This document shows, piece by piece, positions 1-64,000 of a stretch of 64,000 nt of DNA (positions within the stretch are counted from its first letter, which is position 1; every line of letters begins with the position of its first letter). The translations under genes and the position numbers were made by a program. The stretch spans positions 682,001 through 746,000 of the forward strand of contig NW_024881712.1 of the NCBI RefSeq assembly GCF_019059575.1, given 5' to 3'. Below the pieces are notes generated by a model that was not told where the DNA came from, ran no database searches, and worked only from the letters and a program-made list of their open reading frames with translations. This DNA is from Amphibalanus amphitrite (lineage: Eukaryota; Arthropoda; Thecostraca; Balanomorpha; Balanidae).

Positions 1-712
1 TATCCGTTCATGTGTGGTTACACTTCTGCTCTGTACTCTTGTAAGAAAAAGTAACCAGAATGGTAAAATAACAAAATGAGCCTTTATTCTTTACTCATGT
101 GTGATGGAAGTGCAGCTAAAAGCTGGGAACATGTGTGTTGATTGTCGTTTGGCATGAATGCATGCTAACTGAGCACTTGCATGCATGGCTCACATGCAAC
201 AAAGACTCCTTCCTGAAAAATTAGCTTACTTAAACTTGTGTCAATGTTTTGGAAAAAGAACTTTCCATATCTGCATATGGTACAATGGACCACCACAGGG
301 TAAGATGGACCACAGTGGTCCGTCTTGCCCCAAATCTAAATTCTGTCATTATCATGACGTATATGTCAAATAGCCCAGCATTGCAAAACCTTGCCTTTCC
401 TAAAGTGTGACTATAATTAAGTTTATAACTTTGTTCTTCACAGTTAAGTGCAAAATAGAAACTAATCATGCAAGAAAGGCGCCGTAATTGAATCACCCGT
501 AAACCTCTTATATTAGATCGGTTTGACGAAAAACAACATTTTTCTCAATAACTCAAAAGCTATGCATCCTAGCAGCATGAGCTCAAGGTGGTCATTGTTA
601 CGAAGGAAAGCAAACATAGTGAGTGCATAAAGCAGTAGATACCAGCAGCGGTTCAGCCGGGAGGGCTGGTGGTCCGTCTTGCCCCGCTGGGCCGTCTTAC
701 CCCACCTTCCCC
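1..712. mobile_element. Right part of a TA-flanked MITE (left end not seen)
   Basis: The segment ends in TTACCCCACCTTCCCC followed by TA at 713-714, which matches the ends of the complete TA-flanked MITEs further along (for example 13566-14742). The family phrase GTCCGTCTTGCCCC occurs near 320 and again near 671, and TAAGATGGACC near 302, so the terminal motif is echoed inside the element. No left terminus was found, so the element probably starts outside the window. The short open frames here carry no recognisable domain. Confidence 0.4.
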
Positions 713-1045
713 TACAGATAAACGTCCTCCGCGAAAATGTATATTTTGAGGGTTAAACGTTTGTCTTAGGTCAAATCTGAGATAATTAATCAGAAAGAGC
801 ATAAAAAGAGCTATCGAATGCGCTTTGCTGCGGCGCTGTAGCTCAATCTCTTTCTGAATACTGACTTCTGTGCCGTTTTGTCGAGAAAAAAAATGTCAGA
901 TGGGCGAGATTTGATTTTCGGTTTTCTCTGGGGACCTGACCTTCGACCAGTTTGACCTAACCTTAAAAATGATCTAAGTAGTTTTGTAATAGTTTTTGAC
1001 GCTCTTCCGAACGCCGCCTACTGCGTGTCTCCACGTGGCCCACAA
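713..1045. other. Non-coding stretch, no gene seen
   Basis: No coding region or RNA gene was recognised. The part near 940-965 has TGACCT motifs and wording typical of the internal sequence of the TTAA elements found elsewhere, so this is probably an old relic of one. Confidence 0.4.
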
Positions 1046-2290
1046 GCTGAGTTAGAAGTGGGTGTTCAAACACCCCCAGCAGGTTCAATTAAAAAAAACG
1101 CGTACGCTGGGGACGGCACCGCACTGCTAGGCGGGGGCAGCATCGCAATAATGGGCGGCACTGCGCTGAGGGGCACCACTTTCATTGTACGGTGGAGGGG
1201 TGGCGGCGTCCCATTGAGGGGCGGTATTGCAACGAGGGGTGGGCGGTGGCACAAACCAGGCTGCCTCATAAGAAATGCTTGGCAAATCCTAGCCCAGCTC
1301 GGCAACCCCTGGCTGCTGCATCTTGAAAAGGGCATTTGGTGTTGATGAAAAAGCCCCATTGTCAAATAATTACCTAGCGCCAGTGGTTTCGGGGGGGGGG
1401 GGGGGGCGCTATTGATCTTGAATGAGGCGGGGCGACTGAAGTCTCCATTCAGATGGGCGTCCGTGACTACTGGAGGGCGCCAACGACCTCGGAGATAGGG
1501 CGAATGACATCTTAAGAAGGGCACCGGGTGCTCTAGATGGGTGCGATACTTGGATGGGGTCACTGCTGCCTTCAGTAGGGCGTCGGACGCTCTGGAGGGG
1601 CGCCATTGATCTCGGATGGTCCGACTGTTATTTTCAGAGGAGCATCAGTGGTTTCAGAGGGGCGCCATTGATCTAGGATGGGCCGACTGAAGTCCCGGTT
1701 CAGGTGGGCGCCAATAGCTCTTGAGGGGCGTCAGCGACCTCGGATTGATGGTGCGACTGTGATGTTTAGAAGGGCGTTGAAGGCGCCATTGGGCATGGAT
1801 GGGGCCACTGTTGCCTTCAGCAGGGCGCCGGACGCTCTTGATTGGCGCCTTGAGCTTGTGTGGGGCGACTGTAGTCTCAAGGGGCGTTGTCTTGGATTGG
1901 GCGAATGTGAGTCTCAGAGGGGCGCCGGGTGGTCTAGAGGGGCGCCATCAACCTTTAATGGGGCGACTGCTCCGTTCAGGTGGGTGTCAGCGACTCTACA
2001 GGGGCGGCATCGACCCTGGGGGTTCGGAATTTCTGGTTTCCGGAGGGGCGCCCTTAAACATTGGGGGGCTCCCGGCTCAGGTCCTATTTCGGGGTGCCCT
2101 GGAGAACATTGGGGTGTCCAGGCACCCCCAAAGAGATATTGAGTTCGATCCCTGTCTGCACATCACTTTTTAATTCATGTTCCCTCTGTAAAACGGCATC
2201 AGCCTATTCGGCGCTAATTGGGGCGCCATCTGGGCGGCTGGGCGGAAAGGGGGGCCATGGCCCCCATGGCCCCCCCTGTATACGCCACTG
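1046..2290. mobile_element. hAT-type element, right portion with minisatellite body
   Basis: The right end is GGGGGGGCC-like sequence running into CTGTATACGCCACTG at 2290. Its reverse complement starts CAGTGGCGTATACAGGGGGG, a terminus typical of hAT elements. The sequence directly after it (2291 on) is in-frame Gypsy pol, so the element appears to have inserted into that retrotransposon. No matching left terminus was found. The body is a GC-rich minisatellite. Confidence 0.5.
1100..2140. repeat. GC-rich minisatellite based on GGGCGCC
   Basis: Diverged tandem units alternate the phrases GGGGCGCCATTGATCTCGGA and GGGCGACTGTNGTCTTCAG, with a composite period of very roughly 50 bp. Long open frames on both strands here (for example 1066-1563 minus and 1678-2142 plus) come from the repeat and its lack of stops. 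They show no domain. Confidence 0.7.
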
Positions 2291-3762
2291 CCACTGACCT
2301 ACGATCTTTCCTAGGTCTCGCCAATCAACTCGGCCATTTTTCGCCGGACATCGCCGGAGCCGCTGAGCCGCTCCGTGACCTGCCCGAGCCGCACCTGGCT
2401 TTGGACTGCACAGCACGACCAGGCCTTCAGCAGCGTCAAAGAGAAGCTGGTGGCCCCGCCGGTCCTGGCGTTCTACGACCCCGGCAAGCAGACAGCTCTG
2501 CAGACTGACGCGTCACGGCTTAACGGACTGGGCTATGCCCTCATGCAGCTGCACGGCACGAACTGGAAGCTCGTCCAGTGCGGTTCGCGCTCCCTCACGT
2601 CCTGCGAGACAAGATACGCCGTCATCGAGCTGGAGATGTCGGCCGTCATGTGGGCGGTCAAGAAGTGCCGGCCATTCCTCGCCGGCCGCCCGTTCGTGGT
2701 AGTCACTGATCACCGGCCGCTGGTAGCGATCCTCAATCACAAGTCACTCCCGGAGATTGAGAACCCGAGGCTCCAGCGGCTCCGAATGAAGCTCCTGGAC
2801 TACCAGTTCACCACCTCATGGCGGCCCGGCCGGCAGATGGTCATCCCGGACGCCCTGTCACGTGCCCCGGTGGACGCGCCGGCCGCGGAAGACGAGGACG
2901 ACAGCGCGGAGATCGGACCCCAGATCCGCTGTATGCTGGTCCGGTCACTGGCCGAGACCGAGCCGGACGGCACTCGCGTCTCCCCGGTGGAAGATGCCAT
3001 GCTAATTGCTAACGCAGCTCCGAGACGCCGCCCGCACCGACACGGAGTACCAGGCGCTGTGTGCGGTGGTTCAGGACGGCTTCCCGAACGAGAGGGCAGA
3101 TCTGGCCCCCCACCTGAGGCCCTACGCCTACTCGTGTGCAGGCCCCGTCTGGTCATCCCCAGCCGCCTGCGACGGGAGGTGCTATCCCATTCCCGTCTGC
3201 ACGACAGTCACCAGGGCATCATCCGAACCCAGCGGCGCGCTCGTCAAACGGTGTACTGGCCGGGGATCGACAGAGACGTGACCAACAGTGTGGCCAAATT
3301 GGTGATGTTGCGGGGAAAGTCACCCCCCATGAAAAGTATAATGACATCCTCAGAAATTTTAAAATTACATCATCACAACGTTTTTGTTGTGAAAGCATAC
3401 CTAGTGTAGGAATAAAGACTAAAAATTTTATGTTCCATTGTACGATTCGTACCGTCATACTCGTACTGTCGCGCTTGCAATGTTTTTTTTTTTACATCTT
3501 TGATGACAATATTTGATTTTTTTTTACTTTCCACCAGAGCTTGACGTCAGGTATAGTTTTTCCACATAACTTGTAAAAACTGCACCTAAAATGACACTGA
3601 AGACGAGTTTTTTGAAAATAGTGACATCCTTATACGACTTTTTTATACATCCTCCCCCTAACGCTAAACCAATTTGGCCACACTCAACACTGGTGACCAA
3701 TGTCGTCCAGTCGTGCGCGTCCTGTCGCACCTACCTGCCCAGCCGTCAGCGCGAACCGATGA
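2291..3762 (+). pseudogene. Ty3/Gypsy retrotransposon pol fragment (RT end, RNase H, integrase zinc finger)
   Basis: The order is the end of the reverse transcriptase connection region (FLGLANQLG motif near 2310), then RNase H with its acidic residues visible in TDAS (about 2510), IELEMSA (about 2625) and VTDHRPL (about 2705), then the LTR-retrotransposon integrase zinc finger. The two zinc-finger histidines lie near 3200-3210. The CxxC cysteines lie on the other side of an insert, near 3714-3725. There are at least three frameshifts (about 2385, 3000 and 3125), and a hAT MITE sits at 3286-3692. The rest of the integrase, gag, protease and both LTRs are absent. This is a dead 5'- and 3'-truncated copy. 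Confidence 0.88.
3286..3692. mobile_element. hAT-type MITE inside the Gypsy integrase
   Basis: The 407-bp element begins CAGTGTGGCCAAATTGG and ends CCAATTTGGCCACACTCAACACTG. The ends are inverted repeats apart from a 7-bp gap on the left. It is flanked by perfect 8-bp direct repeats GTGACCAA (3278-3285 and 3693-3700). The CAGTG start and 8-bp target duplication are the marks of hAT transposition. Removing the element plus one repeat puts the Gypsy integrase zinc finger back in frame, an independent check of the boundaries. It has no coding capacity. Confidence 0.88.
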
Positions 3763-3802
3763 GCAAGTTTTAAAACTTGGCAGAAAGCTCGTTAGAGTAC
3801 TT

Positions 3803-3876
3803 GGTCTGTATAGCTCAGAGGTAGAGCATTGGAGCGCTAATCCAAAGGCCCGGGGTTCGAATTCCCGTACAGCCCA
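3803..3876 (+). tRNA. tRNA gene or tRNA-like element, anticodon by position GCT
   Basis: A cloverleaf can be drawn: an acceptor stem of 7-8 pairs with one mismatch, D stem GCTC/GAGC, anticodon stem TTGGA/TCCAA with a 7-nt loop, a 5-nt variable loop and T arm CGGGG/TCCCG. Box A (TAGCTCAGAGG) and box B (GGTTCGAATTC) are present. The loop reads GCGCTAA, which gives GCT at the anticodon position (serine). However, base 33 is C instead of the near-universal T, and the long variable arm of serine tRNAs is missing. There is no TTTT terminator close by. An imperfect inverted repeat around GCTCGTTA/TAACGAGC flanks the gene (about 3788 and 3884). It may be a decayed gene or part of a small mobile unit. 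Confidence 0.5.
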
Positions 3877-4074
3877 AATCTTTAACGAGCTTGCAAAAGA
3901 TGACTGATGTCATCACTGTCAACCGTGGAAGCCGTATGGCTACCCATCTGGAGTACGAAAAACATCATCTCACGCCGATTTTGGATGTTATTTGGATGTT
4001 TTGATCGCTGGATGCTCCGGTTTTGGATGTTGCGTCTCTTGGATGCTGCGCTCTTGGATGCTTTAATAGTCCCC

Positions 4075-4427
4075 CGAGTGCTGTTCACGGGCACCTGCGG
4101 TAGCTGCGGTAGCTGCGGCTCGGCGGTCAGCCGGGTAATGACGTCACAGAAAGTGGGGATGGGGCGGTTGGTGTGACGTCATACGGCTGCGGCCGGCTGC
4201 GGTCGCCTGCGTCTCCTGCGGTCGAAACGATCCGACCGCAGCGGCCGCAGGAACCATTTGTCATGCAAAGTGGCGCGGCAGTTGCGCATTCGTGTAACTT
4301 GGGCGGAAAATTGACACGGCCGCCTCAGACGAACGCGTGATGACGTCCGCACAAGTGGGCGGGACTTATAGCCTGCGATCTACCGCAGCTACCGCAGTTA
4401 CCGCAGGTGTCCGTGAACAGCACTCCG
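4075..4427. mobile_element. Short MITE with about 45-bp inverted repeats
   Basis: The left end reads CGAGTGCTGTTCACGGGCAC and continues into CTGCGGTAGCTGCGGTAG. The right end is its near-perfect inverse. The CTGCGGTAG motif is repeated within the arms. The target duplication is not clear, so the superfamily is undecided. GTTCAC-rich ends are compatible with PIF/Harbinger. Confidence 0.62.
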
Positions 4428-4930
4428 ATTCGGCGCTGCGGTATCTGAATGACACGTGCTGACACTGACACGTGGGGTATGCCAAAGGAAGGAGAGAGTA
4501 GGTAAGTAGGTGACAGAATAGATGATATTTGTGATTGTTACTATCCAAATGATTAGCCAATTTATTACTGACTTGTTACATTACTGATTTAACCATTTAT
4601 TTGCTTTATTTCTCAAAATTTTGGCTGTGATATTCAGTGCTTTATTGTCAGGTGAATGAGCGTGATCATCATATTTATATTTGTTTATGTCAATTATCGT
4701 TTTTACGGACTGATTGTTATTTATGTGTATTTTTCAGTTATTACGTGCATCAAAGAGGCGACAATAGATACCTAAGTCCTATCAAACGAATCTTTTGCCT
4801 GCCGTAACAGTATTAATCTCTCCAGTTATGGCACAATGAATTTCTGTCTGGCCCAATTAGACAAAGCCGTAACCAGGGTTTCTATCCAGTGTAGTTATTT
4901 GCTTGAAATTTGAGGTGTGTTTTTAACATA
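4428..4930. other. AT-rich spacer, nothing recognised
   Basis: No gene, repeat or element end was recognised here. The base composition is clearly more AT-rich than the neighbouring elements. Confidence 0.5.
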
Positions 4931-4938
4931 CAGTGTAC

Positions 4939-5090
4939 CAGTAGCGGCGGAACACCTTCAATTAAGGGGGGCCCTGCCGACTTGGTCCCATTCTTTCCAT
5001 GCAACGCCCAAAGGGCTAATGTTAAAATGCCCAAATCAAAGGGGGGCACGGTGCCCCGGTGCCCTCCCTGTTCCGCCGCCTATCACTATG
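4939..5090. mobile_element. Small hAT-type MITE (GGCGGCGGAAC ends)
   Basis: The 152-bp unit starts CAGTAGCGGCGGAAC and ends GTTCCGCCGCCTATCACTATG-like sequence. It is flanked by CAGTGTAC (4931-4938) and CAGTGTAG (5091-5098), an 8-bp duplication with one mismatch. The same family is nested at 25143-25294 and 31651-31799, and its ends bound the 4-kb insertion in QTRT1 intron 1. Confidence 0.65.
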
Positions 5091-5105
5091 CAGTGTAGGT
5101 ACCTA

Positions 5106-6031
5106 CCGTAAACCGGGGTGACAATGATACCCGGGGTGACTTTGATCATAGACCAATTTTGGGCCTCAAATGAGCAATTAGCTGCTGTGAACTGCATTTT
5201 CTATGCCAATAGTTAAATAAAGCAATGAAGCATTATATCAGACACTTTGGGTCCCAGTTAGAATAATCATGTTCATGTCACAGCTTGTTTTTTTGTTGTC
5301 ATTGGCATGAAGTATAAATTCGCTAGCATCTCCAGCAAAAATAATGGTAAAGATGAGAAAGACCCAGATAAAGAAAGAGAAAGGAAAGGCTTAGATACTG
5401 ATGATGGAGGATGAGCATTGAGCTGCTCTATCTCAGTGGTAATTGGAGCGTCAATGGGAAGTGAAAAAGAAAATCAGCTGGGAGGGGCATGAATAGTGTG
5501 GCAAGTGGTCCCACAGCCACCAGCAGACAAAGTGTGATGTAGAACAGGTAGCCTGTGGCTTAGGACATCTGTGACAGTTACTTAATCTTGAAGTCAGAGG
5601 TTAAAGTAGCTAATTTTGCTGCTTATAGCTCTGTAATGTCAGTTTAGACCCAGAGCATGCAACTTTATTTTAATACCTCAATGATTCATATTTTTACTGT
5701 AAAATGTGTGAGTTTTTGTCAAGCAAAGCCTTTGATTTTATTCAAAACATGTAATTTTATCACACAAGCCCCTTCTGAGGGCTCCTATGGCACACATAAG
5801 GTGATTTTAATGTAGTGATCATAGTCATCCCGACGTCTGGGTGAGAATGATCAATTTTTTGGTAAAAAAATAAAATATTTATGATAAATTTCAAGGCATT
5901 TATTGTACTCAGTTAGATAGAGAATTGTTCAATTGGTATGATGAAACAGTTTCCAGAGTGAAATCTCAAGTGATATACAAGATATTGTACCAAACTGGTC
6001 AAAAGTGATACAAAGTCACCCCAGTTTACGG
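5106..6031. mobile_element. TA-flanked MITE (CCGTAAAC ends)
   Basis: The inverted ends are CCGTAAACCGGGGTGAC on the left and, reversed, CCGTAAACTGGGGTGAC on the right. TA stands on each side (5104-5105, 6032-6033), which fits Tc1/mariner-type transposition. The phrase GGGGTGAC is repeated inside the left end. The 926-bp body is AT-rich and non-coding. Confidence 0.82.
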
Positions 6032-6779
6032 TACCCATGATTGATCCTGCTTTGTTATGTTGTAGTCGCTAACTGTAACACATGACTAACATGCACTGGC
6101 GGATCCAGGCTTGCGTTTTTTTTTGGGGGGGGGGCAACTCATGCAGGAGCCAAACCTAGGGTACCCCCAAATCCTGTTTTCTCATCAGATTTAGGCCACT
6201 TATTTTTCGTCACAGCCCTGACACTGAATATTTTTTTCTTAACTAAAAAGAAAAATGTATAAATGGTAGCCCACCCGACCCATGCCTTTATATTACTTTG
6301 TAAACGCTTACCATTGCTTTTGTCGACCAGTTAACCTGCTTCGAGTCAGTGCTTGGGTCCCTTTGCGGGCCGGGAGGTGGTAAAACACCCCCTGTCTAAC
6401 TCGGCTCCTGGGCCACACACTGATTGAACTATGTTTCATTATCGTTTGGGGGAGGGGGCAAACGGGCCACTTTAGGCCTCTGGGAAGGGGGCATGGCCCT
6501 AAATGCCCCCTCCCTGGATCCACCAGTGCAAGGACCATTGGAGCTGCAGTTGGGTACCTCAGACGTCAGGGTACGCCCTCAGATGTATAGGACTCGCATG
6601 GAGACCTCTTATGCTATAGTGGACTGTAAGGACCCAAAGGAGCCTGTCTAGGGCTCCCGGAGATAGACGTGGGCCCTCAGGAGCCCGCTAGAGCCCCCAA
6701 TGAGGGATAAGTGAGGGATACCAAGTGCCTGCAATTGCATATTGCATAAGCCATAACGCCTTTACAAATAAATATAGGG

Positions 6780-7575
6780 TAGACCGGGGCAAGTCGCCCC
6801 GCCGAGGTAAAACGCCTCACCGATGTTTCTCGGAACTGGCAGGGTTCTGGGGAAACATCATCCCTTCTATAAAACGTGCACTATACCTATGATCATTATA
6901 TGAGCAGACTGGAAAGAAATTGTGATGACTCTTTCGGGAGATATAGCCAAAAATGTGTTTTTTGAGTGATTTTTATGTTTTGTTGTCAGATTATGAATCA
7001 TGGCGTTCTTTTATGGTCCACATTAGGTTAACGACTTTTATGTTTTTTGAACAACTATTGTCTAACGCTTATCATGCCGGGTTGGTTCGTGTGAAATTAT
7101 GTCTTACTGGAGTGCAAGGCGTTGTTCTCTGACCGAACTACGTGATGGGGTAAAACGCCCCAGTAGGTCGCGGGGCAAAAAGCCCCTGGGGCGTTTTGCC
7201 TCTTGTGTTGTTGGGGCTACCCACTTTCTAATGTTCGGTAGCTGGCGAATAGTAAGTTTCTGTGCCTTTATGTGTATTTTTCTCAGCAACTGGATGGCAA
7301 AGGAAGTATTTTGTTAGCATTTGCATTGCAATAATTTATTATTTGGTCTTATGAGGTAGGTGAAAAACCTGCTCATACAACAGTGTCATATGCTGAGCAC
7401 CTGACAGGATGGAATGTGCTAACTTCAGTGCCGTGCCTCCAGAGGTCTAACGGACCTCTCACATAAGATTTAGCCAACTACCATGTTAAATCTTTAATCT
7501 AAGGTATGGGGCTACTTGTCCCAGGCCGTGGGGCGTTTTGCCCTGGGGTTGGGGCAAAATGCCCCATTTGCAGTT
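6780..7575. repeat. TA-type MITE-like stretch rich in GGGGC(A)AAA phrases
   Basis: It starts with TAGACCGGGGCAAGTCGCCCC and holds many variants of GGGGTAAAACGCCCC and GGGGCAAAAAGCCCC on both strands (near 7147, 7171 and 7530-7570). This is the internal-echo style of the TA-flanked MITEs. Clean termini were not found, so the limits are approximate. Confidence 0.4.
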
Positions 7576-7796
7576 GCTTCACAAATCACTTCCTAGCTTG
7601 GAGTCCGATCATAAGTGAATCAATTTGAGGGGTGCAATTTAAAGTAAAATGTCCAAAGAACGCATTGAGCACAAATTTAGCCTTTCAGGTGATGTGGGAC
7701 AGGATTTATGTAGCAAAATAAATTATCTGGGGCCCAGGCTACCCTATTATGTATCAGTGGCAGATCCAAGGGGGGCCACATGGGTCATGAACCCCT

Positions 7797-8163
7797 TGGT
7801 GCCCGGGGGCACCACAGGCCTGTCGGGGGCACCACCGGCCTAGCAGGGGCACCACCAGCCCGCCAGGGGCACCACAGGCCTAGCAAGGGCACCACGGGCC
7901 TGTGAGGGGCCCCACAGGCTTGTTAGGGGCACCCCAGGTCTGTCAGGGACACCAGAGACCTGCCAGGGGTGCCGCAGGCCTCGCAGGGGCACCCTGGGCC
8001 TGTCAGGGGTACCAGAGGCCTAGCAGGGGTATCACAGGCCTTACAGGGGCACCACCGGCCTTGCAGGGGCACCTTGGGCCTGTCAGGGGCACCACAGTCC
8101 TGTCAGGGCCTAGGGGCACCAGCGGCCTAGCAGGGGCACCACAGGCCTGCCAGGGGCGCCACT
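7797..8163. repeat. 21-bp minisatellite (GGGGCACCACAGGCCTG)
   Basis: Tandem diverged copies of GGGGCACCACAGGCCTGYCAG. Because the unit is 21 bp, the open frame across it (7902-8387) is a 7-residue repeat, which explains its length. It is interrupted by the 8172-11975 element and resumes at 11984. Confidence 0.82.
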
Positions 8164-8179
8164 GGTCTAGCGGTTACAG

Positions 8180-8620
8180 GACAATTTGCCGAACTGCATT
8201 TTGCCGAATGCTTATTCGCCGAATGTCAATATGTCGAATGCATTTTGCCGACGTGTCTTTTTGCCGACATGCCTTTTTGCCGACGTGCAATAAGTCGAAA
8301 ATGTCAATTTGCCGAAATGTCAATTTGCCGAAAAGTCAATTAGTCGAAATGTCGATTCGCCGAAATGCTAATTTGCCGAAATGCTAATTAGTCGAAATGT
8401 AAATTTGCCGAAATGTTAATTTGCCGAAATGTCAATTTGCCGAAATGTCAATTTGCCGAAAAGTCAATTAGTCGAAATGTCAATTCGCCGAAATGCTAAT
8501 TTGCCGAAATGCTAATTAGTCGAAATGTAAATTTGCCGAAGTGTCAATTAGTCGAAATGTCAATTTACCGAAAAGTCAATTAGTCGAAATGTCAATTTGC
8601 CGAAATGCCAATTAGCCGAA
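8180..8620. repeat. 16-bp subterminal satellite, left copy
   Basis: Tandem units of AATTTGCCGAAATGTC, with a common variant AATTAGTCGAAATG. It is the inverse of the block at 11560-11960 and forms the long arms of the 8172-11975 element. Confidence 0.85.
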
Positions 8621-8880
8621 ATTAACCTAACCTAACGTGACCCGTACGTATTAACTTTAGGACCGACTCGCTTTTCAAAGGTAAAGAAACCCACTTACAT
8701 GTCACCAAAGTATGAGAAAAACATAACCAAACCTTACCTAACCTGAACTACTGATTTTTGCCTACCCGTGGATAAGGAAGAAGATACTCACATGAATAGA
8801 TTGCAGACAATGATAAGTCAATTATTTTTAGGTTAAGTGGTTGTGCATCACGGCCTGAAGCCAGATACACAACAATTTAA

Positions 8881-9879
8881 CCCTCACCGGATCTATTGGT
8901 TTTCTACATACGAGCCGGCCGCTAGGTGGTAATTGCTGCTTTCGCCCCTGGTGGAGCTGGCGCGTCGCGGAAAAACGAGCGTGTGCGCCGTTACGAGCCG
9001 CAGAGATTGATACCCGATTTTAAGGTCCTACGCCAACCGGTGACCTCTGAGGTCAGGTCAAATGCCCCAAGGTACGGTTCAGTTTTTGGCGAATAATTTC
9101 GCCAAAAAGGGCCGCGATTTTGGCAGCATCGTGTTTGCCTTGCTTAGGCGCGTCAAATGATATAATTTTTGTTTGGGTCAGGTCAACTTAGGGTGTTGAC
9201 CTCAGGTCACGGTCAGGTCAGCACCCCAGGTCATGAAGTTGGTGGAAAGAGGTCATGTCGCATATCATTCGATTCGGCAGGTCTTCCTGAGTCCATTGGT
9301 GGCTTTCCCGACTCGCTAGCTCAATTTGATCGGGAGTTATTGACGAAAAACTAATATGACCTTGATGACGTCATAAATGACGTCACGCAAGGTCAACATT
9401 GCAAAAGTTACGCATCTTACCTTGCAAAGAAGGCGTCAACTCACGATTCTGTGTGCTTGAGATAGTTAGAGGTCGTTCCCGGCGCCATAATAGCAGTTTT
9501 CATTTTTCTTCTTGACTTATAATGGTGAGGTCACGAAAATGACCTGACCTCAAATAACCTTAAGGAAAATCTGAGATATACAAGCTGTGAGACTCGTAAT
9601 GGATATTAGGTCCTGCATGTTTCATTTCCCTGTGAAAGCTCCTCTGGCCGTGAGGGCGTTGCGTAGTTGCGACATCTGAAGACCGTGCAGAGGTTCACTT
9701 ATGACGTCATAGGTCGGTGACCTGACCTGACCCGAAAATGCGGTTGGTGTAAAAAGATCCGACTTGAATCAAAGGTCAGCTATGCCAAGTTTCAACTCTC
9801 TATCGCCAGCGTGTTCGGAGCTATCGCGAAAAAAAACCCTATGGGGGTGCGACACCCGCACCCCCTCGGCCGGCGAGAG
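8881..9879. mobile_element. TTAA-flanked non-autonomous element
   Basis: TTAA stands at 8877-8880 and 9880-9883. The ends CCCTCACCGG and, reversed, CTCTCGCCGG are imperfect inverted repeats. A GGGGGTGCGACACCCGCACCCCC-type hairpin sits by the right end. The inside carries TGACCT/AGGTCA motifs, the CTTGACTTATAATGG motif and GAGATATACAAG near 9570. This is the common plan of the TTAA families in this window. There is no coding region. Confidence 0.68.
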
Positions 9880-10193
9880 TTAACCTAAAAATATTTGACT
9901 TACCTTTGCCTGTAATCTCTCCTAAGGCATTGCCTTCGGCACTGCACTGCTTCGCCACAAGCAATTTGATGTTTATTTCCACATGATATTGGTGCTTTTA
10001 AACTTGCTTGTGCCATGAATAATTATTAGTTATGAAATCAGGAGGTCAAAGGATACCTATCATGTGATTTGCTTCTTACTTGGGGATTGCACCAAAAGTA
10101 AATTGGTGATCGGTCCTAAGTAAATAAACACCACCTAACCTAACCTAACCTAGGTTTGCAGATTGACATTTCGGCGAAGTTACATTTCAACTA

Positions 10194-11552
10194 CAGGGTG
10201 TCTCAAAAGTTCGTTCACAGGTACCAGCCATGCTTTTTTGTCAATAATTCTGAATCAACAAGAAATTAACAGTCGAAATTTTGCATGGGCATTGGTGACA
10301 ACCTTCCTCAAGCAGTCTTATTGTTTTCAAGTGCATTCGACCCTTCATGAGCTCACAAAAAGGGTTCACCTCTGACCATGGGTCAGGCACGAAAATGTAG
10401 GTTGCAAAGTCGGGTATGTTGTGAAACTCTCTGTTTCAGGAGTAATGGGAATGGTTAAGTCGGAAATGACACATGTCTAAGTGTCGGCGAGGATGAGTGC
10501 AACATGATGATCATCTCATAAAAAACGGTGGCTAAAATTTTTGAAGGACGAAACCATGCGAGACTAACGGCGTTTTGAACGACCCTCGCACGACAGCAGA
10601 CTCGTGTTCCGGAAAGCAGCTGAAAATGCGGTCATAACTATTGAAAACTGGCAAGAAGGTCACAGACAGAGGTTGCCCATTTTCAAAAAGTGCAGGTCAT
10701 CGTAAAATAAAGACAAATTATAATTTAAAATTGTTTATAATATCTATAACGCTAATTTTTGGGGATAATAACACAAAAATCGTCAATGCCAAGGACACCT
10801 GACCCTCCAAAAGTGTCAGTTATTGTAAAATTTTATGTAACGAAGTTTCAAGAGGCAGATCTGCAGCGAATAATTTTCTTTTAAACACAAAATCCCGATA
10901 AAACCACACGATGGACAGGTTTGGGCCGTTTACAAAGCAGAACATCTCCCGAGGAAAACACTCCGCAACCGAGCGAAGGTCTTGGCATGGGGAATGACGA
11001 GCGCTTGGAATTTGCAAAATTTGCACAATGTGTCTGAGAAACAGACGTCCGACACATTCTGCTACCATATGATGCGAAAAATTTACTCCTGGTACTTCCC
11101 GTTTGTTCAGGACCGGGGTCGTTTTGAAAAGGAAAATGGCGCTTGGGATGTCGGCGCCAGTCATTCATGAAGGAGTTAGCGCCAGAGAATGCCTACAAAA
11201 TACTCAAGAATGGTGTCGATGCAAGCTGTCGGCTTTCAGGGGAAATCATATGTTGCCGGGGAGCTAGTCAAAACTAAATCCGACGCAGAAACTGCAGGGG
11301 ATTCCCTTGCAAGAGCTTGAAAGCTGGTAACCTTTTATCAGCCTCCGGCAGCTGACGGAGCAACAAAAATCGGTATGGGCAAATATTTTTGGAGATACAG
11401 CAAAGGGGTTGGTTTCCAACCTTCTTAATCAGTTGTCAAAGCATGCATATTTGTCTAGTGTACACACAGACACCAAAACCTTATACTTTTGGCCGGTTCT
11501 TATATGCTTTATTGGCATGGGAAATGTGTGAACGAACTTTTGAGACACCCTG
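10194..11552. mobile_element. TA-flanked mariner-type element, decayed
   Basis: Perfect inverted ends CAGGGTGTCTCAAAAGTTCG are flanked by TA (10192-10193, 11553-11554). The CAGGGTGTC start is shared with the mariner-type element at 14962. At 1,359 bp it is about the length of an autonomous mariner, but no intact frame or convincing DDE motif could be read. It lies within the 16-bp satellite of the 8172-11975 element. Confidence 0.8.
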
Positions 11553-11559
11553 TAATTGA

Positions 11560-11960
11560 CATTTCGGCAAACTGCCAATTCGGCAGATTGACATTTCGGC
11601 AGGTTGACATTTCGGCAAATTGACATTTGGGCAAATTGACATTTCGGCAAATTGACATTTCGGAAACTTGACATTTCGGCAAATTGACATTTCGGCAAAT
11701 TTACATTTTGACTAATTGACATTTCGACTAATTGACATTTCGACTAATCGACATTTCGGCAAATCGCATTTCGGCAAATTTACATTTCGACTAATAAGCA
11801 TTTCGGCAAATTGGCATTTCGGCAAAAAGGCATGTCGGCAAATGGCATTTCGACTTTTAGCATTTCGACTTTTTGACACGTCGGCAAAAAGCACATCGGC
11901 AAAATGACATTCGGCGAAATGCATTCGGCAAAATGACATTCGGTAAATCGCCTTTCGGCA
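11560..11960. repeat. 16-bp subterminal satellite, right (inverted) copy
   Basis: Tandem GACATTTCGGCAAATT units, the reverse complement of the block at 8180-8620. Confidence 0.85.
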
Positions 11961-11983
11961 ATTTGTCCGGACACCGGTCTAGC

Positions 11984-12290
11984 AGGGGCACCACCGGCCT
12001 CGCAGGGGCACCATGGGCCTGTCAGGGGCCCCACCGGCCTCGCAGGCATCAGGGCATCACGCAGGGGCACCTTGGGCCTGTCGGGGGCATCACGGGCCTG
12101 TTGGGGGCACTTTAGGCTTGTCAGGGGCACCACAGTCCTGTCAGGTCCCAGGGGCATCAGCAGCCTAGCAGGGGCACCCAAGGCCCGCCAGAGGCACCAC
12201 AGGCCTGCCAGGGTCCAGAGGCACCACAGGCCTAGCAAGGGCACCACGGGCCTGTCAGGGGCACCTCAGGCTCCCGTGCCCCCCCCCCCC
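11984..12290. repeat. 21-bp minisatellite, right block
   Basis: Same GGGGCACCACAGGCCTG unit as 7797-8163. It continues directly from the target duplication of the 8172-11975 insertion, showing that the two blocks were once one array. Confidence 0.78.
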
Positions 12291-12612
12291 GGATCCGCCA
12301 GTGATGCCACGCCACGCGAAACACCACCAACTACCAGCTGCCGCGCCATAAACAGTATACACGTGCCAACAACAGTCTTTTTTTGAAGATCGACTCCGTC
12401 GCGCAGCTTTTGACTGACCCTCACTGCTACCATATTGCTTCCATATTATGCTGTGGAAAGCTGTACTTCACCAAGTGGCTAAAAACCTCCATCAAGGTAT
12501 ATTTTCTTAGCAATTTTTCTGACGTTTTTTTGGGGGGGGGCAAACAGGCCACTTTAGGCCTGGGGGGGGGGCATGGCCCCCGTGGCCCCCTGGATCCGCC
12601 ACTGCTAACATG

Positions 12613-13020
12613 AACTGGTAGGGTAGATTTAGAATATATATTTTTTTTGGAATTCCTACTAACCTCATCATTCCAATTACCTGCACACCATGAATCCGAC
12701 TGAGGATCAAGAGTGTGTTGTCACAAGGCCTGCCGTGGTACTGAAAATGACTGAGAAGGGCTACCAGTACCAAAGGGAGTGGTATTTATATACATTAGGT
12801 CCGATCACCAAAGTGATGATTAAAACTATACCACACGATGTATTTTGACCTGATTTCATTATATCTCATAGTTATTCATGGTGCAACCAAGTTTTAAAGC
12901 ACCTGTGCAATATTTACCGTCACCATGCTGCCACTACCGCACCCCACAGCCCACTAGCCGTTTGCGCCACGTGGAATAGATTGAATGAATAAACTCCAAG
13001 GTTGAGTAAAAACATATTAT
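12613..13020. other. Spacer with no recognisable gene or element
   Basis: No coding region, RNA gene or element end was recognised between the end of the 6.5-kb hAT composite and the palindromic repeat that follows. Confidence 0.5.
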
Positions 13021-13108
13021 GCTATTCAATTTTGTTATGAAAGTGACGTCATAATAATACTCGTGGCGAAGCAGTGCAGTGCCGAAGGCAATGCCTTAGG
13101 AGAGATAA

Positions 13109-13218
13109 CAGGCAATGGTAAATCAAATATTTTAGGTTAAGTGGTTGTGCATCAGGCTTCAGGCCTTGGCCTGAATGCACTACCACATAACATAAAATAT
13201 TTGATTTACCATTGCCTG
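13109..13218. repeat. Palindromic repeat (CAGGCAATGGTAAATCAAAT arms)
   Basis: The left arm CAGGCAATGGTAAATCAAAT and following bases are mirrored by the right arm ending in ATTTGATTTACCATTGCCTG. Related half-copies flank the TTAA element at 8815-8876 and 9884-9960, which suggests that element inserted into a sister copy of this palindrome. Short GGTTAG/TTAGG-like runs lie just downstream (13276-13310). Confidence 0.55.
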
Positions 13219-13565
13219 CAATCTATTCCTGCGAGTATCTATTTTCCTTTTTCTCGGCAGGCAAACATCAGTAGGCTTGGTTAGGTTGGGTTAGGTTAGA
13301 TTTGGTTAGTTTTTTTTTTAATCATTTTTCGTGTTGTTATTTTGACGTCACTTTCATTGATTATCGTATTCGATTCCCTCCCCCACTCATGTTAAAATTA
13401 GTCGACGTTCGATTTTCTCAGGTTCAGTTTTTGCTCGTTTTGGCGGCTAAAACACGTGCTTGTTCGAAAAACATACTTGGAGCCAGCGTCCTTTTGAAAA
13501 AAAAAAACTAGAGATTGGAGAACTTCGGTAGGCGGCCGCCAATGGAAAGGCACTTTATTATAGTA

Positions 13566-14742
13566 GGGGAGAGTGGGGAAAGATGCCCAGGGTTTTACTA
13601 TGTCATATATTATTCGAAAATGACGATCGGAAAGCAAAAACTTGAAGTTTCAACGGAAGCCGACATCATTTTTCTCCAAAAATATCACACTTTTGTGCCT
13701 GAAATATGATAACTTTTTTTGCTATTAAGCATTTTCCTGAAGATGTGAAAGGGGGCGTCTTACCCCACAGGGTGGGAAAGACGCCCCCTGGCGTTGGGTA
13801 CGATGCCCCGCTGCGCTATAAGTGACATAAATGGTCACGTGAATCGCCTGAACGAATCAGTAGTCCCTTCGAGCCTGCAGTAGACACCAAACGTCATCGT
13901 AAGGGCCCTCAAAAGTGGTCGTAAGGGGCTTCAGAGGTCATCGTTAGGGCCATCATAGTCCAGCGCGGCCAAACAAGCCTCCGTGGTGACGTTCGGAGAC
14001 CACTGTGGGGCCCTTATAGGTCTTCATGATGCTTGAGGGCCCTCGAGCCCATCGTGAGGATCTCAGATGCCAGCGCGGTCCGTGGAGCCAACGTGGGAGC
14101 CCTCTAAGGATGTCGTGAGGGGCCCTGGAGCCAATAATGGGGCCCACAGAGGCCGTCGTGAGGGCTCTCAGACTCGGATGCCGCCCAAAAAGTCGCTGTG
14201 TGGGCCGAGAGACCGGCATGGGGAGCACCCGACCGTACTGGGCTCTCAATAGTCCCAGATCGGCTTTTGTCTCTCATCACAAGCATGTAATAAATGATTT
14301 GACGGGCTGCTTGAAGGACAGCCTATGGATTTAGGGGGGCGTCTTTCCCCATCAGGACAGGGGGCATCTTACCCCAAGGTACCGAAGTAACATTAAATCA
14401 GTACAATTTGTTAGCCATAAAACTACGCCCTGAAACAAATTGCTTGGGACACAGTACACGCATGTTAATGTATCACGACTATAGCAAGGGACGCAAAAAT
14501 TATCTACCTTCTTTGATATTTACAATGTTTTGACACCAAAATATTTTTTGAAAGCAGCAAATAAAAAACATGCATTCACCATCCAGCCGTTGCCCAACTG
14601 AGCTTCGCAAATTTTTGTGCAGTTAACAAGGCAGGCTTCCGCTTTACGCTAAGAACATTAATTTCCGGGCTCGATTCTTTGTTTCGCCGCTAGAGGGGGT
14701 GGGGCGTCTTTCCCACCCTGGGCATCTTACCCCACTCTCCCC
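13566..14742. mobile_element. TA-flanked MITE (GGGGAGAGTGGGG ends)
   Basis: The ends GGGGAGAGTGGGGAAAGATG and, reversed, GGGGAGAGTGGGGTAAGATG are flanked by TA (13564-13565, 14743-14744). The terminal phrase is echoed inside: GGGCGTCTTACCCC near 13755, GGGGGCGTCTTTCCCC near 14335 and GGGGCGTCTTTCCCACC near 14700. The body has a GGGCCCTCAnAGGTCGTC-like minisatellite (about 13900-14250). It is non-coding. Confidence 0.85.
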
Positions 14743-15373
14743 TACCTAGTTATTTTCCCAAATTATTGCCTTGGGTGGGTACATTCGTAGTAGAATGATG
14801 CCTAAATAATTTTGAGCTACACGGTAGTGAACATAATTTATTTAATCAATAAAATTGGTAGCCTAATCAATGTATCTGTAGGCATGATCCAAACATGTAG
14901 GCATTGCGGCGATGGCCGATGGAAGATACCTGTTAAGGTGCGGACCAGTTATTTTCATGTACAGGGTGTCCCAAAAGAAACGTCGTCATTTGAAATTGAA
15001 GTATCTCAGAAAGCATCAGCACGAATGTTTTGAAATTTTAGCACGTGCAAGATGTATTCATAAAATTATATCGTAGCATACTTTTTTCATGATCGATGAT
15101 GGCTCGGCCTAGCAGTGAGCAGAAAACTAAAGTAGTCCAATTTTACCTCCAGACAGGATCTATCATCGGAACAAAGCGCAAATATCGTTCCGTATTCGGA
15201 CAAAAAAAAAAAACACCCCATCAGCTAGAGCTATCTCTAGACTCACTCATAATTTCATCGCGACAGGCGCAACTTCAGATCAGCCAAGAAAAGGAAGAAC
15301 TCCAATCTTTTCTAACGATACCATTGAAAAGGTCAAAGAAATCGTAGAGACAGGGCGTATTTTAACATGTTAA

Positions 15374-16522
15374 CCCGCGCCCCAGTGGCGGTCTCAGCCA
15401 ACTTCGCCCTGGGGGGGGGGGGGGGGGGGACATATGTTACCACCCACCTCTAACTCAAAAACTAAGAGGGCTAGAAAAACGCGGTAAAAAGCAGTCGATA
15501 GCTCTCAATGCGTACGTTTGAAAGTATTTCGGTCATTTTTCATCTTAGAGCAAAATTGGGGTCACTAGAGGTCATCAAAGGTCATAATTTGCCAAATGTC
15601 ATCATATTTTTCAGAAAACATGCATTTATCTCAAGAACTATGATAGCTAGAAAAACGCATTGAAACGCAATCGATAGCTCTTGAACTCTTCTTACGATAA
15701 GGTCATCATCAAAATTGACCTCAGGTCAACGGTTTAGCCTCCAGAGGGCAAAAACTCAAAAAATAGCTGTTTTTCGAAAAGTGCTTTTCGACAATAACTT
15801 TTGACTGAAAAGGGTTACGACATTTCTATTGCCAGAATCGTGTTCCTCTCGCCGAGACGCATCGAATGAACTATAATTTGACCTTGAAAGGTCAACTTGA
15901 AAATTTGACCTCAGGTCAAGGTCATGACCTGACCGGAAAAGGTCATGTTGCATATCAGTCGATGCGTCTCGGCAAGACAAACACAATGAGACCATCCCCA
16001 GCGTCCTATCTCTTTCCAATCGAGAGTTATTGGCAAAAATCTGTTTGTAGCCTCTAATGACCTCGGATGACCTTTCTAGAGGCTATCAGCAAAAAAGATA
16101 CCATGGTCGTCACGGATGGTCCAAATCATTGTGATTCTGAAGTATTTGGACTGTTCCTATGTGTACACACGGATTTAGAGGCATTTTCATTTTTCTCCAT
16201 TGACTTAAAATGGTAACGTCACGCCACTGGCCTGACCTTAGGTCACGGATATAAAAAATCCGAGATATACAAATTATAGTCGCCCATACCATCATGCAAT
16301 CCACCAAGTTTCAAACCTTTCTGACAAACACTGCAGGCTGGAGAGGATTGCAAACTTTTTTAGGCTTGGTCAGTTAACTTGACCTGGTGACCTGACCTGA
16401 CATGACCTGGGGTCAAAAATTTCACACATTGTCCAAAATTGATGTACAAAAAGCTATTTACACGCAAAAAACGCGACAGGGTGGTAACATATGCCCCCCC
16501 CCCCCCCCCACTGGGGCGAAGG
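15374..16522. mobile_element. TTAA-flanked element (CCCGCGCCCCAGTGG ends)
   Basis: TTAA is at 15370-15373 and 16523-16526. The ends CCCGCGCCCCAGTGG and, reversed, CCTTCGCCCCAGTGG are followed by long G and C runs. The body has the shared module CATTGACTTAAAATGG near 16198, GAGATATACAAATTATAG near 16262, and TGACCTCAGGTCAAGGTCATGACCTGACC arranged in pieces near 15905-15935. The relative at 39083-52682 was opened by later insertions. It is non-coding and of piggyBac or Sola3 type by its target site only. Confidence 0.85.
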
Positions 16523-16559
16523 TTAACTGGGTCGGCAATTGCCGACCCAGTCACGGAGA

Positions 16560-17830
16560 ATGCCGACCCAGTGACAGCCGTTTGCCGACCCAGTTACCGC
16601 CCCCTCTAGGATGCAGCACGCACATGCAGGCTAGGTGCCGTCATTCATAGTGAGGCTGCTGCCCTCCGAAATCATAATGCCGCCTCTTAAAGTGAACCAG
16701 CCGTCTATAGAAAGTGATGATCCCGCAACTCAATGTGACAGTGCCGCCCCTAAATCTGTTAGTAGCCTCACTCAATGTAATGGTGCCGCCCTTCTAAGCA
16801 TCTGTGGAGCCCCTCAATGTGATGATACCGCCCCTCAAGAAGATGATGCCGCCCCTTTCAGTATCGGTGGCGCCCATCAATGTGATGGTGCCGCCCTCAA
16901 AGTGCCGGTGGCGCCCCTGAATGTGATGGTGCTGCCCGGCAACGAGTCGGTGGCGCCCCTCAAAATGATGCTGCCGCCCCTAAAAGTGCTGGTGGCGCCC
17001 CTTACAGTGTCAGTGACGCCCTTCGAAGTGTCGGAGGAACCCACCAATATAATGGTGCCGCCCCTCTAGGTGTCCACATAGCCCCTCATTGTGATGGAGC
17101 TGCCCCTCAAGCAGATGATGCCGCCCCTTTCAGTATCGGTGGCGCCCCTCAATGAGATGGTGCCTTCCTCAAAGTGCCAGTGGCGCCCCTAAATGTGATG
17201 TTGTCTCCTGTCAACGAGTCGGTGGCGCCACTCAAAATGATGCTGCCGCCCCTAAAAGTGCTGGTGGCGCCCCTTACAGTGTCAGTGGCGCCCTTCAAAG
17301 TTTTGAAGGAACTCATCAATACAATGTTGCCGCCCTCTAACTTTCTGTAGCGCCCCTCAATATACATAATGGTGCCGCTTCTCAAACCATCCGTGGCGCC
17401 CCTCAAAGTGATGGTGCCGCCCCTTACAGTGTTGGTGGTGTCTCGTCTCTTCAAAAGTCAAGGTGCCGCTTCTCAAAGAAATGCTGGTGTCCCTCGAAGT
17501 GTCAGAGGCGCTCCTCAATGATGTTGCCGCCCCTCAAACCTTCCGTAACGCCCCTCCACGTCATGGTGCCGCCCCCCCCCCAATGTGTTCACGGCGCCCT
17601 TAAATGTGATAGTAACGCCGGTCAAAGTGCTCCTGGCAGTGTCGGTGGCGCCCCTTATAGTGTCGGTGGCGCCCCGAACAGTATCGGTGGTGCCCCTCAA
17701 AGTGATGATGTCATCCCAAACAAACGGTGGCGCCCTTCGAAGTATCGGAGTCCCTAAATATCATACCCATTGCCGCCCATTAACGATCTGTAGCGCCCCT
17801 CCATATGATGGAGCCGCCCCTTACCCACGA
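16560..17830. repeat. Minisatellite of GTGATGGTGCCGCCCCTCAA type
   Basis: Diverged tandem units of about 24 bp alternate GTGATGGTGCCGCCCCTCAA with GTGTCGGTGGCGCCCCTCAA, giving a composite period near 48 bp. Open frames here (for example 16635-17069) are due to the in-phase repeat. A degenerate continuation is seen at 18422-18780 and 20065-20130. Confidence 0.82.
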
Positions 17831-17977
17831 GCCGCTGGGGGGGGGCATAAAGTTGCCCCCTTACGTTTTGTGAAATATCTCCGAAACCTGATGAGCTACG
17901 AACGTGAAACTTGGCATAGCTTCAAATGAATACCTAGGCAATGTTTGAAGAAAGTTTGGTGGTTGTAGGACCTAAGA

Positions 17978-17996
17978 TGACGTCACAGTGACGTCA
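17978..17996. promoter_or_regulatory. Tandem CRE palindromes, 11-bp spacing
   Basis: TGACGTCA-CAG-TGACGTCA. Two perfect consensus CREB/ATF palindromes have centres 11 bp apart. The site lies inside a TTAA-type element. Function is not shown by sequence alone. Confidence 0.6.
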
Positions 17997-18208
17997 TAAA
18001 GTTTTGTCGTTTTCCGATATGGACCGTTTCTGATGACGCTGAGCATGAAACTCAACTGTAAATGAACTAGACAGCACCTGCTGTCATCCTAAAACATCTA
18101 ACTACACTTCCATCTAGTTTCTGACCAATAATCGACCCTTTATATTCGGTCCCATATATCTGATGTATCGTGAGGAATATGAGAGTTGCAAATCTGTAAT
18201 TTCACTTA

Positions 18209-18227
18209 TGACGTCACTGTGACGTCA
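18209..18227. promoter_or_regulatory. Tandem CRE palindromes, 11-bp spacing
   Basis: TGACGTCA-CTG-TGACGTCA, a second pair in the same small TTAA-type element with a different 3-bp spacer. Confidence 0.6.
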
Positions 18228-18421
18228 TTTCAAATGGGATCGACACCAAATTTGGACACAACCTCGGCTTGGTATTCAGGAAGATGTGTGCAAAGTTTCG
18301 CTTCTCTATCTCTTCGCGTTGCGACGATATCGTCGCAGAAGTAAAGGGGGGGGGGCAACTATATGCCCCCCCCCCCCAGCGGCCGGCGGGTGGCGCGGAG
18401 GCCCAGCGGCCGCCGGGTTAA

Positions 18422-20060
18422 AGTATCCGCGGCGTTCCTTAAAGTTACAGTGCCGCACCCTACAATGTGGGTGGCGTCCTCAAAATAAAACTGATGTTGC
18501 CCCCCCCCCCCCCCCCCGAGTAATGTTGGCGTCTCTTCTTTAAGTATCGGAGGCGCTCCTCATTGTCATTTTGCCCCACATCACTGCTCACATGGCGCCC
18601 TTCAATGTAATGGTGCCACCCCTCAACGCTCAAAGAGATAATTGCGCTCCTCACAGTGTCGGTGGTGCCCCTCAAAGTGGTTTAAGTGCCCTAAAAAATG
18701 GTGGCGCGCCTCAAAATGATGCTGTCGTCCCTTAGCATATCTGTAGCGCACCCAAAATGATAGTGCCTTCCCTTAACCGGCGCCGGGCTGAGGTTGTTTG
18801 AACCCCCCTCCCGACCCCTATAACTTGGCTACTTGGGCCACGTAGCGACACGCGGTAAGCGGTATTCGAAAGAGTGTCAAAAACTACTTGGGTTAGTTGG
18901 TCAACCGTACTTTGGTTAGGTCAAGTCAAATGTCAAATATCAGGTGACCAGAGGTCATCAAAGGTGAAATATGGGTGAAATGTTGTCTGTTTCAACATTT
19001 ATTGACAAACTGGCGCATAACTCGGGGAAGAATAGAACTACAGCACCGCGAAAAAGCGCATTCGATAGCTCTTCAACGTTCCTATAAAGTCCTCAGACTT
19101 GACCTAACATCAACGACTTAACCTCCAGATCACATTGTTTAACCCGTGCCGGACCGAATGAATGAATTTTCTTCCCAGTTATCCTGAATAACTTTAATAG
19201 CGATGTGGACAGTTAAAGTGACAAATATGACATTTGTTTAGTAGAACGAGAGCCGAACGTTCTTTCCGTGGCCGGTCAGGCGGGCCGAGAGCGCCGGGTC
19301 TGCGAGTCGATAAGGGTCATTTCACGCTTCTGTGTGGCTGACTTTGGTCCATCGTGACACTGAGATGTGTGATTGCGCCTTATTTTCGGCTGTGGGAGAC
19401 GCATATTAATGTTTGGAAATATTGCTTCGCTAAATATTGTTCTTTTGGCGTTCAGCTTTCACTGGAACTCAATAATACATGTTTATGTTTTCAAGAATGT
19501 CCGGGACAGCCCGTTGAATAAAAGATTATTAAGTTTTTACAAAAACGCAATTTTCAAAAAAGGCCATCGATCGATTTTGATAAAAATTACATTTTTGGAA
19601 TCAGCTCACTGTCAGCTTTCGAATGGTATATATCGTTTCTTTTGAGCCTGAGATGACCTTCCGACGAACCGTGCAATGGAGTATGACAAGTGGGGGTAAT
19701 GGCCCCGTCCAGCGCCCATAAAGTGGGCACCACTCGTGCGACCTGCCGACCACTGTTCTAGATAGAGCCATAAAACGCCGTGAATGTTTTAAGCTTGACG
19801 ATACGGATCGACTGGTATGCAACATGTTCTATTTCTGGTGAGGTCATGAACTTGACCTCAAGTAAAATTGTAAAATTATTATTATTTTTTTTTTTTTGTA
19901 AAGTCAAATTATATTTCATTTATCGCATTATGATGAGAGAAATACTATATCCCGGAAAAATAAACGTAATACCGCTGAGCTTAGGTTGAATCTGAAATCA
20001 TTACTTAGAAAGTGTTTTAAAAGAACCGTCGAACGTGTCTTTTTTGGTCATTAAATATCA
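18422..20060. other. Degenerate minisatellite and AGGTCA-rich relic, no gene
   Basis: 18422-18780 continues the GCGCCCCTCAAAGTG minisatellite. At 18773 a TTAACCGGCGCCGGG-like end begins a relic with TGACCT/AGGTCA motifs (about 18900-19130) whose partner end was not found. 19140-20060 is AT-rich with no recognised gene. The element is otherwise the interior of the 15351-20166 hAT. Confidence 0.45.
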
Positions 20061-21112
20061 GTAGGTATGCCGCCCCCTCAGATGCCAAGTGCCGCCCCTA
20101 TGAGTGCAAAATGTCGCCCCTAATTGTGATTGCCGACCCAGTGAAAATCCCTTGTAATACGCCCTGCGTAGAGAAGACACCAACAGTCTCTATCCGCCGC
20201 CTGGCCCAGCAGGTGAACCTATCAAGGTCTACTACTCAAAGGATACTAAGGAAGAAACTAAAACTTCGTCCTTATAAGATTCCCAATGTCCAAGCACTCT
20301 CACTAGAAGCTCGAACGAAGCGCAAAGCCTTCAGCGAATGGTTCATTGCGAAATGCGCCGACTGTCCCACGTTCCCGCAGAACATCTGGTGGTCGGACGA
20401 AGCTCATGTGTACACTCGGGGGGCAGATTGATGTTCTACAACTCTTTATCTACCGGGTTCCTATGGCTCAGCATTGGCAGCAGCCGCCTGGTACCGGTAG
20501 ACTGTGCCGCTTCACTTACTTGTCAAGCGGCACAGTCTACCCACCCGTATGACACCGGCGCGGTCTGGGTCGGTGGCTGGAAGGTGATGTGGGCCGCCTG
20601 TGACGTCAGCGCAGCGGTGAGGGCGGTGAGGCATGGCTCGGGTCGGCGCTGCGCGGCGGCTGGCGAGGGCTGGGGAGTGAGGTGGGGTGGGAGCACGGAC
20701 ATTGCGCGGCTGGGCGAGTGTAGTTAACTTTCGCGTCTCAAGGCGCCAATTATTCTACCTAACAATTGTGCTAAAGCAGTTGTTAAAATGTCCTAGCCCC
20801 AAGACAGCGCCTATCATCATACTTGCAATGCACATTACGACACACTTATGCGTGGCATTGGGACAGCCGATAGAACTTATGTCTTTCGTGCATCGAGGTG
20901 CGGAGCTATATTTTGTATAACATATTAGTAAGGCCTTGATTGAGCAGATTGGTGTCTATTGTTTCGCACGGCGATCTTCCCGGAGACGTGGGAACTGGGG
21001 GTTATGAGTAGTGCCGCAGCCAACGCCCCAATTTAAAGCGATTATTACTGTTGCTCTTATATGTGGTCGCAGACCCCAATATCAAACCGTTCCAACTAGG
21101 AGCCAAAAAGTC

Positions 21113-21196
21113 GGCCATTCACGGGGGTTCGAACCGGGCTTCTCCCACCGGCCAATTCACGACACGAGCGTTCATTCACTGAGCTACCGAGAATGG
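21113..21196 (-). repeat. tRNA-derived (SINE-like) module A in foldback 1
   Basis: Read on the minus strand it has a CCATTCTC/GTGAATGG acceptor-like stem with one mismatch, box A TAGCTCAGTGAATGAACG and box B GGTTCGAACCCC. A conserved tail with GGTTTGATATTGGGGTCTGCGACCAC-type wording follows in pieces. This suggests a tRNA-derived RNA polymerase III unit. The anticodon cannot be assigned with confidence. Confidence 0.55.
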
Positions 21197-21290
21197 TCCT
21201 TGTCTGCACAAAACAAAATGACATTCACCTGCTGACCGCCAATGACAGTATTGTGACATTTGATCGCGTTTGACCGCGGCGGGTGGTCGC

Positions 21291-21385
21291 TGGTTTCGGC
21301 AGATCTGTGGATACACGCTAGCGTCGTAGGGTGACCGGTTGGAGGAATCCGGTTCGAACCGTCCCAGGTGCGCGACTTATTTGTT
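21291..21385 (+). repeat. tRNA-derived (SINE-like) module B in foldback 1
   Basis: Box A is degenerate (GCAGATCTGTGGATACACG, while copy 2 has GCAGCTCAGTGGATACACG). Box B GGTTCGAACCG is intact. The tail GGTTTGCTATTGGTGGCTGC follows, as in module A. Modules A and B point away from each other. Confidence 0.52.
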
Positions 21386-21452
21386 CCTAGATGGAACGGT
21401 TTGCTATTGGTGGCTGCGACCACACATTAGAGGAACAGTAAGAGTTGCTTAA

Positions 21453-22349
21453 TGTCACCGACGAAATGAACTACCCTGTTGTTCTTCTCTTTCGTTTTAT
21501 ATTTGACAGCCACGCGTGATCTATCGCAGTACTGGTCATGCCCCGTGAGCCTGGACCAGCTCTTGTGTTAGTTTCTCGTCTCATGTTCTAATTGCCTACA
21601 ATTTGTCACTCGCGCTATCGCTTCCCACTTGACGGCTGAGCGTGCTCGCCGCGCACCGTATCGTATAACCGAACGTGCTGCGTGAGCGTTTTCTGACTTT
21701 TCTCACCAGTTTCCAGTGTCGCTTTCTGAGTGCTTTTAGACGTACGACATGATTGTTCTCTTTGTCCGCGGCGGCTTCTCGAGTCGCTGCGGGCAGTCTC
21801 CACTTGAACGCCACCGAGTACAGTCCTCGGTGGTGGTGCGCGGCTCCACCGGCGCCCCGATGTGCGCCGGTGTCAGTGAACTGACGGAATCGTGCACCGC
21901 GCACGATTCCGACGGCACCCCCAGCGGGCTGCCAGAGTGAACGGCATCCTAGCGGATTGCCGCAGTGAACAGGCACCCCCAGCGGGTTGCTAAAGTGAAC
22001 GGGCACCTCCAGTGGGCTGCCAAAGTGAACGCCACTGAGCGCGTAGCTCAGTGGCAGTGCGCGATTTCGCCGGCGCCCCGACGCGCGCCGGCGTATTGCG
22101 AGTGAATCCGACGGCGCCCCCGTCCGCGGCGGCGCCGGTGTGTCGGCGGACAACAGTGACCATCGACAGTGCTAGTGCGTTTTCTGGTCTACCTGTCTAC
22201 TCTGCGTTCTTCAATTTCACCCTCGTCTACCGTTCAACATCATACATCGTCCGGAATTCTTCAATACATTCATCAAAATTCATCTACGTTTTTCCACCGC
22301 TACAATAAATGTCCCGGCCTCCACCAGAGGCACGACAAGGTCGGCGACA
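21453..22349. mobile_element. Probable solo LTR inside foldback 1
   Basis: The insert begins TGTCACCGACG and ends GGTCGGCGACA, with TG...CA ends and a short terminal inverted repeat. Flanks are CTTAA (21448-21452) and CTTTAA (from 22350). Foldback 2 has an uninterrupted GCTTAAAGTTGGG at the same spot when read in the same direction. AATAAA occurs near 22305. Length and ends fit an LTR. A TTAA-type element is the alternative. No internal retrotransposon genes are present. Confidence 0.5.
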
Positions 22350-22661
22350 CTTTAAGTTGGGACGCCGCGCTATCAAAACCCCAGTTCCCACGTCTCTGGA
22401 CGATTGCTGTGCGAAATAATAGACACCAAGGAGCTCAATCAAGGCCTTGATGCTTATCTGTTAAAAACAATGTAGCTCCGCAACTCGATGCACGTGTGAT
22501 ATAAATTATATCGGCTGTCCCAATGCCACGTTTAAGTGTGTCGTAATGTGCATGGCAAGTATGATGATAGGCACTGTCTTGGGGATAGGACATTTTAACA
22601 ACTGCTTTAGCACAATTGTTAGGTAGAATAATTTGGCGCCTTGAGACGCGAAAGTTAACTA

Positions 22662-23820
22662 AGGTAGTGTGGGGTAATTTGAACATATTTTCACGTCTTC
22701 TCCTTTGTACCAAATTCCAGCTCAACCCTGGATGAAGAAAAATGGTTTCAGTAGCGTATGTATCACTTGCTTTCACCATGCAAGCCTCATTTTTGGACAA
22801 GCCGAGAATACCTTGAATAGCATAGCACCACTTTTCCACCAAGTCACGGTGTGTTCAAATTTCCCCACCGTGGGGTAATTTGAACATACTGCCTTTACCT
22901 GCCATAAAAACAATAGTCTCGCCAGCACCGATGTTGTTTGACCCATAAACGAATAGGCAGAACAATTCTAAACATACTTTCATTTGAGAAATCAACACAA
23001 CAACAAAAATAACAGTTGCAGAGTATCAATATCTGCACGCTGCACACCGGTCAGTTGACAGAATTCGCCTCTCTTCAATTAACAGAACGTCTTATCATCT
23101 CCGTTCGATAAAAACTCTACCTTAAACCTTACTTCATCTGTTATAGTGGTGCCAATCGGAACCTGGACATTCGGAGTTCCGATTCTTTATAATGTCCAAT
23201 TCGGAATTGATTGCACAAAGGTATAGTAGTCTGGACAACATTGGACGATGGCCTGCCACACTTAAGCATTTTTATTAGGTAATTGTGCGTAGCATTGATT
23301 GGCGAATGAAAAGCTTGTTAAGCTCTCAATATAATGAACACTTTTAGGCTGGTAAAATTACATGATAAGCAATTTAAATGACATTAAGTGTTGATATCTG
23401 CATAATTTTCGGACATATTTGGACAAATAGTTGACTTTAATATTTTTGGACGGAAAATCAACGAAAATGCCGGACATTAGACGGATATTAGACGTAAATT
23501 TTCTAAAATTGGCATCACTTATCTGCTACTGCTTTGGGTCGGAAATATTGGCAAAAAAAACTGGGAGCGTTGTTTTTTTTTAGCTATCCCTGCTTTTTTT
23601 ACGGACGGATTTTTAACGGAAGTTGGCTTTCTATAGACTTTGTACTTCACGGTTGTTCCATCTCCGATCACTACTACGTCCCGGAATGGAAGCTAACCCA
23701 TCGACTCCTTTTCAACAGAAAATTGAATTTTCGGCTCAATAGCGTTCAGGTTTCGGAGGTTATCGGTTGTTGGCTCCACCGATAGGTAGGTATTTACAAG
23801 TTCAGAAAATGAAACAAAAT
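22662..23820. other. Fragments of a TA-type MITE and unassigned spacer
   Basis: GTGGGGTAATTTGAACATA occurs at about 22669 and 22872, with the inverse TGTTCAAATTTCCCCAC between them at about 22851. This is the terminal-phrase echo of the TA-flanked MITEs, but a matching end was not found. From about 22900 to 23820 no gene or element is recognised. GGACATTCGG/CGGACATT motifs near 23160-23475 may be a decayed repeat. Confidence 0.4.
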
Positions 23821-23827
23821 ATAGAAG

Positions 23828-24735
23828 GACCTAGGGGTGGTTGTCGACGTGGAGCTGAAGTTTAGGAGGCAAGCAGCAGCAGCGGTCAACAAGGCATCTC
23901 GGGTAATGGGAGTGATACGGCGCTCATTCAGCCTACTGGACAAGACGACCCTACCGATCCTGTTCAAGACGCTCGTGCGACCGCTCCTAGAGTACGGCAA
24001 TATCGTGTGGGGACCTTTCAACCGTGTGGATCAGCTTCTCATCGAACGGGTCCAGCGCTGAGCGACCAAGTGGGTTCAAGAAATACGCCACCTACCGTAC
24101 CAAGGCAGACTTAGGTTCCTAAAGCTGCCCTCCCTCCACTACCGACGTCGACGCGGGGACATGATTGCTGTTATAAAAGTTGAACTAAAGGGCCGGTTCA
24201 GAAAACTTGAAAAGAAAGCAAACTTTACACATTTATATTTAAATCACTCTGGCGAATCGGTGATGAGGCAAGCGGTACCACACGACAACTGGCACGTCTT
24301 CACAGCTCGTCGGCAGGTCAGCAACAGGCGGAAAATAATGCAAAACAAAACGAAATCAGCGCGGTTACACATGGCAGCACGTCACAGAAAAATATGCGAA
24401 GGATTCAGAAAGTTACCAAATACAAAGGAAAGTTTTACCGGAAAGGAAGGCGGGGTATAACAAACATGGAACTAGATGAAGGCAAAAAAGGTAACGGGCT
24501 ACTAATTAGGACCATTGCTGTTTACAATGTGCTGCATGGGAGGCTGGATCTGAATCCGGAGGAACTTTTCAACCGGACTACGACCAGAAACACAAGAGGG
24601 GCACTCCTGGTGTCTTGCGAAGCCTCATGCCGTCACCCGCGTCCGTCGAAACGCGTTCTCAGTCAGAGTTATCAATGACTGGAACGGCCTGCCATCATCC
24701 GTCGTTGGCGCCGACTCTCTCAACACGTTCAAGAA
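23828..24735 (+). pseudogene. Non-LTR retrotransposon reverse transcriptase, C-terminal part
   Basis: The frame carries the conserved C-terminal signature of metazoan LINE ORF2 (DLGV at the start, then LLEYGNIVWGP near 23985, then HLPYQGRLRFLKLPSL). It has an in-frame TGA near 24060 and a frameshift near 24605, and it ends in an NDWNGLPSS motif near 24685. It is interrupted at 24173 by an insert with a 9-bp duplication, and the frame rejoins when that insert is removed. The upstream RT palm motifs are absent, so this is a 5'-truncated dead copy. Confidence 0.85.
24173..24513. mobile_element. 341-bp insertion with 9-bp target duplication in the LINE
   Basis: ATTGCTGTT occurs at 24164-24172 and 24514-24522. 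Removing one copy and the insert restores the LINE frame exactly. No inverted ends are visible, and there is no poly-A tail. The plus strand is nearly fully open across the insert. A 9-bp duplication fits MULE or LINE-driven retroposition. The source is unknown. Confidence 0.6.
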
Positions 24736-25142
24736 TCGGCGCCTTTGCCCTGCGCCCATACTCTTCCCCCGACCGGGTCTCCACTCGGCAGGAGCGGCCC
24801 CACCGCTGAACGGGCCCCGGGCGATCACGTGACCCGGCGTGGCAGGCGGGGTGCCAGCGCCAGGCGCCGGGGGTGCAGAGGCGGCCGGGCGTGGCGGCGA
24901 TCCGGTCCCGGCGGCCACCGACAGAATCTTCTAGCGCAGTGGTCGGCAGGTCATTCGGGGTCGTGCCCCCTTTTTGGGCGCCAGGCAGGGCCATAACCCC
25001 CACCTACCAGACCCCATTGCTGACACAACCAAGTTTACTGAAATTTCATACAGTCCTGGAACTCTTTGGGTATTTCTGCATTTCCGATGCATCAAATTTA
25101 AAACATGACACTTCCTCCGCAAAACATTTAATACCTATATCC

Positions 25143-25294
25143 CAGTAGCGGCGGAACACCTTCAATTAAGGGGGGGGGGGGGGTGGCACTGCCGACTTTT
25201 GGTCCCATTCTTTCAATTCAACGCCCATAGGGCTAATGTTAAAATGCCAAAATCAAAGGGGTGCCCCGGTGCCCTCCCCGTTCCGCCGCCTATG
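25143..25294. mobile_element. Nested small hAT-type MITE (GGCGGCGGAAC)
   Basis: The unit runs from CAGTAGCGGCGGAAC to GTTCCGCCGCCTATG with perfect 8-bp duplications CTATATCC (25135-25142, 25295-25302). The same insertion is present in the sister hAT at 31651-31799, so it predates the spread of these two copies. Confidence 0.8.
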
Positions 25295-25460
25295 CTATAT
25301 CCCATTTAACCCTTGTACGTATAGGGGCGGCGGGTGGTTTTTCGTTAAAAGCTCATGTAAAAGGCATTGGATCACGACCAAATTGTACCCTCGAGCGCAT
25401 CATTTTTTTTTTTTTTTTTTTTTACTAGCCCGGAAAACATCATGACCTGAGACCAGTTTA

Positions 25461-25626
25461 ACCAACAGAAAAATAGCCGCCTGCCGGAATTTTTGCCTCA
25501 AGACCCCTTCACATACGCGAGTAAACGCGATGGGTACGTAAGTGGATAGGGCTTTACCGTTTACGCTCCATATGTGAAACGATCTTTAGGCAAAAAATTC
25601 CGGCAGGCGGCTATTTTTCTGTTGGT
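25461..25626. repeat. Palindromic unit, about 40-bp arms
   Basis: ACCAACAGAAAAATAGCCGC and the following bases are mirrored by GCGGCTATTTTTCTGTTGGT. The sister copy lies within 31453-32703 at the matching place. It is probably a nested MITE. Confidence 0.7.
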
Positions 25627-26576
25627 AAAACTGGCCTCTGGACCCATAATGACCGTTGGCTTATGCGCTTTTTCTGGAGATAATCTTGAGCCATAAAATC
25701 TCACTTCAAGAAGTTATAGCGGGTCCCGATTTTCTCGACACTTGTCATTGCCCTCTTGAATGAGACGGAATGACCAAGGACCTAAAAAATGGGCAGCAGC
25801 GGCTTCCTATTGTCACGGGTAGCACGCCTGTCTTTTTTATGCACAGCTCCATCTCAGAGTCCGAGAGGCTGCGGGGGTCCGATCGACTCCTCCCCCTTAC
25901 GTTAGCGGCTGTTGAAACGCCAACAGACTGGCGACGGTTGAAAGTTGCAGCTGCTTTTGTACGACTGCACGGAGGGGTGAGATGGTGAGGCGAGCAGGTA
26001 CGTGAAAATTGGTATCGAACCAATGTGTGCTGTGCCTTTGGCCTGGGCTAATCTTTGAACCCTGGGATGCAACAGTCACGATATCTCCATCACTGGAGCT
26101 ACAAACTCTAAAAAGATAGGCCTTCTCAGAATCCCTCATTACCCCCACCGAAAGGGCTCCATTACCCCCAAAGGGGGCATGCCCCACCATTTGCCGACCC
26201 CTGTAATCTAGCGGGACTGATCAACATCCAGTCCCTGCTTCCCAAGATCCTGACTCTTGAACATGAGCATCTTGACCGACTAGACTACGACATCTGTGTT
26301 ATCACCGAGACCTGGCTTCCGCCGTCACTGCGTCCCGGCTGGTGACCTTCCCCGGCTACACGCTGCACAGAGCCGACCGGCCGGGTGACGCGGGCTGCGG
26401 TGGAGTGGCCATTCTGGTCAAGGACAGCTGAGGCATTCCACGATAGATCGTACCACTTCTTTCCAATTTGACACCCTCATCTCTCGGATTTTAACGATAG
26501 TTGGTCTTATCAGGGGTCTGAATCCTCCTGTGACAATTTCAGGCTTATCAGATGAGTAGTTTTTGAGTTAAGTGTA

Positions 26577-27500
26577 GGGGAGACCCGGGAGGTATGGGCC
26601 CCCTGAAGGTATGGGCCATCGCAGTTTTGAGGATGCGTTGCGTATTTTTACACATTTGACCGCGCAAACTGGTAGCAGCCATTCCGTTATACAACCCACG
26701 TGATTTCCAAAATCTTCCTCAGTCTTCTTTGTCAATGAGCGATGTTAAAGTGTTTTTCCCTCTTCGAGTAAAATAAGGTACATGCAGAAATTTCTTGATA
26801 AATTTGAACCAGGCTTGTTTTATGATGTCAGACCATCTCTAACATAAAGTTTAAAGCATGCAAATTTAGACTGGATAGACAATTTGAAGCTTTTTTGCAA
26901 TATTATGAACCGAGATGCTACGCACATTCTGGCGTCCTAACCGGGAGGTTCGGGCCACCCACCCACGTTGATCCTAAATCATAAAATGATGCTTTCAGTG
27001 AATGTCCTCTTCATTAAGTTTTATTTTTGTCGCGCAAGGTGGAAAATTTAACTACAAATTTCATTCGACCAGAAAAAATATTATTTATCTGATTTCATGA
27101 AGCATGATTGAGTTTACCAAATACATATGTGCTCAAGTGACCTCCATGAAGTAAGCTGTTGGCCGCTTATGCGGTTCCTGGGCTCTAAGAGAGATCAAGG
27201 TAGATACCAGCTGCGAGTATTGTTTTCATTGTCGAGAAAAGAATATGAAACATGGCACCGGCCCATACCTCCCGGGCCATGGCCCATACCTCCCGGTGTA
27301 TTTTGATGGATCGAAAAAGCGCATGATTTATTGAAAGTTATCTCGAGACAAAATAGTTGATCCCAGATGCCTAATATCAGGCACACTTTGCAGGCGAAAG
27401 GCAATTTCACGTACACAGAGTGAAAAGCCGGGTCTAACCACTGCCCACTGGAAGAAAATTGCCTTTTCACAAAACCGGCCCATACCTCCCGGGTCTCCCC
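26577..27500. mobile_element. TA-flanked MITE (GGGGAGACCCGGGAGG ends)
   Basis: Perfect inverted ends GGGGAGACCCGGGAGGTATG are flanked by TA (26575-26576, 27501-27502). The phrase CGGGAGGTATGGGCC recurs inside in both directions (near 26605, 26940, 27265, 27283 and 27478). It is non-coding. Confidence 0.88.
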
Positions 27501-28008
27501 TATAACATGTTTTGGATCTTGCGTTGCAGCGCAAAGTTTGGCGGGCTGTAACTCTAAAACGGATAATGCAAATGCCAAATGCTATATGGCATTGAACTTG
27601 CATTGCATCAAAGAATAATATGCATTTTTAAAATTTTGAAATATAAAATATTTTTGATTTATAACACCTCGAGCTTCCTTTCATTTGCATTTTTATGCCT
27701 TTGGGACCAATTTTTTTTTGAATTTTTATTTTCTTAAAAAATATTTTTGGATCATTATTAAAGGAAAAGGGCCACCTTTAACATGGGGATTGAAACTGAG
27801 ATAGCCATCTTGTAGCCCGTGTTCGAAAACCTATTTGTCTACCTCCTTACGGCCGATTTCGGCCTCCATTCGTAGTTATCGGCAATTTTAAAAGAAAATA
27901 CGCCAGGAATGCGTCCTTATCCCAGGAATGCGTTCTTATCCGACAATACAGCCACCCGCGGCGAGGCTTTGGTTTTTTACCCATCAGCTCCAACCAGCTC
28001 AGCTTTAA

Positions 28009-28078
28009 CCAATCAGCTTATCTGACACAATTTGACGAGTCTGTCTTCTGAACGCTGATTGGCTTGAGTGTGACGTCA
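28009..28078. promoter_or_regulatory. CCAAT / inverted CCAAT / CRE cluster
   Basis: AACCAATCAGC (28009), its inverse GCTGATTGGC (28056) and GTGACGTCATC (28071) lie within 70 bp, a grouping seen in many animal promoters. No transcribed gene is evident next to it, and it lies in the 26430-29570 element. A chance grouping is possible. Confidence 0.3.
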
Positions 28079-30146
28079 TCGCTATGCCATCATACAGTAG
28101 GTGCCGTAGAGAGTATCAACATAGTACCAATATGTTAAATAGTTTTAAATACTTTTTAGCGAATTGTGCACTTCTGGCACCAGTTTTAAAAAGAAAATGA
28201 AAAATAATAATGTCAAAATGAAAAACAACGATATCTTCATATTTCACGAAGGTGACTCTTTTCCTTTAAGTAGTTGCAAAAAATTAGGAAGGTGTTCTTT
28301 CTATAAATGTACTTATTTTGCGTTACCGTAAAGGTCTCAAATTGTGATTTCGGGAAGAGAGCCTACAAATGGCGTGGTAAAGCTGTCTAGTGACATCACT
28401 GGTTACTGAAAGTTCAATTGAAGTAATTTGTGCCTGACTGGTTACCTTGCGTTTACATTGTTGACCTTGCGTGACGTCATTCGTACGTCACTAGGGTCAT
28501 AAGAGTTTTTCGTCAATAACTCTCGATCAAATTGAACTAGAGAGACGGGAAAGCTACCAGTGGACTTGGGAAGACCTTGCGAATCGAATGATGTGCAATA
28601 TGATCTTATTCACCCAGCTTCGTGGCCTGACCCGACTGTTTAACATCTCTGTGGCGGCGCTGTTTGTCCAGCGCCGCGCTGGTTGGCTTTGCCGCGGACT
28701 CGGGGCGGTCACGTGATGCCCGGCGGCTGGCTGCCGGCTGGGCCGCCCGGTCGGGGAGCGGAGCCAAATACACGGCAGTGTGCTGACCCGAGGTCAGCGA
28801 CTTATGCTGACCTCACCAGAACAAACAGTATACCATTCGACGCGCCGGAGCTAGGCAAACACAAAGATGCTAAAATCGCGGCTCTGCGACCATTTGTTGC
28901 GAAGTTATTCTACCAAAAACCGGACCCGTAATTTGGGTCACTTAAAATGACCTCAGGGTTCACCAATGAACCCCAGACCTTAAATGTGGTATCATTCGAT
29001 GCATCTTGTAACGGCGCACATGCTCGTTTTTTCCGCAAGGTTCTAGCTCCATTAGAGGCGAAACGGCGAGCTGGGGTCGTACCGACCCCTCGGAAACCCA
29101 TTTTGTATGCATTAAAATGGGGAACTTATGGAAAGAACACCTTTCTAATTTTCTGCATGTCGATTTTAAATGACCTGAAGTTTATTTTCAAGAAATAAAA
29201 ATGGCAAAAATGTTGGTCCCAAGAGCCATTATAGACAAATTAGAAAAAAATATTACGACTTTTTTTAATATGTAAAGTTTTTCTTTCCAATTTAAAAAAG
29301 CTGTATTAATCTTTGATTCATCGTTAGTTCAAAGCTGTTTACCCTTTGTTGCTTGCTTAGCTCGTTTTTGAGTTATAGCTCATCAAACTCACCCTTACAA
29401 TCTGAAGTTTAGAAAATATTATGCAATATAACTCAAAAAGAAGTTTTCATCTGAAAAGTCTGATATTTTGGCAGGTGTTTTTGGAGCCCATGATTACCTC
29501 AAGGACCGATTTTCATTCAAATCTGAGGGATGAGGGTGACGGGCCTGGTACGATCTATCGTGGAATGCCCCAGCTACCCGGCGTCTGTCATCCCCCAGCC
29601 TGCGTCAGACTGCGCGGCCTGTCGGCTGGGGTTGCTGTGGCTGCGAGTGAAGCCGGCGGCCGGCCGACAGTTCTCCATCGCCGCAGTGTACCGTCCCCCG
29701 CGCCCTACGGTGGCGGCCGTCCAGGCCGATTTGAACGAACTGGAAGTGCAGTATCAGAGTTTTACTGTGGCACTCTGGACCAGTTTTTATCATGGGTGAC
29801 CTGAACTGTGATTTGTCAGACACTGCCACCTGTGTCGGGAAGCACCGTTTGCTGGAGATGCTGCGATCTTTAAATTTAGAACAGTTCGTTACACAACCGA
29901 CCTTCTCATCAGGATCTCTTTTAGATGTAGGGGAGAGTGGGGCAAAGCGGCCACCCGGGGCAAAGCGGCCATCCATCGTTTTAGCCCTCCACAGCTGGCG
30001 TCAGTTCCAATTTATGATTTCCAATTATACTTCTCTTTGCGGTCGTTCGAATGAGCCAAACCGGGGTTTCAGGCCCATCGCCATTGTTCTGTGAAACACG
30101 GAAAAGCATTTCTTGCCAGGTTACCAATTATGTCTACAATTTTTAA

Positions 30147-31070
30147 CCCTCGCCCGTAAACGGCGATCTGCCACCTTCGCCCGTTGGTGCGACCCCCCCC
30201 TTGGCGTTTGAAAACGGAGCGTCGTAGAGCTTAGCGGAAAAGACCATCGGATTGCTCTCGCCGAGATCTCGCGATTGGTGGTATATTTTTTGGTCCTAGG
30301 TCAACATTTGACCTACTTTTGACCGGTCAAAGGTCAAATTTTCGGAAAAATAGACTTTTTCAACTTTCCGCGGCGATTGCGGCAAAACGGTGGGAGATAT
30401 CGACTTGAAACCTTCACTATCGTGTTCCTTGATCAATTCTCTATCGTTTGGTATGTATTTCGTTTCCCTAGCTCTAAAAATGGCGCGTTGGGAGCGCCGG
30501 AAGTCGGCAAGGTCACAGTCGGCGGCAGAAATTCGAAAAATCAAAATTTAAATTTTTGAAATCTGATTGTATTTTTGGATTTGGGAGGTCCATTTGCTCC
30601 CTATAGAAGCTAATATTGCTGCATATTCCCATTGAGCTGACAAGAATTAGCAAAATAGTGGCTCGGGCGCTTTTCAAAAATAGTACCGGACGCTGTTCCT
30701 CTTGTGACGTCATAGCTCCGTGACCTGACCTGACCCGGTCAAGTTTCTTATACCATATGATAGCCAATACTTGCCCCAACATGCATGGGAAGTTTCATCA
30801 CGATCCATCAACCGATGTCCGTACCACCGGCAGGAAACCTCGGGCGTTGGCACTCAGTTTGTGAAAATCCGGCCGGAGGCTGTTCCCTTTGTGACGTCAT
30901 AACTCCGTGACCTGACATGACCCGGTCAAATTTTTTTTATCAAAAGATGCGCAAGGCTTGCCCCATAAGGTACCCAAAATTTGGCGGCGCTGCGCGCCGC
31001 CGTTTTTACACTATTTCCGAAAAACCTCAAGGGGGGGGTTGCACCAACCCCCCCCCTACATGGGCGAGGG
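30147..31070. mobile_element. TTAA element, CCCTCGCCC family, copy 1
   Basis: TTAA is at 30143-30146 and 31071-31074. The ends CCCTCGCCCGT and, reversed, CCCTCGCCCATGT are imperfect inverted repeats. A GGGGGGGTTGCACCAACCCCCCC hairpin sits by the right end. TGACGTCATA, TGACCTGACCTGACCC and GGTCAAAGGTCAAA are present. It is near-identical by eye to 46100-47041. It is non-coding. Confidence 0.85.
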
Positions 31071-31452
31071 TTAAATGCTATTTTATTCCATAACCGTTTG
31101 GAATTTTTATAAGCGTTTTTGTCCATGCATTGCGTGGTTATCGTAAATGCCTTCTACCAATTTTAATACTTTTTACCCCACTAATAGCTGAGCTGGAATA
31201 TTTTTGTCTCGGACGGTATGCGCGGGGCAAAGCGGCCGGGGCAAAGTGGCCAGCCCCCAATTGGCCATAAGTTGTTTCCATCTGGGTAAAAACATTATTT
31301 ATATTCAAATGTGTCGTCATGCATTCATCTTGGCCACTTTTCGGTTACATGAGTTACCAAATTATGCAATTAAATGTTTTTCCAAGAAAATTCTTTCTTT
31401 GTTTAGCAATAGGTGGGAAGATAACAAAGTTAACATCCATCTTCCCTTAAAC

Positions 31453-32703
31453 CAGTGGTCGGCAGGTCATTCGGGGTCGTGCCCCCTTTTTGGGCGCCAG
31501 GTAACCCCCACCTACCAGACCCCATTGCTGACACAACCAAGTTTACTGAAATTTCATACAGTCCTGGAACTCTTTGGGTATTTCTGCATTTCCGATGCAT
31601 CAAATTTAAAACATGACACTTCCTCCGCAAAACATTTAATACCTATATCCCAGTAGCGGCGGAACACCTTCAATTAAGGGGGGGGGGGTGGCACTGCCGA
31701 CTTTTGGTCCCATTCTTTCAATTCAACGCCCATAGGGCTAATGTTAAAATGCCAAAATCAAAGGGGTGCCCCGGTGCCCTCCCCGTTCCGCCGCCTATGC
31801 TATATCCCATTTAACCCTTGTACGTATAGGGGCGGCGGGTGGTTTTTCGTTAAAAGCTCATGTAAAAGGCATTGGATCACGACCAAATTGTACCCTCGAG
31901 CCCATCATTTTTTTTTTTTTTTTACTAGCCCGGAAAACATCATGACCTGAGACCAGTTTAACCAACAGAAAAATAGCCGCCTGCCGGAATTTTTGCCTCA
32001 AGACCCCTTCACATACGCGAGTAAACGCGATGGGTACGTAAGTGGATAGGGCTTTACCGTTTACGCTCCATATGTGAAACGATCTTTAGGCAAAAAATTC
32101 CGGCAGGCGGCTATTTTTCTGTTGGTAAAACTGGCCTCTGGACCCATAATGACCGTTGGCTTATGCGCTTTTTCTGGAGATAATCTTGAGCCATAAAATC
32201 TCACTTCAAGAAGTTATAGCGGGTCCCGATTTTCTCGACACTTGTCATTGCCCTCTTGAATGAGACGGAATGACCAAGGACCTAAAAAATGGGCAGCAGC
32301 GGCTTCCTATTGTCACGGGTAGCACGCCTGTCTTTTTTATGCACAGCTCCATCTCAGAGTCCGAGAGGCTGCGGGGGTCCGATCGACTCCTCCCCCTTAC
32401 GTTAGCGGCTGTTGAAACGCCAACAGACTGGCGACGGTTGAAAGTTGCAGCTGCTTTTGTACGACTGCACGGAGGGGTGAGATGGTGAGGCGAGCAAGTA
32501 CGTGAAAATTGGTATCGAACCAATGTGTGCTGTGCCTTTGGCCTGGGCTAATCTTTGAACCCTGGGATGCAACAGTCACGATGGCTCCATCACTGGAGCT
32601 ACAAACTCTAAAAAGATAGGCCTTCTCAGAATCCCTCATTACCCCCACCGAAAGGGCTCCATTACCCCCAAAGGGGGCATGCCCCACCATTTGCCGACCC
32701 CTG
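31453..32703. mobile_element. hAT-type element, copy 2 (CAGTGGTCGGCA ends)
   Basis: Ends as in copy 1 (24937-26203), with perfect 8-bp duplications CCTTAAAC (31445-31452, 32704-32711). It shares the nested 31651-31799 MITE and the palindrome, and lacks a few bases of the copy 1 left region. It is inserted in the 29930-33010 TA element. Confidence 0.88.
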
Positions 32704-33390
32704 CCTTAAACCTTGCCACCATCAAAACCCTAGTCGTGCATGAGGCAACTATTCTGTTTCTCATATCGGGACTTGAGAAGTCGCCAGTGGCCGCTTTGCC
32801 TCAGGGATGGGGCAAAGTGGCCAATATGCTATAGGTTTAAAGTTTTGTCAATATCTCCCATATGTGAACGCCTTTGGAAATGAAACGCAGTTGGAATAAA
32901 AGACAATTTAATAGGGATCACATTGGTATAGAAAGAATCTTTCCAAGTTTAAAAATCAAGCGTCGGCATCGTTAGAAACGTTAGGGTTGCCGCTTTGCCC
33001 CACTCTTTCCTAGCTATATGCAATTCGAGTAACGTGGTGCAGCGTATGGGAGCTTTTAGGTGCGCTTTTAGCCCTCATTACTTCGTTTGTGCCCTTTTTA
33101 GCGTTCCTAGATGCCGCCGTAAGCCTCGCCGTGTTAGCACTCGTCATTTTAGGAACATTGATCATTTCAGTTTGTTACATGACTTGTATCTTGTTGACTG
33201 GTCCGGTGTTTTTAGCTGTCCATCTGTGGCCGAGAAATGGTCTTATCTCAGTCGCCGTTTGATAAATGTTTTTGACCAGCATGCTCCGCTCAGATCAACC
33301 TGTATCAGGAACCCGTGTGCGCCGGCTGTCACCTCGGCGACCCTGTGTCTGATGGCGGAGACGAGGGGTGTGCTGCGCCGTGACTATTAG

Positions 33391-33589
33391 TTTGCTCCTA
33401 GCTTGGCTACTTCGAAAGTTATTCGAGAAAAACTCTTCATGTCTAGCACCCCATGTAACGTCATCTTTGACTTGACTTGAAAATGACCTTTGTAAAGCTA
33501 TATTGCTTCGTTCTCGAGATCTCGGGGGGGGGGGGTATCCGCCTCCCCCGTCGGTTCTAAGTTGGCGCGGACCCCCGTCGGTGCGCGGA
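33391..33589. mobile_element. Right-end relic of a TTAA-type element
   Basis: TCATCTTTGACTTGACTTG, a G-run, then CCCCCGTCGGTGCGCGGA followed by TTAA at 33590-33593. The left end was not found. It ends only about 25 bp before the splice acceptor-like sequence ahead of the QTRT1 start codon. Confidence 0.45.
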
Positions 33590-33622
33590 TTAATATACAG
33601 GCACATCGTTTTTTCAGGTATT

Positions 33623-33763
33623 ATGAGTAAGCCAAAGTTTGCCAACCATGCCTTGAATTTCAAGGTGGTAGCAGAATGCTCAAAAAGCAAGGCTCGTGTG
33701 AGCACCATGGAGCTGCCGCACCACACTGTGAACACTCCTGTGTTCATGCCGGTTGGCACTCAG
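33623..33763 (+). CDS. QTRT1: Queuine tRNA-ribosyltransferase catalytic subunit, first coding exon
   Basis: Forty-seven codons start at ATG 33623 and end at GTQ before a consensus donor GTAAGT (33764). The residues [10 protein letters not shown], then [10 protein letters not shown], match the N-terminal strand of eukaryotic tRNA-guanine transglycosylase, where MPVGTQ precedes a GTMKGL-like motif. That motif opens the next exon at 38017 in phase 0. The enzyme swaps guanine-34 for queuine in tRNAs with GUN anticodons and in animals works with QTRT2. The start was chosen for its length against other animal QTRT1 proteins. TTTTTTCAG at about 33609-33617 may be an acceptor, which would put a 5' UTR exon upstream. 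Confidence 0.9.
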
Positions 33764-34314
33764 GTAAGTACGACCCCTCAGTCAGGGCCGGCCCCTCAGC
33801 CCCTCAGGCACGGCCTCTCAGCCACGGCCGCTGGGCGAAAGCACACTTTCCTTAAAAACTATCGGCCTACTCACGCCATCGGCCGCCCCAAATTAGTCTT
33901 GAAACAACTCCATTTCGCTTCACAGAAAGAGCATGGCGCAGTGGCTCTGATGATCATAGGCGGCGGAACGATTTGAGACAGGGGGGGGGGGGGGGGCACC
34001 AGCTCAAGGAGCCAAACCTAGGGTACCCCCAAATCCTGTTTTCTCATCGGATTTAGGCCACTTTTTTCGTCACAGCCCTGGCACGATGATTTTTTTTTTT
34101 ACTAAACGAAAATGGCAGTTCACCCCCGTATGTGTAGTTAACTTTAGGCTGATCCTCAAGTACCTGTGTGTTTGTCTCTTCCTTATTGTCGTTTGATAAA
34201 TTCCATTTATCCTACATGTATCAAATTCCCAAGAAGCCATCGCAGTACTAATCAGTGGCGAATCCCAGGGGGGAGGTCACATGGGTCATGACTTAGGGCC
34301 TGGGGTCACCACAT

Positions 34315-34790
34315 GCCTGCCAGGAGCACCACAGGCCTGACAGCCGACAGGGGCACCACAGGCCCGCCAGGGGTACCACAGGCCTAGCAGGGGCACCACG
34401 GGCCTGTCAGTGGCACCACAGGCCTGTCAGGAGCACCATCGGCCTAGCAAAAGCTTTACAGGTTTTCCAGGGGCACCACAGACCTGCCAGGGGCACCAGA
34501 GGCCTGCCAGGGGCACTATCGGCTTCGCAGGGGAACCGCCGGCCTCGCAAGGCACCATGGGCCTGTCAAGGGCACCACAAGCCTGTCGTTGGCACTTCAG
34601 GATTGTCAGGGGCACAACAAACCTGTCAAGGGCACCTGCGTTCTAACAGGGGCACCACAGGCTCACCAGGGGCACCACAGACCTGCCAAGGCCCAGGGAC
34701 ACCACAGGCCTAGCAAGGACACCACAGGCCTGTCAGGGGCACCACGGGCCTGTCAGGGCCCATGGGCACCTAAGTCATGTCAGGGCCCAC
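34315..34790. repeat. 21-bp minisatellite (GGGGCACCACAGGCCTG), intronic block
   Basis: Same unit as 7797-8163. A short continuation (ACCAGCGGCCTAGCAGGGGC) stands at about 37668-37690 beyond foldback 2, so the foldback inserted into the array. The open frame 34410-34646 is a 7-residue repeat. Confidence 0.8.
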
Positions 34791-35346
34791 CGTAGGCTTG
34801 TCAGGGGGCAGGGTAGGTAGGTACACTCGGGGGCAGATTGATGTTCTACAACTCTTTATCCACCGGGTTCCTATGGCTCAGCATTGGCAGCAGCCGCCTG
34901 GTACCGGTAGACTGTGCCGCTTCACTTACTTGTCAAGCGGCACAGCCTACCCACACCGTATGCCACCGGTCTGGGTCGGTGGCTGGAAGGCGATGTGGGC
35001 CGCTTGTGACGTCAGCGCAGCGGTGAGGGCCGAGCCCGGAGGCATGGCTCGGGTCGGCGCGGCGCGGCGGCTGGCGAGGGCTGGGGAGTGAGGTGGGGTG
35101 GGAGCACGGACCATCGCGCGGCTGAGCGAGTGTAGTTAACTTTCGCGTCTCAAGGCGCCAATTATTCTACCTAACAATTGTGCTAAAGCAGTTGTTAAAA
35201 TGTCCTATCCCCAAGACAGCGCCTATCATCATACTTGCAATGCACCTTACGACACACTTAAACGTGGCATTGGGACAGCCGATAGAATTTATATCACACG
35301 CGCATCGAGTTGCGGAGCTACATTGTTTAGAACAGATAAGTATTAA

Positions 35347-36515
35347 CCCGCGCCCCGTAGGGGGGGGGGGCCGAAACGGCCCCCCCCTGTCCTTTTCGGT
35401 CGATATCTCCTAAACGGCTGGAGATATCGCCACCAAACTTTCAGGACCCCTCCGGGCATCAATTTTACACATTGTGACCAAAAATTTTTCCAGAGGCTGT
35501 GATAGGTTGGCCACAAATGACGTCAGAGTGACGTCATGTTCTGTCATTTTCGACCGAAAAAAAGACCTTCGCGAGAAGACCTGTCAGGCCTACAGCTTTG
35601 AAGATACAGAAAAATGATCAAGACATAAAAGGTGTAGAATTGACAGGGCTACAAAACTGCTATCTCGGATTTTTGAAATTTTTGAGTTTTGATCCCCAAA
35701 AATCAAAAAAGCATTTTTTTGGATATATTAGCCAAAAAATCCAAAAAGTTTTTTGAGTTTCGAAAAAACCGGAATATATGTGATAGTACCTACCGTCTTC
35801 TATCTACATACCAAATTTCAGATCGATACCTCGTTTTTTGGCCAAGTTATAGCGAAAAAACTGTTCAAAAATGATGACTTCAAATTTTCAAACTCAATTT
35901 CTGGCAATTCTAGAACTCGTAGAGCAAAACAAAGACCACCATTAGACTCCCCGTGACGAGCTGCATCGAATGGATACCCATATTATGCAAAAATATCAAC
36001 TTTGAAATTTGACCTAATTTGACCTGACCTTGACCTGACCTTCACCAAAACGTGACCTAGGCTGGCCCCAAATGCTGCCTAACCCACATAATCGCATTTG
36101 TCATGTAAAATGGACCATAAAACATGTATCACACGACACATTCATATTGTGACCCCCGGTGACCTGACCTCGCTGTGACCTGACCTGGTATCAGTGACCT
36201 CAGATAGCAAAGTATGTGTTTGACGAACAATATACCATCGATGGTTTTCAATAAATTACCAATTTAGTCGATTTCACAGCACATTTCTTGAATTGCCTGT
36301 GAACGGTGAAAATCTGACCTTTGACCTGACCTGTGACGTCATCGGTTTGACCTAGGTCAATGAAATTTGGTCACAAGGTAGTTCCCGGGTAGGTCTATCA
36401 AACGCCGTTTGAATTTTGAAAATCGGCCGGTAACTTTCCGAGATCTTAGGGGGGGCCGAAACGGCCCCCCCCCCTACGGGTGGTAGGGTCCGCCGGTAGC
36501 CCTACGGGGCGCGGG
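35347..36515. mobile_element. TTAA element, CCCGCGCCCCGTAGG family, copy 1
   Basis: Perfect ends CCCGCGCCCCGTAGGG lie between TTAA at 35343-35346 and 36516-36519. GGGGGGGCCGAAACGGCCCCCC hairpins sit inside both ends. The opposite arm of the host foldback keeps the empty site with a single TTAA (about 37131-37134), which proves the duplication. It contains tandem CREs (35518) and TGACCTGACCTTGACCTGACC in pieces near 36020. A near twin is at 55347-56514. Confidence 0.92.
35518..35536. promoter_or_regulatory. Tandem CRE palindromes, 11-bp spacing
   Basis: TGACGTCA-GAG-TGACGTCA within the TTAA element 35347-36515. The same spacer is found in its twin and in the 48397-49576 element. Confidence 0.6.
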
Positions 36516-36691
36516 TTAAGGCCTTGATTGAGCTCATTGGTGTCTATTGTTTCGCACAGCAATCGTCCAGAGACGTGGGAACTGGGGTTTTTGGATAGCG
36601 CGGCGTCCCAACTTTAAGCAATTCTTACTGTTCCTCTAATGTGTGGTCGCAGCCACCAATAGCAAGCCGTTCCAACTAGGAACAAATAATT

Positions 36692-36772
36692 CGCGCACCT
36701 GAGACGGTTCGAACCGGGTTTCTCCAACCGGTCACCCTACGACGCTAGCGTGTATCCACTGAGCTGCCGAAA
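36692..36772 (-). repeat. tRNA-derived (SINE-like) module B in foldback 2
   Basis: The minus strand has box A GCAGCTCAGTGGATACACG and box B GGTTCGAACCG, better kept than in foldback 1. Confidence 0.55.
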
Positions 36773-36870
36773 CCAGCGACCACCCGCGGCGGTCAAACGC
36801 GATCAAATGTCACAATACTGTCATTGGCGGTCAGCGGGTCAATGTCATTTTGTTTTGTGCAGACGAGCAC

Positions 36871-36960
36871 CATTCTCGGTAGCTCAATGGATGAACGCTC
36901 GTGTCGTGAATTGGTCGGTGAGAGAAGCCCGGTTCGAACCCCCTGAGCGGCCGACTTTTT
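36871..36960 (+). repeat. tRNA-derived (SINE-like) module A in foldback 2
   Basis: The plus strand has box A GTAGCTCAATGGATGAACG and box B GGTTCGAACCCC, followed by the tail GGTTTGCTATTGGGGGCTG. The 3' acceptor side (CTGAGCGGCC) no longer pairs well with the 5' side. Confidence 0.55.
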
Positions 36961-38016
36961 GGCTCCTAGTTAGAACGGTTTGCTATTGGGGGCTGTGACC
37001 ACATAATAGAGGAACAGTAATAATCGCTTTAAATTGGGGCGTTGGCTGCGGCACTACTCATAACCCCCAGTTCCCACGTCTCTGGACGATTGCCGTGCGA
37101 AACAATAGACACCAATCTGCTCAATCAAGGCCTTAATACTAATATGTTATACCTACAAAATATAGCTCCGCACCTCGATGCACGAGTGACATAAGTTCTA
37201 TTGGCTGTCCCATTGCCACGCTAAAGTGTGTCGTAATGTGCATTGCAAGTATGATGATAGGCGCTGTCTTGGGGATAGGACATGCTTTAGCACAATTGTT
37301 AGGTAGAATAACTGTCGCCTTGAGACGCGAAAGTTAACTACACTCGCTCAGCCGCGCGATGTCCGTGCTCCCACCCCACCTCACTCCCCAGCCCTCGCCA
37401 GCCGCCGCGCCGCGCCGACCCGAGCCATGCCTCCGGGCTCGGCCCTCACCGCTGCGCTGACGTCACAGGCGGCCCACATCACCTTCCAGCCACCGACCCA
37501 GACCGGTGTCATACGGGTGGGTAGGCTGTGCCGCTTGACAAATAAGTGAAGCGGCACAGTCTACCGGTACCAGGCGGCTGCTGCCAATGCTGAGCCATAG
37601 GAACCCGGTGGATAAAGAGTTGTAGAACATCAATCTGCCCCCGAGTGTACCACAGTCTTTCCAGGGGCACCAGCGGCCTAGCAGGGGCAACAGTCATCAC
37701 ATGACTAACCAAAAATAAAGAAAATAAAAAAAGAACACTGAAAATAGGGCACCACCAAAATTAAGTGGCCGAAATCCCTTGAGATTTTAATTTTGGGTAT
37801 AGGTAGGGGCACCACTTCGTTTCATGACCCTCCCCTTGGAGTTTTCCCGAATCCGCCCCTGTTACTAATACATCAAATTTAAGGGGGCACCTTGCTATTG
37901 GTGCCCCCTTGCAGAATTCAAGGGGGCACGGTGCCCCTCCCCGTTCCGCCGCCTATGCTGATGATGGATCCTATACGATATGCGGCTATGTTGACCTGGC
38001 GAATGATGTGTTTCAG

Positions 38017-38106
38017 GGGACTCTGAAGGGTCTGCTTCCGGAGCAGCTGTCCGACCAGGATTGTCAGATCATGCTGGGAAACACTTACCACCTGGGCACG
38101 CGGCCG
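38017..38106 (+). CDS. QTRT1: Queuine tRNA-ribosyltransferase catalytic subunit, second coding exon
   Basis: Thirty codons lie between acceptor TTTCAG and donor GTGAGT (38107). They carry the family motif GTLKGLLPEQL and then LGNTYHLGTRP, which corresponds to the LGNTYHL block of tRNA-guanine transglycosylases near the active site. Phase 0 at both ends joins exon 1 without gap. The next expected block (a TDSGGFQMVS-like motif with the catalytic/binding Asp) was not found up to 64000, so the gene continues beyond the window or is broken by an unseen event. Confidence 0.92.
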
Positions 38107-38435
38107 GTGAGTGGCGTGTGGCAGCCCGCCCTGGCCAGGCCTACCAATGCCGCAGTTCAACCCTGTTCGCCATGGAGTGGCTAACGATGGCGACCATACA
38201 TATTGCGCAGACGATGAACCGGTGGCTGCCTACGTTACAGAAAAGAGACGTCGGGACTCGATTATGATTATGTTAACGGCCGCCACAACCTTTACGTTCG
38301 AGTTACGTAGATACGGAACTCTGAATTTTACCCAGAATATGTACCTATAGTAATGAACACGCCGGTTTCCTCAGAATCCCTCGGATAGAAGGAACTTCAG
38401 TATTTATCAGTCGCCGAACCTATGGCCTTTCTTTA

Positions 38436-39078
38436 GGGTGGAGTGGGGCAAAGCGCACAGGGCGGGTAAAACGCCCACCCTCCTATTTGTGAAATGCTCG
38501 ACTTTTCAAAGAATCCTTAATAGCTACTTTCAAGAACACACAGGAATCTGCTTGTGCTCCCTTTTTTGGTTTCACAAGTGCGGTTTTCTGGATATATTTC
38601 TGATGTTTTCTAGGATTTAAAAGCTTTCTTAGTGCTGAAACTTTGATAGAGATTGAAAAAGGCAATGCAATTTTGTTATGTTGAATCTGCAGATTTAAGC
38701 TATGCTTTCATCATTTATTTGCTTGCAACACAATTTTGACAGGCTTGATTCTGGCAAATGTTGTTTTGAATGTGCTGTTGGGGTAATACGCCCACTTTGG
38801 TGTGGGGCAAAGCGCCCATCATGGGCCAATGGGAGTTATACAGCACGGGTTAGTACGAGCATTTTGGGCTCAAGTAAGTGGCAGGATATGTTTCTAATGC
38901 TCAGGATTCTGATAAAATATGCAATTTTCTGTATGTTTCTAATGCTCAGGATTCTTACAAAATATGCAATTTTCTGGTTAGGATCGTCTAGAACGATTTA
39001 TTCGCGAGATCAGATCTCTGCTCACCAAGGCAGTGACAGGCGTTGACTGAATAAGGACTGGGGTGGCGACAGCAGTGT
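38436..39078. mobile_element. TA-type MITE, left end only
   Basis: TA at 38434-38435 is followed by GGGTGGAGTGGGGCAAAGCG. The echo GGGGCAAAGCGCCCAT is at about 38805, and GGGTAAAACGCCC at about 38464. A tandem pair ATGTTTCTAATGCTCAGGAT (38888, 38932) is also present. No right end was found before the next element. Confidence 0.45.
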
Positions 39079-39116
39079 TTAACCCGCGCCCAGTGGCGGT
39101 CTCAGCCAACTTCGCC

Positions 39117-39862
39117 ATTGTTACAACTCAGTGAATTTAGTTATCGTCTTTTCGCCCGCTTGTGTCGGCTCGGCCGCCCGTGTTCTCCTCGGCCGACGCA
39201 CGGCCGCTGTATTGCGGCACAGCATCTGTCGCTGGAGTGGGGCTGTGCGGCGCCGACTCGTATAGTGATTGGTCGGCTGCTGACCACGTGATTGTGAGGC
39301 GAGGTCGGGTGGGGTCGCGCCGGCGGAGGGCAGTCGGGCAATGTCTGTTGTCGCGGCTGGTGCGTTGGGACCTCGAATGTTATATGCGTTTGCTGGGGAT
39401 GTGGTCAGTCTTGTCTGAGAGGCATTCTGTCGGCTTTCTCGTCGACGCATATGCATTCGAGGGTCAAACTCTGGGGCTACGTCTGTCTGGCTAGTTTCCA
39501 CACAGGTACGCTTTTTGGACCCAACCACCGATAGCACAGCGCCGTGAATATGTTAGCCTTACCAGTCTGAGCGGCTGTTCGGCGAGCATATTCACGGAGT
39601 TGTTTGTATCATTTGAGCGTGCCTTGCAAAGTCGCTATTCCACACGGCAGTCAGCCTATTCAAGGGTGGCAATTCTTGGGTTTTCTCGAGCGTCTCTCGA
39701 GATTCACTAGCATATTTCTCCGCCAATTGGTCGCTCTTAATATCGAGTCCCTCATAGCCGGGGTTTTTGTGAAGTGTCTATCTTGTTTGTCTGGGTTTTT
39801 TTTTTTGACCAAAAATACATCCACCTGGTGTATTTATACCTTCTTTACCTCTGAATTGTAAC
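39117..39862. mobile_element. About 745-bp insertion, possibly a solo LTR
   Basis: By comparison with 15374-16522 this block is extra. It starts about TTGTTACAACTCAG and ends CTGAATTGTAACG, which are short inverted ends. GCCA occurs on both sides. Length and ends are compatible with a solo LTR, though no clear poly-A signal was seen. Open frames inside carry no known domain. Confidence 0.5.
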
Positions 39863-41218
39863 GGCCAAAGTGTGGGAGGGGGGACATATGTTATCACCCA
39901 CCTCTACCTAAAAAACTAAGAGGGCTAGAAAGACGCGGTAAAAAGGAGTCGATAGCTCTCAATGCGTACGTTTGAAAGTATTTCAGTCATTTTTCATCTT
40001 AGAGCAATATTAGGATCACCAGAGGTCATCAAAGGTAAAAATTTGCCAATTGTCATTATGTTTTTTTTCAGAAAACATGCCGTTATCACCTATCCCAGGA
40101 ACCATGATAGCTAGAAAAACTCATGGGAAAGCAATAGATAGCTTTTGAACTCTTCTTTTGATAAGGTCATCATTAAAATTGACATCAGATCAACGGTTTA
40201 GCCTCCAGAGGGCAAAAACGCCAAAAATAGTTGTTTTTACGAAAAGTGTTTTTCGACAATAACTTTTGACTTAAAAACGCCACGACATTTCTATTGCCAG
40301 AATCGTGTTCCTTTCGCCGAGACACGTCGAATGAACTATGATTTGACCTTTGAAAGGTCAACTTGAAAATTTAACCTCAGGTCAAGGTCATGACCTGACC
40401 GGAAAAGGTCATATGCATATTAGTCGATGCGTCTCAACAAGACACTCAATGAAGCCATCCACAGCGTTCTATCTCTTTCCAAACGAGAGTTATTGGCAAA
40501 AATATGTTTGTAGCCTCAAATGACCTCGGATGACCTTTCTAGAGGCTATCAGCAAAAAAGACACCTTGGTCGTCACGGATGGTCCAAATCATTGTGATTC
40601 TGAAATAGTTGGACTGTTCCTATGCGTACACACGGATCTAGAGGCATTTTCATTTTTCTCCATTGCACAGTGGGGATTTTTCCGATCTAGCGCGTCTTAA
40701 TTCCAAAAATGTTTTTGGATTTTTGTTTATTTTTTTGTGTCAGTGGGGCTAAGAAATGTCTGAAGTTTTCATATATGGCATTGTTTTATCTGTATGTCCA
40801 CAGCAAGACTAGGAAAAATGCGCCCAAAGTTCACACTCATGCGTGATTACTCAATGGGCTCAGTAAGGCCCGAAAGTATAGCTCAATTTCATTGTCCTGT
40901 CCTGTTGATTTTATTCTTGCGAGGTCTTAAAGTTGCATATCTTCTGAAAGGCACCTTTATTAGGAATGGAATGGCAAACAGAAAGTATGCCACAACCTTA
41001 CTACGGTCACAAAAATGTCATTTACAAAAAAACCCTTACAGACACCATATTGAAGGAATGGTGTTCTAAATAAATGTAGGAAATCAACAATGTTCTCCAC
41101 ACTTTTCCACTCCGAAACATATCCTATCGAATTCGCCACTTTCTCCTGCACAAGACAACGCCTAGTTTGGCTGCCGAAACTTGCCTGAACACGGAATATT
41201 CACATTAGAGTATCTTAA

Positions 41219-42289
41219 AGGTAGTGTGCCAGCTTTCCTGGACCGTATGGAGTTAATGGCCCAGATAAGGAGAACCGGATTTTTAGAACTTATCCATACC
41301 TTCAAAACTCATGGAAACGTCTTAAATTCTTCAAATTTTGAGTACCCCAGTGCGAAATTCGCCCCGACGGGTTGTCGGTCGTACCCCAACCACATTTCAC
41401 ACCACTATGAACAATAAATGCACACACTGAAATCGCTATTACCGATATGCTCATCCAATCAAGTTTCGATAAACCCGTTCATCAGCATCTCCTGCGGTTT
41501 CGAACACGCCTGTTAGGTGGTGCGGTAGACCGCGCCCAAAGCCAGGGCCCCGGTAACGTGAGGTAGCCGAGTCGGGGCAGCGTGCGCTGACCCAAGCCGG
41601 GGCCGCGCGTCCTCCCGGTGTCATGTGATAGCCCGGGGCTGCCCGCGGGGATGCGGTAGACCGCGCCCAAAGCTGCGGCCCTGGCTTGGGTCAGCGCACG
41701 TTGCCCCGACTCGGCTACCTCACGTTACCGGGGCCCTGGCTTTGGGCGCGGCTTCTGCTCATACTTTGTGGTGCGGTGGTGGTGCGTCGGGCCGCGCGCT
41801 CTGACTTCGGCCAAGAAAAATGCGTCAGCTGATCATTGTCATTTCTGCCACTTGCGTGTGGTGAAATGGGGTCATAACTTAAGAGACGGCTTTTTCATAT
41901 CAAATATTTTACATAAAATCATATTTCAAACCATAAATAATGTTCGACAGCCAAATAAAAGAAACAATACCAATACAGGCTTACAGTTTACGGCTCGACA
42001 TTGTGTTGTCTACGATTAGACAGCTGATAACTCATTCCCGTACGTCGTAACTCTATAATGACCTTTGCTTATTGTCACATGTGCGCCGCATTCGCGATTG
42101 TTGCCGACGCCTGTTTGCAGGCCAGCCCACTACAGTTGTTATACATATCGAAAAACCGATAAACTTTTAGGCGAGAAAGGCACTATTCCAGGCCCATTTT
42201 TGACTTTTTTTGCGATATTAGGTAAAAACAGAAGCTTCTTATCCTAGGAAAAATAAAATGGGAAATCTTTCAAAGGTGGCACACTACCT
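41219..42289. mobile_element. TTAA element, AGGTAGTGTGCCA family, copy 1
   Basis: TTAA is at 41215-41218 and 42290-42293, with inverted ends AGGTAGTGTGCCA. A long internal palindrome (GGTAACGTGAGGTAGCCGAG and its inverse, about 41524-41750) is present in all four copies. Other copies are at 49581-50650, 57502-58559 and 62908 on. Confidence 0.9.
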
Positions 42290-42965
42290 TTAATACCCTA
42301 CTCTAGGAGCGCTAGGGCAAACAGCACGATATAGGTACAGTCGTGTACAGGTTGATGGTCCCCTACTCTTTATCCACCGGGTTCCTATGGCTCAGCATTG
42401 GCAGCAGCCGCCTGGTACCGGTAGGCTGTGCCGCATGACCCGAGAGTGAAGCGGCACAGTCTACCCACGCCGTTTGACATCGGCTCGGGTCGCCGGGTGG
42501 AGCGCTTTGTAGACCAGCTGTTGCGTCAGACCAGCGCGGGGGGAGGGGCTCGTCTCGGTGGTTGGCGTGGGCTGGCGAGTGGTGTGGGGCGTGTTGGTGG
42601 ACCATGGGGCTGGGCGGGTGTGTGTGGTCACTTGCTGCATTGCACATTTTGCGTCGCTTAACAATTGCATTCCTGTTTTTGCTAGGCACAATGCACGGAA
42701 GACCCAGCGAATATAATTTACTTTACTTGTGCATTGTGCAAAACGTGATTTGGCACGGTATCGAGGCAACCATAGATCTTGTGCCTATGCATGATATTTA
42801 GGCAATACGTTTATGAAAACGGTAGATTGATGCTGGATGTCAATTCGTATTGCTAAATGTCGGCATATATTAAATGAATGAATGAATGAATGAATCAATC
42901 AATCAAACAATCAATCGACATGTATAAAACCGTATAAATGGCTCGCAACCACTAATAGCAATCAA

Positions 42966-43255
42966 ACCCTCCTAACTCGGAAAAGCAGCCGGAGCCCTGA
43001 TGAGGCTCGAACCGGGACTCCACGCTGTAAATTTTGCCAATGATCCATCATCATTCCACCAAGCTAGAGTAACCGGCACCCGAACCCACAAAAACATTAA
43101 TTGACTTTGCCGCCGACCTCCCGGCCCCGCCGCCCACCCGGCCAGACTTTTACCCGGCCTTAGCCACCATCCGGTGTAGCTCAGCGTAGGAATGCTCGAC
43201 TGTCAAACTGACCGGTAGTGAGGGGCTCGGTTCGAAACGCTTCGGATGCTGGATG
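42966..43255. repeat. Two tRNA-like modules in the left arm of foldback 3
   Basis: At about 42966-43080 (minus strand) there is an A-box-like CTAGCTTGGTGGAATG and box B GGTTCGAGCCTC, with the tail TTGCTATTAGTGGCTGCGAG. At about 43165-43255 (plus strand) there is box A GTAGCTCAGCGTAGGAATG, box B GGTTCGAAACGC and acceptor-like ends CATCCG/CGGATG. Confidence 0.52.
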
Positions 43256-43524
43256 TTTATTTCTCGGTGGGAGGCTTTACGTTTAGTCCACTTTTCAGAA
43301 AGATCATTTGGTGACTGACCTGTTTTCTTTCTTTGCTGCAATTCATGAGGAGACCGTATGCACCCTTACCTGTCCTTCCGCACCCCACTTGGGAGATGGG
43401 TGGTTGCCCCCCCATGGGTTTGTGAATATCTCTAAAACGAATTTTTGGAGGGGGGATACGATCGGTTCTATGCGACAAGTGACCACACACGCCCAGCCTC
43501 AGGTCCGCTCACTCCCTACCCATA

Positions 43525-44454
43525 GGGGAGAGTGGTGCAGGAGGCCCCCCCTTAAGCTCAGTTACTATTTTTAGACAACTGATAATATTTAAGCGCTAAC
43601 GTGTGCATGCGCTGTGAGCATGCATCATTTTCCCATACATATTTGCATTCAAAATGAATCTAGGGGGTACACAAACCGTAAACTTTAACATTTTGGAAAA
43701 AGTTGCAAAAGGGCCTCTTACACTATGGGTATGGTAAGACGCCCCCCCCCTCGGGCGTTTTAAAAGTCAAGTCGACTTGTAAAAGACGCTTTGCGAACAC
43801 AGCTGCAAGGCCTTTTATTTCGAAAAGCTAAGCAAATACGGTGTTATCGAAACCAATAACACTTCCAAAGCGCTCGAACAATGCGAAAACTAGCACAACC
43901 AAACGCTGATGACCAACGAAAATTGTACCTATAACCTCTAAGAAAAGAAACAGAAAAAAGAAACAAAAACAAACTCCTTGAAAAAAGAATGCCACGCCTG
44001 CCGCAGGTGCAGGCGTTTTAGCATCGGGGGCGTTTTTTTATCGGGGGGCGTTTTATCATCCTCGAAGGGAGGGCCTCTTAAAAAAATACAGTGTTTTAAC
44101 GTCCACAATATTTATGGTTTATGAGACATTTGCAGCGCACCAGAACATGGTCTATTCTGAAGCTAACATGTGACAATTTCGATGAGAAAAGATTGCATTT
44201 GATAGCCATTGTTTTTTTCAGATATATAAGGGTGATAAAGATGCATATATCTAGCAAGTAAAGGGGCAAAAACAGAAACAGAACAGGCTTACCAAAAGTC
44301 GCTGCGACGCACCTGATACCTCAGGTTTCGTGAGTTGTTGTTTCAAGAGGACTTCTGCTTTACAAGAACATTAAAAAATAAATAACATTATTGGTTTGGT
44401 AAAAAAAGCGATGGGGCCTCTTACCGACCCTGGGCGTCTTACACGGATCTCCCC
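43525..44454. mobile_element. TA-flanked MITE in the foldback arm
   Basis: TA is at 43523-43524 and 44455-44456. The ends GGGGAGAGTGGTGCAGGAGG and, reversed, GGGGAGATCCGTGTAAGACG share the first seven bases and general layout. The opposite arm keeps the empty site CCCATATCAC (reverse of about 44871-44880) with one TA. Internal phrases GGGCGTTTTA and GGGCCTCTTA recur. Confidence 0.88.
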
Positions 44455-44559
44455 TATCACACCCTCCCCACACCACACTCCAGCCCGCCTCATCCACCGA
44501 GCCGAGCCATAACGAGCCTCAGCGCCCCGGGGCGCGACCTGTCAGCGAACACTGTTATA

Positions 44560-44760
44560 TACTAACAGTGACAATATATCAAATCCGTGAACTCCTCTAT
44601 GAATGTCGTCTCGCAGATCCGGCCGTTTGGGCTTCAACGACCGAATGTTGAGGTGTCCAATTATCAGGTCTGGTCCAGTGTCGCCGTGGCGGCGCCAGCT
44701 CGCGCCGCCTCGATGTCCCCGACGCCTGGACGCGCCCCTGCCCCCGCGGCGCACGCAACC
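44560..44760 (-). pseudogene. LINE endonuclease N-terminal fragment in foldback spacer
   Basis: The minus-strand frame reads GHLNIRSLKPK and then a GVHGFDIL segment, the opening of a LINE apurinic endonuclease domain. It is preceded by the arginine/glycine-rich stretch also found before the endonuclease at 24840-24936. It is truncated on both sides. Confidence 0.72.
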
Positions 44761-45153
44761 GCCGGCCCGCGTCCCCGCCGGTTCGCTGACAGGTCGCGCC
44801 CCGGGGCGCTGAGGCTCGTTATGGCTCGGCTCGGTGGATGAGGCGGGCTGGAGTGTGGTGTGGGGAGGGGGTGATATGGGTAGGGAGTGAGCGGACCTGG
44901 GGCTGGGCGTGTGTGGTCACTTGTCGCATAGAACCGATCGTATCCCCCCTCCAAAAATTCGTTTTAGAGATATTCACCAACCCATGGGGGGGGGGGCAGC
45001 CACCCATCTCCCAAGTGGGGTGCGGAAGGACAGGTAAGGGTGCATACGGTCTCCTCATGAATTGCAGCAAAGAAAGAAAACAGGTCAGTCACCAAATGAT
45101 CTTTCTGAAAAGTGGACTAAACGTAAAGCCTCCCACCGAGAAATAAACATCCA

Positions 45154-45425
45154 GCATCCGAAGCGTTTCGAACCGAGCCCCTCACTACCGGTCAGTTTGA
45201 CAGTCGAGCATTCCTACGCTGAGCTACACCGGATGGTGGCTAAGGCCGGGTAAAAGTCTGGCCGGGTGGGCGGCGGGGCCGGGAGGTCGGCGGCAAAGTC
45301 AATTAATGTTTTTGTGGGTTCGGGTGCCGGTTACTCTAGCTTGGTGGAATGATGATGGATCATTGGCAAAATTTACAGCGTGGAGTCCCGGTTCGAGCCT
45401 CATCAGGGCTCCGGCTGCTTTTCCG
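45154..45425. repeat. Two tRNA-like modules in the right arm of foldback 3
   Basis: Mirror image of the modules at 42966-43255: one on the minus strand (about 45154-45240) and one on the plus strand (about 45320-45425). Confidence 0.52.
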
Positions 45426-46099
45426 AGTTAGGAGGGTTTGATTGCTATTAGTGGCTGCGAGCCATTTATACGGTTTTATACATGTCGATTGATTGTTTGA
45501 TTGATTGATTGATTCATTCATTCATATAATATATGCCGACATTTAGCAATACGAATTGACATCCAGCATCAATCTACCGTTTTCATAAACGTATTGCCTA
45601 AATATCATGCATAGGCACAAGATCTATGGTTGCCTCGATACCGTGCCAAATCACGTTTTGCACAATGCACAAGTAAAGTAAATTATATTCGCTGGGTCTT
45701 CCGTGCATTGTGCCTAGCAAAAACAGGAATGCAATTGTTAAGCGACGCAAAATGTGCAATGCAGCAAGTGACCACACACACCCGCCCAGCCCCATGGTCC
45801 ACCAACACGCCCCACACCACTCGCCAGCCCACGCCAACCACCGAGACGAGCCCCTCCCCCCGCGCTGGTCTGACGCAACAGCTGGTCTACAAAGCGCTCC
45901 ACCCGGCGACCCGAGCCGATGTCAAACGGCGTGGGTAGACTGTGCCGCTTCACTCTCGGGTCATGCGGCACAGCCTACCGGTACCAGGCGGCTGCTGCCA
46001 ATGCTGAGCCATAGGAACCCGATGGATAAAGAGTAGGGGACCATCAACCTGTACACGACTGTACACTGAAAACAATTTTACCCGAAGCTGGCGAATTAA

Positions 46100-47041
46100 C
46101 CCTCGCCCGTAAACGGCGATCTGCCACCTTCGCCCATGCAGGGGGGGGGGTTGGTGCGACCCCCCCCTTGGCGTTTGAAAACGGAGCGTCGTAGAGCTTA
46201 GCGGAAAAAACCAACGGATTGCTCTCAACGAGATCTCGCGATTGGTGGTATATTTTTTGGTCCTAGGTCAACATTTGACCTACTTTTGACCGGTCAAAGG
46301 TCAAATTTTCGGAAAAATAGACTTTCTTCAACTTTCCGCGGCGATTGCGGCAAAACGGTGGGAGATATCGACTTAAAATCTTCACTATCGTGTTCCTTGA
46401 TCAATTCTCTATCGTTTGGTATGTATTTCGTTTCACTAGCTCTAAAAATGGCGCGTTGGGAGCGCCGGAAGTCGGCAAGGTCACAGTCGGCGGCAGAAAT
46501 TCGAAAAATCAAAATTTAAATTTTTGAAATCTGATTGTATTTTTGGATTTGGAAGGTCCATTTGCTCCCTATAGAAGCTAATATTGCTGCATATTCCCAT
46601 TGAGGTGACAAGAATTAGCAAAATAGTGGTTCGGGCGCTTTTCAAAAATAGTACCGGACGCTGTTCCTCTTGTGACGTCATAGCTCCGTGACCTGACCTG
46701 ACCCGGTCAAGTTTCTTATACCATATGATAGCCAATACTTGCCCCAACATGCATGGGAAGTTTCATCACGATCCATCAACCAATGTCCGTACCACCGGCA
46801 GGAAACCTCGGGCGTTGGCACTCAGTTTGTGAAAATCCGGCCGGAGGCTGTTCCCTTTGTGACGTCATAACTCCGTGACCTGACATGACCCGGTCAATTT
46901 TTTTTTTATCAAAAGATGCGCAAGGCTTGCCCCATAAGGTACCCAAAATTTGGCGGCGCTGCGCGCCGCCGTTTTTGCACTATTTCCGAAAAACCTCAGG
47001 GGGGGGGGGGTTGCACCAACCCCCCCCTACATGGGCGAGGG
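46100..47041. mobile_element. TTAA element, CCCTCGCCC family, copy 2
   Basis: TTAA is at 46096-46099 and 47042-47045. It is near-identical to 30147-31070 but keeps a left-hand hairpin (GGGGGGGGGTTGGTGCGACCCCCCC, about 46141-46167) that copy 1 has lost. Confidence 0.88.
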
Positions 47042-47045
47042 TTAA

Positions 47046-47924
47046 GCGTTGCTCTGCGGGTGGTATATGTGTATTAACTCGCCATGTCCAGATTCTAGCT
47101 AGAGGGTAAGAGACTTGCCTGCCTTATTACTCGTAAATATGCACCGTACCCACAGTCTGCAGTAAGGTAGCTACCCAGCACCGGATATTGTCCCCGCGGG
47201 TGTCGAGTCATTGGCATAGCCCTCACTGAAAGAGTTGGAACTACTCGAGATATCGTAAACGCGTATCCGTGGACGAAGCCTTACATAACCTGCCCTGAAG
47301 GAGTTGGATCTACTGGCACAACTATATGGCGTTGTCTCATACAGTTTTGAATTACAGCAATTTTTAACTTTTTTTTTGCACCAATGATATATTGGCACAT
47401 TGTTTGGCGGTTTCAAGTGGGGGCGAAAGTACAATTGTTAGGGTGCATCTTTAAAACCTCTGCAATATTCATCACGGGACGATTGGCAACGCCTTTTCTT
47501 CCGAAACTACCAAGTGAGACCATTTTGATTCTTATATAGGTCACGAAAGCAATCGCGAGACATCTTCTTGATCTCGGGCGGCCTGTATGACTACCGGTGA
47601 CTGGGTCATGTCGAATTTTCTGTGGGAATTCGATTTGACCGTTCCCACCGACGTGAAACTTTCTCACCGATGTTTTCTAGGTGTGAGATTGTCGTAATAT
47701 AACAGGTGTGCATTTAGTTTCTGGAAAATGTTTTTGCTGCCATAACTTTAGTGTTTGAACTTAGATTAAGATGATGTTTGGTACATATATAAATTGCAAC
47801 AATAGCTAAGAGTTGTCAAAAAAATTAGGCGATCTTTCCTCCGAGGCGGTCTACAGCCCACGTGCTATACAGACGCCCCCTATTGAAATTGCGCGGCACC
47901 TCCGGGCAGACTTGTGCCGTGACC
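47046..47924. other. Unassigned interior of the CACAGTG element
   Basis: No gene or element end was recognised. The small open frames carry no known domain. Confidence 0.45.
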
Positions 47925-47934
47925 AAAAATCAAG

Positions 47935-48390
47935 GTCCAGGATCCTCAAGGTCCCACGGCAAATTCAATTTCCAGAATCCAAGGATTCCAAGGTCCCACG
48001 GCAAATCCAATTTCTAGAATCCAAGGTTTCCAAGGTCTCACGGCAAATTCAATTTCTAGAATCCAAGGTTTCCAAGGTCCCACAGCAAATTCAATTTCTA
48101 AAATCAAGGTTTCTAAGGTCCCACGGCAAATTCAATTTCTAGAATCCAAGGTTTCTAAGGTCCCACGGCAAATATATATTGCAGGATCCACAGTCCCCAA
48201 GGTCCCACGACAAGAATGCATTGCAGGATCCACAGTCCCTAGGGTCCCACGACAAGCGTGGATTTCAGGATCCACAGTCCCCAAGGTCCCATGATAAGTA
48301 TACACTTCAGAGTTCAGAGTCCACAGTCCTCAAGGTCCCACGGCAAGAATACATCTCAGGATTCAAAGTATTCATGGTCCCATAACAAGA
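47935..48390. repeat. 42-bp minisatellite (AAGGTCCCACGGCAAATTCA)
   Basis: About ten units start AAGGTCCCACGGCAA. The first half of each unit is constant and the second half switches from CAATTTCTAGAATCC to a GCAGGATCCACAGTCC type midway. The period is divisible by three, which gives 14-residue repeats in the frame 47813-48142. No signal, domain or start context suggests a real protein. Confidence 0.88.
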
Positions 48391-48396
48391 ACTTAA

Positions 48397-49576
48397 CCTT
48401 CCAGGCGGTGGGGGGCATTTCCCCCCCCCCTTTAGTTTTTTTTCGATATATCTCGAGAACCGCTGCGCCGATCGTCACCAAACTTTCAGTACCCTCCCGG
48501 GAGCAGCTAGCGCACATGGTGACCAAAAATTTTTCCAAAGGCTATGATAGATTGGCCGCTAATGACGTCAGAGTGACGTCATTTTTGCCATTTCTGACCC
48601 AAAAAAAGGTTTCGCGGGAAGAGCTGTCAGGCCTACAGCTTTAGAGATACAGAAAATCTTTGACATAAAAGGTGTGGAATTAAAAGGGCTACAAAACTGT
48701 TATTTCGGTTTTTCGATTTTTTTTATTTTGACCCCCAAAAATCAAAAAATATATTTTTGAATATAATAGCCGAAAAATCCAAAAAGTTTTTTGAATTACG
48801 AAAAAACCGGAATATATGTGATAGCCCCTACCGCCTTCTCTCTACATACCAAATTTGAGGTCGATACCTCTTTTTTTGGCCAAGTTATAGCGAAAAAACT
48901 GTTCAAAATTGATGACGTCAAATTTTCAAACTCAATTTTTAGCAATTCTAGACCTCGTAGCGCAAAACAAAGACCACCATTAGACTCCCCGTGACGAGCT
49001 GCATCGAATCGAATACCCATTTTATGCAAAAATATCAACTTTGAAATTTGACCTTTTTTGACCTGACCTTGACCTGAACTCCACCAGAAAGTGACCTAAA
49101 CCGTACCTGATGGTCTTATAACCAACACCATTGAGTTGGAAATGAAAAACTGGCCATAAAACATGCATCGCATACATAACCTTAGTAAAGTTGGGCTCAT
49201 GTGGTGACCCTTGGTGACCTTTGGTGACCTGACCTGTGACCTGACCTGGTATGACCAGTGACCTCTAATAGCAACATATGTACTAGACAACTGACGCCTT
49301 ATCGCTGATTTTCGACAAAATGCGTTTTACTCGGTGTTATAGCGCTTTCCCTAGAAGCCCCGTGAACGGTGAAACATTTTATCTTTGACCTGACCTGTGA
49401 CGTCATCGGTGACCCCGAGGTCAATGAAATTTGGTTTCCCTCGACAAATTTTACAGGGCTATCGAACGCCGTTTGAATTTTCCGGATCCGTCCAGTAGTT
49501 TCGGAGATACGGGGGGGCAAAAAAGTGCCCTCCCCCACCGCGCGGAAGGTGGCTGGTAGGCCCACCGCCTGCCGGG
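48397..49576. mobile_element. TTAA element, CCTTCCAGGCGGTGG family
   Basis: TTAA is at 48393-48396 and 49577-49580. The ends CCTTCCAGGCGGTGGG and, reversed, CCCGGCAGGCGGTGGG are inverted. A GGGGGGCATTTCCCCCC hairpin stands on the left and GGGGGGCAAAAAAGTGCCCTCCCC-like pairing on the right. Tandem CREs are at 48563. The interior is a diverged relative of 35347-36515. It shares its right TTAA with the next element. Confidence 0.82.
48563..48581. promoter_or_regulatory. Tandem CRE palindromes, 11-bp spacing
   Basis: TGACGTCA-GAG-TGACGTCA inside the TTAA element 48397-49576. Confidence 0.6.
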
Positions 49577-49580
49577 TTAA

Positions 49581-50650
49581 AGGTAGTGTGCCACCTTTGA
49601 AAGATTTCCCATTTTATTTTTCCTAGGATAAGAAGCTTCTGTTTTTACCTAATATCGCAAAGAAAATCAAAAATGGGCCTGGAATAGTGCCTTTTTCGCC
49701 TAAAAGCTTATCGGTTTTTCGATATGTATAACAACTGTAGTGGGCTGAGCTGCAAACAGGCGTCGGCAACAATCGCGAATGCGGCGCACATGTGACAATA
49801 AGCAAAGGTCATTATAGAGTTACGACGTACGGGAATGAGTTATCAGCTGTCTAATCGTAGACAACACAATGTCGAGCCTTAAACTGTAAGCCTGTATGGT
49901 ATTGTGTCTTTTATTTGGCTGTCGAACATTATTTATGGTTTGAAATATGATTTTATGTAAAATAATTGATATGAAAAAGCCGTCTCTTAAGTTATGACCC
50001 CATTTAACCACACGCAAGTGGCAGAAATGACAATGATCAGCTGACGCATTTTTCTTGGCCGAAGTCAGAGCGCGCGGCCCGACGCACCACCACCGCACCA
50101 CAAAGTATTAGCAGAAGCCGCGCCCAAAGCCAGGGCCCCGGTAACGTGAGGTAGCCGAGTCGGGGCAGCGTGCGCTGACCCAAGCCGGGGCCGCAGCCTT
50201 GGGCGCGGTCTACCGCATCCCCGCGGACAGCCCCGGGCTATCACATGACACCGGGAGGATGCGCGGCCCCGGCTTGGGTCAGCGCACGCTGCCCCGACTC
50301 GGCTACCTCACGTTACCGGGGCCCTGGCTTTGGGCGCGGTCTACCGCACCACCTAACAGGCGTGTTCGAAACCGCAGGAGATGATGATGAACGGGTTTAT
50401 CGCAACTTGATTGGATGAGCCTATCGGTAATAGCGATTTCAGTGTGTGCATTTATTGTTCATAGTAGTGTGAAATGTGGTTGGGGTACGACCGTCAACCC
50501 GTTGGGGCGAATTTCGCACTGGGGTACTCAAAATTTGAAGAATTTAAGACGTTTCCATGAGTTTTGAAGGTATGGATAAGTTCTAAAAATCCGGTTCTCC
50601 TTATCTGGGCCATTAACTCCATACGGTCCAGGAAAGCTGGCACACTACCT
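49581..50650. mobile_element. TTAA element, AGGTAGTGTGCCA family, copy 2
   Basis: TTAA is at 49577-49580 (shared with 48397-49576) and 50651-50654. Ends and palindrome are as in copy 1, in opposite orientation. Confidence 0.9.
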
Positions 50651-50654
50651 TTAA

Positions 50655-52320
50655 ACTAACATTCTGATGAGCAGGCTTACTTCTAAATATTCTGCCAACG
50701 GCTGCCCAGCAACATTGAAAGGGGCAGAACCTATGCAAACCTGTGGTGGTTTTATCATTTACCAACATACTACATACATAGGTAGGGGGAGCTTCAACAC
50801 AAGTCAAAGTTAAAGATGAATCATGATATCAATCTCTCCTTTAGCCGGACAAATTCATAAAAATATAGGTAGGTAATAGGTACCTTGCATTTTGTATTGT
50901 CATGTTCCTTTCAAATCAATCTTACCTGATCATTAGGAATGTAGGATAGCACCTTACAGTTATTGAAGACAGAAATCCAAGTATTCTTTCAGGCAAGATA
51001 AAAAAACCAGAAATGAAAACTACAGGCTTCATAAACATGGAAAAAGTTAATTGGATAGGTATATGCTTTCGATTTTCTGCATATTCAGTTACATAATACC
51101 TAGAGCTCTGTTCGCACCCCGTTTATTTATCAGCAGGCTGCGACCATGCTGCTAACTTCTTGGCTCCTCATTGGTCGAATTCAAGTGGTCTATTCGTTAG
51201 ACCAATGAGACGCCAAGCCGCGCCAGCAATAACCGACAGCACGCTGATATAAAAACAGCGACCGAACAGGGCCCTGATAAAAGCTCAAATATGTTCTAAG
51301 TCTTCTTTGCGCGAGCGCTCACAGAAAAAAAACTGATCGATTAAGCCAATAGGATTAGAGTATCAGCGAGCGCAAACTGTCGGATAAAACCCCATGGTTT
51401 TCCGCATCTTACTCGCGCAAAAAGCGGCCGATCGCGACGAAACTTTCGGTGCCTTCGAGATCATCAATTTTACATCTTACCTAAAAATTTCATGACTCTG
51501 ACCCAACTGACCTTCGACCTGTGGTGTGGCATATTTCTCGAGACCATGTTTGGCCGGAATCGCGATTTAGCGTATGCCAGCTCACATGATCCGCGGTTTC
51601 CAGTCTTTTTGTGGTTTTAAACGTTCAAATATGTGAAATGATGTTGGTGCCATGCATTATGGTGGGTGTCAAGGTCACGTGAAGTTCAAGTCAAGGTCAT
51701 TGACCTTTGATGACCTTGGTTCACTTTTTCGAATTTTACTTGTTTCTAGGGTAGTTTTTGGTGCTGATTTCGAATTTAGCAATCATTTGAATATTTACAA
51801 AGTAGTTCTGGTGCCTTCGTACCATGCTACGAAGCTGTCAGTAGTAGCTGACACCTACTATGGATGGCCGGCAGGACGCCTACTGGTTGATCTGACCTGA
51901 CCTGACCCGACCTGGCCTAAATGCATAAAGACATCGTCTGTGATCAAAACTAACATGAAATTCGTCATCAGCACCACAAAATACCCCGTAACACGCTAAC
52001 TTCACGAGGTTTCAAGATGTCTAGATTTCCCAACTTTAGTTGGGTCATTAAACTGACTTGGAAAGTCAACTAATGACCTTGGACTTTGAAATTGGATATA
52101 TTCGGCCTCATCTCGTCATAGGCAGCACGTTTGATTTTTCCGCGAAGCTCTAGCTTGATCAGGGGCCAAACGGCTGAGCCGGGGGTCCAATTGAACCCCC
52201 TATACTATGTTGATTATGCACATTTACAGGTAACATTCTCACCAGAACACACCAGCCAACATCTGTGCACAATCTGGCTACAATAATACCTATGGTTTGC
52301 CCTCTACGAATAAAGACGTG
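50655..52320. other. Remaining interior of the CACAGTG element, no intact gene
   Basis: 50655-51100 is AT-rich with nothing recognised. 51420-52200 has AGGTCA-rich wording similar (in reverse) to 59340-59747, a relic of a TTAA family, and includes TGACCTGACCTGACCCGACC at about 51893. It ends near CCGGGGGTCCAATTGAACCC. Confidence 0.45.
51166..51262 (+). promoter_or_regulatory. CCAAT boxes plus TATA-like box
   Basis: CTCATTGGTCG (about 51167), ACCAATGAG (about 51200) and GATATAAAAAC (about 51246) have spacing like that of a small animal core promoter. No gene follows within the element. It could be the remaining promoter of the host transposon or chance. Confidence 0.28.
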
Positions 52321-52769
52321 CTAGATCGGAAAAATCCCCACTGTGCATTGACTTATAATGGTAAGGTCACACACGGATATAAAAATCTGAGATATACAAA
52401 TTATAGGCGCTCATAACATCATGCAATCCACCATGTTTAAAACCTCTCTGACAAACACTGCAGGCTGGACATGATTGCAAACTTTTTTAGGCTTGGTCAG
52501 TTAACTTGACCTGGTGACCTGACCTGGCATGACCTGGGGTCAAAAATTTCATGCATTGTCCAAAATTGATGTACAGAAAGCTACTGAGAGCGGCGCGGCG
52601 CTACGCGCCGCGGTTTTTTATTCACACGCAAAAAAACGCGACAGGGTGGTAACATATGCCCCCTCCCCCACTGGGGCGAAGGTTAAGTTGTTTTCCGGTA
52701 TTTAATAGAGTTAAGCGTTGTGAGGAAAATCATCATGATGATTATGAGCATATTTTATTGACCGAATCC

Positions 52770-52926
52770 TCAATATAATCTGAATAAAATGACAAATTAA
52801 CAAAATTCGGTATAATCGATCACAGATCTTTGATCTGCCAGTATATTCGATCACAGATCTTTGATCTGCGATCGAATATACCCGAATTTTGCTAATTTGT
52901 CTTTTTATTCGGATTATATTGAGTTT
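52770..52926. repeat. Palindromic MITE-like unit
   Basis: CTCAATATAATCTGAATAAA and onward is mirrored by TTTATTCGGATTATATTGAG. The centre has two GATCACAGATCTTTGATCTG units. Confidence 0.72.
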
Positions 52927-53639
52927 TCCGGAATTGGAGGATGGAAATTTAGCATGCTTTCTTTAGCATGCTTTCCATTCGGAACAGGGGCGGTCGCAGA
53001 CTTGGAGTTAGGGGGGGGGGGGCAACTTGGCAAAGGGGCCCCTGCGCTGACCCGGGGGGCCCGGTGCTAGAAGGGGCCCACGGGCGTAGTGCACGGGTGC
53101 AGAAATCCAGGCCATGGCCGGTGAAGCGGGGGGGGGGGGGGGTAGGGAGCGGCACCCGAGCGGAGGCTCATTGCGAGCTTTGAAGATGTTCCATGTCGAA
53201 AAGGTACCGATAAGTGCATTTTAAAGCGTTGATAATGCCAATAACTCACGCAAATGTGAATGGACTACCGCAAAAGTAAAGACGGCTAACTTTGCCATTT
53301 TCTGAGATCATCGTGCTAAAACTTTTGACAGTGGGTCATCGGTATCTGTTCACTGTTCAATCACACGTGTTCCGTTTCATTTTTGTTTTTTAGGTACTTG
53401 AGCACAAATGTAAGTTTTGAAGACCATTACAGTAGCAAATGCTTCGAAAGATGGATAGTGGGCAAAATATCCTAAATTTGTCGTGCTGCATGGAAAGTAG
53501 TGTTGCTGAGAAAAGGGGGTTTGTTCCAGATTATTGTGGATGCAGAATACATTGTCTGCACCCTATGCAGAATTATTGTTGGTGCACCTGCGCCCACTGC
53601 ACCCATGGTTCCTACACTTACTTCGGCCCATCGATAGCG

Positions 53640-55340
53640 CTTCAGCGATACCTATCGCCTAGAGGCTGCAATGGGGCCCTTATAGTACGGTGTCAGACCC
53701 CCAGAGGCCGGTGTTGGATCCAAGGGTCAGCGAAGGGCCTCAAAGGCCCCAGGTAGGGCCCCAGAGGCTGATGTGGGCCTTCAAAGGCAAGTGCGTGACG
53801 TCCAAAGGTAAGGCTTGAGCCCCCAGAGAACATAATAGGGCCATCAGTGGCCGGTGTAGAGACCTCATAGGCCAGTTTTGGGCCCCCTCAGAGGCTAGTG
53901 TGGGGCCTCAGGTGTCGGTATGAGGCACTTAAAGACCGTTATGGGTCCTCAGAAACCGGCATCGATCCTTCAGAAGCCAGTACGGGGCCCTCAGAGGCAC
54001 ATAAGGGTCAGTTTGGGTCCCAGAGACAGAAATGGGACCATCAGAGGCCGGTGTGGGACCTTTAGAGGCTGGTTTGGGTCCTTAGGGGCCAGTTTAGGGC
54101 CCTCAGAAACCAGTACAGGGCCTCCAAAGGCAGTTTGAGACCATCAGAGACCGAATTGGGCACTCAAAGGCTAATCTAATGTGGGTCTTTACAGGCCAGC
54201 ATGGAGCCCTCAGAGGTTAGCGTGGGGCCATAAAAGATCGACATGGGCCGGCGTTGGACCCCAGAGGCCAGTAGAGGGCCCTCAAAGGCCAAGATGGGCC
54301 CTCAGAGGCCGATGCGGGCCCTTAGAGGCCGGTATCAGGTCTTCAGAAGCCCGTGCGGGGCCCTCAGAGGCTAAGGTGGGTCCTTACATGACAGCACGGG
54401 CCCTCAGAAGTCAGTGTGGGGCCCTAAAAGATCGGCATGGGCCGGCGTTGTCTCCAGAGGCCAACAGAAGGCCCTCAAAGGCCAATATGGGCCCTCAGAA
54501 GCCGATGCTGACCCTTAGAGGCCGGCATCGGGTCTTCAGATTCCAGTGCGGGGGGCCATCAGAGGCTAATGTGGGCCTTTACAGGCCAGCATGCGGCCCT
54601 CAAAGGTCAGAGTGGGACCCTAAAAGACTGGCATTGGCCGGCGTTGGACCCCAGAGGCCAGCAGAGGGCCCTCAAAGGCCAAGATGGGCCCTCAGAGTCC
54701 GATGCGAACCGTTAGAGGCCGGCATCGGGTCTTCAGAATCCAGTGCGGGGCCCATAGAGGCTAATGTGTGTCCTTTCAGGCCAGCATGGGCCCTCAGGTC
54801 AATGTGGGGCCCTAAAAGACCGGTGTGGGCCGGCGTTGGACCCCAGAGGCCAGCGGAGGGCCCTCAAAGGCCAAGATGGGCCCTCAGACGCCGATGCGGG
54901 CCCTGAGCTGCCGGCATTGGGTCTTCAGAATCCAGTGCGGGGGGCCCTTAGAGGCTAATGTGGGTCCTTACAGACCAGCATGGGGCCCTTAGAGGTCAGT
55001 GTGGGGCCCTAAAAGGCCGGCATGGGCCGGCGTTGGACCCCAGAGACCAGCGGAGGGCCCTCAACGGCCAAGATGGGCCCCAGAGGCCGATGCGGGCTCT
55101 CAGAGGCCGACATCGGGTCTTCAGAATCCAGTGCGGGGCCCTCAGAGACACTTAAAGGTTAGTCTTGGGACTCGAGAGACAGAAATGAGGCCACCAGATG
55201 CCGGTTGGGCCCCTGAGGCCGGTTTAGGGGCCCTCAAAGGCCAGTGGAGGGCCCTCAGACTCAGAGGTCAATGTGGGTCCTCAGCGGTCAATGTGGACGC
55301 TTGACCGCCACTGAAGGGCCCTCAGAGGTCAGTGTAGGAC
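53640..55340. repeat. Minisatellite with higher-order repeat of about 195 bp
   Basis: The basic unit GGGCCCTCAGAGGCCAGTGT is about 30 bp. GGCCGGCGTTG recurs near 54247, 54440, 54636, 54829 and 55026, which marks a higher-order unit of 193-197 bp. The open frame 54181-54906 (241 codons) lies in this array and is a by-product of it. Confidence 0.85.
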
Positions 55341-55346
55341 CCTTAA

Positions 55347-56514
55347 CCCGCGCCCCGTAGGGGGGGGGGGCCGAAACGGCCCCCCTGTCCCTTTCGGTCG
55401 ATATCTCCTAAACGGCTGGAGATATCGCCACCAAACTTTCAGGACCCCTCCGGGCATCAATTTTACACATTGTGACCAAAAATTTTTCTAGAGGCTATGA
55501 TAGGTTGGCCACAAATGACGTCAGAGTGACGTCATGTTCTGTCATTTTCGACCGAAAAAAGACCTTCGCGAGAAGACCTGTCAGGACTACAGCTTTGAAG
55601 ATATAGAAAAATGATCAAGACATAAAAGGTGTAGAATTGACAGGGCTACAAAACTGCTATCTCGAATTTTTGAAATTTGAGTTTTGACCCCCAAAAATCA
55701 AAAAAGCATTTTTTTGGATATATTCGCCAAAAAATCCAAAAAGTTTTTGAGTTTCGAAAAAACCGGAATATATGTGATAGTGCCTACCATCTTCTATCTA
55801 CATACCAAATTTCAGATCGATACCTCGTTTTTTGGCCAAGTTATAGCGAAAAAAACTGTTCAAAAATGATGACGTCAAATTTTCAAACTCAATTTTTGGC
55901 AATTCTAGAACTTGTAGAGCAAAACGAAGACCACCATTAGACTCCCCGTGACGAGCTGCATCGAATCGATACCCATATTATGCAAAAATATCAACTTTGA
56001 AATTTGACCTAATTTGACCTGACCTTGACCTGACCTTCACAAAAACGTGACCTAGGCTGGCCCCAAAGGCTGCCTAACCCACATAATCGCATTTGTCATG
56101 TAAAATGGACCATAAAACATGTATCACACGACACATTCATATTGTGACCCCCGGTGACCTGACCTCGCTGTGACCTGACCTGGTATCAGTGACCTCAGAT
56201 AGCAAAGTATGTGTTTGACGAACAATGTACCATCGATGGTTTTCAATAAATTACCAATTTACTCGCTTTCACAGCACATTTCTTGAATTGCCTGTGAACG
56301 GTGAAAATCTGACATTTGACCCGACCTGTGACGTCATCGGTTTGACCTAGGTCAATGAAATTTGGTCACAAGGTAGTTCCCGGGTGGGGCTATCGAACGC
56401 CGTTTGAATTTTGAAAATCAGCCGGTAACTTTCCGAGATCTTAGGGGGGGGGGGGCCGAAACGGCCCCCCCCCTACGGGTGGTAGGGTCCGCCGGTAGCC
56501 CTACGGGGCGCGGG
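55347..56514. mobile_element. TTAA element, CCCGCGCCCCGTAGG family, copy 2
   Basis: Near twin of 35347-36515. The left TTAA (55343-55346) is intact, while the right is CTAA (56515-56518), a point change. Hairpins with GGGGGGGCCGAAACGGCCCCC lie at both ends. Confidence 0.9.
55516..55534. promoter_or_regulatory. Tandem CRE palindromes, 11-bp spacing
   Basis: TGACGTCA-GAG-TGACGTCA inside the TTAA element 55347-56514. Confidence 0.6.
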
Positions 56515-56769
56515 CTAAAGACTGGTATGGGAGCTGTTAATGGCTGGCGTGGGTTTCTCGAGCCTCGTGACAATCGAATACGGGCCAGGGTCCCATACGG
56601 CCATGGGGGCCCATCGGTTGTTTGGGGGGGCCAAATGATATGATGGTCCCCCTGATTTGCCTTTGGGGGGGGGGCATGGCCCTGATGGCCCTCCCCCCTG
56701 CGACCGCCACTGATTCGGAAATTCTCATTGGGGAGGGACTGAAAATAAAAGTTGGCTGGCCGTGTCCGG

Positions 56770-56820
56770 TTGTGTGTGTGTGTGTGCGTGTGTGCGTGTG
56801 CGTGCGTGTGCGTGTGTGTT
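56770..56820. repeat. TG/CG dinucleotide microsatellite
   Basis: An alternating purine-pyrimidine (TG)n run with interspersed CG, followed by a T-run. Such runs can adopt Z-DNA. Confidence 0.9.
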
Positions 56821-56869
56821 TTTAGATAGTGCCGGCCCTTCACCTGCTGGCCTGTGAAGACTCGTTGTT

Positions 56870-57340
56870 GGCATCATATGGCCCGTTACCGGCCTCTGAG
56901 GGCCCTCTGCCTGTCTCTGAGAGGCCCTACTGGGTTATTAAGCATTCGCAGCAACAACTCCAAGGGCCAAACACACAGTCATCTGTGAGGGGTGTGGGCT
57001 CAGCGCCACACCAGTGTCTGAAAGATCACCACAACGGCGTCCATGTGAGGGTCTCACACCAGCACCTCTCAGAGTCCACACCGGCTACTTTGTGGTTCCT
57101 GCACCAGTGCCTCTGAGGGCCACACACCGATACCTTTGAGGGTCCCACACCAGTACCTCTTAAGGTCTCATACCGGCGGCCCTGGGTCGGCTCTACATAT
57201 ACACCAGTGTTTCTGAGGGTCCCACCGGCGTCTGAAGACCATACACATTAGTAGACGGCCACCCATCGGCAACTCCGATTAGGTCCCACACCGTGGACTC
57301 TTGAGGGCCCCGTCGGCGTCTGAGAGTATCTTGGGTTGAG
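56870..57340. repeat. Minisatellite in reverse orientation to 53640-55340
   Basis: Units such as GAGGGTCCCACACCAGTGTC are the reverse-strand form of the GGGCCCTCAGAGGCC array. It lies outside the hAT borders at 52985-56712. Confidence 0.65.
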
Positions 57341-57501
57341 TTCTTTCAGTTTACTGAGAACATTTCAGATTCGCCTAAGACGAGGAGGTCAGACATCGAA
57401 CTTATAATTAAACACCGACTGACACCCCAAAGGGACAAAGTCCATCCCTTTGAGAAGGAAGCGTTTCGGTGGGTCGTCCCCTCAATCAATCAAACGCTTA
57501 A

Positions 57502-58559
57502 AGGTAGTGTGCCACCTTCCAATGATTTCCCATTTTATTTTTCCTAGGATAAGAAGCTTCTGTTTTTACCTAATATCGCAAAAAATGGGCCTGGAATAGT
57601 GCCTTTTTCGCCTAAAATTTTATCGGTTTTTCGATTTGTATAACAACTGTAGTGGGCTGACCTGCAAACAGGCGTCGGCAACAATCGCGAATGCGGCGCA
57701 CATGTGACAATAAGCAAAGGTATTATAGAGTTACGACGTTCGGGAATGAGTTATCAGCTGTCTAATCGTAGACAACATAATGTTGAACCTTAAACTATAA
57801 GCCTGTAATGGTATTGTTTCTTTTATTTGGCTGTCGAACATTATTTATGGTTTGAAATATGATTTTATGTAAAATAATTGATATGAAAAAGCCGTCTTTT
57901 AAGTTATGACCCCATTTCACCACACGCAAGTGGCTGAAATGACAATGATCAGCTGACGCATTTTTCTTGGCCGAAGTCAGAGCGCGCGGCCCGACGCACC
58001 ACCACCGCACCACAAAGTATTAGCAGAAGCCGCGCCCAAAGCCAGGGCCCCGGTAACGTGAGGTAGCCGAGTCGGGGCAGCGTGCGCTGACCCAAGCCGG
58101 GGCCGCGGCTTTGGGCGCGGTCTACCGCATCCCCGCGGGCAGCCCCGGGCTATCACATGACACCGTGAGGATGCGCGGCCCCGGCTTGGGTCAGCGCACG
58201 CTGCCCCGACTCGGCTACCTCACGTTACCGGGGCCCTGGCTTTGGGCGCGGTCTACCGCACCACCTAACAGGCGTGTTTGAAACCGCAGGAGATGATGAA
58301 CGGGTTTATCGAAACTTGATTGGATGAGCCTATCGGTAATAGCGATTTCAGCGTGTGCATTTATTGTTCATAGTGGTGTGAAATGTGGTTGGGGTACGAC
58401 CGACAACCCGTCGGGGCGAATTTCGCACTGGGGTACTCAAAATTTGAAGAATTTAAGACGTTTCCATGAGTTTTGAAGGTATGGATAAGTTCTAAAAATC
58501 CGGTTCTCCTTATCTGGGCCATTAACTCCATACGGTCCAGGAAAGCTGGCACACTACCT
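57502..58559. mobile_element. TTAA element, AGGTAGTGTGCCA family, copy 3
   Basis: TTAA is at 57498-57501 and 58560-58563, the latter shared with the next element. Same orientation as copy 2. Confidence 0.9.
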
Positions 58560-58563
58560 TTAA

Positions 58564-59747
58564 CACGCGCACTGCAGGGGGGGGGTTGTTTTCAACCCCC
58601 CCCTTTGGTTTTTCGCAAATTGCGAGAAAACGGCGGCGCGTAGCGCCGCCAAATTTTGCATACCTGTTCTCACAACTTTTGCACACCTTGAGTAAAAATT
58701 TTGACCCCAGGTGACCTATGGTCAGGTCACCAGGTCAGGTCAAGTGACCCTACCTCGAAACGTAAATTTCGCAGTTTGCAATCCCACCAAGCCCACAGTT
58801 GTTGAGATATGATCTTGAAACCCACAGGAAATAGTAAAGTCATCACGAGCTACAACTTGTATATCTCGGAATTTTTATATCGATGACCTAAGGTCAGGTC
58901 ATTTTTGCGACCGGCCCATTATAAGTCAATGGGAGAAATTTCAACTTACTCTGAATGCCATCCTATGACTTCAATACGCTCAGGATCATAGTATTCTAGG
59001 TCCCTGTTGGTGATTTCACCGAAACATATCACTTATGACCTTTGGAAGGTGATCTCCAGGTCATCTTAGGTCACCTGAGGTCACCAGCGGTTTTTCTTCA
59101 ATAACTTGACGATTTAAAAAGCAATCGAAAATACAAACCTCCAGCCTCAATGCTACCTAGCACAAAATTTTGCGCTGAACCTGAGTTTTTAAAAGCATTT
59201 TTAGCATTTGACATAGGTCGAGTCAGGTCTGGTCAGGTCAACCAGTAAACTGTTATGCCAGCTAGCCAAAGAAGGTGTTAACCGTCCACCAGGGACAGCT
59301 TCATAGTTCGTAACATGTTGCATTGGCACAAAAATTACTCCTCAAATGTTCAAATGGGTTCTAGATTCGACAAAATTGACATCTCCAAAAAGTGACCCAA
59401 AGCAATCTAAGGTCAATGCCTTTGACCTGACCTTTGAGTGCCCTTTGGCACCAATTATAAGGCATGGGACTACCATCATTGTACATGTTGGCACGTTTAT
59501 AAGACACGACAAAGTCTGGAAACGCATAGATAAGGTGGCACACGTCGAATCGCGATTCCGGCCTGACATGGTCTCGACAAACAGGTTACAGGTCAAGGGT
59601 TATGAGTGGCAGGGCCATGAAATTTTTAGGAAATGAGTAAAATTGATTATCTCGAAAGTACTTAAATTTTCGCCCCGATAGACCACTTTCTACCCAAATG
59701 CGAAAAACGAGGGGTGGGTCTATCCGACCCCCTAATAAGTGCGAGGG
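58564..59747. mobile_element. TTAA element with unlike halves
   Basis: TTAA is at 58560-58563 and 59748-59751. The left end CACGCGCACTGCAGG equals the right end of 59886-60909 reversed. The right end, reversed, is CCCTCGCACTTATTAGG and its interior matches 51420-52200 instead. Hairpins GGGGGGGTTGTTTTCAACCCCCCC (left) and GGGGTGGGTCTATCCGACCCCC (right) are present. A recombinant of two families is likely. Confidence 0.68.
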
Positions 59748-59885
59748 TTAATCTCTCCCAAACACCGGAAACAAACAGCTTCTCTCATCCAATAGCTCTG
59801 CTATATTCTTATTTGACCGAAACAAAGTTTCCTCTAAAACAATGAACACGCTTACCCGAAAGAATAATCATACTCTCCGTGTTAA

Positions 59886-60909
59886 CACGCGCACTGCAGC
59901 GGGTCTGAGCCGAACACGAACTGCAGGGGGGGGGTTGAAAACAACCCCCCTGAGATCTCGAAAACGGCGCAACGTAGCGACAAGCGGTAAACGGCGTTGG
60001 ATAGGTTAAGATGAGATCGACAAGAAATACTAAGATCATTTTTGGGTCAGGTCAAAAACGAGGTCACCAGAGGTCACCGAAGACAAAATGTTACGATTTT
60101 CACAACAGGAATTTCGCGGTAGTTTTTCTTGAATAACTTGTCTTGCACACAAGACAGAGGATCGATTCGAACGCCATCGTTCTTAGCTCGTCAAGGCGCA
60201 TCGAATGATATATAATATGACCTCGAAAGGTCAAGTTGAAAATTTGACCTCAGGTCAAGGTCATGACCTGACCGAAATAGGTCATGTTGCATATCATTCG
60301 ATCCGCATTGACGAGAAAAACACGATAAACGTCGAACGGAGTCTCTATCTCTACTCAATCTCAAGTTATTGAAGAAAAACCGCTGGTGACCTCAGGTGAC
60401 CTAAGATGACCTGGAGATCACCTTCCAAAGGTCATAAGTGATATGTTTCGGTGAAATCACCAACAGGGACCTAGAATACTATGATCCTGAGCGTATTGAA
60501 GTCATAGGATGGCATTCAGAGTAAGTTGAAATTTCTCCCATTGACTTATAATGGGCCGGTCGCAAAAATGACCTGACCTTAGGTCATCGATATAAAAATT
60601 CCGAGATATACAAGTTGTAGCTCGTGATGACTTTACTATTTCCTGTGGGTTTCAAGATCATATCTCAACAACTGTGGGCTTGGTGGGATTGCAAACTGCG
60701 AAATTTACGTTTCGAGGTAGGGTCACTTGACCTGACCTGGTGACCTGCCCATAGGTCACCTGGGGTCAAAATTTTTACTCAAGGTGTGCAAAAGTTGTGA
60801 GAACAGGTATGCAAAATTTGGCGGCGCTACGCGCCGCCGTTTTCTCGCAATTTGCGAAAAACCACAGGGGGGGGGGTTGAAAACAACCCCCCCCCCTGCA
60901 GTGCGCGTG
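59886..60909. mobile_element. TTAA element, CACGCGCACTGCAG family
   Basis: TTAA is at 59882-59885 and 60910-60913, with perfect ends CACGCGCACTGCAG. Hairpins GGGGGGGTTGAAAACAACCCCC lie at both ends. The shared module CATTGACTTATAATGG is near 60540, CCTTAGGTCA near 60578 and GAGATATACAAG near 60604. Confidence 0.88.
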
Positions 60910-60913
60910 TTAA

Positions 60914-62903
60914 GCCGGGTTCACACCGGTTTTCCGGTCCGGAAAAATTCCGTCTGCCGGGCCGGCACCAAAATGTTGAAATTGTCGCTAGATGTCAAAA
61001 AAGTCGCTAGAACCGGAAAACCGGAAAGTCGAGCCGGAAATGTCATAATCATCAACCATCAAGTACGATAAGTAGGTACCAAGCAATCTCGCGAATTATT
61101 TTGAAATCGAACATACTTGTGTGACGGCTTTACAAGTCCCTGATGCAGCAGTTCCATGCAACCGAAAATTATCCATCCTTCACTGGTAGGTATATTAGCA
61201 ACATTAATACAATTTAACATTTACAGCATGCGGGCTGGGTATCGACAAAAAGACACTCATAAATTTCAATCGCGCTTTGGCTGTTGTTGGTTTAAAAGCA
61301 CTTGTGAACAAAGAGGAATTGAGGGCTGGGCAGGGCGCATTAGAGACGGCGAGCTTGATATTACGCTTGCTGATGTAGATGGCTGGGTCTCAAAATCGGT
61401 CATCTGACTGTCACTGAACTCCACTGCCATAACCCGCGCCCCGCTGGGGGTCCTAAATTTCCACGCCTTGCTGGGGGTGTTTAACATCCCCCCCCTTCTA
61501 ACTCGGCTCCTGGGCCACGTAGCGATACGGGGAAGGCGGCGTTCGAAAGAGTGTCAAAATTAATGACGAAATTAATTCGGTCACTTTTTTGTTCAAATCA
61601 AAGGTCAGGTCACCAGAGGTCATGGAAAGCCGAATTTCACCGATTTTTAGGTCGAATGTCGACGATTTACAACAAGCCAACGCATTACTTGGAATCGATT
61701 TTCTCCCATTGACTTATAATGGGGGGGGGGGTCACAAAATTGACCTGACCTTAGGTCACCGATATCAAAATTCCGAGATAGTTATTTATTTAAATTGTGT
61801 GCATATTGTTGTCCTTATCAATCGCTGAGAGTTTCAAAGAGGTCGGTCGCTCGATGTAGCTATGGAAGACGTTGAAACTTTGTATGAGGAGAGGTCACTT
61901 GAAGTGACCTGGTGACCTGACCTTAAGTGACCTTGGTCTACAATTTTTACAACATGTGCAGAAAAGATGCATGATAAGGTGTGCCAAAAACAGCCGCCGT
62001 TTTTTAGATGGTTGCGAAAAACCACAGGGAGGGTTCAAATACCCACCCCCAGCAGGGCGCGGGATAATATCCTTGGCATTCAGTACCATCGCGATTTGCT
62101 GAATCTTCTACTTGCGATTGAATGGCAAAACTGCCTCCACCCTCCCGAGCTGCCTTGTGCTTGTGTAGGAGGGCATCGAGGGCAGAGAAGTGTTGTCAGC
62201 GCGTCTTGTAGAATGTAGATTTCAGAATCTGCTCGGCTGGCTCCACTTCGTAGACGACGGAAGTTAGCAATACGTACATTGTGCTACCTGTCCTGCGGCC
62301 AGCTCCAGCGCTTGCTAATCTCTCCTGCAGATACTGGCTCCGCTCCTTCTACAACCAGCGCGTACGCAATGTTGTTCCACAAATTCGCCCTTTTCACCGC
62401 TTCCTTATAATATTTATCTTTTTTATTATAAAGTCATGGCTATTTTCCAACCAATGAAATTAATTTATAATTTGAAAAGGCCATGAGTCATGTGAAATAC
62501 AAAAACAGAAATGTAGCTATCACTCTGCTTGAGATGCAAATGTTTTGAAATAAAAATGAAATGCCGTCAAATTAACGCTTGAATTTTATATTCTCGTGAA
62601 AAATCGCGAGACTATTAGGGCACCGTTGGTTAAATTGGTCCTGTAGCGCTGAAACATAACATTATTTCCCTCGTGCCTTAATTTCATATCACAAACGGTG
62701 GCTATCCGGCCCGGCAAAAGTTGAGATGATTTCAACTTTTTGCCGGACCGGAAAATCAGGCTCTCCGGCCTGCCGGACCGGTCAAAAGAAGTTGCCAGAT
62801 TTGCCGGTTCACACCAGTTTTCAATTTTCCGGCACGGAATTGGCCATTTTTCCGGCCCGGCAGACGGAATTTTGCCGGTCCGGAATCCGGTGTGAACCCG
62901 GCA
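60914..62903. mobile_element. PIF/Harbinger-like element (GCCGGGTTCACACCGG ends)
   Basis: The ends GCCGGGTTCACACCGG and, reversed, TGCCGGGTTCACACCGG have similarity continuing over about 55 bp. The flanks read TTAA on both sides. TTA as a 3-bp duplication aligns the ends better (A/T as first base) and fits Harbinger. It contains the 61433-62063 insertion. Open frame 61156-61407 has no recognised domain. Confidence 0.7.
61433..62063. mobile_element. TTAA-type element inserted at ATAA
   Basis: The ends CCCGCGCCCCGCTGGGGG and, reversed, CCCGCGCCCTGCTGGGGG are inverted. The duplicated tetranucleotide is ATAA on both sides (61429-61432, 62064-62067) instead of TTAA. It contains TTGACTTATAATGGGG and CCTTAGGTCACCGATATC. 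Confidence 0.82.
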
Positions 62904-62907
62904 TTAA

Positions 62908-63649
62908 AGGTAGTGTGCCAGCTTTCCTGGACCGTATGGAGTTAATGGCCCAGATAAGGAGAACCGGATTTTTAGAACTTATCCATACCTTCAAAACTCA
63001 TGGAAACGTCTTAAATTCTTCAAATTTTGAGTACCCCAGTGCGAAATTCGCCCCGACGGGTTGTCGGTCGTACCCCAACCACATTTCACACCACTATGAA
63101 CAATAAATGCACACGCTGAAATCGCTATTACCGATAGGCTCATCCAATCAAGTTTCGATAAACCCGTTCATCATCTCCTGCGGTTTCAAACACGCCTGTT
63201 AGGTGGTGCGGTAGACCGCGCCCAAAGCCAGGGCCCCGGTAACGTGAGGTAGCCGAGTCGGGGCAGCGTGCGCTGACCCAAGCCGGGGCCGCGCATCCTC
63301 CCGGTGTCATGTGATAGCCCGGGGCTGCCCGCGGGGATGCGGTAGACCGCGCCCAAAGCCGCGGCCCCGGCTTGGGTCAGCGCACGCTGCCCCGACTCGG
63401 CTACCTCACGTTACCGGGGCCCTGGCTTTGGGCGCGGCTTCTGCTAATACTTTGTGGTGCGGTGGTGGTGCGTCGGGCCGCGCGCTCTGACTTCGGCCAA
63501 GAAAAATGCGTCAGCTGATCATTGTCATTTCAGCCACTTGCGTGTGGTGAAATGGGGTCATAACTTAAAAGACGGCTTTTTCATATCAATTATTTTACAT
63601 AAAATCATATTTCAAACCATAAATAATGTTCGACAGCCAAATAAAAGCA
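62908..63649. mobile_element. TTAA element, AGGTAGTGTGCCA family, copy 4 (truncated)
   Basis: TTAA is at 62904-62907, shared with the Harbinger-like element. It follows copy 1 in orientation and sequence until CAGCCAAATAAAAG (63649), where unrelated sequence begins. The right end is missing. Confidence 0.85.
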
Positions 63650-64000
63650 ATTTGTATATCTCGGAATTTTGATATCGGTGACCTAAGGTCAGGTCAATTT
63701 CGCGACCTCCCCATTATAAGTCAATGGGGGAAAAATCAACTCCCTGTTTTTACCACTAAAACGGGTCGGAATGGCCCCATATACCATACATGACTTCATA
63801 TACGATCAATCTTCACTACCTTGAGGTCTGTTTTGCTGTTGGGCAGCTGTGAGGTCATGTGACGTCATCAAAGGTCACCAAAGGTTTTTGGCCAATAACT
63901 CCGTACAGGAACAAGATACAGACGCGTGGATGGTCTCATTGTGTTCAGCTCGTCAAGACGCATCGAATGATATACATGATGACCTCGAGGTCACGTGACC
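63650..64000. mobile_element. Internal part of a TTAA-type element, reverse orientation
   Basis: TTGTATATCTCGGAATTTTG, GGTGACCTAAGGTCAGGTCA and CCATTATAAGTCAATGGGGG are the shared module in reverse. It continues past the window edge, so its ends are not visible. Confidence 0.6.

Follow-up and report, generated by a model that had tools for sequence, protein, structure and literature searches.

The 64,000-nucleotide stretch analysed here (the window; Amphibalanus amphitrite contig NW_024881712.1, positions 682,001 to 746,000) contains, at 40666-52345, an 11,680-bp segment flanked by CATTG on each side and bounded by 26-bp perfect inverted ends, CACAGTGGGGATTTTTCCGATCTAGC. The first 26 bp of the two ends are identical and 36 of their first 38 bases agree; beyond that, the ends diverge. 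Transib ends follow the heptamer-like pattern CAC(A/T)(A/G)TG, and CACAGTG stands at each end of the segment. An earlier note on this DNA had reported the perfect inverted ends and the flanking CATTG repeats, and both were found exactly at the positions listed in Table 1. The segment is a transposon that inserted into one copy of a repeat and, as seen in this single insertion, duplicated 5 bp of its target site.

Table 1. Features of the CACAGTG-ended element, its host repeat and the insertions nested in it (positions in the window).
Feature	Position	Strand	Remarks
Uninterrupted host-repeat copy (empty site)	15420-16526	+	single CATTG at 16198-16202
Host repeat, left part	39874-40665	+	90% to 15420-16202
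Left target-site duplication	40661-40665	.	CATTG
Left terminal inverted repeat	40666-40703	+	begins CACAGTG; first 26 bp identical to right end
Core piece 1	40704-41214	+	without long reading frame; without long repeat elsewhere in the window
Nested element B1	41215-42293	+	TTAA at both ends, then AGGTAGTGTGCCA
Core piece 2	42294-42334	+	from sequence
Nested element C, palindromic	42335-46064	.	3730 bp; GTAC...GTAC ends
Core piece 3	46065-46095	+	from sequence
Nested element D1	46096-47045	+	TTAA at both ends, then CCCTCGCCC; copy at 30143-31074 (96%)
Core piece 4	47046-48392	+	holds 42-bp tandem array at about 47943-48391
Nested older element E1	48393-49580	+	relative of 35343-36519 and 55343-56518
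Nested element B2, inverted copy of B1	49577-50654	-	begins at the TTAA closing E1
Core piece 5	50655-52307	+	51379-51913 with 68% relative at 59215-59728
Right terminal inverted repeat	52308-52345	-	first 26 bp identical to left end
Right target-site duplication	52346-52350	.	CATTG
Host repeat, right part	52346-52686	+	82% to 16244-16526, from 52372 on

The related uninterrupted sequence with a single CATTG, placed by the earlier note within 16194-16205, is present as described. The host repeat was aligned in six uninterrupted copies, five of which have a single CATTG at the joint, while the sixth (at about 9.5 kb) reads TCTTG. Two of the five CATTG empty sites (at 58 and 60 kb) lie in inverted copies with 98.9% identity and cannot be counted as independent of each other. 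The insertion target is palindrome-like (CCATTGACTTATAATGG), a possible draw for insertion in this one case; RAG favours hairpins.

By a uniform-base estimate, a 26-bp perfect inverted pair with a 5-bp repeat would arise by chance with a probability of about 3e-10. When the window was scanned for CAC...GTG ends flanked by direct repeats of 5 bp, the pair belonging to the element came up with 16/16 matching bases, and one other pair with 12/16. The same scan yielded 0, 0, 0, 0, and 1 pairs in five block-shuffled sequences (best 12/16) and one pair with 12/16 in the reversed sequence. Pairs with 16/16 were likewise obtained with 2-, 4-, and 6-bp repeats; therefore, perfect ends alone are indecisive, and the 5-bp repeat together with the empty sites decides. 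The coordinates of these other perfect pairs, among the matches listed, fall within the long inverted pairs of the window, and the listed 4- or 6-bp "duplications" are self-complementary (ATAT, TGCA, CGCG, TTAA, CCGG, and TTCGAA), since any inverted pair yields such repeats. The 18-base end pattern, with up to 3 mismatches, occurs in the window at the two ends of the element and at no third place, and at least two such matches were found in 1 of 100 shuffles.

The interior of the segment is composite. Five nested insertions, four of them TTAA-ended and one probably TA-flanked, together account for about 8.0 kb; without them, the core of the element is about 3.66 kb long. This swelling of the core had been missed in the earlier note. 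Besides its inverted copy B2, element B1 recurs at 57498-58563 and, in part, at 62904-63650. The arms of the palindromic element C (42335-43524 and 44875-46064) are 98.7% identical, and its GTAC...GTAC ends suggest that its target was probably TA. E1 and its relatives align by BLAST at about 78% over 48423-49536, and TTAA and similar terminal bases served to place the outer ends of E1. That the whole 11.7 kb is a single original element was rejected: the B, D, and E elements and the arms of C have copies or relatives elsewhere in the window, whereas the CACAGTG end pattern has none. The relative order of events is partly readable: the host repeat was in place before the CACAGTG element, and E1 before B2.

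The core of the element codes for nothing recognisable. The longest stop-to-stop frames in its three large pieces have 101, 123, and 91 codons, the 123-codon one crossing the tandem array. All six frames of the element, with stops read as X, matched no Pfam family at E≤1 in a scan run without a Transib positive control, and none of the same six frames hit a chain of RAG1, RAG1L or Transib among solved structures at E≤1. The structure search hit only two chains of the low-density lipoprotein receptor (E 0.46 and 0.51; one frame, within palindrome C), and these were taken as chance matches. In the window as a whole, 12 stop-to-stop frames have at least 150 codons, and nine of these were run against Pfam; tblastn with RAG1 gave a best E of 2.1, within the frame at 2315-3409. 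Mouse RAG1 found the chain 6pqn, listed as a putative DNA-mediated transposase and presumably the Helicoverpa Transib, only weakly (E 0.0027), and used by itself RAG1 therefore has little power to detect Transib. The library for the six-frame structure search included 6pqn, although frameshifted relics could still escape such a search. The earlier note's statement that no transposase is visible thus holds for all six frames against both Pfam and solved structures (E≤1). Since no coding evidence from Pfam or solved structures fixes the class, one could think of a DNA transposon superfamily not yet recognised that makes 5-bp duplications; this is most improbable, as the ends and the duplication already fit a known one.

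That superfamily is Transib, the best-fitting one, to which the element would belong by its terminal bases and one duplication in one copy. We propose, with a probability of roughly 0.65, that it is a non-autonomous member of the Transib superfamily, mobilised in trans by the product of a transposase gene located elsewhere. According to excerpts from PMC7204232 and PMC4411706, Transib, RAG, and RAG-like elements have ends that start with CAC and typically duplicate 5 bp of their target; CACAGTG is given as the consensus heptamer of the recombination signal sequence (RSS) in the part of PMC8289069 available. Most Transib families, according to the same part of that article, have symmetric ends with a clear heptamer and little or no similarity to the nonamer. 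Like non-autonomous members of Transib, the element combines a 5-bp duplication, heptamer-like ends, and symmetric inverted repeats with no clear nonamer; unlike Transib itself, it has no transposase, and the likeness of its end sequence to Transib was judged on the heptamer. For comparison, the Repbase rule for a family is an alignment of positions 1-11 with at most one mismatch and an equal duplication length (PMC4455052, excerpt). A bias towards GC-rich targets has been reported for these elements (PMC8289069, excerpt), and CATTG, at this one site, has 2/5 GC.

No RSS nonamer ACAAAAACC follows the heptamer at a distance of 12 or 23 bp; at spacers of 11-13 and 22-24, no more than 4/9 bases match at either end, in agreement with the earlier note, which saw none at the usual distance. 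Within the first 100 bp or so, the best nonamer-like places at the left end match 8/9 in reverse at spacer 45 and 6/9 forward at spacer 30, and lie in T- and A-rich sequence; those at the right end match 6/9 in reverse at several spots, including spacer 20. Against the Transib reading, nonamer-like sequences in Transib ends have been shown at 20-22 bp and in a few cases at 12/23 bp (PMC8355894, excerpt). CACAGTG, exact at both ends of the element, is also the consensus heptamer of vertebrate V(D)J recombination signals; the element differs from these in having no nonamer at 12/23 bp and ends that are alike, and in being a transposon rather than a gene-segment signal.

The CAC start, the 5-bp duplication, and the animal host are also shared with RAG-like (RAG1L/RAG2L) transposons such as ProtoRAG, of which an oyster and several deuterostomes are reported to carry non-autonomous forms (PMC7204232, excerpt). 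However, positions 8-10 of the element are GGG at both ends, while the protostome RAG-like consensus has AAA, and the match to this consensus, which is degenerate in several places, is 9/17 positions. ProtoRAG has CACTATG ends with a 27/31-bp asymmetry, as opposed to the symmetric CACAGTG ends found here. Neither the six frames nor tblastn revealed a RAG1 or RAG1L match in this copy, although a non-autonomous member would lack RAG1L too. A non-autonomous RAG-like element distinct from classical Transib is therefore very unlikely, and this specific assignment is not supported. Of the earlier proposal of a non-autonomous Transib- or RAG-related transposon, the non-autonomous nature, the 5-bp duplication, the RSS-heptamer-like ends, and the fit to Transib stand, whereas a relation to RAG beyond Transib does not, given GGG at positions 8-10.

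The ends alone could also suggest a non-autonomous relative of the CMC group (EnSpm/CACTA, Mirage, and Chapaev) with an unusual 5-bp duplication, a reading we consider unlikely. The end signature of this group is CACTA or CACTG, from which CACAGTG differs. The clade that unites the CMC group with Transib mostly has CA..TG ends and makes duplications of 2-5 bp, and CAC..GTG ends like those of the element are known in fungal EnSpm, which makes 3-bp duplications in contrast to the 5 bp seen here with empty sites (PMC12730594, excerpt).

From two bases further in, the element ends read CAGTGGGG, which we take to be hAT-like, and a non-autonomous hAT5-type element could be proposed, but this is quite improbable. 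With the end shifted to CAGTG, neither the 8-bp duplication of hAT nor any 5-bp repeat is found in the flanks; a 4-bp TGCA repeat is left, yet the empty sites read CATTGACT, without TGCA. The end consensus of hAT, YARNG, calls for R as the third base, where CACAG, taken as the end, has C. Families of hAT5 with 5-bp duplications do exist, and their lineage includes animal hAT families (PMC12730594, excerpt).

Returning to the Transib reading, a transposase of Transib type, with its gene at another place in the genome, would have bound both ends, cut adjoining CAC, and joined the ends 5 bp apart across CATTG, the repair of the gaps producing the CATTG duplication. The insertion would then have been swollen to 11.7 kb by TTAA-ended elements and by a palindromic one that probably targets TA, although some of them may already have been inside before the last move of the CACAGTG element.

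Exact searches for other copies gave no match in genome contigs for a 26-mer, nor in viral contigs for the end of the B element and a 25-mer modelled on the host-repeat joint. An exact 18-mer match in viral contigs was taken as chance, the sequences diverging from the element right after the 18-mer. A literature search whose reach excluded most subscription papers found no paper with phrases for non-autonomous Transib and, for CACAGTGGGG with "transposon", none on transposon ends by title.

As it stands, the segment is a single insertion of a non-autonomous element, and it shows clearly a set of nested transposons that can partly be ordered. It could, though this is doubtful, belong to a new animal Transib/RAG-like family with the exact vertebrate consensus heptamer at both ends of otherwise near-identical repeats of ~38 bp without a nonamer. 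If so, a living lineage would allow the study of a state in which the V(D)J signal is recognised symmetrically and by its heptamer alone. Should a full-length relative with a Transib/RAG1-like transposase exist, a family with the exact RSS heptamer would be added to the record of the origin of the V(D)J signal from transposon ends.

The element, an 11.7-kb candidate transposon with CACAGTG termini, has two ends that are identical over their first 26 bp, share 36 of their first 38 bases and diverge beyond. Self-comparison of the window matched its left flank (39874-40665) to 15420-16202 with 90% identity and its right flank (52372-52686) to 16244-16526 with 82% identity; judging from sequence similarity, the flanks are the two halves of a single host repeat. 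When the joined flanks were aligned with six uninterrupted copies of this repeat from the window, the joint carried a single CATTG in five copies, two of which are 98.9% identical to each other, and TCTTG in the sixth. A scan of the window for terminal pairs bordered by a 5-bp repeat returned the element at 16/16 matches and one further pair at 12/16, while five shuffles and the reversed sequence gave at most one pair (12/16) each. Scans with 2-, 4- and 6-bp repeats likewise yielded 16/16 pairs; by their coordinates, those listed sit inside the long inverted pairs of the window. The terminal repeats, CATTG flanks and uninterrupted relative described in the earlier note were confirmed by sequence reading, self-comparison and alignment, and the element is a genuine transposon insertion. 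Its target lies within a small inverted repeat (40655-40665 joined to 52351-52370), CCATTGACTTATAATGG, a similar form of which recurs in most of these six host-repeat copies.

All six frames of the whole element were translated, stop codons being written as X, and no Pfam family was found at E<=1. The structure library included RAG1 chains, the RAG1-like (RAG1L) chain 6b40 and the DNA-mediated transposase 6pqn, which we take to be amphioxus RAG1L and Helicoverpa Transib, respectively; none of these matched the six frames at E<=1, in line with the earlier remark that no transposase was visible. The sole structure matches were two lipoprotein-receptor chains in one frame (E 0.46 and 0.51). Mouse RAG1 searched against the whole window gave best E-values of 2.1 (tblastn) and 5.9 (phmmer). 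In its present form, the element is non-autonomous.

The terminal CACAGTG is identical to the consensus heptamer of the V(D)J recombination signal (PMC8289069, in excerpt), and Transib, RAG and RAG-like elements typically make duplications of 5 bp (PMC7204232; PMC4411706, both in excerpt). One paper describes Transib ends as symmetric for the most part, with slight or absent similarity to the nonamer (PMC8289069, in excerpt), which fits the element; another, PMC8355894, differs on the sequence beyond the heptamer, giving nonamer-like sequences at 20-22 bp and, in a few cases, at 12/23 bp. As previously noted, the element lacks a recombination-signal nonamer 12 or 23 bp from its heptamers (<=4/9 matching). 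The best matches within the first ~100 bp are a T-rich 8/9 match in reverse orientation that lies 45 bp from the heptamer at the left end only (40666-40785) and 6/9 matches at several places, including one in reverse at 20 bp in the right end; these off-spacing matches, seen in one copy only, are given no weight. GGG at positions 8-10 of the ends counts against a specifically RAG-like element. Relatives of EnSpm, Mirage or Chapaev and a hAT5 element remain rivals, since the clade uniting the former with Transib has CA..TG ends and 2-5 bp duplications in common and hAT5 duplications are 5 bp (PMC12730594, in excerpt). The proposed assignment to a Transib- or RAG-related transposon is the best fit, yet unproven.

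Self-comparison and boundary reading revealed five nested insertions.

Positions of the element, its nested insertions and other features of the window
Feature	Position	Description
Element	40666-52345	11,680 bp
B1	41215-42293	TTAA at start and end
C	42335-46064	3.7 kb; near-perfect palindrome, 1.19-kb arms 98.7% identical; GTAC ends
D1	46096-47045	TTAA at start and end
E1	48393-49580	TTAA at start and end; outermost ends from sequence reading, not BLAST
B2	49577-50654	TTAA at start and end
Retrotransposon frame	2315-3409	Reverse-transcriptase RNase H and integrase zinc-binding domains (Pfam)
tRNA-Ser (GCT)	3803-3876	ARAGORN prediction
Foldback-like structure	7806-12271	Inverted 16-bp-unit arrays (8182-8622, 11554-11965); 20-bp-unit arrays outside both
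1.25-kb element	24937-26203; 31453-32703	Two copies, 98% identical; ends CAGTGGTCGGCAG / CAGGGGTCGGCAA
Reading frame with likely exon	33476-33973	Queuine tRNA-ribosyltransferase 1
Tandem array	54046-55147	~389-bp units; shorter subrepeats containing GGGCCC

B, D and E have copies or relatives elsewhere in the window, those of E1 being ~78% identical. The palindromic C, for which we infer a TA target, contains no Pfam domain, and relatives of its arm ends, 78-79% identical, lie at 34820-35022 and 37450-37651. E1 most likely inserted before B2, because B2 begins on the TTAA closing E1. The remaining core comprises five pieces (549, 41, 31, 1347 and 1691 bp; 3659 bp in sum) and includes a 42-bp tandem array (~47943-48391).

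Elsewhere in the window, the retrotransposon appears to be Gypsy-like, and the 1.25-kb element is hAT-like by appearance. The likely exon rests on a 37-residue stretch whose best match is queuine tRNA-ribosyltransferase catalytic subunit 1 (E 2.2e-08; presumably mammalian chains), followed by bacterial-type chains (E 4e-04 and weaker); a Pfam TGT match falls just below the cut-off (25.9 vs 26.3 bits). These matches suggest that the host is an animal.

Most likely, a Transib-type transposase whose gene lies outside the element mobilised it in trans; the enzyme would have cut at CAC and joined the ends at staggered positions 5 bp apart, with subsequent gap repair. Of this proposed transposition, the product alone is seen here. 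The greater part of the element's current length consists of other elements lodged inside it.
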